From Sipunculus nudus (taxonomy: Eukaryota > Annelida > Sipuncula > Golfingiida > Sipunculidae): a stretch of 64,000 nucleotides of DNA. The stretch covers positions 95,874,723 through 95,938,722 of the forward strand of contig CM049309.1 in assembly GCA_026874595.1 (NCBI GenBank), given 5' to 3'. Within the stretch, counting starts at the first letter, position 1. Each line of letters begins with the position of its first letter. Made by a program: the position numbers and the translations under genes. The notes beneath the pieces were generated by a model. The model had not been told where the DNA came from. It did not search any database and saw only the letters and a program-made list of their open reading frames with translations. Positions 1-64,000 of the stretch are shown here, one piece after another.

Positions 1-326
1 AGGACTTATTTAGAAGGATAGTGATTGCATTTTAAGCCAATCCTTTCATCCCAAAGCTTCATGTAGGACATATAGGTGACCTGCAAATAGGAATTGAAGC
101 TGATTGATTTGGGGATGTCGGAGGTCAAGGTCACAGTGGCCACCTGTCAACATATTTGTTTCTGAATGATAACTCCAATTTGGATCAACATATTGTTTTC
201 AAACTTGATCACAGGATCTGCATTTTGAAAAGGCTAATAAACATCCTAATAGACAAATTCAGCTGATTATAAAAAATATTCTCACAATCAATATCAGCTG
301 AGCGCCGTGACCCCCAAGTCCCTTGT
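1..326 (+). repeat. 3' part of an AGGTCA-module dispersed element, cut by the window edge
   Basis: The text parallels the fuller copy at 6991-7918: 'gcattttaagccaa', 'tcatccca', 'gacctgcaaatagga', 'gaggtcaaggtcaca' and 'gataactcca' occur in the same order. It ends with the family's right terminus, tcagctgagcgccgtgacc followed by cccttgtt near 298-326. No coding frame is visible. It is probably a non-autonomous mobile element inside an upstream midnolin intron. Confidence 0.7.
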
Positions 327-1521
327 TATATCTACAATACATTAATTCTGTTGACACTTCATTTATTTTTGTGACACTCCTTTATTAATTTCCATCATGT
401 AGAAATCCCTACATTTAAGAAATAATATTCCCCACATTGAATTGTGGCTTTGATGAAAAAATTAAATACTTATATTTGGTCATATTAGAGCATTATCTTT
501 TTATTCGAAAACAGCATCATGTCCACGTGGTCTCTGTTGAAAATTCATTTAACTCTGTAGAATTTAGATTTTGTGCAAGTCCAGTCAGTCCTACCGGGTC
601 TTCTGGAGGAACCTTAGCTTATGCCACGCAATATTCCTGAAACTTATCAGTTGTTTGCAAGTGCATGGGGGCTCTCTTGTGGTGTTGTGGTTTGACTAAT
701 ACCTTAGGGACTTGAGCTCCGAGCAATGTACCTTTGGACGCTCCTCACGGACGCCGTAGGGTGCAATTTGTTCAAAATCTAAAGGGTCTTTGCCTGGGGT
801 AAATTGGAGTACTGGACGGGTTGTCACCATGAGCTGACTCTGATAACGGCTGCATCGATCGTGGCATTAGTCTACTAACCAAAGAAGACCCTGGGAAATG
901 CCAGCTATGACGTCAAGAAATCTATCCCACCAATTCGACCGCCTGGCACATGGGCGGACCTGGCATTTCACGGAGCCCCCAAGCGAACAAGAGTCTTGTG
1001 CCAGCGGCCAGACGACCTCCTTCCCACGCTGTAATAGTTGTCAAGCTACCCAGAGCAACGGATCTCACTCTCCTCCCAACATGCGAACCGGGTCAAGTGC
1101 TTGACCACAAAGGCTCACAAAAAGGGGGCCTGAATCCCCGATCAATAAGCACAACTGCTCACTACTGTATTGATATGTGGCCTCTAGCCATTCGGTGTCT
1201 GAACAATTTCGCCCACAACCTATATTAATTATCCCGCCGTTTCAATTTTCATGTAAACATAGACACGCAAACTTAAATACGCATCCGTTGTCGATAATGT
1301 CATTTGATTGGATGCACCACAAATTAAACTATTAATTATGGATGGATATGCTATATGGGAAATGATTGATATAATATGAATGAAAAATCGACGTTATAGT
1401 TAGCACAAATGTGGGGTCCATATGTTATAGTATAGTAGTAAAGTAGAGTTGTCGAATTAAACGAGTTGCTTCACCATGTTTAATAAAAGATCAAACCAGA
1501 AATAAGTCTCCTTTTTTGCAG
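327..1521. other. Intron sequence with a GC-richer block
   Basis: The outer parts (327-640 and 1241-1521) are AT-rich and show nothing recognisable. The middle, about 641-1240, is visibly richer in G+C and CpG. It has short open frames that resemble no family I know and carry no good splice sites. A perfect palindrome TGACGTCA (the CREB/ATF consensus) sits at 908-915. The block could be an intronic regulatory region or an old element fragment; the sequence does not decide. The last bases are the polypyrimidine tract and acceptor of the next exon (ctccttttttgcag). Confidence 0.5.
908..915. promoter_or_regulatory. CRE-like palindrome TGACGTCA
   Basis: This is a perfect 8-bp cAMP-response-element consensus inside the GC-richer block upstream of the first visible midnolin exon. 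A second perfect copy lies at 2720-2727. CREB/ATF bZIP proteins bind this motif; function here is inferred from the motif alone. Confidence 0.3.
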
Positions 1522-1971
1522 GTCAACGATTTTCTATCGGGAAAAGCCCCCTTGACGCTTGCGATGCGCCTGAGTGATCACATGGTGTTTATGCAACTTC
1601 AACTGTCAACATCTCCAGCTGGCTGCAAGAGAGTATCAACAGGACCGACACGCCAAGCTTCTTCCAGCAGTCGGAACACCCGTGCAGCAAGCAAAGCCAG
1701 TCCGGCCAACACAGGCCATACCAGAGTTCCAGTGGTCCTTCCGCATCCCTTCGGGCATTCTTCTTCCGTCTCCGGACAAAAGCCTTCCTTTACTCCACGT
1801 TTTAACAGTGCTTCCCAGCCCGCCAATCATGGAGGCAGGCCGCACAAAGGGCCACATGTGCCCGTGTTGGACCGTCGCACTCTAGCAGAGGCCAGTAGGA
1901 ATTTATCGCAAAAACTCAAGGAGCTTACCCAGTATACCCCGACGCCATCAACAGAAAGTACCCCTGAAGTT
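1522..1971 (+). CDS. MIDN: Midnolin exon encoding the Catch-1 segment
   Basis: This internal exon has 450 nt, 150 codons, phase 0 at both ends. The acceptor is a long T-rich tract ending in gcag and the donor is GTT|gtaagt. Its start [20 protein letters not shown], followed by MVFMQLQL, matches vertebrate midnolin as I recall it ([28 protein letters not shown]). That is the first half of the Catch domain, just after the ubiquitin-like domain. Residues 29-130 are a Ser/Pro/Arg/His-rich low-complexity linker; residues about 119-140 ([20 protein letters not shown]) look helical. In vertebrates and flies midnolin binds degron strands of nuclear proteins, including immediate-early transcription factors, and delivers them to the proteasome without ubiquitin. 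The ubiquitin-like domain must lie upstream of the window, since the preceding exon has to end in phase 0. Another frame open to 1885 is a shadow. Confidence 0.92.
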
Positions 1972-4790
1972 GTAAGTATATCTAATTTTATAAGGAATTA
2001 TCTAATTTTATAAAGAATTATCTATCTCATTTTGAATACACCATTAACTGCATGAGTTTTTTTTATGTAAATTTTACTACGCTCAGGTGGACTGAAGATT
2101 CATATTAATAAATAATTCACATTAAATGTCCACTGGTGAAATGTGTGTTGTCGAGATTACTTAACAACTGTGGCGGCAGCCTCGGTCGTTATCAGAGCTG
2201 ATTTAACCTATCATTGCAATTCCATTTTAAAAATTTCAAGAACGTGATACTTCACATGCAGTGTCATTCCTAAGTGGTCCTGGTATTTTCTCGTGTTCCC
2301 ATGGTGATCTAAAACAGGTCACAAGACGCTTTCCTGGTAAACTTGTTTTCGGGACCATCGAGTACGAAAGACATTTCTTTTCCTTTCTGAGCACAACACC
2401 GCATCCACCAAAGCCTCGTTATGAAATTTTGCTGAATAAGCAAAATCAGGTCCCGAGGCATTTGTTTTCCCCGAGCACAATTTGGCCTTTAAGTTGTTGT
2501 TTACCGGCAGAATTTCAGACGTCAGCAGTCGCCCGAGCTGCTCTTTATGTTTGTTTACCAGTCCACGGGAAAAACCAAGGGAGGCACTCGAGTGACAGTG
2601 GCCACCTTTGGTTATCATTCCAAAGCAAATTCTGACATTCTAGTGCGTCATATGCCGAGCTCCGTGGTTGCGTATCTAGCACTAAGAAGCCCCGGTTTAC
2701 TGATGGCTTATGCGCCCATTGACGTCATAGCGCTGAAGCGGTGGCCCCATGCGAGAAAACAGGCCAGTGTTTTGGTGTGAGCGATGTCTGCCACAATCCA
2801 TAATTGAACAGGGTTGATTTTCATTCTTCATAAGCGCGCTGGGCTCTTCCCAGTCCAAGTTAACTGCAGTCTCGACATTTTTGATGATGGGCGAGGCTTT
2901 GTTTATGCGACAAAAATAAAGGACGATAGGCCAGTAAACGGCTTTTACAAAAGATTCTAGCATGTCGTACAACAAGAGGCAGACCAATTTAATACATATT
3001 TCTGCTTGGTTCAATTACGCCAATTTTCCAATTGGTACACGCTCGCCAGAGGAATGGAATACTCTTATATGATTTAAAAAAACATCTGGCCAAAGATATA
3101 CCACCTTGGGCGACATTTTGGAAGGCGGCTAAGAGTGGTAGATGGTATGTGGTTTTATCGTCTGCAACGTTGCAGACGGCAAATTGCATAACAGTAACTT
3201 GTACTGGTCACAGCAGTATTGGCTGTTAGTGAAATTATTCTGTGCTAGGCAGCGTTGTTATCAGTTATAACACAATGATGGAAATTAATCTGCTGCCTGG
3301 CTGAGATTTAGCGGTTTTTATCGCCGCACGTGTGAACAGTCTACTTGGCACAGCTATAGAACTGACTCTCCTCTCCCACACTACTCTAGATAAAAGTAAA
3401 TTTTATCAGCCTGTAATCAATGCTAAAGCTTCATCCAGAACTAGGATAAAAACAAAAATTTAATCGTGTATTGGTAAGATATTATTATATTGGAATAAAG
3501 AATGACACTATTTTGTTCTTTAAAACTCGGGTAAAGTTAATCATTCTTAGTGCATTCATTGATTGATGCATATTATTAATTGTGCCTTGTTTACGTAATC
3601 GGTGAAAGTAAGAGCGATTACAGCTGTAAGTCCACATTTCCCAGGAAACATGTAGCTCCAAGGCTTGTATTTGTTCAGCTCCACCAACCGGACTGGTGGG
3701 TGATAAAGATCATCTGTGGGCTCCCGGATGTCGGATTCCTGGAAACTGGTGAACCCACGATCGCTTGCAAGTGCTTGGCTTGAACGGATTCAAATACACA
3801 AAACTGACCTGATTTCCACTGCATTCCGCCAGCACTACTTAGCAACACATTATTTTCATAACTCCCCATTCCCTTTAGAATTACTTTATTATTTTAGCAC
3901 CCAGCAACCACACTACTTGTCAATTTTCAGATGAATTATTTGAAAAGTGACGCTTAAACACCTACTGTATAACAACAGTGGATTAAATGTCCCACTGCGT
4001 TATAGTTATTGAACTGGCGACGAGGTTACGCTGAAGGTTTGATATTCACTTGATTACACGCGGCAGATAACCACGATAAACACCGCCTTATTAGAAAACA
4101 TGCTTCAGAGGGAAAAAAATTATATAATAATGGTCACCTTTGATATTTACCTTGCAACTTTGGTCATGGAGTGAATAAGCTATGCCAAGACATTAATATT
4201 GATTTCCTGTTAAATTCAATTTATTTGATAATGCTAGAATCAGTTTATCATCCCATGTAGATGGATTTAATTGTATAATTCTATTACAAGCTCAGCTTGC
4301 TTCTTAGGTTGTAAAGTATTAGTTACAATATGCACCTTTTTTGTCAGAGCAAGATCAAAATTGGTCTAATTATATACATTACATACACATTAAGTGTTAA
4401 GGGGTACACCAGAAACAACAAGTTGCTTTCTTAAAGTAGAAATGTACATGTGGTATTATTTCAGATCACAAGTTTAAAAGTAAAACAAGCCCCATGGTTC
4501 TACCTTAAATATTAATTTGCTACAATTTTTACTAATGTTGACAAATAGTGAGAGTATTACATGATGAATTTTCATAATAACATCATAGATACCTTATAAG
4601 ATTAAGATCATAAGTTAAGCATTTAACAGGAACTAATGCAGTTCAGATAGGCACCAGGTTGTATTTCTGTACCACCAGAAAGTTTGTTTCATATTCAAAG
4701 CAGAAATGCCCATCTCATCTGGCTTTGTTCAAATTGAATTTAGCCACATCATCTTTATCCATCAGTTTTACTCTAAAAGATGCCAACTGC
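1972..4790 (+). other. First part of a 14.8-kb midnolin intron
   Basis: The intron opens with gtaagtatat. A GC-richer stretch at about 2240-3250 has several overlapping open frames on both strands, but none has good splice sites or recognisable protein content. It contains a perfect TGACGTCA at 2720-2727. From 3251 to 4790 the DNA is AT-rich and holds nothing I can identify. Intron phase 0 is inferred from the flanking exons. Confidence 0.5.
2720..2727. promoter_or_regulatory. CRE-like palindrome TGACGTCA
   Basis: A second perfect CREB/ATF consensus, 749 bp into the intron after the Catch-1 exon and within the GC-richer block. A half-similar GACGTCAG lies near 2519. Regulatory use is inferred from the motif only. 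Confidence 0.3.
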
Positions 4791-5330
4791 ACTTAGGTCA
4801 ACTGAGCAATAGTGATCGGTCAGTGGCCATCTGTATGTCAGTCTGTTATACACTGTTGAACCAACAAATCGGAAATTAGGCATATAGTAAAATATCCCTA
4901 AGTTCTCCTACCAAACCTAAAATTATGTCACTGCAAATTCATTCTTTTGAGAATTTAAGCAAAAAAAAAAACAATTTTACGCGGGTAAAAATAAAATGTT
5001 GTAATAACTAAAGACCAAAAATCACTAGCTTCAATTTGTTTATATTCGGCATATATGGTCCTTAATATATTTTCTCTGCAAATGCCATACATAAGGTCAA
5101 TATTGCCTAACTTTAAGGATCTATGTATCTGAAAATAATGGACCTTTTCAGAATATCAGGAAATATATTTAGCCACTTCTCATTGTAATTTATGAAGCTG
5201 AAGAACCTTTTTTCAAGTATTCAATTGATATTAACTAGGATGCTGACTGATCACTACAGCCAGAAATTAGATCAGAATTTTGTAAATTTAAGTTTTTAGC
5301 ATATATAAAAATGTAAAATCAGTACCTTTA
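4791..5330 (+). repeat. Degraded fragment of the AGCTCAGCTGA-start dispersed family
   Basis: It begins with 'gtcaactgagcaatagtgatc' and continues with a Ctgt-rich stretch, a 'tctcctaccaaacct' line and 'ttatgtcac', in the same order as the better-preserved copies at 9231 and 63553. It is diverged, so the edges are approximate. Confidence 0.5.
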
Positions 5331-5552
5331 ATTTGGCCTTACTGAAGTTTCTTGGGGGACATACTGAACATTTTGCATTGTCAAACTCAGCCAGCTGGTC
5401 AGGTCACAGAAGTGCATTCTTCTCTGGTACCAGATCAGTCATGCCTCCTTTGGGCAGCACCCTTGCCATGCTGTGTCACAGATATTCTGTTAATCCCTTA
5501 TCTTCCTCACTGTACAACAATATTCTCTGTGTGCAATGCACTAATTGTCAGT

Positions 5553-5826
5553 GTTTAAAGTGTATTGCCTAAGACTGTTGATACACAACAACTGGATGTT
5601 TTAAAGTGTATTGCCTAAGACTGTTGATACACAACAACTGGATGTTTATAATATATTGCCTAAAACTGTTGATACACAACAACTGGATGTTTAAAGTGTA
5701 TTGCCTAAGACTGTTGATACACAACAACTTGATGTTTAAAGTGTATTGCCTAAGACTGTTGATACACAACAACTGGATGTTTATAATGTATTGCCTAAGA
5801 CTGTTGATACACAGCAACTGGATGTT
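5553..5826. repeat. 45-46-bp minisatellite, about 6 copies
   Basis: Each unit contains gtattgcctaagactgttg followed by atacacaacaactggat. Units differ by single bases, with some 'tataat' replacing 'taaagt'. Open frames on both strands follow from the 45-bp period (15 codons) and are not genes. Confidence 0.95.
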
Positions 5827-6990
5827 GCATGAACATTTTTGTCAGAAGTGGAGGGTTAATGTATGACAAGAGTCAATATGCAAGGTAGAGTATTATTCAA
5901 TGAAGGAACTAAATCTTGAAGTTCAAGGTTTCTTTAGTATTTATATTTATATGAAGGATATATTAATAATTATGATAACAGTAACATTTCTGAATTAGCA
6001 TAAATTAGCAGGTCTTTGATCTGAACTTTACATTTTGCATTTTTAGTTAAGCTGACTGAAAGTCTTCTGAGCTATAGTGATCACTCTTTTTTTTTCTGTC
6101 GTCCGTGTTTCTGTCCATCTGTCTGTCTGTTAACTGGGCACTAATCATAACCACTGGCCCTTGAATCTTCTAACTTGACATCCAAGGAGGTCCATGAAAT
6201 ATATCCTTGGAAACCTGAAATTAGGTCTCTGTTACCCATTTCCTCCAAGCTATAGGGCTCATTAATACCCCCAGAATAATTAAAAAAATCAAAAAGCTCA
6301 GGAATCTGAACAAAAAATGCATTGATCAGCATGATTCTCTGCATGAATATTGATCATGGAGTGTATCATCAGTTCCTGCAGACTGGTGGCACCACCTGGA
6401 TTTTTCCTAATGTTTACACATTTTTTCACCATTTTTGAGACCTTCAAAGATGCTGACATCTGTTAACATTGTGCAACCTGGATTTTTTTCAAATTTTTAC
6501 TCTTTTTAGCTGAGCTGTAGTCGTGGTCTGTCCTAGTTCATTCAGACTTCTGTTAATGGGAGTGTTTTGAAACCGTTAGCCCTACATATCTGAAATTTGA
6601 CATAGAGTTAAAAATCTCCCACCATACCAAAAATTGGGTCACTATGACTTTGTTCCTTCGAGATATTAAGGAAAAACATCAAATTCTGTTCAAAACCATT
6701 TGTGTCACTTCAGGAATGCATAATATCAAAACCACTGACCTGATGTCTATCAATACTGTAAGTCAACTGAGCTATAGTGATTGGTCAGTGTCTGTCGTCA
6801 TTCAGTCTGTCTGTCTGTAAGACTGGTACCTTTTGACACTGCTGTATCTAGAAACCTGTAACTGAAAATCCAGGGAGGTGCTGTTAGACATAGTAAATGT
6901 CCACCTCATAACTTGCACTGTCAGACAGAAACTGCTCACGTAATAACTTGCGCTGCAAGACACAGTAAAGAGGCATTCACACCTATCCAT
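5827..6990 (+). repeat. Nested 5' fragments of the AGCTCAGCTGA-start family
   Basis: After about 200 bp of anonymous AT-rich DNA, three separate 5' ends of the same family follow: near 6046 (gctgactgaaagtc, then gagctatagtgatc), near 6508 (tagctgagctgtagtcgtgg) and near 6763 (gtcaactgagctatagtg). Each is followed by a gtctgtctgt-rich stretch and 'gaaacc'-type text. They look like repeated insertions into, or rearrangements of, one family. No coding content was recognised. Confidence 0.6.
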
Positions 6991-7918
6991 TTTTAGCTCA
7001 GCTGACATGAATTCAACTGGGTATAGGAATGGCGCTATTGTCGACTATTGACATATCAATTTCAAACTTGAAGTATATATGGCCCACCTCTAAAGCAAGA
7101 AATATATTGATTTTTGGGTCAATAAGTCAAAGGTCAAGGACACAGGACCCACTTATTTAGAAAGTTTACGGATGCATTTTAAGCCAACCTTTTCATCCCA
7201 AACCTTCAAACTGGCAAATAATTAAAGGTGACCTGCAAATAGGAGATGAAGCTAATTATTTTTTTTTTTATGTCAGAGGTCAAGGACACAGGTGTCATCT
7301 GTCCACATACTGTTTCCAGATGATAGCTCCAGGTTGGATTGAAATATTGGTTTCACACTTGACTAATATATGGCCCATCACTAATGTAAGAACCCTTTTG
7401 AGATTGGGGTCATGAGGTCAAAGGTCAAGGTCACAGGATTCACTCCTTTTAAAAGATTGTGGATGCATTTTAAGCCAAACTGTTCATCCCAAACCTTTCA
7501 TCTCCCACTTTTTTCTCACCTGCCAATAGCGGAAGAAAATAATGGATTTGGGGGTCAAAGGTCAAGGTTACAGAGGCCATCTGTCCACATATGTTTCCAA
7601 ATGATAGCTCCAGTTTGGAATGACAAATGGATATCAAAATTGTTCTGATTTGAAAAATTGAATTTTTTATTATTTTTTAACACCCTCATTTCAATTAATA
7701 AATTCAATGTGTATGATTATACTTTGATCAACTCATCTCCACTTTCTTCTTATTTAATAATTTACATGCATATCACAGACACTTAGTTCAGATACCAATA
7801 CAAGTATGTAATCATGGGAGGCTAACTGTGGTCATATTTCCAAATGTTAGGTTCTTATAAAAAAAATATTCTTATAATCAATTTCAGCTGAGCACCATGA
7901 ACCACAGGTCGCTTGTTT
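6991..7918 (+). repeat. Fuller AGGTCA-module dispersed element
   Basis: The left end is ttttagctcagctgaca at 6991. The right end is tcagctgagcaccatgaacc, then gcttgttt, at about 7885-7918, so the ends carry a short inverted GCTCAGCTGA / TCAGCTGAGC. The interior holds about three 280-300-bp modules built from the same lines: 'gattgtggatgcattttaag', 'caatagcggaag', 'gtcaaaggtcaagg' and 'gatagctccag'. At 7415-7433 there are three AGGTCA half-sites (one-base spacer, then none). It has no open frame of note and is probably a non-autonomous DNA element. Confidence 0.7.
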
Positions 7919-8020
7919 TTAATTTGTATTTTTTAGACCTTCAAAGATGCGGTTGTCCATTAACAGGGCACAAATTGTAACCATTAAACCCTGAATCTTC
8001 TAACTTGACAAAAAATCTAC

Positions 8021-9210
8021 TGAACCATCACAGACACTTCCTTTATATTGATAGTATTAGTTACTTAACCATCACAGACACTTCCTTTATATTCATGGAG
8101 TTACTTGACCATCACAGATGCTTCCTATATATTTATGAAGTTACTTAAACATCACAGACACTTCCTGTATATTCATGGAGTTACTTAACCATCACAGACA
8201 CTTCCTATACATTCATGGAGTTACTTAACCATCACAGACACTTCCTATATCTTCATGGAGTAACTTAACCATCACAGACACTTCCTATATCTTCATGGAG
8301 TAACTTAACCATCACAGACACTTCCTATATCTTCATGGAGTAACTTTACCATCACAGACACTTCCTATATCTTCATGGAGTAACTTAACCATCACAGACA
8401 CTTCCTATATCTTCATGGAATAACTTAACCATCACAGACACTTCCTATATCTTCATGGAGTAACTTAACCATCACAGACACTTCCTATACATTCATGGAG
8501 TAACTTAACCATCACAGACACTTCCTATACATTCATGGAGTAACTTAACCATCACAGACACTTCCTCTACATTCATGGAGTAACTTAACCATCACAGACA
8601 CTTCCTCTACATTCATGGAGTAACTTAACCATCACAGACACTTCCTATACATTCATGGAGTTTCTTAACCATCACAGACACTTCCTATACATTCATGGAG
8701 TAACTTAACCACCTCAGACACTTCCTATACATTCATGGAGTAACTTAACCACCACAGACACTTCCTATACATTCATGGAGTAACTTAACCACCACAGACA
8801 CTTCCTATATCTTCATGGAGTAACTTAACCACCACAGACACTTCCTATACATTCATGGAGTAACTTAACCATCACGGACACTTCCTATATCTTCATGGAG
8901 TTACTTAACCATCACAGACACTTCCTATATCTTCATGGAGTTACTTAACCACCACAGACACTTCCTATATCTTCATGGAGTAACTTAACCATCACGGACA
9001 CTTCCTATATCTTCATGGAGTTACTTAACCATCACAGACACTTCCTATATCTTCATGGAGTTACTTAACCACCACAGACACTTCCTATATCTTCATGGAG
9101 TAACTTAACAACCACAGACACTTCCTATACATTCATGGAGTAACTTAACCACCACAGACACTTCCTATATCTTCATGGAGTTACTTGACCATCACAGACA
9201 CTTCCTATAG
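8021..9210. repeat. 40-bp minisatellite, about 30 copies
   Basis: Exact 40-bp period with unit core accatcacagacacttccta followed by tattcatggagtaactta. Variants are tatat/tacat before 'cttcatgg' or 'attcatgg', and taac/ttac. The first copies (8021-8160) are more diverged and the interior is more homogeneous, typical of unequal-exchange homogenisation. No spacers are present, so this is not a CRISPR. Confidence 0.97.
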
Positions 9211-9230
9211 TGCTGGGTTGTTTGTTTGGG

Positions 9231-9968
9231 ATTTTTAGCTCAGCTGACTATAAGTCATCTGAGCTATAGTCGTGGTCAATTGTCTGTTGTCCATCCGTCC
9301 GTCTGTCTGTCATGCCGTCTGTCCGTCCGTCCATAGATGTGGCACGTTTTGCAACCGCAAGAGCTAGGAATCCAAAATTCAGCATAATGTTAGATTTCCC
9401 CAAGATCTCCTACCAAGCCGAAAACTGGGTCTTAGCGACTTTGTTCCTTTGAGATATTAAGGAAAAACCTCAATTTTTTATTAAAATCCTATTTTCACAC
9501 TTCAGGACTGCCTCAAATCAAAACCACTCATCTGTTTTTCCTCATATTTACCATAAATATTCCTCTATATAGTTCGATGTACATGCCAGAAATTATGTCT
9601 GTTAAGTATAAATTCTTTAAGTTATGGGCCCAACCATAATGGACTTTGTAAAAAATCAGGAAAAATATTTACTGACTTAACATGAAAAATTTTGAAACTA
9701 GAGTCTATTTTCTCAACTAAATAACTATGTTTAATTAAGATTCAATTGTATACCCAAAATTAGATCTGAATTTTGTAATTTTTTAAGTTATAAGCATAAA
9801 AATAAAATCAGTTTCTTAAATTTTGCGTAACTTTGACCATGGCACGTTTTTTTTCCTGTAAGTACCATTGATTTAATTTTCACAGCATGTAAACATAAAT
9901 ATTTAATTTGTTTAAATCTGAAATTTGAAAATTAAAACCTTGAAAATTAGGCTAGTTATTGTATTCGC
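9231..9968 (+). repeat. Dispersed element of the TTTTTAGCTCAGCTGA family, forward copy
   Basis: It begins tttttagctcagctgacta, then gagctatagtcgtgg, a Ctgt/Ccgt-rich stretch, 'tctcctaccaagccg', 'gatattaaggaaaaacctc' and 'cacttcaggactgcctc', and runs to 'gaaaattaggctagttatt'. The same text occurs in reverse complement at 39147-39845 and again forward from 63553. No transposase or reverse transcriptase frame is seen. It lies immediately after the 40-bp array. Confidence 0.85.
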
Positions 9969-10003
9969 CAAAACAGAGTTTTGCAGATACTATGTTTTCA
10001 GCT

Positions 10004-10028
10004 GCCCGCCGCCGCCGCCGCCGCCGCG
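10004..10028. repeat. (CCG)n microsatellite
   Basis: About seven perfect ccg triplets, unusually GC-rich for this window. It sits just before the divergent ~280-bp module array. Confidence 0.9.
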
Positions 10029-11307
10029 TAGGTGTCCGGAGAACTCCTCCGTAACCGCTGGGTGGAATTTTACGAAACCCGGGATTATGTTCAGGTCACG
10101 TGAACTGCTGCGCCCCGATTTTGTTTTGACCTCTGACCTTTCCTCTGTGCTCTGCGTCCATTTGTGCGTCTGTTTCCACACATAAACCCACATATCTCGG
10201 GAACCGTTTGATCGATCAGGAAAATTTTTTTGCACAAATGTAGCCCTTGGAGAGCTTTATAACTTACACAAAAAATGGTGGCGCCACCTGCAACCATGTT
10301 TGCACAGTGTCCATCTGTTCGTCTGCCTTGGGTTAAAATCACTCACATCTCTGCAGTGACTTGACTAATTCACCTGAAATTTGGCATGCGTATACATCCT
10401 GGATAGCTTTTCTGATTTTGTGACAGGTGGCGCCACCTACATTCACGTTTACCCTGCAGACATCCAAGCTCATATCTCGGGAACCGTTTGACCGATCAGG
10501 AAAATTTTTTGCACAAATGTAGCCCTTGGAGAGCTTTATAACATACATCAAAAATGGTGGCGCCACCTGCAACCATGTTTGCACAGTGTCCATCTGTTTG
10601 TCTGCCTTGGGTTAAAATCACTCATATCTCTGCAGTGACTTGACTAATTCACCTGAAATTCGGCATGCGTATACATCCTGGATAGCTTTTCTGATTTTAT
10701 GACAGGTGGCGCCACCTACATTCACGTTTACGCTGCTGACATCCAAGCTCATATCTTGGGAACTGTTTGACCGATTGGGCCAAAATTTTGCATGTGTATA
10801 GATCTCACATAGCTCTTTATCATACGCAAAACTGGTGGGGCCACCTGCAGCCATTTTTGCACAGCTCCTGTCTGTCTGTCTGCCATGGGATAAAATCACT
10901 CATATCTCGGCAGTGGTTTGACATATCTGGCTAAAATTTTGCAGGTTTATACATCCCTGACAGCTATCTTGATTTTATGACAGGTGGCGCCACCTGCATT
11001 CTAGTTTATGCAGCAGACATCCAAGCTCATATCTTGGGAACCGTTTGACCGATTAGGCCAAAGTTTTGCATGTGTATAGTTCTCACATAGCTCTTTATCA
11101 TATGCAAAACTGGTGGCGTCACCTGCAACCATTTTTGCTCAGCGTCCATCTGATTGTCTGCCACGGGCTAAAATCACTCATATACATGTAGTGGTTTGAC
11201 TTATCTGCCTTAAATTTTGCATATGTATACAACTTGGATGGCTTTCTGGATTTTGTGGTAGGGGGGGCAACCTTCACACACAATTTGGCTGCAGACATCC
11301 ATGCTAA
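10029..11307. repeat. Four divergent ~280-bp modules with GGTGGCGCCACC palindromes
   Basis: Lines recur about every 280 bp: 'catatctcgggaaccgtttg' (near 10190, 10470, and degraded near 10750 and 11030), 'ggtggcgccacctgc' (near 10277, 10559, and altered near 10836 and 11112) and 'aaaatcactca' (near 10335, 10615, 10890, 11170). The first two modules are much more alike than the others. GGTGGCGCCACC is a self-complementary 12-mer. Similar text occurs inside the element at 35616 (near 35936), so this is a dispersed-element derivative. Frames on the minus strand are incidental. Confidence 0.8.
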
Positions 11308-14300
11308 TATGTTTACTGTTATGTTTACTGTAGAACAAGCCTCCTGTGTGGACAGAGTGTGACAGCAGTAAATGGTGTGTTATGTTTACTGTAGAACAAG
11401 CCTCCTGTGTTGACAGCATGTGACAGCAGTAAATGGTGTGGTATGTTAACTGTAGAGCAAGACTTCTGTATGGACAGAGTGTGACAGCAGTAAATGGTGT
11501 GTTATGTTTACTGTAGAACAAGCCTCCTGTGTGGACAGCATGTGACAGCAGTAAATGGTGTGTTATGTTTACTGTAGAACAAGCCTCCTGTGTGGACAGT
11601 GTGCGACAGCAGTAAATGGTGTGTTATGTTTTCTGTAGAACAAGCCTCCTGTGTGGACAGAGTGTGACAGCAGTAAATGGTGTGTTATGTTTTCTGTAGT
11701 ACAAGCCTCCTGTGTGGACAGCATGTGACAGCAGTAAATGGTGTGTTATGTTTACTGTAGAGGAAGACTTCTGTATGGACAGAGTGTGACAGCAGTAAAT
11801 GGTGTGTTATGTTTACTGTAGAACAAGCCTCCTGTGTGGACAGAGTGTGACAGCAGTAAATGGTGTGTTATGTTTCCTGTAGTACAAGCCTCCTGTGTGG
11901 ACAGAGTGTGACAGCAGTAAATGGTGTGTTATGTTTTCTGTAGAACAAGCCTCCTGTGTGGACAGAGTGTGACAGCAGTAAATGGTGTGTTATGTTTACT
12001 GTAGAACAAGTCTCCTGTGTGGACAGAGTGCGACAGCAGTAAATGGTGTGTTATGTTTTCTGTAGAACAAGTCTCCTGTGTGGACAGAGTGCGACAGCAG
12101 TAAATGGTGTGTTATGTTTTCTGTAGAGCAAGACTCCTGTGTGGACAGAGTGTGACAGCAGTAAATTGTGTGTTATGTTTACTGTAGAGGAAGACTTCTG
12201 TATGGACAGAGTGTGACAGCAGTAAATGGTGTGTTATGTTTACTGTAGAACAAGCCTCCTGTGTGGACAGAGTGTGACAGCAGTAAATGGTGTGTTATGT
12301 TTCCTGTAGTACAAGCCTCCTGTGTGGACAGAGTGTGACAGCAGTAAATGGTGTGTTATGTTTTCTGTAGAACAAGCCTCCTGTGTGGACAGAGTGTGAC
12401 AGCAGTAAATGGTGTGTTATGTTTACTGTAGAACAAGTCTCCTGTGTGGACAGAGTGCGACAGCAGTAAATGGTGTGTTATGTTTTCTGTAGAACAAGTC
12501 TCCTGTGTGGACAGAGTGCGACAGCAGTAAATGGTGTGTTATGTTTTCTGTAGAGCAAGACTTCTGTGTGGACAGAGTGTGACAGCAGTAAATTGTGTGT
12601 TATGTTTTCTGTAGAACAAGTCTCCTGTGTGGACAGAGTGTGACAGCAGTAAATGGTGTGTTATGTATACTGTAGAGCAAGACTCCTGTGTGGACAGAGT
12701 GCGACAGCAGTAAATGGTGTGTTATGTTTTCTGTAGAACAAGCCTCCTGTGTGGACAGCATGTGACAGCAGTAAATGGTGTGTTATGTATACTGTAGAGC
12801 AAGAATCCTGTGTGGACAGAGTGTCACAGCAGTAAATGGTGTGTTATGTTTACTGTAGAACAAGCCTCCTGTGTGGACAGAGTGCGACAGCAGTAAATGG
12901 TGTGTTATGTTTACTGTAGAACAAGCCTCCTGTGTGGACAGAGTGCGACAGCAGTAAATGGTGTGTTATGTTTACTGTAGAACAAGCGTCCTGTGTGGAC
13001 AGAGTGTGACAGCAGTAAATGGTGTGTTATGTTTACTGTAGAACAAGCCTCCTGTGTGGACAGAGTGTGACAGCAGTAAATGGTGTGTTATGTTTACTGT
13101 AGAGCAAGACTCCTGTGTGGACAGAGTGCGACAGCAGTAAATGGTGTGTTATGTTTACTGTAGAGCAAGACTTCTGTATGGACAGAGTGTGACAGCAGTA
13201 AATGGTGTGATATGTTAACTGTAGTACAAGCTTCCTGTGTGGAAAGCAAGTGACAGCAGTAAATGGTGTGTTATGTTTTCTGTAGAACAAGCCTCCTGTG
13301 TGGACAGCATGTGACAGCAGTAAATGGTGTGTTATGTTTACTGTAGAGCAAGACTCCTTTGTGGACAGCATGTGACAGCAGTAAATGGTGTGTTATGTTT
13401 TCTGTAGTACAAGCTTCCTGTGTGGACAGCAAGTGACAGCAGTAAATGGTGTGTTATGTTTTCTGTAGTACAAGCTTCCTGTGTGGACAGCAAGTGACAG
13501 CAGTAAATGGTGTGTTATGTTTTCTGTAGAACAAGCCTCCTGTGTGGACAGCATGTGACAGCAGTAAATGGTGTGTTATGTTTACTGTAGAGCAAGACTC
13601 CTGTGTGGACAGAGTGTGACAGCAGTAAATGGTGTGTTATGTTTTCTGTAGAACAAGAATCCTGTGTGGACAGCATGTGACAGCAGTAAATGTTGTGTTA
13701 TGTTTTCTGTAGAACAAGCCTCCTGTGTGGACAGCATGTGACAGCAGTAAATGGTTTGTTATGTTTACTGTAGAGCAAGCCTCCTGTGTGGACAGAGTGT
13801 GACAGCAGTAAATGGTATGTTATGTTTTCTGTAGAACAAGCTTCCTGTGTGGACAGCATGTGACAGCAGTAAATGGTGTGTTATGTTTACTGTAGAGCAA
13901 GCCTCCTGTGTGGACAGAGTGTGACAGCGGTAAATGGTGTGTTATGTTTACTGTAGAGCAAGCCTCCTGTGTGGACAGCATGTGACAGCAGTAAATGGTG
14001 TGTTATGTTTTCTGTAGAAATAGCCTCCTGTGTGGACAGCATGTGACAGCAGTAAATGGTGTGTTATGTTTACTGTAGAGCAAGACTCCTGTGTGGACAG
14101 AGTGTGACAGCAGTAAACGGTATGTTATGTTTTCTGTAGAACAAGCTTCCTGTGTGGACAGCAAGTGACAGCAGTAAATGGTGTGCTATGTTTTCTGTAG
14201 AACAAGCATCCTGTATGGACAGCAAGTGACAGCAGTAAATGGTGTGTTATGTTTACTGTAGAGCAAGACTCCTGTGTGGACAGAGTGTGACAGCAGTAAA

Positions 14301-16856
14301 TGGTATGTTATGTTTTCTGTAGAACAAGCTTCCTGTGTGGACAGCATGTGACAGCAGTAAATGGTGTGTTATGTTTACTGTAGAGCAAGCCTCCTGTGTG
14401 GACAGAGTGTGACAGCAGTAAATGGTGTGTTATGTTTTCTGTAGAACAAGAATCCTGTGTGGACAGAGTGTGACAGCAGTAAATGGTGTGTTATGTTTTC
14501 TGTAGAACAAGCCTCCTGTGTGGACAGCATGTGACAGCAGTAAATGGTGTGTTATGTTTACTGTAGAGCAAGACTCCTGTGCGGACAGAGTGCGACAGCA
14601 GTAAATGGTGTGTTTTACTGTAGAACAAGCTTCCTGTGTGGACAGCAAGTGACAGCAGTAAATGGTGTGCTATGTTTTCTGTAGAACAAGCATCCTGTGT
14701 GGACAGAGTGTGACAGCAGTAAATGGTATGTTATGTTTTCTGTAGAACAAGCTTCCTGTGTGGACAGCAAGTGACAGCAGTAAATGGTGTGCTATGTTTT
14801 CTGTAGAACAAGCATCCTGTGTGGACAGCAAGTGACAGCAGTAAATGGTGTGTTATGTTTACTGTAGAGCAAGACTTCTGTATGGACAGAGTGTGACAGC
14901 AGTAAATGGTGTGTTATGTTTACTGTAGAACAAGCCTTCTGTGTGGACAGCATGTTACAGTAGTTAATGGTGTATTATGTTTTCTGTAGAACTACCGTCC
15001 TGTGTGGACAGTGTATGACATCAGTAAATGGTGTGTTATGTTTACTGTAGAACAAGCCTCCTGTGTGGACAGAGTGTGACAACAGTAAATGGTGTGTTAT
15101 GTTTACTGTAGTACAAGCCTCCTGTGTGGACAGAGTGCGACAGCAGTAAATGGTGTGTTATGTTTACTGTAGAACAAGCCTCCTGTGTGGACAGAGTGCG
15201 ACAGCAGTAAATGGTGTGTTATGTTTTCTGTAGAACAAGCCTCCTGTGTGGACAGAGTGTGACAGCAGTAAATGGTGTGTTATGTTTACTGTAGAACAAG
15301 CCTCCTGTGTGGACAGCATGTGACAGTAGTAAATGGTGTGTTATGTTTACTGTAGAGCAAGACTCCTGTGTGTACAGAGTGTGACAGTAGTAAATGGTGT
15401 GTTATGTTTACTGAAGAGCAAGACTCCTGTGTGGACAGAGTGTGACAGCAGTAAATGGTGTGTTATGTTTACTGTAGAACAATCCTCCTGTGTGGACAGA
15501 GTGTGACAGCAGTAAATGGTGTGTTTTGTTTACTGCAGAGCAAGACTTCTGTATGGACAAAGTGTGACAGCAGTAAATGGTGTTTTGTTTACTGTAGAAC
15601 AAGCGTTCTGTGTGGACAGCATGTTACAGTAGTTAATGGTGTGTTATGTTTTCTGTAGTACAAGCCTCCTGTGTGGACAGAGTGTGACAGCAGTAAATGG
15701 TGTGTTTTGTTTATTGTAGAGCAAGACTTCTGTATGGACAGAGTGTGACAGCAGTAAATGGTGTGTTTTGTTTACTGTAGAACAAGCGTTCTGTGTGGAC
15801 AGCATGTTACAGTAGTTAATGGTGTGTTATGTTTTCTGTAGAACAAGCCTCCTGTGTGGACAGCATGTGACAGCAGTAAATGGTGTGTTTTGTTTACTGT
15901 AGAGCAAGACTTCTGTATGGACAGAGTGTGACAGCAGTAAATGGTGTGTTTTGTTTACTGTAGAACAAGCGTTCTGTGTGGACAGCATGTTACAGTAGTT
16001 AATGGTGTGTTATGTTTTCTGTAGAACAAGCCTCCTGTGTGGACAGAATGTGACAGCAGTAAATGGTGTGTTATGTTTACTGTAGAACAAGCCTCCTGTG
16101 TGGACAGTGTATGACATCAGTAAATGGTGTGTTATGTATACTGTAGAGCATGACTCCTGTGTGGACAGAGTGTGACAGCAGTAAATGGTGTGTTATGTTT
16201 ACTGAAGAGCAAGACTCCTGTGTGGACAGAGTGTGACAGCAGTAAATGGTGTGTTATGTTTACTGTAGAGCAAGACTTCTGTATGGACAGAGTGTGACAG
16301 CAGTAAATGGTGTGTTATGTTTACTGTAGAACAAGCGTTCTGTGTGGAAAGCATGTTACAGTAGTTAATGGTGTGTTATGTTTTCTGTAGAACTACCGTC
16401 CTGTGTGGACAGTGTATGACATCGGTAAATGGTGTGTTATGTATACTGTAGAGCATGACTCCTGTGTGGACAGTGTGACAGCAGTAAATGGTGTGTTATG
16501 TTTACTGTAGAGCAAGACTTCTGTATGGACAGAGTGTGACAGCAGTAAATGGTGTGTTATGTTTACTGTAGAACAAGCGTTCTGTGTGGACAGCATGTTA
16601 CAGTAGTTAATGGTGTGTTATGTTTTCTGTAGAACTACCGTCCTGTGTGGACAGTGTATGACATCAGTAAATGGTGTGTTATGTATACTGTAGAGCATGA
16701 CTCCTGTGTGGACAGAGTGTGACAGCAGTAAATGGTGTGTTATGTTTACTGTAGAACAAGCATCCTGTGTGGACAGCATGTGACAGTAGTAAATGCTGTG
16801 TTATGTTTACTGTAGAACAAACGTCCGGTTTGGACAGCGTGTGACAGCAGTAAATG
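11308..16856 (+). repeat. 61-bp minisatellite built from the second exon's acceptor and 5' end, about 90 copies
   Basis: Each unit holds ttatgtttactgtag (or ttatgttttctgtag), an acceptor-like tract, followed by aacaagcctcctgtgtgg and then acagagtgtgacagcagtaa. The last unit runs straight into the midnolin exon at 16816, where the same 41 bases are coding with six differences in the first 42. Translated after its tag, a generic unit reads NKPPVWTECDSSKW; the exon reads NKRPVWTACDSSKC. Units are highly homogeneous, with variants such as 'gcatgtgac', 'caagtgac' and 'agagcaagactt'. Larger repeats of several units exist (for example 11751-12000 resembles 12175-12430). Since 61 is not a multiple of 3, upstream units do not stay in frame with the exon. 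Confidence 0.97.
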
Positions 16857-16972
16857 CAGCAGCAACAGCAGCAGTGCCAGCAGTACAGGTGGCAGCAGTG
16901 GAGCCTATAACGGGCCAGTCATCGAGAGCATGCAGAATCATGGTGGAGGGGTTTACTCAGGAACATTCTCAG
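16816..16972 (+). CDS. MIDN: Midnolin exon, first part of the Catch-2 segment
   Basis: 157 nt, entering in phase 0 and leaving with one base of a glycine codon. I placed the start after the acceptor gtttactgtag because this is the only nearby acceptor that keeps phase with the donor at 1971; CAG acceptors at 16850-16862 would shift the frame. The product begins NKRPVWTACDSSK, then a Ser/Gly-rich linker, then PVIESMQNHGGGVYSGTFS. The last part matches vertebrate midnolin as I recall it (VIESFVNHAPGVFSGTFSG), the start of the second Catch half. The donor is TCAG|gtatgt. The first 41 bases are the final unit of the 61-bp array, and the last 36 bases are the first unit of a second array downstream. 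The identity is firm; the exact 5' edge is moderately sure. Confidence 0.85.
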
Positions 16973-17147
16973 GTATGTTGTCATTGAGATCATGGTGTAG
17001 GGTTTACTCAGGAACATTCTAAGGTATGTGGTCATTGAGATCATGGTGTAGGGTTTACTCAGGAACATTCTAAGGCATGTGGTCATTGAGATCATGGTGG
17101 AGGGGTTTACTCAGGTACATTCTCAGGTATGAGGTCATTGAGTTCAC
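16937..17147 (+). repeat. 51-52-bp repeat of the exon's 3' end and splice donor, about 4 copies
   Basis: Unit 1 is the end of the exon plus its donor (atcatggtggaggggtttac ... tcag|gtatgt). Units start at 16937, 16989, 17040 and 17091. The donor position reads tcag|gtatgt, taag|gtatgt, taag|gcatgt and tcag|gtatga in order, so at least two further copies still look like usable donors. Reading past the first donor, the frame reaches a taa at the second unit. Confidence 0.93.
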
Positions 17148-18421
17148 CCTATACCATGTTTATATATGTATATACAGTTAAGCCCTTCCTGACGACCACC
17201 TGGGTAAGAGTACCACCCCACCTTGCTGACTCTTGTTTCAGTCCAAAGACAGTAGTCAACATAACTCCACTATAAAGAGTATTTATGTCGACAGTGAAGG
17301 TGTCCTGGTAGCAAGGCTACACTTCATGCAAGTCTGTAAATTTGAAAACTGACCACATCCTTGGGAGAAGTTCAAGACTTGTTCATAGATATTTTCTTTT
17401 GAAAAAAAAGCAACTTTCAAACAGAGGGCCTAGGAGAAGTCTGTAAACTTCTTGCAAAGAGACATAAATCCTGCAAGTAAACTTTATTTATTCCAGAGTA
17501 TTTCTCCTGTACATACTCATGGTTTTAACTATAATTCCATATTAACACATGAAATATTAAATTGAGCAGATACACATATACAGTCAATTAGGTTTCATCT
17601 TTACCAAGTTGTCCACAAAAGTAGTTGGTAGTTCTAAGTTATATTGAAGTGGGGCTGGACAGGTACACAAGACATTCAGTAATGTAAAATTAAGCTCAGT
17701 AATTTAATTGGCAGTCAAAATGATCATCCAACAAGTAAATAAAGTGTTCTTTGAGTTTCTATAATTATAATATTAATATTTGTAAAAGTACGAATAAAAA
17801 GCCATGATTCATTATTGTTTAGAATTGTTTAATGTTAAGTTGGTTAGCAAAATAACAGACTACAATTAATCAAACTAAACCAATTCCAATATGGTAGGCT
17901 GCTTTTCTTTTACCATTGTGAGACATGATCATATATATTGTATTTTCAAATACCTGGTATTTTTTACGCAGTCTGGTTTACTCAAGAAAGACGGTTAGGG
18001 AGAGCAGATGGCATTATTGAATCTGTCTCTCTTAAGAGGCCCGTTCTTCAAGTCTAAATAATGTAAAAGTGTATGAAAAAACTGCACCGCGGGTCATTTT
18101 CTGGCACACACAGGACAGGTGTTTGTCTCTATATGCCACACAGCAGGCTTTTGTACCAGAATCCCCGCTGATCATATTACTTTTTACATATAAAACCCCA
18201 CTAAGGACACCACACACTAAGTACATCAGTTTAACCTGGCAGTACTGTGATGTATGACATAAGCACTATCGCAGATGGTCTGTTTGGTAATCTACTAGTC
18301 CAATTCCCCCCCCCCCCCCTCCCCCCCCCCCGCACCTGCTCAGTGGGACACATTCAATAAATGGATTTATATTAGGATTATAAAATACCTGTAACCACAG
18401 ACCTGACTCTCCTGGAATGTT
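17148..18421 (+). other. Intron sequence, mostly unique
   Basis: AT-rich, without recognisable exons or element ends. A poly-C tract interrupted by one T lies at about 18307-18331. Short open frames on both strands near 18032-18257 overlap each other and lack splice sites. Confidence 0.5.
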
Positions 18422-18548
18422 GTCAGTATATTTGTAATATCTGTAGTCAGTATATGTGCATTATCTGTAGTCAGTATATGTGCATTATCTGTAGTCAGTA
18501 TATGTGTATTATTTGTAGTCAGTACAAGTGTAATATCTGTAGGCAGTA
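18422..18548. repeat. 24-bp minisatellite, about 5 copies
   Basis: Unit tcagtatatgtgcattatct plus gtag. The outer copies are diverged (tttgtaat and caagtgtaat). An open frame through it (repeated CIICSQYM) follows from the 24-bp period and is not a gene. Confidence 0.93.
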
Positions 18549-19910
18549 TTCCAATGGAGCTCCCAATCTGACTTGTAATTATCTGGTGTTATCTGTTAAT
18601 GACTGGTACCGGTATTATCCGAGTACATTTACCACAAGCATTACTGGTAACAAGTGACGTGTTTAAAAACAATATATATTTACAAATATGATTATGAAGA
18701 TTAAACCTGCCCTGACAAATAGAGTCAGTTGTTTTATGTCTTGATGTTGACTTTTACAGAAAAATAACGAACTGTGAACTAAATTTTATGAACTTGAATG
18801 ATGCAATAATGTTTCCTTACATTTTGCTCTGCATGATTTAAAAAATATTACAAATACTTATTAGTTTCACATTTGGAAATATGGCACAGAATAAAACTCT
18901 TACATTCTGGCGCTAGATCTCAAATTCTGCAGGTCTCATAACTCTGCAGACAGATAAATTCATATTAATTTTTAAAAGAATAAAGTACAGGTTTTTACAA
19001 AACCCACCTGAGGACACTTTGAATGCTGTCAATAATCAGTCAATTACTTGTTAAGAGAATGTGAAAATCTATAAGATAAGGCCATGCTAAGATTTGATGG
19101 TATAATAATTGAGCTAAGCTTTTCAGAATATAAATGAAAATATAAACAATGACATTAGAACTGCAAGTCAGCATTTGAAGTTCTGACGCATCTTTTTATT
19201 TCTGCAGGAATATGATCTAGAACAACTATATGATGTTCATTAAAAGCTAACGTGTGTGAGAAGGCCAAGATTTTTTTGTAAATCCATTTTTTATACATTT
19301 TTAACCAGTTGACTGTTGCATGTTAAAGACATTTTGAGTTGCTCCCACTGTCTGTTTTTGATTTAGCTGTGAAGTGTATAAATATGTTGATAATTCAACA
19401 TGTGGCCTTATAAAACCGGGATGGCAGTATGTACACCAGATAGTGGCAGAGGATGGTAAATATGCCAGGGGAGAGGAAATCAAAACAAACAGATGAAAGA
19501 AAAAGGATCATTGTGGTCTGAAACTGGAACAGACCCCCAGATATTGTGGCAAGAAAGGTCAAATTGAGTATTTTCCAAGATATATGAACTTGGTATGACA
19601 CGTGCTGGCAGAGGGTGGTAAAGCTTAAGGAATGAAGGTGACATCCTGTACTGTAGTAACAGCCCACACATATGGTTATTGTAATGGTTGGCAGGAGTTC
19701 TGACCATCAGCCAGCAGTTCAGGGTCAATAAAGGTCAAGGATATGCTTGCCAAAGGTCACCATCTCCTCCCACTTCCTGTGTGGGAGTCTTTGAGGGAGC
19801 CCTTGCCAGTAATGACAGACTGGATCATCTATCTGTGCTGGGACTGCTTTAGCTCTGGCCAAGCTACAGCGGAGCACAGGGAGGGGACCCAGGACAGTGG
19901 GTCAGCTGCT
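18549..19910. other. Intron sequence with nothing recognised
   Basis: AT-rich unique DNA. Overlapping short frames on the minus strand at 19301-19728 have no family resemblance, no splice sites and no compositional signal. The last 150 bases before the next array are GC-richer and include ordinary-looking open sequence that runs into the repeat. Confidence 0.4.
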
Positions 19911-22900
19911 CCAAACAAAGTAGTGAAAGTCCAGGTCCACCTGCACGAATGATCTAAACAAAGTAGTGAAAGTCCAGGTCCACCTGCACGAATGATCCAA
20001 ACAAAGTAGTGAAAGTCCAGGTCCACCTGCACTAATGATCCAAACAAAGTAGTGAAAGTCCAGGTCCACCTGCACTAATGATCCAAACAAAGTAGTGAAA
20101 GTCCAGGTCCACCTGCACTAATGATCTAAACAAAGTAGTGAAAGTCCAGGTCCACCTGCACTAATGATCCAAACAAAGTAGTGAAAGTCCAGGTCCACCT
20201 GCACTAATGATCTAAACAAAGTAGTGAAAGTCCAGGTCCACCTGCACTAATGATCCAAACAAAGTAGTGAAAGTCCAGGTCCACCTGCACTAATGATCCA
20301 AACAAAGTAGTGAAAGTCCAGGTCCACCTGCACGAATGATCTAAACAAAGTAGTGAAAGTCCAGGTCCACCTGCTCTAATGATCCAAACAAAGTAGTGAA
20401 AGTCCAGGTCCACCTGCACTAATGATCCAAACAAAGTAGTTAAAGTCCAGGTCCACCTGCACTAATGATCCAAACAAAGTAGTGAAAGTCCAGGTCCACC
20501 TGCACTAATGATCCAAACAAAGTAGTGAAAGTCCAGGTCCACCTGCTCTAATGATCCAAACAAAGTAGTGAAAGTCCAGGTCCACCTGCACTAATGATCC
20601 AAACAAAGTAGTGAAAGTCCAGGTCCACCTGCACTAATGATCCAAACAAAGTAGTGAAAGTCCAGGTCCACCTGCTCTAATGATCCAAACAAAGTAGTGA
20701 AAGTCCAGGTCCACCTGCTCTAATGATCCAAACAAAGTAGTGAAAGTCCAGGTCCACCTGCACTAATGATCCAAACAAAGTAGTGAAAGTCCAGGTCCAC
20801 CTGCACTAATGATCCAAACAAAGTAGTGAAAGTCCAGGTCCACCTGCTCTAATGATCCAAACAAAGTAGTGAAAGTCCAGGTCCACCTGCTCTAATGATC
20901 CAAACAAAGTAGTGAAAGTCCAGGTCCACCTGCTCTAATGATCCAAACAAAGTAGTGAAAGTCCAGGTCCACCTGCACTAATGATCCAAACAAAGTAGTG
21001 AAAGTCCAGGTCCACCTGCTCTAATGATCCAAACAAAGTAGTGAAAGTCCAGGTCCACCTGCACTAATGATCCAAACAAAGTAGTGAAAGTCCAGGTCCA
21101 CCTGCTCTAATGATCCAAACAAAGTAGTGAAAGTCCAGGTCCACCTGCTCTAATGATCCAAACAAAGTAGTGAAAGTCCAGGTCCACCTGCTCTAATGAT
21201 CCAAACAAAGTAGTGAAAGTCCAGGTCCACCTGCTCTAATGATCCAAACAAAGTAGTGAAAGTCCAGGTCCACCTGCTCTAATGATCCAAACAAAGTAGT
21301 GAAAGTCCAGGTCCACCTGCTCTAATGATCCAAACAAAGTAGTGAAAGTCCAGGTCCACCTGCACTAATGATCTAAACAAAGTAGTGAAAGTCCAGGTCC
21401 ACCTGCTCTAATGATCCAAACAAAGTAGTGAAAGTCCAGGTCCACCTGCACTAATGATCCAAACAAAGTAGTGAAAGTCCAGGTCCACCTGCTCTAATGA
21501 TCCAAACAAAGTAGTGAAAGTCCAGGTCCACCTGCACTAATGATCCAAACAAAGTAGTGAAAGTCCAGGTCCACCTGCACTAATGATCCAAACAAAGTAG
21601 TGAAAGTCCAGGTCCACCTGCACTAATGATCCAAACAAAGTAGTGAAAGTCCAGGTCCACCTGCTCTAATGATCCAAACAAAGTAGTGAAAGTCCAGGTC
21701 CACCTGCACTAATGATCCAAACAAAGTAGTGAAAGTCCAGGTCCACCTGCACTAATGATCCAAACAAAGTAGTGAAAGTCCAGGTCCACCTGCACTAATG
21801 ATCCAAACAAAGTAGTGAAAGTCCAGGTTGGCCTGCTCTAATGGTCCACACAAAGTTGTGTAAGTCCAGGCTGGCCTGCTCTAATGGTCCAAACAAAGTA
21901 GTGAAAGTCCAGGTCCACCTGCTCTAATGGTCCACACAAAGTTGTGTAAGTCCAGGTTGGCCTGCTCTAATGGTCCAAACAAAGTAGTGAAAGTCCAGGT
22001 CCACCTGCTCTAATGGTCCACACAAAGTTGTGTAAGTCCAGGCTGGCCTGCTCTCATGGTCCAAACAAAGTATTGAAAGTCCAGGTTGGCCTGCTCTAAT
22101 GGTCCACACAAAGTTGTGTAAGTCCAGGCTGGCCTGCTCTAATGGTCCAAACAAAGTAGTGAAAGTCCAGGTCCACCTGCTCTAATGGTCCACACAAAGT
22201 TGTGTAAGTCCAGGTTGGCCTGCTCTAATGGTCCAAACAAAGTAGTGAAAGTCCAGGTCCACCTGCTCTAATGGTCCACACAAAGTTGTGTAAGTCCAGG
22301 CTGGCCTGCTCTAATGGTCCAAACAAAGTAGTGAAAGTCCAGGTTGGCCTGCTCTAATGGTCCACACAAAGTTGTGTAAGTCCAGGCTGGCCTGCTCTAA
22401 TGGTCCAAACAAAGTAGTGAAAGTCCAGGTTGGCCTGCTCTAATGGTCCACACAAAGTTGTGTAAGTCCAGGTTGGCCTGCTCTAATGGTCCAAACAAAG
22501 TAGTGAAAGTCCAGGTCCACCTGCACTAATGATCCAAACAAAGTAGTGAAAGTCCAGGTTGGCCTGCTCTAATGGTCCACACAAAGTTGTGTAAGTCCAG
22601 GTTGGCCTGCTCTAATGGTCCAAACAAAGTAGTGAAAGTCCAGGTCCACCTGCACTAATGATCCAAACAAAGTAGTGAAAGTCCAGGTCCACCTGCACTA
22701 ATGATCCAAACAAAGTAGTGAAAGTCCAGGTCCACCTGCACTAATGATCCAAACAAAGTAGTGAAAGTCCAGGTCCACCTGCACTAATGATCCAAACAAA
22801 GTAGTGAAAGTCCAGGTTGGCCTGCTCTAATGGTCCACACAAAGTTGTGTAAGTCCAGGTTGGCCTGCTCTAATGGTCCAAACAAAGTAGTGAAAGTCCA

Positions 22901-25900
22901 GGTCCACCTGCACTAATGATCCAAACAAAGTAGTGAAAGTCCAGGTCCACCTGCACTAATGATCCAAACAAAGTAGTGAAAGTCCAGGTTGGCCTGCTCT
23001 AATGGTCCACACAAAGTAGTGAAAGTCCAGGTTGGCCTGCTCTAATGGTCCAAACAAAGTAGTGAAAGTCCAGGTCCACCTGCACTAATGATCCAAACAA
23101 AGTAGTGAAAGTCCAGGTTGGCCTGCTCTAATGGTCCACACAAAGTTGTGTAAGTCCAGGTTGGCCTGCTCTAATGGTCCAAACAAAGTAGTGAAAGTCC
23201 AGGTCCACCTGCACTAATGATCCAAACAAAGTAGTGAAAGTCCAGGTCCACCTGCTCTAATGATCCAAACAAAGTAGTGAAAGTCCAGGTCCACCTGCAC
23301 TAATGATCCAAACAAAGTAGTGAAAGTCCAGGTCCACCTGCACTAATGATCCAAACAAAGTAGTGAAAGTCCAGGTCCACCTGCACTAATGATCCAAACA
23401 AAGTAGTGAAAGTCCAGGTTGGCCTGCTCTAATGGTCCACACAAAGTTGTGTAAGTCCAGGCTGGCCTGCTCTAATGGTCCAAACAAAGTAGTGAAAGTC
23501 CAGGTCCACCTGCTCTAATGGTCCACACAAAGTTGTGTAAGTCCAGGTTGGCCTGCTCTAATGGTCCAAACAAAGTAGTGAAAGTCCAGGTCCACCTGCT
23601 CTAATGGTCCACACAAAGTTGTGTAAGTCCAGGCTGGCCTGCTCTCATGGTCCAAACAAAGTATTGAAAGTCCAGGTTGGCCTGCTCTAATGGTCCACAC
23701 AAAGTTGTGTAAGTCCAGGCTGGCCTGCTCTAATGGTCCAAACAAAGTAGTGAAAGTCCAGGTCCACCTGCTCTAATGGTCCACACAAAGTTGTGTAAGT
23801 CCAGGTTGGCCTGCTCTAATGGTCCAAACAAAGTAGTGAAAGTCCAGGTCCACCTGCTCTAATGGTCCACACAAAGTTGTGTAAGTCCAGGCTGGCCTGC
23901 TCTAATGGTCCAAACAAAGTAGTGAAAGTCCAGGTTGGCCTGCTCTAATGGTCCACACAAAGTTGTGTAAGTCCAGGCTGGCCTGCTCTAATGGTCCAAA
24001 CAAAGTAGTGAAAGTCCAGGTTGGCCTGCTCTAATGGTCCACACAAAGTTGTGTAAGTCCAGGTTGGCCTGCTCTAATGGTCCAAACAAAGTAGTGAAAG
24101 TCCAGGTCCACCTGCACTAATGATCCAAACAAAGTAGTGAAAGTCCAGGTTGGCCTGCTCTAATGGTCCACACAAAGTTGTGTAAGTCCAGGTTGGCCTG
24201 CTCTAATGGTCCAAACAAAGTAGTGAAAGTCCAGGTCCACCTGCACTAATGATCCAAACAAAGTAGTGAAAGTCCAGGTCCACCTGCACTAATGATCCAA
24301 ACAAAGTAGTGAAAGTCCAGGTCCACCTGCACTAATGATCCAAACAAAGTAGTGAAAGTCCAGGTCCACCTGCACTAATGATCCAAACAAAGTAGTGAAA
24401 GTCCAGGTTGGCCTGCTCTAATGGTCCACACAAAGTTGTGTAAGTCCAGGTTGGCCTGCTCTAATGGTCCAAACAAAGTAGTGAAAGTCCAGGTCCACCT
24501 GCACTAATGATCCAAACAAAGTAGTGAAAGTCCAGGTCCACCTGCACTAATGATCCAAACAAAGTAGTGAAAGTCCAGGTTGGCCTGCTCTAATGGTCCA
24601 CACAAAGTAGTGAAAGTCCAGGTTGGCCTGCTCTAATGGTCCAAACAAAGTAGTGAAAGTCCAGGTCCACCTGCACTAATGATCCAAACAAAGTAGTGAA
24701 AGTCCAGGTTGGCCTGCTCTAATGGTCCACACAAAGTTGTGTAAGTCCAGGTTGGCCTGCTCTAATGGTCCAAACAAAGTAGTGAAAGTCCAGGTCCACC
24801 TGCACTAATGATCCAAACAAAGTAGTGAAAGTCCAGGTCCACCTGCACTAATGATCCAAACAAAGTAGTGAAAGTCCAGGTTGGCCTGCTCTAATGGTCC
24901 ACACAAAGTTGTGTAAGTCCAGGCTGGCCTGCTCTAATGGTCCAAACAAAGTAGTGAAAGTCCAGGTCCACCTGCTCTAATGGTCCACACAAAGTTGTGT
25001 AAGTCCAGGTTGGCCTGCTCTAATGGTCCAAACAAAGTAGTGAAAGTCCAGGTCCACCTGCTCTAATGGTCCACACAAAGTTGTGTAAGTCCAGGCTGGC
25101 CTGCTCTAATGGTCCAAACAAAGTAGTGAAAGTCCAGGTTGGCCTGCTCTAATGGTCCACACAAAGTTGTGTAAGTCCAGGCTGGCCTGCTCTAATGGTC
25201 CAAACAAAGTAGTGAAAGTCCAGGTTGGCCTGCTCTAATGGTCCACACAAAGTTGTGTAAGTCCAGGTTGGCCTGCTCTAATGGTCCAAACAAAGTAGTG
25301 AAAGTCCAGGTCCACCTGCACTAATGATCCAAACAAAGTAGTGAAAGTCCAGGTTGGCCTGCTCTAATGGTCCACACAAAGTTGTGTAAGTCCAGGTTGG
25401 CCTGCTCTAATGGTCCAAACAAAGTAGTGAAAGTCCAGGTCCACCTGCACTAATGATCCAAACAAAGTAGTGAAAGTCCAGGTCCACCTGCACTAATGAT
25501 CCAAACAAAGTAGTGAAAGTCCAGGTCCACCTGCACTAATGATCCAAACAAAGTAGTGAAAGTCCAGGTCCACCTGCACTAATGATCCAAACAAAGTAGT
25601 GAAAGTCCAGGTTGGCCTGCTCTAATGGTCCACACAAAGTTGTGTAAGTCCAGGTTGGCCTGCTCTAATGGTCCAAACAAAGTAGTGAAAGTCCAGGTCC
25701 ACCTGCTCTAATGGTCCACACAAAGTTGTGTAAGTCCAGGTTGGCCTGCTCTAATGGTCCAAACAAAGTAGTGAAAGTCCAGGTTGGCCTGCTCTAATGG
25801 TCCACACAAAGTTGTGTAAGTCCAGGTTGGCCTGCTCTAATGGTCCAAACAAAGTAGTGAAAGTCCAGGTTGGCCTGCTCTAATGGTCCAAACAAAGTAG

Positions 25901-26930
25901 TGAAAGTCCAGGTTGGCCTGCTCTAATGGTCCACACAAAGTTGTGTAAGTCCAGGTTGGCCTGCTCTAATGGTCCAAACAAAGTAGTGAAAGTCCAGGTT
26001 GGCCTGCTCTAATGGTCCAAACAAAGTAGTGAAAGTCCAGGTCCACCTGCTCTAATGGTCCACACAAAGTTGTGTAAGTCCAGGTTGGCCTGCTCTAATG
26101 GTCCAAACAAAGTAGTGAAAGTCCAGGTTGGCCTGCTCTAATGGTCCACACAAAGTTGTGTAAGTCCAGGTTGGCCTGCTCTAATGGTCCAAACAAAGTA
26201 GTGAAAGTCCAGGTCCACCTGCTCTAATGGTCCACACAAAGTTGTGTAAGTCCAGGTTGGCCTGCTCTAATGGTCCAAACAAAGTAGTGAAAGTCCAGGT
26301 CCACCTGCTCTAATGGTCCACACAAAGTTGTGTAAGTCCAGGTTGGCCTGCTCTAATGGTCCACACAAAGTTGTGTAAGTCCAGGTTGGCCTGCTCTAAT
26401 GGTCCAAACAAAATAGTGAAAGTCCAGGTTGGCCTGCTCTAATGGTCCACACAAAGTTGTGTAAGTCCAGGTTGGCCTGCTCTAATGGTCCAAACAAAGT
26501 AGTGAAAGTCCAGGTCCACCTGCTCTAATGGTCCAAACAAAGTAGTGAAAGTCCAGGTCCACCTGCACTAATGATCTAAACAAAGTAGTGAAAGTCCAGG
26601 TCCACCTGCACTAATGATCCAAACAAAGTAGTGAAAGTCCAGGTTGGCCTGCTCTAATGGTCCAAACAAAGTAGTGAAAGTCCAGGTCCACCTGCTCTAA
26701 TGGTCCACACAAAGTTGTGTAAGTCCAGGCTGGCCTGCTCTAATTATCGAAACAAAGTAATGTAAGTCCAGGCTGGCCTGCTCTAATTATCAAAATCAAG
26801 AAATGTAAGTCCAGGTTGGCCTGCTCTAATTATCGAAACAAAGTAATGTAAGTCCAGGTTGGCCTGCTCTAATTATCCAAACAAAGTAATGTAAGTCCAG
26901 GCTGGCCTGCTCTAATGATCAAAACTAAAA
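19911..26930. repeat. 43-bp minisatellite, about 163 copies, with higher-order structure
   Basis: Two unit types share a 43-bp period. Type A has ccaaacaaagtagtgaaagt with ggtccacctgcactaatgat; type B has ccacacaaagttgtgtaagt with ggttggcctgctctaatggt. From 19911 to about 21830 nearly all units are type A. From there to 26740 types A and B are interspersed. A block with a rare 'ctctcatgg' plus 'gtattgaaag' unit at about 22050 recurs exactly 1591 bp later (37 x 43). The final units (26740-26930) are a diverged third form with 'aattatcgaaac'. Minus-strand frames with repeated GPLEQ/GQPGL motifs are incidental. Confidence 0.97.
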
Positions 26931-28500
26931 ACTTGTTTACAACTGCTAGTCCTAGATTTAAGGTAAATAATTGTGCACCTTACCCTCTCTACAAAAACTT
27001 GTTCACCAAAATTACCCAGATATTCACGACGTACAAGGAAGACTGATAGGCAGAGTTAACAATGTTTGAATGTTATTCTGGAGATTGTACTCTTTTGATA
27101 AAATTACAAGCAGATTATATTAGGACCAACTACAAACTGTAGGTTTATAATTTTGTCCTGTCATAATTTTGTATTAAGTTAAAACATGTTAGATATACAA
27201 CATGCTGTTCTGGGAAAATAACAGATGCTTCCTCTTTTAAATCTAGGTTATGTAAATCATATGTCTAGTTGAGAAAAGTTGGTCATCCTCTAAATATTAG
27301 GCAACAAAATATCATTCAACCCAATCAGGAGCTACAGGCTTACCAGGAATACACAAGCGGACACGTTTTTGTGTCAGTGTCATTTATTGAGGTAAGGCCA
27401 TGAACTTTGTACAATGCTTGTTTTATCTCAGGTCTGTTGTATGAACAGGGAAGTTTCACATGGTTTATACAGCTGATCCAGTTCCTGGTGTGGTAAAGAT
27501 TAAAATGATTAAAGTAACCTGACTCTGCACAGTAGCAGGTACCTGACAAGTAAAATCTACATATTTTAACCTGCATAGAAATAATATTTGTAATTTCATC
27601 ACAACATACACCTATGAAATCTCAGGAAGCAATATACAGGGGACTCATAGAACAAATCCTCAATGAACTTCTGTCAGGCTGCTCTTTAGTTCCATTGGAA
27701 TAGAAAATTAATGAACTACATATCAACCTGACATGATTCAAATCACACGATGACACATTAATGTACAGTGCAAGGGGTCAAGCAGTAAGAACCTTGGCTG
27801 ACAACACTTAGTCGTGATCACACATTCCTTCCATAGATCACTTGTACTGTTTACCTGCAGCACCCAGTGTGTATAAATAGGTCACACACAGGTCACTGAT
27901 GAATACAGTATGACATCATCCTACAGTGCACATGTAACCATGGTGCTAGCAGTGACTGTAAGAACTTGTTTGTGATAAGAACAGGTACACAGGGGTCAGA
28001 GTTGGTGACTACTGCCTAAGGTGTAGATTTCATTCAGAGCAGTGACACTCCAAACTGAGGCCTCAGCGATATCACGGGAGAGGGGAAGATTTGGTCATGT
28101 GTTGTTGACATAAATCAGTGATATGTAGACTGTATTTAAAGGGATGACCTCATTGGTGTCATAAAAGTGCATATATTTTTACCTGTATGTAAATTTTAAA
28201 ACTGCTACAAGGCATTTACCAAACCTTACTTTAATTGGACACTCACTTTCCAAATGTTGTGAATGTTGTATTTTTCATTTTTCAGTCAGGATAACAACAA
28301 CAAAGGGCTTGAAACACAACCTTTTCAGTCTGATAGATCTAGGTAAAATATCCAACAATTAAGTCACTCTGACCTTTCTCTCAGCGTTATATTGCAAAAA
28401 AATGTATATCAGCACCTCAGAAGCCAGGTCTCCTAACAGTAACATTTCTCAAATTCACTGGATTGATTGTCTTGAAACCCTGAATGCTTACTAATTAAAA
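26931..28500. other. Intron sequence with nothing recognised
   Basis: Unique AT-rich DNA between two arrays. A minus-strand frame at 27340-27576 has no recognisable domain and no splice sites around it. I saw no element termini. Confidence 0.4.
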
Positions 28501-30028
28501 GGAACTTTATATGCTACAGAAGACTTGAGCTTTATATGCTACAGAAGACTTGAGCTTTATATGCTACAGAAGACCTGAGCTTTATATGCTACAGAAGACC
28601 TGAGCTTTATATGCTACAGAAGACCTGAGCTTTATATGCTACAGAAGACCTGAGCTTTATATGCTACAGAAGACCTGAGCTTTATATGCTACAGAAGACC
28701 TGAGCTTTATATGCTACAGAAGACCTGAGCTTTATATGCTACAGAAGACCTGAGCTTTATATGCTACAGAAGACCTGAGCTTTATATGCTACAGAAGACT
28801 TGAGCTTTATATGCTACAGAAGACCTGAGCTTTATATGCTACAGAAGACCTGAGCTTTATATGCTACAGAAGACCTGAGCTTTATATGCTACAGAAGACC
28901 TGAGCTTTATATGCTACAGAAGACTTGAGCTTTATATGCTACAGAAGACCTGAGCTTTATATGCTACAGAAGACCTGAGCTTTATATGCTACAGAAGACC
29001 TTAGCTTTATATGCTACAGAAGACCTGAGCTTTATATGCTACAGAAGACCTGAGCTTTATATGCTACAGAAGACTTGAGCTTTATATGCTACAGAAGACT
29101 TGAGCTTTATATGCTACAGAAGACTTGAGCTTTATATGCTACAGAAGACCTGAGCTTTATATGCTACAGAAGACCTGAGCTTTATATGCTACAGAAGACC
29201 TGAGCTTTATATGCTACAGAAGACCTGAGCTTTATATGCTACAGAAGACTTGAGCTTTATATGCTACAGAAGACTTGAGCTTTATATACTACAGAAGACC
29301 TGAGCTTTATATGCTACAGAAGACCTGAGCTTTATATGCTACAGAAGACCTTAGCTTTATATGCTACAGAAGACCTGAGCTTTATATGCTACAGAAGACC
29401 TGAGCTTTATATGCTACAGAAGACCTGAGCTTTATATGCTACAGAAGACCTTAGCTTTATATGCTACAGAAGACCTGAGCTTTATATGCTACAGAAGACC
29501 TGAGCTTTATATGCTACAGAAGACTTGAGCTTTATATGCTACAGAAGAGTTGAACTTTATATGCTACAAAAGACTTGAGCTTTATATGCTACATAAGACT
29601 TGAGCTTTATATGCTACAGAAGACCTGAGCTTTATATGCTACAGAAGACCTGAGCTTTATATGCTACAGAAGACCTTAGCTTTATATGCTACAGAAGACC
29701 TGAGCTTTATATGCTACAGAAGACCTGAGCTTTATATGCTACAGAAGACCTGAGCTTTATATGCTACAGAAGACCTGAGCTTTATATGCTACAGAAGACC
29801 TGAGCTTTATATGCTACAGAAGACCTGAGCTTTATATGCTACAGAAGACCTTAGCTTTATATGCTACAGAAGACCTGAGCTTTATATGCTACAGAAGACC
29901 TGAGCTTTATATGCTACAGAAGACTTGAGCTTTATATGCTACAGAAGACTTGAACTTTATATGCTACAGAAGACTTGAGCTTTATATGCTACAGAAGACT
30001 TGAACTTTATATGCTACAGAGGACTTGT
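28501..30028. repeat. 25-bp minisatellite, about 61 copies
   Basis: Unit agctttatatgctacagaag plus acctg or acttg, with exact 25-bp period. Variants are confined to acctg/acttg/acctt at the unit end, plus a few diverged units near 29540-29600. The two outermost units read 'aactttat' instead of 'agctttat'. Confidence 0.98.
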
Positions 30029-30045
30029 GGTGCCATTTGCATTAT

Positions 30046-30473
30046 TTCTATTTTTACACATTTTAACATTTAACATTAATAAATATTCCTTTATATAATT
30101 CCTATGTACATGCGAGAAATTAAGTCTGTATTATATAATTTTAAAAAGTTATGGGCCCAAACATAATGGACTTTGTAAAAAAATCAGGGAAGATATTTGG
30201 TCACTTAAGACCAAAAATGTTAAACCTAGGGACTTTTTTAGTTAAGTTCTTTAATTGCATTGCTGTTTTCGATCCAATGTATACAACTTTTCCTTAGACA
30301 CACATTCTTGTACATATTTGAAATACTGATCCTTCTATATTACTGTTCTGTTCAACTACATAATTAATACTAAAAATTACATCTGTCAAAATGAAATCTT
30401 ACATACAACAATGGTGATACAATTATATCTGTCACATTCAGCTGAGCGCTGTTACCCATGGGTCCCTTGTTTT
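30046..30473 (+). repeat. 3' part of the TTTTTAGCTCAGCTGA family
   Basis: The text parallels 9540-9800 and 63830-64000: 'ctatgtacatgcgagaaatt', 'agttatgggcccaaacat', 'aatggactttgtaaaa', 'tcacttaagacc'. It ends with the right terminus cagctgagcgctgttaccc, then gtcccttgttt. The 5' half is missing; the 25-bp array lies where it would be. Confidence 0.75.
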
Positions 30474-31878
30474 CTAATAGTAATAAATCAGATTAAACAT
30501 TTTGGTTTAGTATATTGACTTGTATCAATGGTCCAATAAATCCTGAAAGCTTCCCAGATTCCGAATATGATCTCTGTAGTGGTAAACTAGTGGTTAGATG
30601 GATCATGTGATACAGGGGTGATCAAGAGATACAGGGGTGATCATGTGATACAGGGGTGATCATGTGATACAGAGGTTTCTGTGTCCTTTCACACTGATCT
30701 GATACAGATGAAAGCTCAACAGAACTCCCTCTGAAAGGTCATTATAATTTGTGACCATTTTAATAAGTGATTCATAAAAAAATCAGATTTTCAGATAAGT
30801 TAGAAACCTATTTAGGGAATATATTCAAGATATATTCAAATTTAATTTTTGTCCAAGCTTTTATTTCAATACTTTGAGTCATCAGATTGGTTGATACATG
30901 ATATCAGATATGATACAGTAATTACTGAAGTCAGTCTTGGATGATGTCTTGTTTGATAAAATATTATCAGTTTCTTTTAATTCTAATGGCACTCTTAAGG
31001 TACAGAGACCAGGGATAAATTCAAATTCACCATTGATATCAAATCTTATTACTTTATGTCAGCAAGGTTGCCAGAAAAATGTATATAAAAGTGAGAGAAA
31101 ATGGGATCATGTTTGTGTTTTCATATAAAACCACAACAACCTCTCCAAGGCAGCTGCTCAGGCAATTTAATAAAGTCACTGTAGATTGAGGTGAGGAGAG
31201 CTTACAAAATGACAAAACAAATTATCAACTCCCACAAGTGACAGCTCCCTCAAGTCAGCTTTAGCTGTTTATGTAGTTTGTTCTAGATACAACAAGAGTC
31301 CAGGCTCACAAATGGGTCACCTTCCGGAGAAAGCACAGTGATTGGGACAGGATGTTTTTTATGTGGGACTACCCTGGCCTGCTGCCAGATATGTAGTGAT
31401 AACAACCTCAAGTCCTTATGTTAATTTTCCAAACTTCCTGTAACATGTTACATTGTGGTCCAGGCACTGTCACTTGTGTGTACATCAGTAAATATGGAAT
31501 AAATGTTGTTGAAATAATTAAATATTGCAATAATTGTTTAAACTGGGAACTTGAACTATACATGTACTCCTGCCTACTCTGATACACTGCTTTCGGTATG
31601 AGAATTAAAGTAGCTGTGGTTTTCACACTTGTTGGTATCATTTAACAGGTGGTTTAAAAAACCAGACCAGCTGTAAAACTTGTCCCACATTTAAAATAAG
31701 CTTGTGCTGTGTCTATGCCTTCAGCATAACAGGCCTATAGATCTGAATAGTGTTAGTGATGTACCTCTAGGGCTTCTTAATCACAATGGAAGATCCAGCA
31801 GCACAAGGGGGGGGGGGGGGGAGTCAAGGGGGTCCTACCTAGGGATGACCTTCCCATTTCCAAAATCCTGGATCAGCC
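30474..31878. other. Intron sequence with a short 19-bp repeat and a poly-G tract
   Basis: Four copies of gatcatgtgatacaggggt lie at about 30601-30676 (one with 'aagag'). A poly-G run sits at about 31807-31821. One isolated diverged unit of the following 62-bp array can be seen near 31740-31790. The rest is unique AT-rich DNA without recognisable exons. Confidence 0.6.
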
Positions 31879-33970
31879 CCTGAATCAGCAATCTGAACGG
31901 TGTGATGTTTGTATGGATCTGTGAATAGTGATGTAGGGCTTCATAATCAGTGGTCTGAACTGTGTGATGTTTGCATGGATCTGTGAATAGTGATGTGCGG
32001 CTTCATAATCAGTGGTCTGAAATGTGTGATGTTTGTATGGATCTGTGAATTGTGATGTAGGGCTTCATAATCAGTGGTCTGAAATGTGTGATGTTTGTAT
32101 GGATCTGTGAATAGTGAAGTGCGGCTTCATAATCAGTGGTCTGAACTGTGTGATGTTTGTATGGATCTGTGAATTGTGATGTAGGGGTTCATAATCAGTG
32201 GTCTGAACTATGTGATGTTTGTATGGATCTATGAATAGTGATGTAGGGCTTCATTATCAGTGGTCTGAACTGTGTGATGTTTGTATGAATCTGAATAGTG
32301 ATGTAGGGCTTCATATTCAGTGGTCTGAAATGTGTGATGTTTGTATGGATCTGTGAATTGTGATGTAGGGCTTCATATTCAGTGGTCTGAACTATGTGAT
32401 GTTTGTATGGATCTGTGAATTGTGATGTAGGGCTTCATAATCAGTGGTCTGAACTGTGTGATGTTTGTATGGATCTGTGAATAGTGATGTAGGCCTTCAT
32501 ATTCAGTGGTCTGAACTATGTGATGTTTGTATGGATCTGTGAATAGTGATGTAGGGCTTCATATTCAGTGGTCTGAACTATGTGATGTTTGTATGGATCT
32601 GTGAATAGTGATGTAGGGCTTCATAATCAGTGGTCTGAACTGTGTGATGTTTGTATGGATCTGTGAATAGTGATGTAGGGCTTCATAATCAGTGGTCTGC
32701 ACTGAGTGATGTTTGTATGGATCTGTGAATAGTGATGTAGGGCTTCATAATCTGTGGTCTGAACTGTGTGATGTTTGTATGGATCTGTGAATAGTGATGT
32801 AGGGCTTCATAATCAGTGGTCTGAACTGAGTGATGTTTGTATGGATCTGTGAAAAGTGATGTAGGGCTTCATAATCAGTGGTCTGAACTGTGTGATGTTT
32901 GTATGGATCTGTGAATTGTGATGTAGGGCTTCATATTCAGTGGTCTGAACTGTGTGATGTTTGTATGGATCTGTGAATAGTGATGTAGGGCTTCATATTC
33001 AGTGGTCTGAACTATGTGATGTTTGTATGGATCTGTGAATTGTGATGTAGGGCTTCATAATCAGTGGTCTGAACTGTGTGATGTTTGTATGGATCTGTGA
33101 ATAGTGATGTAGGGCTTCATAATCAGTGGTCTGAAATGTGTGATGTTTGTATGGATCTGTGAAAAGTGATGTAGGGCTTCATAATCAGTGGTCTGAACTG
33201 TGTGATGTTTGGATGTTATGATCTGTGAATAGTGATGTAGGGCTTCATAATCTGTGGTCTGAACTGTGTGATGTTTGTATGGATCTGTGAATAGTGATGT
33301 AGGGCTTCATAATCAGTGGTCTGAACTGAGTGATGTTTGTATGGATCTGTGAAAAGTGATGTAGGGCTTCATAATCAGTGGTCTGAACTGTGTGATGTTT
33401 GTATGGATCTGTGAATTGTGATGTAGGGCTTCATATTCAGTGGTCTGAACTGTGTGATGTTTGTATGGATCTGTGAATAGTGATGTAGGGCTTCATATTC
33501 AGTGGTCTGAACTATGTGATGTTTGTATGGATCTGTGAATTGTGATGTAGGGCTTCATAATCAGTGGTCTGAACTGTGTGATGTTTGTATGGATCTGTGA
33601 ATAGTGATGTAGGGCTTCATAATCAGTGGTCTGAACTGAGTGATGTTTGTATGGATCTGTGAAAAGTGATGTAGGGCTTCATAATCAGTGGTCTGAACTG
33701 TGTGATGTTTGGATGTTATGATCTGTGAATAGTGATGTAGGGCTTCATAATCAGTGGTCTGAACTGAGTGATGTTTGTATGGATCTGGGAATAGTGTTGT
33801 AGGGCTCTTAATCAGTGGTCCAGCTGAACTGAGTGATGTTTGTATGGATCTGTGAATAGTGATGTAGGGCTTCATAATCAGTGGTCTGAACTGTGTGATT
33901 TTTGTATGGATCTGTGAATTGTGATTTAGGGCTTCATAATCAGTGGTTTGAACTGTGTGATGTTTAATGA
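31879..33970. repeat. 62-bp minisatellite, about 33 copies
   Basis: Unit elements are aatcagtggtctgaactgtg, tgatgtttgtatggatctgt and gaatagtgatgtagggcttc plus at. Alternatives are gaattgtg / gaaaagtg and ataatc / atattc. A multi-unit block including the odd 'tttggatgttatgatctg' unit occurs near 33200 and again near 33705, so blocks of several units have been duplicated. The minus-strand open frame at 33561-34019 is incidental. Confidence 0.97.
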
Positions 33971-34767
33971 GGAAACATAATTGCTGTAGCTTACAGAACC
34001 TGGTCATCCATAATGTCAATGATAGATAAAATGATAAACTTCTGAAAAAATGGAATACATGCTAAAGAGCAGATACATGCCTGGTGGCTTATCAGCTAAA
34101 TGTAATCAATCTCCTTCTTCCTTAATTTATGTAATAGCACTAACATAGTCCACAACATGTTGGTGCCCAAGTCTGTTCTTTCTACAATGCAGGTAGCAAT
34201 TTACAAACAGACAAAACTCTCTGGGTCAGGAGATGCTCCACTGTATAATGAATTCCTTGTCTTAACCATTTTTTTTTTCAAATTACATGTATTTTTTTCA
34301 GGGAAGACAGATCAGTGAAATTACTGTGGTTGCCTTTTTGTTTGCGATGGTTTCAAATCTGCGATATGCACAAAAGGGGAATTATAATGAAAATAAAGCC
34401 ATAACAGGTCCCATTGCTGAAAGCAGATTGAAAGATAAAAGATGTGACTAATAATATACCTTGTATATTCAAAGACTGCTATTAGAATGTTATCATGAAG
34501 ATCTCCAAATTAACTGTCATTGATGAATTACATTTTTCACTCGGTCCATATTCCCTTGGGTTCCCATGCAATGATTAAGATTTTACACACTTATTATTTG
34601 ATGTAGGTAATATATAAACTAATAGAAATACTCAGCATAGGTCTCTTTTAAGGTGAGATCACGAAAATGGAACCCTCACAAAACATTGAAAAGGTGAAAA
34701 TCCAAAATTTTACCCCACAAATATTAAGCCATCCACAAGTCTATCCCTATGGGTGAAGGGAAATCAA
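33971..34767. other. Intron sequence with nothing recognised
   Basis: Unique AT-rich DNA between two arrays. No exon, RNA gene or element terminus was seen. Confidence 0.4.
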
Positions 34768-35324
34768 GTGGTAGTTACCATTGCTTGTCACAGTTTTTGT
34801 GTGCTAAGATGTGGTAGTTACCTGTGCTTGTCACGGTTTTTGTGTGCTAAGATGTGGTAGTTACCGTTGCTTGTCACAGTTTTTCTGTGCTAAGATGTGG
34901 TAGTTACCGTTGCTTGTCAGTTTTTGTGTGCTTAGATGTGGTAGTTACCTGTGCTTGTCACGGTTTTTGTGTGCTAAGATGTGGTAGTTACCGTTGCTTA
35001 TCACAGTTTTTGTGTGCTAAGATGTGGTAGTTACCGTTGCTTGTCACGGTTTTTGTGTGCTAAGATGTGGTAGTTACTGTTGCTTGTCACAGTTTTTGTG
35101 TGCTAAGATGTGGTAGTTACTGTTGCTTGTCACAGTTTTTGTGTGCTAAGATGTGGTAGTTACCGTTGCTTGTCACAGTTTTTGTGTGCTAAGATGTGGT
35201 AGTTACTGTTGCTTGTCACAGTTTTTGTGTGCTAAGATGTGGTAGTTACCGTTGCTTGTCACAGTTTTTGTGTGCTAAGATGTGGTACTTACTGTTGCTT
35301 GTCACGGTTTTTGTGTGCTAAGAT
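34768..35324. repeat. 43-bp minisatellite, about 13 copies, 24 bp before an exon
   Basis: Unit gtggtagttaccgttgcttg, tcacagtttttgtgtgctaa, gat. Variants are acc(t)gtgcttg and cacgg. The array ends 24 bp before the acceptor of the third midnolin exon, so the branch-point region is close to or inside its last unit. Unrelated in sequence to the other 43-bp array at 19911. Confidence 0.97.
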
Positions 35325-35348
35325 TTCATAAAAAATTTTCTTGTACAG

Positions 35349-35516
35349 GTACACTGAACCCAGCCTTGCAGGATAAAGATGGCCGACTAAAACGAAACAC
35401 GAGCACGATCATTCACATTCTAAATGATCTCCTGGGAGCTACCCCTCAGTACAGCCATCAGCTGGGTCATCAGCGAGAACAGAGAGATAGGATTCACCAC
35501 CGATTCCATGCCAACC
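35349..35516 (+). CDS. MIDN: Midnolin exon, second part of the Catch-2 segment
   Basis: 168 nt. The acceptor is ttttcttgtacag and the donor is AACC|gtaagt. It enters with two bases (gt) that complete the glycine codon begun at 16972, giving the uninterrupted GTFSGTLNPALQDKDGR across the junction. It continues with LKRNTSTIIHILNDLLGATP, then QYSHQLGHQREQRDRIHHRF. Vertebrate midnolin as I recall it has [32 protein letters not shown], the second Catch half with its amphipathic helix. The exon leaves with one base, so the next exon must begin with two. The surrounding longer open frame (35282-35770) is only read-through of flanking intron. Confidence 0.93.
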
Positions 35517-35615
35517 GTAAGTCCCCTTCCAATCATTATCAACTGTACCTTGTCCCAGCAGAGAGGGTCTGTGCAATTATACCACCCTTGGAAATGGCCA
35601 AATGGGTTCTTAATT
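35517..35615. other. Short intron stretch after the donor
   Basis: 99 bp between the splice donor gtaagt and the left end of a dispersed element. Nothing recognised. Confidence 0.5.
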
Positions 35616-36740
35616 GTATCCCCAGACAAAGTCGGGGGATACTATGTTTTCATACCGGTCCCGCCGCCGCATATAAATCTTGTTGGCGCAATAACTCAAA
35701 AAATATTTCACGGATCTTTACCAAACTTGGTTTTTGTGTAGATATGGGTGAGAGGACGACGCCTATTTAAAATGAGGTCATGACCTTTACAAGGAGAGTG
35801 TCTTTGACCTTTAATAGGTCCAATTTTGGGGAAAATCACACAAATTCTTTAATATCTCAAGAAATTTTGCATGGACTTATCCCAAAATCAAGTTGATGGA
35901 AGATCATGGATAGGGTTGTCATGTTCCAGAAACTGGTGGCGCCACCTATTATTCTTTACTTGTTTTCGTGCCGTTTAATACCCTCAAAATTGCCACCTTA
36001 CAGTACTGTGAGCATTATAAGTAAAAAACTAATGGACAGATTTCTTTTATATTATGCATATACATAGGTATGGGTTATGGGATGATGTTTATTTAAATTG
36101 GGGTCATGACCTTTCCTATGAGAGTGGCCTTGACCTTGAATATTGCCATATATGGTGAAAATCACACACCTCTTATGATATCTCCAGTGTTGATAGCCAT
36201 ATGGATTTCAAACATGACTTATGTATGGCCCACCACTAAAGTAAGAACCCTATAGGTTCTAAGGTCATGAGGTCAAAGGTCAAGGTCACTGGACTGGCAT
36301 CTTAAAGATACTGTGGATGCATTTTAAGCCAAACTTTCATCCCAGGTCTTCCATCTTGAATATATAGCTCACTTGCCAATAGTGGATGATCCATATAAAT
36401 TTTGGGGTCACAAGGTCAAAGGTCAAGGCCACAGGAGCTATCTGTCCAAAAATTAGTTTCTGGATGATAATTCCTGCTTTTATTGATGTATGGATTTCAA
36501 ACTTGACTTGTATATGTTCCATTGGAAAAGCAAGACCCAAATTGATTTTGGGGTCATGAGGTCAAATGTCAAGGTCACAGGACACATCTTTAAAAAGACC
36601 AAGGTCACAGGACCAACATCTTCAACAAGATTGTGGATTGATAGATGGTAGAAACAATAAATATGCCAAGTGTCAGTATATGTTGCTAAAAATGGGGGCC
36701 TATTCTTAAAGGGGGGGGGGGCTACTATGTCTGGGGATAC
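35616..36740 (+). mobile_element. Element with GTATCCCCAGAC termini, copy 1 (mosaic)
   Basis: The left end gtatccccagac (35616-35627) is matched by its reverse complement gtctggggatac at 36729-36740. The left end is also locally palindromic, being followed within three bases by gtcgggggatac. The next ~520 bp ('ataaatcttgttggcgcaat', 'gatatgggtgagaggacgac', 'gaggtcatgacctt', 'ggtggcgccacct') match copy 2 at 48685. From about 36180 the interior changes to AGGTCA-module text, then a poly-G tract leads to the right end. The 3' flank ggcacctgcggtgccaagaa is shared with copy 2 and contains a GGCACC-TGC-GGTGCC hairpin, so the element may extend to about 36765. No coding frame was found; probably non-autonomous. 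Confidence 0.7.
36146..36155. promoter_or_regulatory. CArG-like CCATATATGG
   Basis: A perfect CC(A/T)6GG match inside the mosaic element 630 bp after the third exon. SRF binds this motif in animals. The second copy of the element does not keep it, so it is likely fortuitous. Confidence 0.15.
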
Positions 36741-36765
36741 TCTGGCACCTGCGGTGCCAAGAAAT

Positions 36766-37645
36766 GTCTAGTTTAGAAAGATTGTGGATGCATTTTAAGC
36801 CAAACTTTTCATCCAAAAACCCTTCAATCTTGCACATATAGCTGAGCTGCCAATAGGGGAAGAAATTGATTGATTTAGGGGTCACAAGGTTAAAGGTTAT
36901 CATCACAGGGGCCCCATCTGTCCACATATTTATTTCTGGATGATAACTCCAATTTGGATTGACATATTGGTTTCAATTTTGACTTATATATGACGCACCA
37001 ATAATGTAAGAACCCTATTGATTTTTTGGTCTGAAGGCCAAAGGTCAAGGTCACTGGACCCACTTCTTTAAAAAGAATGCATATGCATTTGAAGCCAAAC
37101 TTTTCATCCCAAACATTCTATCTTCCAGATGTTGCTCACCTGCCAATAGTGGAAGTAACTGATGGATTTTGGGGTCACAAGGTCAAGGTCATGGGGCCAT
37201 CAATCCACATATTAGTTTCCAGATGATAACACCAGTTTAGTTTAAAATATTGGTTTCAAACTTTACTTAAATATGGCCCACTACTAAAGTAAGAAATGTT
37301 GATTCTGGGGTCATGAGATCATAGGTCAAGGTCACAGGACCCTTTACTTTAGAAAGAATGTGGATGCATTTAAGCCAAACTTTTCATCTCAATCCTTCCA
37401 TCATTAACATGTGGTGCACCTGCCAATAGGGGAAGTTTCCTTTTGATGTTGGGGTCATAAGGTCAAAGAATAAGATCACAGGGCCCATCCATTCACAAAT
37501 TAGTTTATGGATGATAACTCCAGTTTGGGTAGACAGGTTGGCTTCAAACTGATCACAGGACCAACATTTTGGAAAACCTCATAAACATATATCCTTATAG
37601 ACCAATGCAGCTGAGCGTCGAGACCCAATGGTCCCTAGTTTTTGG
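36766..37645 (+). repeat. AGGTCA-module dispersed element, right part
   Basis: Three more ~290-bp modules ('gattgtggatgcattttaag', 'ggtcacaaggt', 'gataactccaatttgg', 'aaggtcaaggtcactgg') ending in the family's right terminus cagctgagcgtcgagaccc, then ggtccctagttttt at 37608-37640. The left modules of the same element appear to lie at 36180-36640, before the poly-G and GTCTGGGGATAC block, so two element families are interleaved here. Confidence 0.7.
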
Positions 37646-38795
37646 TAGTGCCAGTGTTGTTTGTTTGTAGGCCAACTTAAGATGGCCAACACATGAAGGG
37701 CCATGTGATACAAAATCAGCTAAATTTTTCAGTTACTTGAGAATCTATTCTGACAAAGGAGCTTCTCATTGTTAAGCTTTTTGTTTGTAGGGACTGTCAG
37801 GTTACCAAAACAAGAGAAATGATACATAAAAATGGGACACTGAGATAACCTTAGATGATACACAACCTGGAACATTATTCAACAAAACTCATGTTGCATG
37901 TGTTCTTTGTAATGCATGCTGTACAAACAGGGAGCATTCAAAACGTGTCAACTGTGTCATCAGGGAGAGGTCTGTCTTTCAAACTGTGTTATCAGGGAGA
38001 GGTCTGTCAGAGGGTGCTTTTATTTCTGCTTGCTGAAGCTTGAGTGATCATAATATGCTGTAGAGACAGCCTTCTGTCAAGTATTGAAAGAATGTGGTCA
38101 CGCATGAATGATCAACATGCAGCAAGCACCACACCCCCCCAGAACCAGGATGTAGTTCAGGTATCCTGACATACTCTACTCCTTAGCCTGTAGTGAACCA
38201 CATGACAACAATCTGGTAAACATAAGGCCAGCATTCTGGGGTGAAGAGCTACTCTTACCCAGACATTAAAATATTATTACTCCTCCCACAGCATTTATCC
38301 AGTACCTGGGTCAGTGTCATGTTTAATCACACTGTTCAGTATAGATAATCCTCTTATCTGCAGTGTCAGGGGATTAGTGTATTACATCAACAGTAGCTGC
38401 TTTCACCAGACAGGTACCATTGGACACCAAATCAAATACCATTTTATAATCTCCAAATTTATTGACACTTAATTCTCCTGCATGTTTTGATCTATTTTGG
38501 ATTTTAAAACGACTGAGGAGGTAGTTTAGAACTCAGTACCATTTTGATAATACTGTATCAATTAGTGGCACAGCAGTGTGAAAACATATTTAGAAGTGCT
38601 CCAAGTTGAAGACAGTTTCTGTGTCTTGGATTTTTTTAAAATAATATTTTATGACCAAACCATGCATTTCCTAATGTTAAAATTGAAGCATGTGAGCAGT
38701 TTGTAACCATAAGATGAATATTAATACCATGATCATTGGTTGGCTTTTTGATAAACTGTTGACAGTTCAGTAGTTTACACATTTGTTAAATTGCA
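37646..38795. other. Intron sequence with a 28-29-bp duplication
   Basis: Two copies of gtcatcagggagaggtctgt / gttatcagggagaggtctgt with flanking 'ttcaaactgt' text occur at about 37945-38010. A poly-C run is near 38132. Otherwise unique AT-rich DNA. Confidence 0.5.
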
Positions 38796-38845
38796 TATAT
38801 ATATATATATTATATATTATATATTTTATATATATATATATATAA

Positions 38846-38901
<56 letters not shown>

Positions 38902-38907
38902 GTGTGT
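38796..38907. repeat. (TA)n microsatellite
   Basis: About 105 bp of almost pure TA/AT dinucleotide with a few tata-ttata interruptions, ending in a short (TG)n and a T-run. Confidence 0.97.
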
Positions 38908-39146
38908 GTGTTTTTTTTCTATTTTATAAAATGTATACAGTTGAAATATAACATATCCCCAGTCCACAGATGTAAGGCCTTGGGGGTGGACAGTATGGGG
39001 TGGTGATAGGAGAATAACTGTACACCTGTCACAGCAGGGGATCTCCCCCAGTGACTGTAACAAATTAGGAACCCTGGCATAGCTAACTTCCAGTGACCAA
39101 GAGTGACCAACCTCCATGTTGACAAAGCAAGTGACTGCAAAAAGCC
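38908..39146. other. Short unique intron stretch
   Basis: No exon signal was recognised. The minus-strand frames here run on into the TA repeat and are incidental. Confidence 0.4.
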
Positions 39147-39845
39147 TCAAATTCAATAACTAGCCTAATTTTCAAGCTTTGGTGTTCAAATTTCAGATTT
39201 AAACTTATTAAATACTTATGTTTACATGCTGTGAAAATTAAATCAACAGTACTCACAGGAAAAAAATGTGCCAAGGTCAAAGTTGGGCAAAATTTAAGTT
39301 ACTGATTTTATTTTTATGCTAAAAACTTAAAAATTTACAGAATTCAGATCTAATTTTTGGTATACTTTTGAATATTAATTAAAGAAAGTAATATACTTGT
39401 GAAAAAAGTCTCTAGTTTCAAAAGTTTTCATGTTAAGTGAGTCAATATTTTTCCTGATTTTTTTTTCAAGTCCATTATGTTCGGGCCCATAACTTTAAGA
39501 AATTAGACTTAATAGACATAATTTCTGGCATGTATATAGGAAATATATATGAGAATACTTCAGGAAAATATTAAGAAAAACGGATAAGTGGTTTTGATAT
39601 GAGGCAGTCCTGAAGTGTGATAATAGGTTTTTAATTGAAATTTGAGGTTTTTCCTTAATATCTCAAAGGAACAAACTCATACTGACCCAATTTTTGGTAT
39701 GGTAGGAGATTTTTGGGACATCTAATGATATGCCAAATTTTTTATTCATAGGTTTAATGGTTTCTAACGGACGGACAGACGGACCGACGGACAATGGACC
39801 ACGACTATAGCTCAGATGACTTACAGTCAGCTGAGCTAAAAATAT
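39147..39845 (-). repeat. Dispersed element of the TTTTTAGCTCAGCTGA family, reverse copy
   Basis: Reverse complement of the element at 9231-9968. On the plus strand it reads 'aataactagcctaattttc', 'catgctgtgaaaattaa', 'gaggtttttccttaatatct', 'tatagctcagatgactta' and finally cagtcagctgagctaaaaat. It is near full length relative to the forward copy, so the two form a ~700-bp inverted pair about 29 kb apart, flanking two midnolin exons. Confidence 0.85.
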
Positions 39846-40245
39846 ATCCCAGTAACAGTATGAACATACATTCACACATGTTCATTAATTATATTCACAT
39901 CAAATGTACTGTACTGCACCCAGTGGGCCAATATGTCAGAGATATCACAAAGCTATCTAATTAATTTGAAGAGAGTAGGAGGCTCAGATGTCTAAAGAAT
40001 AAGTCATCTCCACCTTGATTTTGTTAATGACACTGATACATGTATAGTTAACAACTTATGGTCAATCAACTTCAGCTGTATTTCTTTTGTATACTTCTTT
40101 CCTGTGTCTGCTATTAAATGGCTGGAATTTGTAATGGTGTTTTAGCCACTGAATGGTTCAAGCAGTGTGAGTGCATAACAGGGCAGAGTGTTTATTATTA
40201 ATGAAACTGCCCTTTGAATTGGTTTGGTCATGCACAGGTTGGGCA
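39846..40245. other. Intron sequence with nothing recognised
   Basis: AT-rich unique DNA between the reverse element and the 47-bp array. Confidence 0.4.
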
Positions 40246-41945
40246 GTAAGATGCTGGCCAATAATGCTAACCTTACAAGCACTTGGCCACTGACTGTTTT
40301 CTGACTAATGATGCTAACCTTACATGCATTTGGCCACTGACTGTTTTCTGGCCAATCTTGCTAACCTAACATGCACTTGGCCTCGGACTGTTTTCTGGCC
40401 AATAATGTTAACCTTACATGCACTTGGCCATTGACTGTTTTCTGGCCAATTATGTTAACCTTACATGCACTTGTCCACTGTTTTCTGGTCAATGATGCTG
40501 ACCTTACATGCACTTGGCCACTTGACTGTTTTCTGGCCAATAATGTTAACCTTACATGCACCTTACATGCACTTGGCCACTGACTGTTTTCTGGTCAATG
40601 ATGCTAACCTTACATGCACTTGGCCATTGACTGTTTTCTGGCCAATGATGCTAATCTTACATGCACTTGACCACTGACTGTTTTCTGGCCAATGATGCTA
40701 ACCTTACATGCACTTGGCCACAGACTGTTTTCTGGCCAGTGATGCTTACCTTACATGCATTTGGCCACTGACTGTTTTCTGGACAGTGATGCTTACCTTA
40801 CATGCACTTGACTACTGACTGTTTTCTGGCCAATCTTGCTAACCTTACATGCATTTGGCCATTGACTGTTTTCTGGCTAAAGATGCTCACCCTTACATGC
40901 ACTTGACTACTGACTGTTTTCTGGCCATCTTGCTAACCTTACAGGCACTTGGCCATTGACTGTTTTCTGGCCAATGAAGCTAACCCTGAATGCACTTGGC
41001 CATTGGCTGTTTTCTGGCCAATGATGTTAACCTTACATGCACTTGGCCATTGACTGTTTTCTGGCCAGTAGCAACATTACATGCATTTGGCCACTGACTG
41101 TTTTCTGGCCAGTGATGCTTACCTTACATGCACTTGGCCACTGACTGATTTCTGGAAAGAGATGCTAACCGTACATGCACTTGGCTACTGACTGTTTTCT
41201 GGCCAATCTTGCTAACCTAACATGCACTTGACTACTGAATGTTTTCTGGCCAATGATGCTAACCTTACATGCACTTGGTCATTGACTGTTTTCTGGCCAG
41301 TAGCAACCTTACATGCATTTGGGCCTTGACTGTTTTCTGGCCAGTGATGCTTACCTTACAAGCACTTGGCAACTGACTGTTTTCTGGCCAATGATGCAAA
41401 CCTTACATGCATTTGGCCACTGACTGTTTTCTGGCAAATCTTGCTAACCTAACATGCACTTGACTACTGACTGTTTTTTGGCCAATCTTGCTAACCTTGC
41501 ATGCACTTGGCCATTGACTGTTTTCTGGCCAATCTTGCTAACCTTACATGCACTTGGCCATTGACTGTTTTCTGGCCAATGAAGCTAACCTTACATGCAC
41601 TTAGCTGCTGACTGTTTTCTGGCCAATCTTGCTTACCTTACATGCACTTGGCTACTGACTGTTTTCTGGCCAATCTTACTAACCTTACATGCACTTGGCT
41701 ACTTACTGTTTTCTGGCCAATGATGCTAACCTTACATTCACTTGGCTACTGACTGTTTTCTGGCCAATCTTGCTAACCTAACATGCACTTGACTACTGAC
41801 TGTTTTCTGGCCAATGATGCTAACCTTAATGCACTTGGCTACTGACTGTTTTCTGGCCAATCTTGCTAACCTAACATGCACTTGACTACTGACTGTTTTC
41901 TGGCCAATCTTGCTAACCTGACATGCACTTGGCCATTGACTATGA
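40246..41945. repeat. 47-bp minisatellite, about 36 copies
   Basis: Unit gctaaccttacatgcacttg, gccactgactgttttctggc, caatgat. Units vary more than in the other arrays: cacttgactac, catttggcc, ccaatcttgct, and short forms of 42 bp (ggccagtagcaacc). The variants are interspersed, suggesting an older, less homogenised array. Open frames with repeated ALGH/QKTV motifs are incidental. Confidence 0.95.
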
Positions 41946-42594
41946 CTGTCTGTCTTTCTGTTGGCTGGTCCTATATTGGCCATGTATTGATACAGGGACT
42001 TCTGACAATACTGATACAATAATTGATTTTGCAGCCCCAGTATGTTTATTGTGGGGACAATCTATTATGGTGTGTGAAAATAGCTGGCACTTCATGTATT
42101 CACATATTCAGTTAGTGCAGACTAACAGAGAACTACAGCTTACCAGACTCTGTGGTTTTCAAAACCAGTTGGTGTGAATCATATTTCCACTGGTTGCACT
42201 CACAAAACGAGGAAATATTAATTTCCCTGAACTGTGTCCATCCTGCATTCACTTTGAGTCTTGATGATAATGAAAGCTGCCCGACTGATATTTGTCAATT
42301 AAAATTTTGAAAAAGTGACTGCTTTCAGACATTTAATTGCTGATGATCACATGACAGACATCACTTGTAACATATTAATATTTTACCTATTATTGTGTGA
42401 CTGCTATAAGCATGGCTCAGTCCCAGAGAAGGATTACAGATTTATGTACAATCCTAATCAGCAGGACCCATGGAAGGAACACTATGACAGCTAGCCTGAA
42501 TATTTTGGTATAAATAAATATGGGTTTTTCTAACCAACTAATGGAAGGTGAAATATTGGCAATAGAAAAACAATATATAATATTTGTTTTCTCA
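41946..42594. other. Intron sequence with nothing recognised
   Basis: AT-rich unique DNA between two arrays; no exon or element ends seen. Confidence 0.4.
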
Positions 42595-45470
42595 GAAGTA
42601 CATACTAGTAACCACAATACACTTGAATCAAGGACTCTATTTAATTAGGCAACTACAATACTCTTTAACTCAAGGACTATTTTAGTATGTACCAGTAACC
42701 ACAGTACTCTTGACTCAAGGACTATTTAAGTAACTACAATATTCATGACTCAAGGACATTGTTCAAGTACATACCAGACACCACAGTACTCTTGACTCAA
42801 GGAATATTTAGGTAACCACAGTACTCTTGACTCAAGGACTATTTAAGTACATGCCAGTAATCACAGTACTCTTGACTCAAGGACTATTTAAGTACATACT
42901 AGTAACCACAATACTCTTGACTTAAGGACTCTATTTAATTAAGTAACCACTGTACTCTTGACTCAAGGACTATTTAAGTAACCACAGTACTCTTGACTCA
43001 AGGACTATTTTAGTACATACTAGTAACCACAATACTCTTGACTTAAGGACTTTTTTTAATTAAGTAACCACAGTACTCTTGACTCAGGGACTATTTTAGT
43101 ACATACCAGTAACCACAGTACTCTTGACTCAAGGACCATTTAAGTAACCACAGTACTCTTGACTCAAGGACCATTTAAGTAACCACAGTACTCTTGACTC
43201 AAGGACTATTTAAGTAACCACAGTACAATTGACTCGAGTACTCTTTTAGTATTTACCAGTAACCACAATACTTTTGACTCAAGGACTATTTTAGTATATA
43301 CCAGTAACCACAATACTCTTGACTTAAGGACTCTATTTAATTAAGTAACCACAATACTCCTGACTCAAGGACTATTTAGGTAACCACATTACTCTTGACT
43401 CAGGGACTATTTTAGTACATACCAGTAACCACAATACTCCCGACTCAAGGACTATTTAAGTAACCACAGTACTCTTGACTCAAGGACTAAGTAACCACAG
43501 TACTCTTGACTCAAGGACTATTTAAGTACACACTAGTAACCACAATACACCTGACTCAAGGACTATTTAGGTAACCACAGTACTCTTGACTCAAGGACTA
43601 TTTAAGTAACCACAGTACTCTTGACTCAAGGACTATTTAAGTAACCACAATACTCTTGACTCAAGGACTATTTAAGTAACCACAATACTCTTGACTTAAG
43701 GACTCTATTTAATTAAGTACCCACAATACTCCTGACTCAAGGACTATTTAGGTAACCACAGTACTCTTGACTCAGGGACTATTTAAGTAACCACAGTACT
43801 CTTGACTCAAGGACTATTTAAGTAACCACAATACTATTGACTTAAGGACTCTATTTAATTAAGTACCCATAATACTCCTGACTCAAGGACTATTTAAGTA
43901 ACCACAGTACTCTTGACTCAAGGACTATTTAAGTAACCACAGTACTCTTGACTCAAGGACTATTTTAGTATATACCAGTAACCACAATACTTTTGACTCA
44001 AGGACTATTTTAGTATATACCAGTAACCACAATACTTTTGACTTAAGGACTCTATTTTATTGAGTAACCACAATACTCCTGACTCAAGGACTATTTAGGT
44101 AACCACAGTACTCTTGACTCAGGGACTATTTTAGTACAGACCAGTAACCACAATACTCCTGACTCAAGGACTATTTAAGTAACCACAGTACTCTTGACTT
44201 AAGGACTATTTAAGTAACCACAGTACTCTTGACTCAAGGACTATTTAAGTACATACTAGTAACCACAATACTCTTGACTTAAGGACTCTATTTAATTAAG
44301 TAACCACAATACTCCTGACTCAAGGACTATTTAAGTAACCACAGTCTTGACTCAAGGACTATTTAAGTACATACCAGTAACCACAGTACTCTTGACTCAA
44401 GGACTATTTAAGTACATACTAGTAACCACAATACTCTTGACTTAAGGACTTTATTTAATTAAGTAACCACAGTACTCTTTACTTAAGGACTAGTAACCAC
44501 AATACTCCTGACTCAAGGACTACTAGTAACCACAATACTCTTGATTTAAGGACTTTATTTAATTAAGTAACCACAATACTCTTGACTTAAGGACTAGTAA
44601 CCAGAATACTCCTGACTCAAGGACTACTAGTAACCAGAATACTCCTTACTTAAGGACTATTTAACTAACCACAGTACTCTTGACTCAAGGACTATTTTAG
44701 TACATACCAGTAACCACAATACTCTAAGACTCAAGGACTATTTAAGTAAAACCTAGTAACCATAATACTCTTGACTTAAGGACTCTATTTTATTAAGTAA
44801 CCACAATACTCCTGACTCAAGGACTATTTAAGTAACCACAGTACTCTTGACTCAAGGACTATTTTAGTACATACCAGAAACCACAGTTCTCTCGACTTGA
44901 GGACTATTTTAGTACATACCTGTAACCACAATACTCCTGACTCAAGGACTAAGTAACCACAGTACTCTTGACTCAAGGACTATTTAAGTACATACTAGTA
45001 ACCACAATACTCCTGACTCAAGGACTATTTAGGTAACCACAGTACTCTTGACTCGGGGACTATTTTAGTACAGACCAGTAACCACAATACTCCTGACTCA
45101 AGGACTACTAGTAACCAGAATACTCCTTACTTAAGGACTATTTAACTAACCACAGTACTCTTGACTCAAGGACTATTTTAGTACATACCAGTAACCACAA
45201 TACTCTAAGGCTCAAGGACTATTTAAGTAAAACCTAGTAACCATAATACTCATGACTTAAGGACTCTATTTTATTAAGTAACCACAATACTCCTGACTCA
45301 AGGACTATTTAAGTAACCACAGTACTCTTGACTCAAGGACTATTTTAGTACATACCAGTAACCACAGTTCTCTCGACTCGAGGACTATTTTAGTACATAC
45401 CTGTAACCACAATACTCCTGACTCAAGGACTACTAGTAACCACAATACTCCTGACTCAAGGACTATTTAA
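42595..45470. repeat. Compound 35-bp / 46-48-bp minisatellite, about 70 units
   Basis: The basic unit is gtaaccacagtactcttgac, tcaaggactatttaa (35 bp). A longer form inserts 'gtacataccagtaacc' or 'gtacatactagtaacc', and another has 'ttaaggactctatttaatt'. Lengths therefore differ from unit to unit. A longer block with 'ctctaagactcaagg' and 'aaaacctagtaaccata' near 44720 recurs near 45205, about 0.5 kb on, showing block duplication. Confidence 0.93.
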
Positions 45471-46585
45471 TTATTTTACAGATAGAATTAAGAATGTTCT
45501 GTCACATTATGTTGGCAACTGAAGCTTTTATGGTTTCCAGGTGGTTGTACAGGCCATATCATACCAGTCAGTGCAGCTTTGTTTCACTTTATGCATCTGG
45601 CTTAAAATCAATAGCACAGCTATAACACTAAATTTATGAATTTGAAAATACCATACAAAATAATTGAGGACAAATATACTTGCAAGTGGTCCTAAACCAG
45701 AGAGTGTGTACCAACCTGTGCCTTCATTACTGTAAGTGCAGATATAATACATCATACAGGGTTAGAGCATAGCAGATCTGGTACAACCAGCATGAGTGAT
45801 AATTTAAAGCATAAATTGATAAATGTGCATGGAACACTAGCTAGAGTATATTGATTTAATTTGTCAATTCAGCTGCAGCTACAAGCAATTATGGGCAATA
45901 TGCAGGGGCTGCCACTTCAATCACCAAAACCTCACTTGTTGTGGGCGGGGCTGACTGGTTTGTAACACACTGGGTACTGCTGACCAATAATACACAGTGG
46001 CCTTGCCCTGTTATGCCCACAAGGATTGCAGGGTTCTTTGTACCCTAGATCCTACATTATAGAGAAGCAATATATATCACTGACAGCCCAACCACAGGAA
46101 AGCCTGGCTGGTTACACAGCTGTATCGATGAAGTATAAAACTTGACACACATCTCCCCCCCCCCCCCCGAAATAAACTATACCAACTGTGACATCTAGTT
46201 ATAGCAAACTAATAATAAATAATAAACAATTAATCCTGGAACAAATAACAAGAATGTTTAGACCTGAAGTTGTAATGTCTGAGCTCAGTAGGTTGATGGG
46301 GTGGTTATGGCTGCGGATGGTACAGCTTAATTACCATAATTTATAGTAAATACTACCTGTGTGATTATTAATTAGGGTGTTTGGTCCCCAGTGCCTTGGT
46401 GCTCGTGCTCAGTGGCATCCCCTCCTTATCCCTGTCTCATGAATATTCATTAGGATTATAGTGCTTTTTGTAAACAGGGACATTTGGCAAAATAGTTCCC
46501 TGACATTGGATCCAGCTGTTTGACCACAGAATAGTAGTTTTGGCAGTATAGGGTAACATGAGTACACCTATTATATTAAAAACAT
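45471..46585. other. Intron sequence with a poly-C tract
   Basis: Unique AT-rich DNA. A poly-C run lies at about 46147-46168. A minus-strand frame at 45528-45755 shows hydrophobic stretches but no splice context or family resemblance. Confidence 0.45.
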
Positions 46586-48655
46586 CACAGAATTTACATT
46601 CATCATCAGCATCACAGAATTAACATACATCATCAGCATCACAGAATTAACATACATCATCAACATTACAGAATAAATGTCCAGCATCAACATCACAGAA
46701 TAAACATGCATCATCAGCATCACAGAATTAACAAACATCATCAACATCACAGAATTAACATACGTCATCAACATCACAGAATTAACATACATCATCAACA
46801 TTACAGAATTAACATTCATCATCAGCATCACAGAATTAACATACATCATCAGCATCACAGAATTAACATACATCATCAGCATCACAGAATTAACATACAT
46901 CATCAACATCACAGAATTAACATACATCATCAACATCACAGAATTAACATACATCATCAACATCACAGAATTAACATACATCATCAACATCACAGAATTA
47001 ACATACATCATCACCATCACAGAATTAACATACATCATCATCATCACAGAATTAACATACATCATCATCATCACAGAATTAACATACATCATCAACATCA
47101 CAGAATTAACATACATCATCATCACAGAATTAACATACATCATCATCACAGAATTAACATACATCATCATCATCACAGAATTAACATACATCTTCACCAT
47201 CACAGAATTAACATACATCATCACCATCACAGAATTAACTTACATCATCACCATCACAGAATTAACATACATCATCATCACAGAATTAACATACATCATC
47301 AACATCACAGAATTAACATACATCATCAACATCACAGAATTAACAAACATCATCATCATCACAGAATTAACATACATCATCACCATCACAGAATTAACAT
47401 ACATCATCAGCATCACAGAATTAACATACATCATCACCATCACAGAATTAACATACATCATCACCATCACAGAATTAACATACATCATCATCACAGAATT
47501 AACAAACATCATCATCATCACAGAATTAACAAACATCATCATCATCACAGAATTAACATACATCAACATCACAGAATTAACAAACATCATCAGCATCACA
47601 GAATTAACATACATCATCAGCATCACAGAATTAACATACATTATCACCATCACAGAATTAACATACATCATCACCATCACAGAATTAACATACATCATCA
47701 TCACAGAATTAACAAACATCATCACCATCACAGAATTAACAAACATCATCATCATCACAGAATTAACATACATCATCATCACAGAATTAACATACATCAT
47801 CATCACAGAATTAACATACATCATCACCATCACAGAATTAACAAACATCATCACCATCACAGAATTAACATACATCATCAGCATCACAGAATTAACATAC
47901 ATCATTAACATTAAAGAATTAACATACATCATCATCACAGAATTAACGTACATCATCAACATCACAGAATTAACATACATCATCAGCATCACAGAATCAA
48001 CGTACATCATCAACATCACAGAATTAACATACATCATCAGCATCACAGAATTAACAAACATCATCACCATCACAGAATTAACATACATCATCATCACAGA
48101 ATTAACATACATCATCATCACAGAATTAACATACATCATCAACATCACAGAATTAACAAACATCATCACCATCACAGAATTAACATACATCATCACCATC
48201 ACAGAATTAACATACATCATCATCACAGAATTAACATACATCATCATCACAGAATTAACATACATCATCAACATCACAGAATTAACAAACATCATCACCA
48301 TCACAGAATTAACATACATCATCAGCATCACAGAATTAACATACATCATCAGCATTAAAGATTTAACATACATCATCATCACAGAATTAATGTACATCAT
48401 CAACATCACAGAATTAACATACATCATCAGCATCACAGAATCAACGTACATCATCAACATCACAGAATTAACATACATCATCAGCATCACAGAATTAACA
48501 AACATCATCACCATCACAGAATTAACATACATCATCAACATCACAGAATTAACATACATCATCAACAGCACAGAATTAACATACATCATCAACATCACAG
48601 AATTAACATACATCATCAACATCACAGAATTTTATGTACATCACCAACATCAGAA
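46586..48655. repeat. 24/27-bp minisatellite (CATCATCA core), about 78 units
   Basis: Unit cagaattaacatacatcatc plus aacatca (27 bp), with frequent 24-bp units lacking one CAT-like triplet. Because unit lengths differ by three, both strands stay open for long distances: His-rich HHQHHRIN repeats on + (46706-47908) and MMYVNSVML repeats on - (47240-48625). These are products of the unit sequence, without initiation, splice or domain evidence. A multi-unit block with 'gaatcaacgtacatc' occurs near 47990 and again near 48436. Confidence 0.97.
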
Positions 48656-48684
48656 TTAATTTATATTGAACATCAGAATTAATT

Positions 48685-49634
48685 GTATCCCCAGACAAAA
48701 GTCGGGGGATACTGTTTTCATGCTGGTCCCGCTGCCGCCTCCGCATATAAATCTTGTTGGAGCAATAACTCGAAAAATATTTCACAGATCTTTACCAAAC
48801 TTGGTATATGTATAGATATGGGTGAGAGGACGACGCCTATTTAAGATGAGGTCATGACCTTTACTAGTGTCCTTGACCTTGAATAGGTCCAATTTTGGAG
48901 AAAATCACACAAATTCTTAAATATCTAAAGAAATCTTGCATGGATTGATCCCAAAATCAGGTTGATCGAAGATCATGGATAGGGTTGTCATGTACCTGTT
49001 ATTCTTTGTTTTCATGCCATATAATACCCTCATCACTGCCACTTAACAGTACTGCAAGCATTATGAGTCAGAAACTAATGGACAGATTTCTTTTATATTA
49101 TGCATATATATAGATATAGGTTATGGGATGACCTTTCCTATGACAGTGGCCTTGAACTGGAATATTCCCACAAAATCATATATATTTAAATAAGAAATGC
49201 ATGGATTGGTCCAAAAATCAAACTGACTGAAGATCTTGGATAGCTTTGTCTTCTGCAGAAGACAGGTGGCACCACCTTCTGTCCTTTTCTTGTTTTCGCG
49301 CTTTTTAACACCCCATCATTGCTACTTGACAGTACTGAGCATTATGGGTCTAAAGCTAAAGGACAGATTAGGCTGAAATTGTGCATGTCCATTGATCTTG
49401 GATACCTCCATCTTGTATTCAAGAGTGGTGGCACTATCTGCAATCATTATTGTGTGGCGTCCATCCATATGTTTACTTTTGGTAAAAATTGCTCATATAT
49501 CCGGAGTGGTTCAAGGTATTGGTATTGGTCTGAAATTATTTGCTGCTGAAGATGGGGGGACTATTCTTAAAAGGGAGGGGGGGGTTAATTGTCTGGGGAT
49601 ACTGTGGCACCTGCGGTGCCAAGAAATATCGAGT
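48685..49634 (+). mobile_element. Element with GTATCCCCAGAC termini, copy 2
   Basis: The left end gtatccccagacaaaagtcg is preceded by ttaatt as in copy 1. The right end is ttgtctggggatac at about 49589-49602, with the shared flank ggcacctgcggtgccaagaa to 49624. The interior matches copy 1 over its first ~500 bp, then continues with its own text (ggtggcaccacct near 49264) to a poly-G tract. The element lies between the 27-bp array and leftover array-like text at 49641-49722, so it inserted into the array's degraded edge. No transposase frame was seen. Confidence 0.7.
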
Positions 49635-49640
49635 TTATAT

Positions 49641-49722
49641 TCAAAATCACAGGATTAATTTATATTCAACATTTCAGAATTAATTTACATCATCAACATC
49701 ACAGAATTAACATACTTCATCC
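49641..49722. repeat. Separated remnant of the CATCATCA minisatellite
   Basis: Contains 'aatcacaggattaatttata' and then catcatcaacatcacagaat, matching the array that ends at 48655. It is now cut off from it by the ~0.95-kb element. Confidence 0.8.
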
Positions 49723-51803
49723 TAATTCTGGATCAGTAATTAGACATGGCCAGTTTTAGTTTGGCATTGCTCCTGAATCTCGCTAGCATTAAGATTGTGC
49801 ATCTTTTTTGGGAGGCATTATCAGATGTGATTGGGAAACTTTATGGCAGCAGAAACAGTTGGAAAGGTGGGCAACAGTAGCTAAGATTCAATCCAAGATT
49901 ATGCTCAAACTTGATTACACTGTGGACAATCAGTAGGGCAAGTTGATATGGCATGCTGGTTTTTACTGAGCTGGCTTGATTTCAACACCATGTGTAATTT
50001 AGGGTTGCCACAGGCTTATTGAGTGCAAACTAAAGGTCAACAAATGTCAGCAGAAATAACAGAGTTTGTGATTTAAAAAACCAGCAGGCTTGATTAGCAT
50101 TGCTCTGGCAGCTTCGTTCTCAGGTGTATACACAGTTTAACTGACCTTTATAGTCTGTGCCTTCAGCTCCTTCAGAAAATGAACCAAATTATCTTCCTCG
50201 TTTTCAAATGTCACAGAAAAAGAATTTTATTATCTCATAAAGTGCATTTCATCTTGTCTGGTAATTTTGATGGTTTATTTTAAAGCTGACCAGGTTTCAT
50301 GTTTTTTCCACCTGACATGACTCACTCCTCTTCAAAGGATGTTTTGAAGTAGATTTTACTTGCATTATTTAGTTGAATCTGTTACCAAGTCTGTTCCATA
50401 CAGTCCTTTTCAACATGGAGCTTTTTTCATGTCTTGACATTCATTTTAAAAAAAATTATGTAGAGGGAAATAATTACAACTAGAGATTGCTCATTTGAGC
50501 ACTATATAGACTGAGAACTGCAAATGAAAATATTCTGGATCTAAATTGAAACTTAATTAAATGAGCCCACCACATTTCTTCTATTTCTTCTGAAAATATC
50601 CTTAAAATCCATTGGAATTGAGTATTTGTGAAATTTGACAAACCAACCTATAATAGGAAATAAAGAAACTCAACAATGAACTACGTAGTACCTGTGCGGT
50701 GGAAATGAAAAGCTTTATAGTTCATGGATACACTTTCACGGAGTGTGTAAGTATAAGTTAACGTCCCTGGGTTTTTGGAAAGGTTAAATATCAGGGTACA
50801 CACTTGTACAGCCACTACATGAACTTAGGTGTATTCAGTATATTTGATGCAGTGGTTATGTTAATGTTAACATTTTACAAAGATATGCTTAGGTGCTCTG
50901 TAATGGGATTACCATGAACCTGAACACCTGTCTCGTGCATGGTCTAGTTGTGGACACTTGGCACGCTGCCATAGCATATTGTGTAATAGAACTGTTGATC
51001 CTACTGAGATGTCTAACATGAACTGTCTAAAAATATACAAAAGATTTATTCCAGTAAGGAAATATGAACATTTGATTCACCAGAAATTTCCAGGCAGCCA
51101 AAGAATAACATTTGTACAGAGACCACAGAACATTAAAATAATGAATGATAGCATTTAGGGAGGTTGTTATGCTGGTAAGTTGATTTCAAAACACCTCTGC
51201 CTGTAGCAGGTAAATCATTGGAGCATGCAGTATGGAGCCCTTTTCATCTGACCTAAGTTTGTATCGGTGCCCTTGGTTTACTAGTGGGCTGACTGTATAC
51301 ACGTGGATTTAGTATATATGTGGGTTGTGGATCTGTTGCTGTGTTTATTTGGACATGCTTGGGTGAGCTGGAGCACATGATCTGACCCTGCTTCGTGTGC
51401 TCAGCTTTCTGTGAGTACACCATAGGTCAAAGCTAAGGTGTGGTTTTATTGGCAAGGTTCAGTTGACGCTGTAGTGGTGATGCCTGTCTGGTTCACACAC
51501 CACCATTCATAGGAGGGCACCAGGGGCCTCACTTCAAGGTCCTGCAAAAAAAAGAAATATCTATCATCTAATTAAGATAAATAGTTTCTAAATTCTTATC
51601 ATATAGCTAAATTAGTCATCATTTATTAGGTTATTAAATGGTCCACACCATGAAACTATTTTATCCAACTTGTATTCCAGGCAAGTAACCCTGGTTAACA
51701 GGTCTTTACATTTTCGTTTGATTTGAGAGCTCTTGTCAATTTAGAATCCTGCTGTACAAAAGAATCCCAAACTTTTTCCACAAATTTCTTTTACCATATA
51801 TCA
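49723..51803. other. Intron sequence with nothing recognised
   Basis: About 2.1 kb of AT-rich unique DNA. The plus-strand frame 50958-51158 has no recognisable domain or splice context. No element termini seen. Confidence 0.4.
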
Positions 51804-51956
51804 TATAAAGACAGATTTGACCTCAGGCATTCATATTAAGACAGATTTGACCTCAGGCATTCATATTAAGACAAATTTGACCTCAGGCATTCATATTAAG
51901 AAAGATTTGACCTCAGGCATTCATATTAAGACATATTTGACCTCAGATATTCAGCT
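51804..51956. repeat. 30-bp minisatellite, about 5 copies
   Basis: Unit gacagatttgacctcaggca plus ttcatattaa, with single-base changes (aaagat, acaaat, acatat) in later units. Confidence 0.95.
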
Positions 51957-52603
51957 CAGAACAATGAAACATTCTGCAAACTAAACTACTGCTCAATGTT
52001 GAACATGTTCAGGATCAAATCATTATGAGAAGGTGAACACAATACTTAAATCAACAGTCCTGAAGTTAACACACATGAGAAGAAAGTGTATGACTGTGCA
52101 TGTACAAGGCACAAAGTCTGGTCACATGACCTATTGGGACAAATGATTAGTATTTAGTCATCCTGCCAAGTGCATTCTTCCATCCACATGTGGAGTAAAT
52201 ATATGTAAACACAGGCCTCCCCCCCCCCCCCCCCCCAACCTGTCCACCCCCACACTAACATGTACTGATCCAGGGTACCAGTCCAAACATACCACACACA
52301 CCAGGTCCCTCCCACACACGTATCAACTTCTCAGGGTTCCCTAGTTTGATGCCTATCTATAACAGCTGTACGTGGGCTGCTGTGATTAAAGTTCCCCTAA
52401 TTGGTTTCATCCAGGGGTCAAAGCAGCTCTTCTCATGACAGGTAGTTTCTTGTTTCTGACAGAGTACATCAGTTATTTATGGACTGTTATTGCAAAATTG
52501 TAACATTCTAAAATCACTCGGTAAGGAAATGTGAAGTATGAATGTACACATAATTAGTCTGGGTGTATGTATATAGGCATGCATGATAATGAAGTATATT
52601 TAA
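51957..52603. other. Intron sequence with a poly-C tract
   Basis: Unique DNA apart from a ~27-bp poly-C run at about 52209-52236 followed by C/A-rich text. Confidence 0.5.
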
Positions 52604-52902
52604 GGCCAAAAAAATAAAAGGGTATGGTTCTCAGGCACTTTTTTTCAAAAATCAATGCGGGCGGGCGGTATTTTATTTTTGACCTTTTGTATGTTTCGAT
52701 AAAATGTCATATGATCAGGGAAAAGCATGTAAATGAAAGGTTTCTTCTTGCTAAGCAGGTAAAAGCACTATATAACAAAGGAAATTGTTTCAAAATTGTA
52801 TCATTTTACCATTTTGAATGACAAAATCACAATAAAAATGTTTGATGCGGGGGGTTAAAATTGACGCGGGCGGTGCCTGAGAACCTTTTATTTTTTTTGG
52901 CC
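52604..52902. mobile_element. 299-bp MITE-like element with long imperfect terminal inverted repeats
   Basis: The left arm ggccaaaaaaataaaagg, then gttctcaggcac, is the reverse complement of the right arm gtgcctgagaac, then ccttttattttttttggcc. Both arms also carry an inner gcgggcgg block in inverted order. The left arm has an extra 'gtat'. The flanks are TTAA on the left and TAAG on the right, so a piggyBac-like TTAA target is possible but not shown. Small size, inverted ends and no frame fit a MITE. Confidence 0.8.
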
Positions 52903-52948
52903 TAAGAGCTGTAAAAAGTGCTAGTGGCTCCCGCAAAATTCTAATCAT

Positions 52949-53139
52949 GTGAATTCCTGCTCTCTGTGAATTCCTGCTCTCTGTGAATTCCTGCTCTCTG
53001 TGAATTCCTGCTCTCTGTGAATTCCTGCTCTCTGTGAATACCTGCTCTCTGTGAATTCCTGCTCTCTGTGAATTCCTGCTCTCTGTGAATTCCTGCTCTC
53101 TGTGAATTCCTGCTCTCTGTGAATTCCTGCTCTCTGACA
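52949..53139. repeat. 17-bp minisatellite, about 11 copies
   Basis: Unit gtgaattcctgctctct, nearly perfect (one unit has gaatac). It starts 46 bp after the MITE-like element. Minus-strand frames with repeated RAGIHREQEFTES are incidental. Confidence 0.97.
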
Positions 53140-53399
53140 TCCTTTGTATCAGCATTAAGTGTATGTATGTATTTCTGATAACCTGACCAGTCTGACACAT
53201 TGCTTCTTTGTCTGTAAGTTGTAATTACTAAATCTTCCAAATCTTTTATATCCACATCTTTGGATGAAATGTCATTTCCTTAAGGATTTTCTGATTTGAT
53301 CTGAGTTTTTCCTGTTGTTTCTATGACATGTAAAAATACCTGTATACAGACCTGTATATATTACTGCTGTCACAACCTCCTGAAGAAGGTGCAGTGAGT
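53140..53399. other. Short unique intron stretch
   Basis: AT-rich; nothing recognised. Confidence 0.4.
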
Positions 53400-53838
53400 G
53401 GTACAGAACAGTTTTTAAAAATTGCTGTATGGAAAATAGTCTTTGATAAAAGCTGTACAGAACAGTTTTTGATAAACGCTGTATGGAACATAGTCTTTGA
53501 TAAAAGCTGTACAGAACAGTTTTTGATAAACGCTGTATGGAACATATGTCTTTGATAAAAACTGTACAGAACAGTTTTTCATAAACGCTGTATGGAACAT
53601 ATGTCTTTGATAAAAGCTGTACAGAACAGTTTTTCATAAACGCTGTATGGAACATATGTCTTTGATAAAAACTGTACAGAACAGTTTTTGATAAACGCTG
53701 TATGGAACATAGTCTTTGATAAAAGCTGTACAGAACAGTTTTTGATAAACGCTGTATGGAACACATTTTTTTATAAAAGTTGTACAGAACAGTTTTTGAT
53801 AAACGCTGTATGGAACATAGTCTTTGATAAAAGCTTTG
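53400..53838. repeat. 54-56-bp minisatellite, about 8 copies
   Basis: Unit gtacagaacagtttttgata, aacgctgtatggaacatagt, ctttgataaaagct. Some units have 'catatgtc' (two bases longer) and 'ttcataaac'. The unit itself is two related halves (tttttgataaacgctgta / ctttgataaaagctgta), so an older ~27-bp repeat is visible inside it. Minus-strand frames are incidental. Confidence 0.95.
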
Positions 53839-54449
53839 AGCAGTGGCCCTGTTATAAAAGGTGAATATATGACTAATGTCTTAAGTTGTAAAGTCCACCA
53901 ACATTTGCCCACATGAAATACCTCATGTTCTCTAGGCAATTGGTGCGCTGTTCTTTTCAAGATATGTTTATAACTAGATGTGTCGGAATGACACGAATGC
54001 CTCCGCCTAGGGCAAATAAGAAACATTTGTAAAATTTTGACAAAAATTTTTAAGTTCAGGAGGTGTCGTATGGTCAAAAGTAGGTCAACTAGGGCAAAAT
54101 GCAAACTCGATCTGTAACGGGTCATTATCAAGCAACACACCAAAAATCATGCCAGTATATGCAGGCATTGTGAAAAAAAGTCCATACAAGGCTATTTGTC
54201 ATGAAAATTTATATTTTACATGAAATTTTCTATGTTCAGGAGCTGTAAAACGGTCAAAAGAAGGTCAACCGGGACGAAACGCGAACTCGATCTGTAACTG
54301 GTCATTATCTGCCTACACACCAAAAATCAGGCCAATATCTGCAGGCATTGCGAAAAAAAGTCCGTACATGTGCATTTGTCATGAAATTTCTATTTTTCAT
54401 AAAATTTTCTAAGTTTAGGAGCCGTAAAACGGTCAAAAGTAGGTCAACC
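53839..54449. repeat. Dispersed repeat with a ~180-bp internal period
   Basis: From about 53975 three partial modules follow each other, each with 'ggtcaaaagtaggtcaac' or close, 'aactcgatctgtaac', 'acacaccaaaaatca' and 'gcaggcattg'. The text after each is 'gaaaaaaagtcc'. It is unrelated to the AGGTCA-module family in detail. No coding frame. Confidence 0.65.
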
Positions 54450-55090
54450 GGTGGTTATGGTAGGGTTTTTAGAGTGTGTGGTTATGAGTAGGGTTTTTAG
54501 GTGTGTGGTTATGGTGGGGTTTTTAGGTGTGTGGTTATGAGTAGGGTTTTTAGGTGTGTGGTTATGAGTAGGGTTTTTAGGTGTGTGGTTATGAGTAGGG
54601 TTTTTAGGTGTGTGGTTATGAGTAGGGTTTTTAGGTGTGTGGTTATGAGTAGGGTTTTTAGGTGTGTGGTTATGAGTAGGGTTTTTAGGTGTGTGGTTAT
54701 GAGTAGGGTTTTTAGGTGTGTGGTTATGGTAGGGTTTTTAGGTGTGTGGTTATGGTAGGGTTTTTAGGTGTGTGGTTATGAGTAGGGTTTTTAGGTGTGT
54801 GGTTATGAGTAGGGTTTTTAGATGTGTGGTTATGAGTAGGGTTTTTAGGTGTGTGGTTATGAGTAGGGTTTTTAGGTGTGTGGTTATGGTAGGGTTTTTA
54901 GGTGTGTGGTTATGAGTAGGGTTTTTAGGTGTGTGGTTATGGTAGGGTTTTTAGAGTGTGTGGTTATGAGTAGGGTTTTTAGAGTGTGTGGTTATGAGTA
55001 GGGTTTTTAGGTGTGTGGTTATGAGTAGGGTTTTTAGGTGTGTGGTTATGAGTAGGGTTTTTAGGTGTGTGGTTATGAGTAGGATTTTTG
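54450..55090. repeat. 27-bp minisatellite, about 24 copies
   Basis: Unit ggtgtgtggttatgagtagg plus gttttta; some units lack 'gag' (24 bp). G/T-rich on the plus strand. The 'tagggttttta' core only superficially resembles telomere repeats. Confidence 0.96.
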
Positions 55091-55436
55091 GTGTGGTTTT
55101 GGATTTTGAAAAGCTTCACTTTTCTCAGTTGTTAAAGAGTCTGCCATAAAACCACCTGCCTCAGTGCACAGGCTGCACCGCTACTTTTGAACCTAAACTG
55201 AACAAGTTAATAATGGAAAACAGTTCTCCTTAAATCCTGTTACTGCTGATTCATCAAGTATTTCCATTCCCTGAGATTCACAGTATATGAATTGTCCTTT
55301 AATCTTAATGTCAGATTACACTAAAGAACAAAACAGGGAGTTAAGGTGATAAAATACTCCAGATAATGTTGAGTAATACATTTTTTTTGGCAATGGAGAC
55401 CTGGCATTATTGAGCTCAAGTAAAGATAGGGTAATT
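55091..55436. other. Short unique intron stretch
   Basis: AT-rich between two arrays; nothing recognised. Confidence 0.4.
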
Positions 55437-55920
55437 GTATGGTTTTTGTTTACCAGCACTGTCTTTAGTCTGTGGTTTTCAGTCCTGTCCCTGTCATGGT
55501 CAGTCTGTATGTTCACCAGCACAGTCTTCAGTGACTGTTGTTTTCAGTCCTGTCTCTGTCATCATCAGTCTGTATGTTCACCAGCAAAGAGCTCAGTGTA
55601 TTGGTTTTAGTCTTGTCCCTGTCATGGTCAGTCTGTATGTTCACCAGCACAGTCCTCGGTGACTGTTGTTTTCAGTCCTGCCTCTGTCATCATCAGTCTG
55701 TATGTTCACCAGAACAAAGCTCAGTGTATTGGTTTTAGTCTTGTCCCTGTCATGGTCAGTCTGTATGTTCACCAGCTCAGTCCTCAGTGCGTTGTTTTCA
55801 GTCCTGCCTCTGTCATCATCAGTCTGTATGTTCACCAGCTCAGTCCTCAGTGCGTTGTTTTCAGTCCTGCCTCTGTCATCATCAGTCTGTATGTTCACAA
55901 GCACAGCTCTCAGTGTGTTT
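55437..55920. repeat. 63-bp minisatellite, about 7-8 copies
   Basis: Unit elements are ttttcagtcctgcctctgtc, atcatcagtctgtatgttca and ccagctcagtcctcagtg. Alternating sub-types have 'ttttagtcttgtccctgt' with 'catggtcag'. Because 63 = 21 codons, frames on both strands stay open across it; there is no sign of coding function. Confidence 0.95.
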
Positions 55921-56825
55921 TTTTTTTCAATTTTGAAGGCATTGCACATTTTGTCTTTAAATTTGATAGACAAAATGTTTCAACTAAGTTCTCAAAGGGC
56001 TTTGAAAACATATGACCTTGGCCTTAATTGAATCAGCGGAATAAACTTCCATCTTTAGCATTTTTAAGATGCAGTAGCTTTGGAAGTATTGGGTGTGTGT
56101 CCCACAAATTTGACACAAGTTGTTTCCACTAAGTCCTCGGAGAAAACTGGTTATCATATTTCCTCTTGAGCATCCTGTAGACTAGTAATGACTGGAATCG
56201 GTCTTCAGATGTGTGTGACCCATCACTTAAAGAAGAACGAGGCTGACTGCTTCACAAGATCATATCTGAAGTTAATCTCAGTTTGGTTTTCAGATGATAA
56301 AGTTCCTGTTAAAAAATGTTAGTCTATAACGTCATGCTGAGCGTCATGATCCATAGGTCACTTGTTATCTCTGCAGTACTAAGTCCATTGTCAAGGATAT
56401 TCAGTAAATTTGGTTCAACCTACAAAATATATTGTTCATCTACTTGTGCAACAAGATGACTAAAAAAAATAACTGACATACATGTGGCTATTTGTGCATG
56501 ATTGAGTATGTAAATAATGATAATAAAATATAACTGATGCACATTATCATTATTAAAGACAAAGATGGAATTAACATGTATCATGTCAACACCCTGACCC
56601 ATGCATCACAGTTCTTGTTTAAAGGGAACATATTAACAGGAACTGCGTAATAAGCTGTAATGCCAAACTTGATTCAGTGCTCCAAGAGATAGATGTAATC
56701 TTCCTCTAGAAACGATTTTAAGCCAAGCTCGTGGGATGTTTACTAGTGTGTGTGAAAGGAAAACCACCAGGATGTCAGTTAGGTCATTGGAATCAAAGTG
56801 TATAAACTGTCTTTCCCCTTCCAAG
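55921..56825. other. Intron end with a dispersed-element remnant
   Basis: About 56040-56370 contains diverged dispersed-element text ending in the right terminus gctgagcgtcatgatccat, then ggtcacttgtt. The remainder is AT-rich. The last bases, ctgtctttccccttccaag, form a strong polypyrimidine tract and acceptor. Confidence 0.55.
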
Positions 56826-57031
56826 AAATGCCAGCAGTAGTTAACAAAACAAGAAGCAGTACTTGGAAACAAGAAGTGCCAATAACAAGGAGCTGTAATC
56901 CTGAAGCAGGGCCAAATACAAAGTGTACATCACTAGCACTGATTGATCCAAATCCCATCAGCAACATGAATCCCACCCACTCACTAGTTGTGGTGCAGCC
57001 AGTGCATGGGGAGGCCAACCAACCTAGTTGA
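56826..57031 (+). CDS. MIDN: Probable midnolin exon after Catch-2 (C-terminal linker), with an in-frame stop
   Basis: A strong acceptor (ctgtctttccccttccaag) is followed by two bases (aa) that complete the codon begun by the single base at 35516, giving CAA (Gln). The frame then runs MPAVVNKTRSSTWKQEVPIT, RSCNPEAGPNTKCTSLALID and on to VVVQPVHGEANQPS, ending at TGA (57029-57031). It is Ser/Pro/Asn-rich, like the linker that follows Catch-2 in other midnolins, but I see no specific conserved motif. The basic C-terminal helix expected in midnolin is absent, and no strong donor precedes the stop. It may be a terminal exon of a short isoform, or an exon whose donor I have missed (weak GT sites near 56977-57027). 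The same frame is open again after the stop to 57238. Confidence 0.5.
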
Positions 57032-57282
57032 ACCCATCAACTTGCTGTTAATGTGGAGTCAGTGCTGTTCCAGAATAAAGACTGGCCTGCTGCTGATTCA
57101 GAACAGTTTCTCTGTCTGCATTGGCTGTTTCATCAGAGTCTGTGTGCTATCATGTCTAGTCTAAACAGCTTTGGTTACCTCCACTCAGGATGTCAGGCCC
57201 GGAAATGTGATTACCAAGTATTCAACCATTGTCCTTAACCATCTTCGTAATGCTGTTACTATGTGTCTAACTCAGAAGAAAG
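57032..57282 (+). other. Open stretch after the probable exon's stop
   Basis: In the same frame as the probable exon, 68 codons (57032-57235) are open after a single TGA, ending TAA at 57236-57238. The sequence (for example SEQFLCLHWLFHQSLCAIM) matches nothing I know. It may be 3' UTR or intron. Confidence 0.35.
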
Positions 57283-60200
57283 CTAGTCTCCCTGTCTGAA
57301 AAAAACATGACCAAACTGAGGTATAGGAAAACCTGTCTCCCTGTCTGATAAAAAACATGACCAAACTGAGGTATAAGAAAACCTGTCTCCCTGTCTGATA
57401 AAAACATGACCAAACTGAGGTATAAGAAAACCTGTCTCCCTGTCTGATAAAAACATGACCAAACTGAGGTATAAGAAAACCTGTCTCCCTGTCTGATAAA
57501 AAACATGACCAAACTGAGGTATAGGAAAACCTGTCTCCCTGTCTGATAAAAAACATGACCAAACTGAGGTATAAGAAAACCTGTCTCCCTGTCTGATAAA
57601 AACATGACCAAACTGAGGTATAAGAAAACCTGTCTCCCTGTCTGATAAAAACATGACCAAACTGAGGTATAGGAAAACCTGTCTCCCTGTCTGATAAAAA
57701 CATGACCAAACTGAGGTATAAGAAAACCTGTCTCCCTGTCTGATAAAAACATGACCAAACTGAGGTATAAGAAAACCTGTCTCCCTGTCTGATAAAAAAC
57801 ATGACCAAACTGAGGTATAGGAAAACCTGTCTCCCTGTCTGATAAAAAACATGACCAAACTGAGGTATAAGAAAACCTGTCTCCCTGTCTGATAAAAACA
57901 TGACCAAACTGAGGTATAAGAAAACCTGTCTCCCTGTCTGATAAAAACATGACCAAACTGAGGTATAGGAAAACCTGTCTCCCTGTCTGAAAAAAACATG
58001 ACCAAACTGAGGTATAGGAAAACCTGTCTCCCTGTCTGATTAAAACATGACCAAACTGAGGTATAGGAAAACCTGTCTCCCTGTCTGATAAAAACATGAC
58101 CAAACTGAGGTATAGGAAAACCTGTCTCCCTGTCTGATAAAAACATGACCAAACTGAGGTATAGGAAAACCTGTCTCCCTGTCTGATAAAAACATGACCA
58201 AATTGAGGTATAAGAAAACCTGTCTCCCTGTCTGATAAAAACATGACCAAACTGAGGTATAAGACAACCTGTCTCCCTGTCTGATAAAAACATGACCAAA
58301 CTGAGGTATAAGAAAACCTGTCTCCCTGTCTGATAAAAACATGACCAAATTGAGGTATAAGAAAACCTGTCTCCCTGTCTGAAAAAAACATGACCAAACT
58401 GAGGTATAGGAAAACCTGTCTCCCTGTCTGAAAAAAACATGACCAAACTGAGGTATAGGAAAACCTGTCTCCCTGTCTGATTAAAACATGACCAAACTGA
58501 GGTATAGGAAAACCTGTCTCCCTGTCTGATAAAAAACATGACCAAACTGAGGTATAAGAAAACCTGTCTCCCTGTCTGATAAAAACATGACCAAACTGAG
58601 GTATAAGAAAACCTGTCTCCCTGTCTGATAAAAACATGACCAAACTGAGGTATAGGAAAACCTGTCTCCCTGTCTGAAAAAAACATGACCAAACTGAGGT
58701 ATAGGAAAACCTGTCTCCCTGTCTGATTAAAACATGACCAAACTGAGGTATAGGAAAACCTGTCTCCCTGTCTGATAAAAACATGACCAAACTGAGGTAT
58801 AGGAAAACCTGTCTCCCTGTCTGATAAAAACATGACCAAACTGAGGTATAGGAAAACCTGTCTCCCTGTCTGATAAAAACATGACCAAATTGAGGTATAA
58901 GAAAACCTGTCTCCCTGTCTGATAAAAACATGACCAAACTGAGGTATAAGACAACCTGTCTCCCTGTCTGATAAAAACATGACCAAACTGAGGTATAAGA
59001 AAACCTGTCTCCCTGTCTGATAAAAACATGACCAAATTGAGGTATAAGAAAACCTGTCTCCCTGTCTGATAAAAACATGACCAAACTGAGGTATAAGAAA
59101 ACCTGTCTCCCTGTCTGATAAAAACATGACCAAACTGAGGTATAGGAAAACCTGTCTCCCTGTCTGAAAAAAACATGACCAAACTGAGGTATAGGAAAAC
59201 CTGTCTCCCTGTCTGATTAAAACATGACCAAACTGAGGTATAGGAAAACCTGTCTCCCTGTCTGATAAAAACATGACCAAACTGAGGTATAGGAAAACCT
59301 GTCTCCCTGTCTGATAAAAACATGACCAAACTGAGGTATAAGAAAACCTGTCTCCCTGTCTGATAAAAACATGACCAAACTGAGGTATAGGAAAACCTGT
59401 CTCCCTGTCTGATAAAAACATGACCAAACTGAGGTATAGGAAAACCTGTCTCCCTGTCTGATAAAAAACATGACCAAACTGAGGTATAAGAAAACCTGTC
59501 TCCCTGTCTGATAAAAACATGACCAAACTGAGGTATAAGAAAACCTGTCTCCCTGTCTGATAAAAACATGACCAAACTGAGGTATAGGAAAACCTGTCTC
59601 CCTGTCTGATAAAAACATGACCAAATTGAGGTATAAGAAAACCTGTCTCCCTGTCTGATAAAAACATGACCAAACTGAGGTATAAGACAACCTGTCTCCC
59701 TGTCTGATAAAAACATGACCAAACTGAGGTATAAGAAAACCTGTCTCCCTGTCTGATAAAAACATGACCAAACTGAGGTATAAGAAAACCTGTCTCCCTG
59801 TCTGATAAAAAACATGACCAAACTGAGGTATAGGAAAACCTGTCTCCCTGTCTGATAAAAAACATGACCAAACTGAGGTATAAGAAAACCTGTCTCCCTG
59901 TCTGATAAAAACATGACCAAACTGAGGTATAAGAAAACCTGTCTCCCTGTCTGATAAAAACATGACCAAACTGAGGTATAGGAAAACCTGTCTCCCTGTC
60001 TGATAAAAACATGACCAAATTGAGGTATAGGAAAACCTGTCTCCCTGTCTGAAAAAAAACATGACCAAACTGAGGTATAGGAAAACCTGTCTCCCTGTCT
60101 GATAAAAACATGACCAAACTGAGGTATAAGAAAACCTGTCTCCCTGTCTGATAAAAACATGACCAAACTGAGGTATAAGAAAACCTGTCTCCCTGTCTGA

Positions 60201-62500
60201 TAAAAACATGACCAAACTGAGGTATAAGAAAACCTGTCTCCCTGTCTGATAAAAACATGACCAAACTGAGGTATAGGAAAACCTGTCTCCCTGTCTGATA
60301 AAAACATGACCAAACTGAGGTATAAGAAAACCTGTCTCCCTGTCTGATAAAAACATGACCAAACTGAGGTATAGGAAAACCTGTCTCCCTGTCTGATAAA
60401 AACATGACCAAACTGAGGTATAAGAAAACCTGTCTCCCTGTCTGAAAAAAACATGACCAAACTGAGGTATAGGAAAACCTGTCTCCCTGTCTGATAAAAA
60501 ACATGACCAAACTGAGGTATAAGAAAACCTGTCTCCCTGTCTGATAATAACATGACCAAACTGAGGTATAAGAAAACCTGTCTCCCTGTCTGATAAAAAC
60601 ATGACCAAACTGAGGTATAGGAAAACCTGTCTCCCTGTCTGATAAAAACATGACCAAATTGAGGTATAGGAAAACCTGTCTCCCTGTCTGATAAAAACAT
60701 GACCAAACTGAGGTATAGGAAAACCTGTCTCCCTGTCTGATAAAAACATGACCAAACTGAGGTATAAGAAAACCTGTCTCCCTGTCTGATAAAAACATGA
60801 CCAAACTGAGGTATAAGAAAACCTGTCTCCCTGTCTGATAAAAACATGACCAAACTGAGGTATAGGAAAACCTGTCTCCCTGTCTGATTAAAAACATGAC
60901 CAAACTGAGGTATAGGAAAACCTGTCTCCCTGTCTGATAAAAACATGACCAAACTGAGGTATAAGAAAACCTGTCTCCCTGTCTGATAAAAAACATGACC
61001 AAACTGAGGTATAAGAAAACCTGTCTCCCTGTCTGATAAAAACATGACCAAACTGAGGTATAAGAAAACCTGTCTCCCTGTCTGATAAAAAACATGACCA
61101 AACTGAGGTATAGGAAAACCTGTCTCCCTGTCTGATAAAAACATGACCAAACTGAGGTATAGGAAAACCTGTCTCCCTGTCTGATAAAAAACATGACCAA
61201 ACTGAGGTATAAGAAAACCTGTCTCCCTCTCTGATAATAACATGACCAAACTGAGGTATAGGAAAACCAGTCTCCCTGTATGATAAAAACATGACCAAAT
61301 TGAGGTATAAGAAAACCTGTCTCCCTGTCTGATAAAAAACATGACCAAACTGAGGTATAAGAAAACCTGTCTCCCTGTCTGATAAAAAACATGACCAAAT
61401 TGAGGTATAAGAAAACCTGTCTCCCTGTCTGATAAAAAACATGACCAAACTGAGGTATAGGAAAACCTGTATCCCTGTCTGATAAAAACATGACCAAATT
61501 GAGGTATAAGAAAACCTGTCTCCCTGTCTGATAAAAACATGACCAAATTGAGGTATAAGAAAACCTGTCTCCCTGTCTGATAAAAAACATGACCAAACTG
61601 AGGTATAGGAAAACCTGTCTCCCTGTCTGATAAAAACATGACCAAATTGAGGTATAAGAAAACCTGTCTCCCTGTCTGATAAAAACATGACCAAACTGAG
61701 GTATAGGAAAACCTGTCTCCCTGTCTGATAAAAACATGATCAAACTGAGGTATAAGAAAACCTGTCTCCCTGTCTGATAAAAAACATGACCAAACTGAGG
61801 TATAAGAAAACCTGTCTCCCTGTCTGATAAAAAACATGACCAAACTGAGGTATAAGAAAACCTGTCTCCCTCTCTGATAATAACATGACCGAACTGAGGT
61901 ATAGGAAAACCAGTCTCCCTGTATGATAAAAACATGACCAAACTGAGGTATAAGAAAACCTGTCTCCCTGTCTGATAAAAACATGACCAAACTGAGGTAT
62001 AAGAAAACCTGTCTCCCTGTCTGATAAAAACATGACCAAATTGAGGTATAAGAAAACCTGTCTCCCTGTCTGATAAAAACATGACCAAACTGAGGTATAG
62101 GAAAACCTGTGGTTCCTGTCTGATAAAAACATGACCAAATTGAGGTATAAGAAAACCTGTCTCCCTCTCTGATAAAAACATGACCAAATTGAGGTATAAG
62201 AAAACCTGTCTCCCTGTCTGATAAAAAACATGACCAAATTGAGGTATAAGAAAACCTGTCTCCCTGTCTGATAAAAAACATGACCAAACTGAGGTATAAG
62301 AAAACCTGTCTCCCTGTCTGATAAAAAACATGACCAAACTGAGGTAAAAGAAAACCTGTCTCCCTGTCTGATAATAACATGACCGAACTGAGGTATAGGA
62401 AAACCAGTCTCCCGGTATGATAAAAACATGACCAAATTGAGGTATAAGAAAACCTGTCTCCCTGTCTGATAAAAAACATGACCAAACTGAGCTAAAGAAA
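57283..62500. repeat. 49-50-bp minisatellite, about 106 copies
   Basis: Unit cctgtctccctgtctgataa, aaacatgaccaaactgaggt, ataagaaaa (49 bp). Variants are ataggaaaa, caaattgagg, an extra A (50 bp), ctgaaaaaaa and ctgattaaaa. Units left of about 61200 are more homogeneous, with repeated multi-unit blocks (for example 58010-58380 resembles 58720-59060). Toward 62500 diverged units increase. The minus strand lacks stops in all three frames, giving open frames up to 1746 codons (62523-57283). Confidence 0.98.
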
Positions 62501-63118
62501 AACCATGACCATATATGCCTCACAAGATTATATTTAATACAGAATCAGTTGTACTTATGACAAACAGAAAAAGAAATCAAGAACAAACAGAAAAAGAAAT
62601 CAAGAAAACAATGGTTGATTTATTAGAGAGTAATCAGTAAATTATTGAAAGGACCAACTATTTCCCAAACTAAGTAATGATTTGTTGACATATTTCATAA
62701 TCACAGTTAATTACACAATAATTACAATAGGCTTATCAGTGTATGTGATACTGGCAAGTTATAAAAAGTCCATCAGCTTCCCTTGTTTCTATTATAATAC
62801 AGCAAACTTAATAACGGTGGTGGAGCTTTTATCTGCATTGTCCTTGAAGCTGACAGGTATCCTGCAGTACCCCAGATACTGGACAGACACTGATGTTTAT
62901 TAAAGACTAGCATTCACTCTCAAGACCATTCAGATGAGGCCACTTCTGGAATGAATGACAAATGTTAGTTTTGCTGCAGGCAGACATTCATACATACCAG
63001 GAGGAGTGGCCTGTTAGGCGAGACAAAAGATGCTGTACAAAACATGGAGGATTAACGTGTAGGAGTTGTTGTGTTGTAGGATGTGTGTGGGAAGGCCCAC
63101 CTGTCTCTCATAATCAGG
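62501..63118. other. Unique sequence after the 49-bp array
   Basis: Contains two copies of acaaacagaaaaagaaatca near 62560-62604 and otherwise AT-rich text. No exon signal was recognised before about 63119. Confidence 0.45.
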
Positions 63119-63251
63119 ATACACCTAAATCTACACCAAAATATTTACATCAGTTTCCCTGGCTGGTCAGTCAGCATGATGACATACGTTTTTATACACC
63201 ACTGTATTCCCACCTGGCTGCACTGGAGACCTGGGATGAATGTTTTTACAG
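63119..63251 (+). CDS. Weak candidate exon
   Basis: An acceptor-like tract (acctgtctctcataatcag) precedes an open frame reading DTPKSTPKYLHQFPWLVSQH, DDIRFYTPLYSHLAALETWD, ECFY and ending at a possible donor TTTTACAG|gtagac. The composition looks protein-like, but I recognise no domain. Midnolin's C-terminal helix is not evident. The phase into it cannot be tested because the preceding exon's donor is unknown. It could belong to a midnolin variant or be fortuitous. Confidence 0.2.
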
Positions 63252-63552
63252 GTAGACCCAATTCAGGACTAGGAAGATGTTTACACAGCAACTAGTAGTG
63301 ACTTGTTTGTGGTCTTACTACAAGGTTCTAAGATAAAAGTCAAATTTTGTTAAGAATACAGTTTCAGATCATTGAGTATAAATCATATGGCCAAGATATT
63401 TGTATATTAGTTGTGTTATATTTTCTTCTGTCAGGTTTCATTAGTTGTTGTAGTGTTGGTCTCCTCTGAAAAGGAAAAAAAAAATCAATTTAGAAGATTT
63501 TATATCAGGAAGAATATTAAATTCTGGAGATGAACAAGATTTAGTCCAAGCC
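63252..63552. other. Unique sequence with nothing recognised
   Basis: AT-rich, with an A-run near 63475. No gene or element ends. Confidence 0.4.
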
Positions 63553-64000
63553 TTTTTAGCTCAGCTAACTATAAGTCATCTGAGCTTTAGTCGTGGTCCA
63601 TTGTCCATTGTCTGTCTGTCTGTCTGTCCATCTGTAAGACTGGCACGTTTCGACACCATTGGACCTACGAATCTGAAATTCAGCATACAGTTAGATGTCC
63701 CCAAAATCTCCTACCATGCTGAAAATTGGATCAATAGGACTTCGTTCCTTCAAGATATTAAGGAAAAACCTCAATTTTTTATAAGAAATCTATTTTCACA
63801 CTTCAGGACTGCCTAATATCAAAAACCACTCCTCTGGTTTTCTTCATAATTACCATAAATATTGCTCTCTATAGTTCCTATGTACATGCCAGAAATTAAG
63901 TCGGTATTATTTAATTTAAAAAAGTTATGGGCCAAAACATAATGGACTTTTTAAAAAAAATCAGGAAAGATATTTTGTCACTTAAGACCAAAAGTGTTAA
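63553..64000 (+). repeat. Dispersed element of the TTTTTAGCTCAGCTGA family, cut by the window end
   Basis: Begins tttttagctcagctaacta, then gagctttagtcgtgg, gtctgtctgtctg, 'tctcctaccatgctg', 'gatattaaggaaaaacctc', 'cttcaggactgcc', 'atgtacatgccagaaatta' and 'tcacttaagacc'. It is the same order as 9231-9968, and the last part also matches 30046-30230. The small open frame at 63601-63816 is incidental. Confidence 0.85.

Follow-up and report, generated by a model that had tools for sequence, protein, structure and literature searches.

Midnolin exons and the arrays at the edges of exon B

The analysed stretch of DNA, a window of 64,000 nucleotides from the genome of Sipunculus nudus, carries three exons of a midnolin gene, the second of which, exon B, is bordered by tandem arrays at both of its edges (Table 1). 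Joined in phase, exons A, B and C read ...TPEV|NKRPVWTACDSSK...GTFSG|TLNPALQDKDGR..., and a phmmer search of the PDB with the joined protein gave as best match 8vqp, an EGR1-MIDN construct (E 2.5e-24), which covered residues 1-33, encoded by exon A, and residues 182-238, encoded by exons B and C. The joined protein was without a family match in Pfam. In a genome search with the three exons, matches were obtained at the window locus and, elsewhere, only two weak ones (E 2.2 and E 4.5) besides one array unit (E 3.2). The left edge of exon A is a putative one, placed by means of TTTTTTGCAG|GTC. We take the matched midnolin stretch to be the one named Catch or Catch-2; its first part comes from exon B and the remainder from exon C. 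Midnolin has an N-terminal ubiquitin-like domain and a C-terminal helix, neither of which was found with short motifs in the window and in two 5-kb stretches outside it, and the exons for these parts may lie elsewhere.

Table 1. Positions in the window of the midnolin exons and of the arrays at the edges of exon B.
Feature	Position	Strand	Description
Midnolin exon A	1522..1971	+	Phase-0 end, donor GTT|GTAAGT; basis: translation, in-phase join, PDB match (first part), genome match 1-150
61-bp acceptor-edge array	11317..16856	+	91 units of 20 bp acceptor-like and 41 bp exon-start-like sequence; basis: TRF and unit phasing
Last unit of the 61-bp array	16796..16856	+	Genuine acceptor (AG at 16814-16815) followed by the initial 41 coding bases of exon B
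Midnolin exon B	16816..16972	+	157 nt; entered in phase 0 and left in phase 1; donor CAG|GTATGT
51/52-bp donor-edge array	16937..17146	+	4.1 copies of the terminal ~36 bases of exon B with the GTATGT donor; the end of exon B itself forms the first copy
Midnolin exon C, matched part	35349..35461	+	Acceptor TTTTCTTGTACAG; 3' limit is the end of the match

The larger array lies within one existing intron, between exons A and B, and its terminal unit runs into exon B. TRF reported a period of 61 with 91.0 copies and 90% matches, and we located 91 acceptor cores, spaced by exactly 61 bp in 87 of 90 cases. Each unit consists of 20 bp ending approximately in GTTTACTGTAG, followed by 41 bp that resemble the start of exon B; the acceptor AG was intact in 91/91 units, and a GT followed the ATG at the end of the 41-bp part in 88/91. 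Mean pairwise identity among units was 0.905, with 25 of the 61 columns invariant (83 units) and the acceptor CTGTAG as the least variable 6-nt window (lowest of 61 windows). With regard to a boundary unit left out of homogenisation, the exon unit ranked 8th lowest of 85 in mean identity to the other units, and further outliers sit inside the array. When the units were read as 13 residues, 40 distinct peptides were obtained, with a stop in 8/91. In a BLAST search of the 1.43-Gb genome with the exon as query, in which one candidate region was scored and very common words were skipped, all of the 89 matches listed lay at the window locus, and a dispersed satellite captured by the exon was rejected on this ground. 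Upstream, a 278-bp tandem repeat of 4.0 copies (10191-11310) adjoins the 61-bp array, whose left edge begins a few bases from the end of that repeat, in CATGCTAATATG, which is similar to the 278-bp unit.

At the opposite side of exon B, the 51/52-bp array contains four donor-like sites, three with GT (scores of 9.6, 9.5 and 8.0) and one with GC. As computed, use of the second or third donor copy would add an in-frame TAA, and use of the fourth donor-like site would add TAA together with a phase shift. The repeated sequence encodes GVYSGTFSG, which is conserved with human midnolin, and this points clearly to the exon as the source of the donor-edge array. Among the best candidates of a genome search that skipped very common words, the 51/52-bp array was not found elsewhere. 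Thus, at both edges of exon B, tandem units span the intron-exon boundary with a splice signal and coding bases, and the arrays adjoin a genuine exon that is itself the terminal unit of the 61-bp array and the first copy of the 51/52-bp array. A 43-bp array of 13 units (34768-35324) stops 24 bases before the acceptor of exon C; its unit contains the acceptor-like TTGCTTGTCACAG, perhaps a degenerate relative of the acceptor of exon C.

A preliminary description of the sequence had named the gene as midnolin, which the PDB match bore out, and had described an array built from the acceptor and the coding start of the exon itself, as TRF and unit phasing confirmed. The count of about 90 copies given there became 91 with the exon's own unit included, and the 3' edge of exon B, also repeated, had been missed, one repeated edge having been seen. 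The description correctly gave six differences in the first 42 coding bases, three of them synonymous; five fall in the 41-bp part and one is the base after ATG. As a correction to it, the exact peptide NKPPVWTECDSSK is encoded by only 12/91 units.

Acceptor choice, predicted products and the start of exon B

Splice sites were scored with human acceptor and donor matrices; on this scale, 80/90 upstream acceptors scored equal to or higher than the real one, many of them being identical to it, as had been proposed from the sequence, whereas the donors of the units, which had been called weak, were not especially so and averaged 6.9 (n=88) compared with 6.0 for exon A and 9.6 for exon B. The proposal that only the last acceptor joins without an early stop also stood, since 1/91 acceptors was open to the donor at 16972. 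Splicing exon A in silico to each upstream acceptor in turn (n=90), with reading continued towards 16972, always gave a stop, at a distance of 1-39 codons (median 29), and one 41-nt unit included as a microexon led to a stop in 85/88 cases, 77 of the 85 at the codon formed by the junction with exon B, with three of the 88 products open through exon B. Nearly all products of the upstream acceptors would thus carry early stops.

Acceptor strength was not correlated with position in the array (rho -0.008, p 0.94); the acceptors of the last 15 units averaged 6.46 compared with 7.07 in the others (p 0.10), and a weakening of decoys near the exon by selection was not found in these scores. Unit 90, which adjoins the exon, is without a donor GT. 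This loss and the least variable CTGTAG, each a single observation, could hint at selection. Overall, the sequence analysis gave no indication that decoys are selected against, nor any positive evidence that the array controls splicing.

Among 30 AGs listed in 16690-16936, three gave an open exon in the right phase, with exon starts at 16816, 16927 and 16936. Their acceptor scores, from the human matrix, were 6.3, -3.6 and -0.5, respectively, and the AG for 16816 has, by this scoring, by far the best acceptor context of the three. A start at 16860 was rejected, as it breaks the phase with exon A, runs into a stop and has a poor context (-3.4). The preliminary description had held open a start at this position with the 41 bases never exonic; phase and stop disfavour it, and so does the coding signature of these bases. 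Three coding differences are private to the exon unit (positions 6, 12 and 15); they were absent from the 83 units counted and also, by eye, from the first unit and six indel-adjacent units. All three are third-position and synonymous changes. Synonymous changes amounted to 22/117 of the possible single changes and to 4/32 of the array site-alleles; the comparison of 3/3 in the exon with 4/32 in the array gave a Fisher p of 0.005, a value that rests on three changes. From this difference, the first 41 bases look coding, that is, they appear to have been read in frame while the array was not. Taking frame and sequence together, we infer that 16816 is the acceptor in use.

Exon-edge arrays elsewhere in the genome

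Arrays at exon edges were also searched for in a sample of 18 distinct exons, made up of 13 of 75 myosin-head matches and 5 of 21 ferritin matches, with flanks of mostly 150-300 bp and with exon edges taken as the edges of the profile matches, which makes them approximate. Of the 21 ferritin matches, 15 lie on small contigs, and one chromosomal match lies outside the sample. Edge arrays were absent at 16/18 of the exons sampled. The two others belong to the ferritin paralogs L125 and L126, both on contig C10, which carry arrays of about 40 bp repeating the donor edge of their own exon; the nearest ferritin in the PDB is 6LPE, from the sipunculan Phascolosoma esculenta.

In L125 (C10:16239429 region), the exon ends with CATGGTGACAAGCAG|GTAAAT at position 1806 and the array spans 1806-3321. 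The 22-mer spanning this donor had 32 further matches with <=5 edits in 1.5 kb, compared with a mean of 0.02 in 50 shuffles, and these copies belong to an array of 41-bp units followed by one of 40-bp units, which reaches past the end of the 1.5-kb stretch. CAG|GT sites numbered 30, of which 26 scored equal to the donor of the exon and one higher. The 40-bp array continues at least to C10:16241439, and a genome search gave no other genomic match. L126 (453-792 in L126+L157; C10:16249494 region) has nine copies, the exon's own included, with <=5 substitutions. In a further paralog, L127 (C14), the exon ends with CATGGGGACAAGCAG|GTGAAT and no second copy was present in the 184 nt of intron searched; this same exon end without an array argues that the ferritin exon edge preceded the array. 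The arrays of L125 and L126, 10 kb apart, may share an origin.

These cases establish that exon-edge arrays recur; a preference of arrays for splice sites is not claimed, as 2/36 approximate exon edges does not exceed the share of sequence that lies in arrays (7% in our samples; 13.24% by TRF). A comparison of 27 arrays, that of midnolin included, with random pieces gave p values of 0.26 for acceptors and 0.03 for donors and hence no convincing splice-derived excess. Tandem repeats occupied 54% of the window compared with 7% of twenty 10-kb samples at hand-picked round coordinates, and the published description of the S. nudus genome gives a TRF cover of 13.24% (PMC10212961). The arrays of the window include one with a unit of 86 bp and 81.6 copies (19910-26925) and another with a unit of 49 bp and 105.9 copies (57286-62501). 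The end of C4 is 1.6 Mb away, and a simple subtelomeric gradient was rejected, with array cover nearby being patchy rather than graded: array bases ranged from 0/5000 and 0/2000 (twice) to 1538/5000 and 1997/2000.

Protein searches bearing on the kind of animal gave little. A GFP-family protein, sought with a lancelet in mind, had no match, nor had the molluscan haemocyanin domain, both weak negatives, as control genomes were likewise silent. Muscle myosin compared with the PDB did not tell phyla apart (squid 7.9e-57, scallop 2.7e-56, Myosin-6 6.4e-56), and haemerythrin had three matches, all of them on small rather than chromosomal contigs, which speaks neither for nor against a sipunculan, since some exons may be missed. 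The small contigs of the assembly yielded a separate observation. C60, C61, C62, C66, C72, C74, C75 and C89 together contain nine bacterial COX1 genes of full length, whose scores are almost the same, and the COX1 of C60 has <=59% identity to the best 80 GTDB loci. Cobionts far from the compared GTDB genomes seem to be present in the assembly.

Origin of the arrays and comparison with known systems

From the observed anatomy, reading frames, coding signature of the 41 bases, single locus in the genome search and recurrence in two ferritin paralogs, we read the 61-bp array, with a probability of about 0.83, as a minisatellite of the kind called a 'mirage', grown locally from seeds on exon edges and tolerated as exon definition favours the last acceptor. 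A stretch of 61 bp over the intron-exon boundary, with 20 bp of acceptor and 41 bp of coding start, would have been tandemly duplicated beside the exon and brought to 91 units by ordinary minisatellite turnover, presumably through slippage or unequal exchange, and the smaller array would have arisen from the donor edge of the same exon. The copies would behave as intron. Exons flanked by long introns are recognised as whole units, and such exon definition most likely selects the real exon B: the last acceptor alone would be paired with the strong donor at 16972 over a normal 157 nt and a real exon body, and the upstream acceptors would lead to longer exons or to 41-nt microexons just 20 nt apart.

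The order of events could have been the reverse, exon B having begun further 3' and later acquired its acceptor and first 41 bases from the last unit of a minisatellite already present in the intron. The printed alignments of human midnolin chains stop short of NKRPVWTACDSSK, which suggests that this segment is not conserved as far as human and could be a late addition, as such a history would have it. Nevertheless, the private changes of the exon unit are all synonymous, whereas array variation is unbiased toward synonymous or third positions, which argues that the 41 bases have long been read in frame; moreover, the genome search found the 61-bp array nowhere else, the array at the donor edge of exon B consists of human-conserved sequence for which the exon is clearly the source, and a ferritin paralog has the exon end without the array. 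We therefore consider an array that came before the exon start to be improbable. Misassembly, which could inflate or invent repeats, is a known hazard of tandem arrays, and a lancelet mirage was reported as misassembled in the draft genome (PMC3087553); the published S. nudus assembly, however, is described as built from HiFi reads with a contig N50 of 29.46 Mb (PMC10212961), and units as diverse as those found here (identity 0.905, 40 peptides) in a 5.5-kb array should be resolvable, and an artefact is hardly credible.

A functional role, in which decoy acceptors and donors are kept so as to lower or regulate midnolin output via unproductive splicing with poison microexons, would fit the stops brought in by nearly all single microexons, the intact AG of every unit and the low variability of the acceptor hexamer. 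Many columns of the unit are invariant anyway, however, acceptor strength is without a gradient, early stops are expected from almost any non-coding sequence in the wrong frame, and comparable arrays occur in ferritin genes, all of which make such a role very improbable. Among the three readings offered by the preliminary description, a tolerated expansion is hence the best supported, while the splice-control device and the source of poison exons are without positive evidence, in line with the lack of a trend in strength.

About 90 near-identical acceptors beside the required one constitute a natural experiment on splice-site choice. As the 61 bp are almost identical from copy to copy, the cue that distinguishes the last acceptor should lie mainly outside the unit, in the exon body, the downstream donor or the position. 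In S. nudus, the amplified edges are the acceptor and donor sides of midnolin exon B and the donor side of an exon in each of two ferritin paralogs; mirages in two unrelated genes of an annelid suggest that they are no lancelet peculiarity, and they offer material to test intron gain by tandem duplication. It is conceivable, though rather doubtful, that exon edges are recurrent minisatellite seeds in S. nudus and a possible steady source of microexons, cryptic splice sites and new introns by which gene output is remodelled or tuned, in which case mirages would be a general feature of minisatellite-prone animal genomes, beyond lancelets alone.

The term mirage was introduced from lancelets for minisatellites of intron-exon boundaries (PMC3087553). 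According to that report, they affect either exon edge, with units of 150-160 bp, six and three in two haplotypes, in BflGb6 and units of 10-72 bp in Adh3, and have been proposed as a route to new introns; RT-PCR suggests that splicing is undisturbed (PMC3087553; also PMC3902484), and TnC and PGBD5 are given as additional cases (PMC3902484). In the literature on such arrays, taken by title or the start of the abstract, no mirage outside lancelets was found. Human minisatellites of a related form have been described. In IFI6, a minisatellite at an exon edge repeats donors, and two downstream units are used, giving three mRNAs (PMC4526556); the likeness lies in the repetition of a splice site at an exon edge, whereas the main midnolin array repeats an acceptor and the ferritin arrays, known from sequence alone, repeat donors. 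In human segmental duplications, internal tandem repeats situated at exon-intron boundaries, with an average of four units of 30 bp, are reported with transcript changes (PMC2812944); they too are boundary minisatellites, able to give rise to cryptic splice sites and to new introns, while the midnolin array sits in one existing intron.

The lancelet mirages share with midnolin the tandem units that span a splice site and coding bases, the splice signals kept in many copies, and the possible involvement of the acceptor or the donor edge. With respect to the 150-160 bp units of BflGb6, six and three in number, midnolin has 91 acceptor units of 61 bp, and, compared with the lancelet cases as a whole, it is hosted by an annelid of the Sipuncula, affects both edges of one exon and is so far seen in genomic sequence only. 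The kind is thus already known from lancelets, and what is new is the annelid host, the roughly 90 acceptor copies and the presence of arrays at both edges of one exon.
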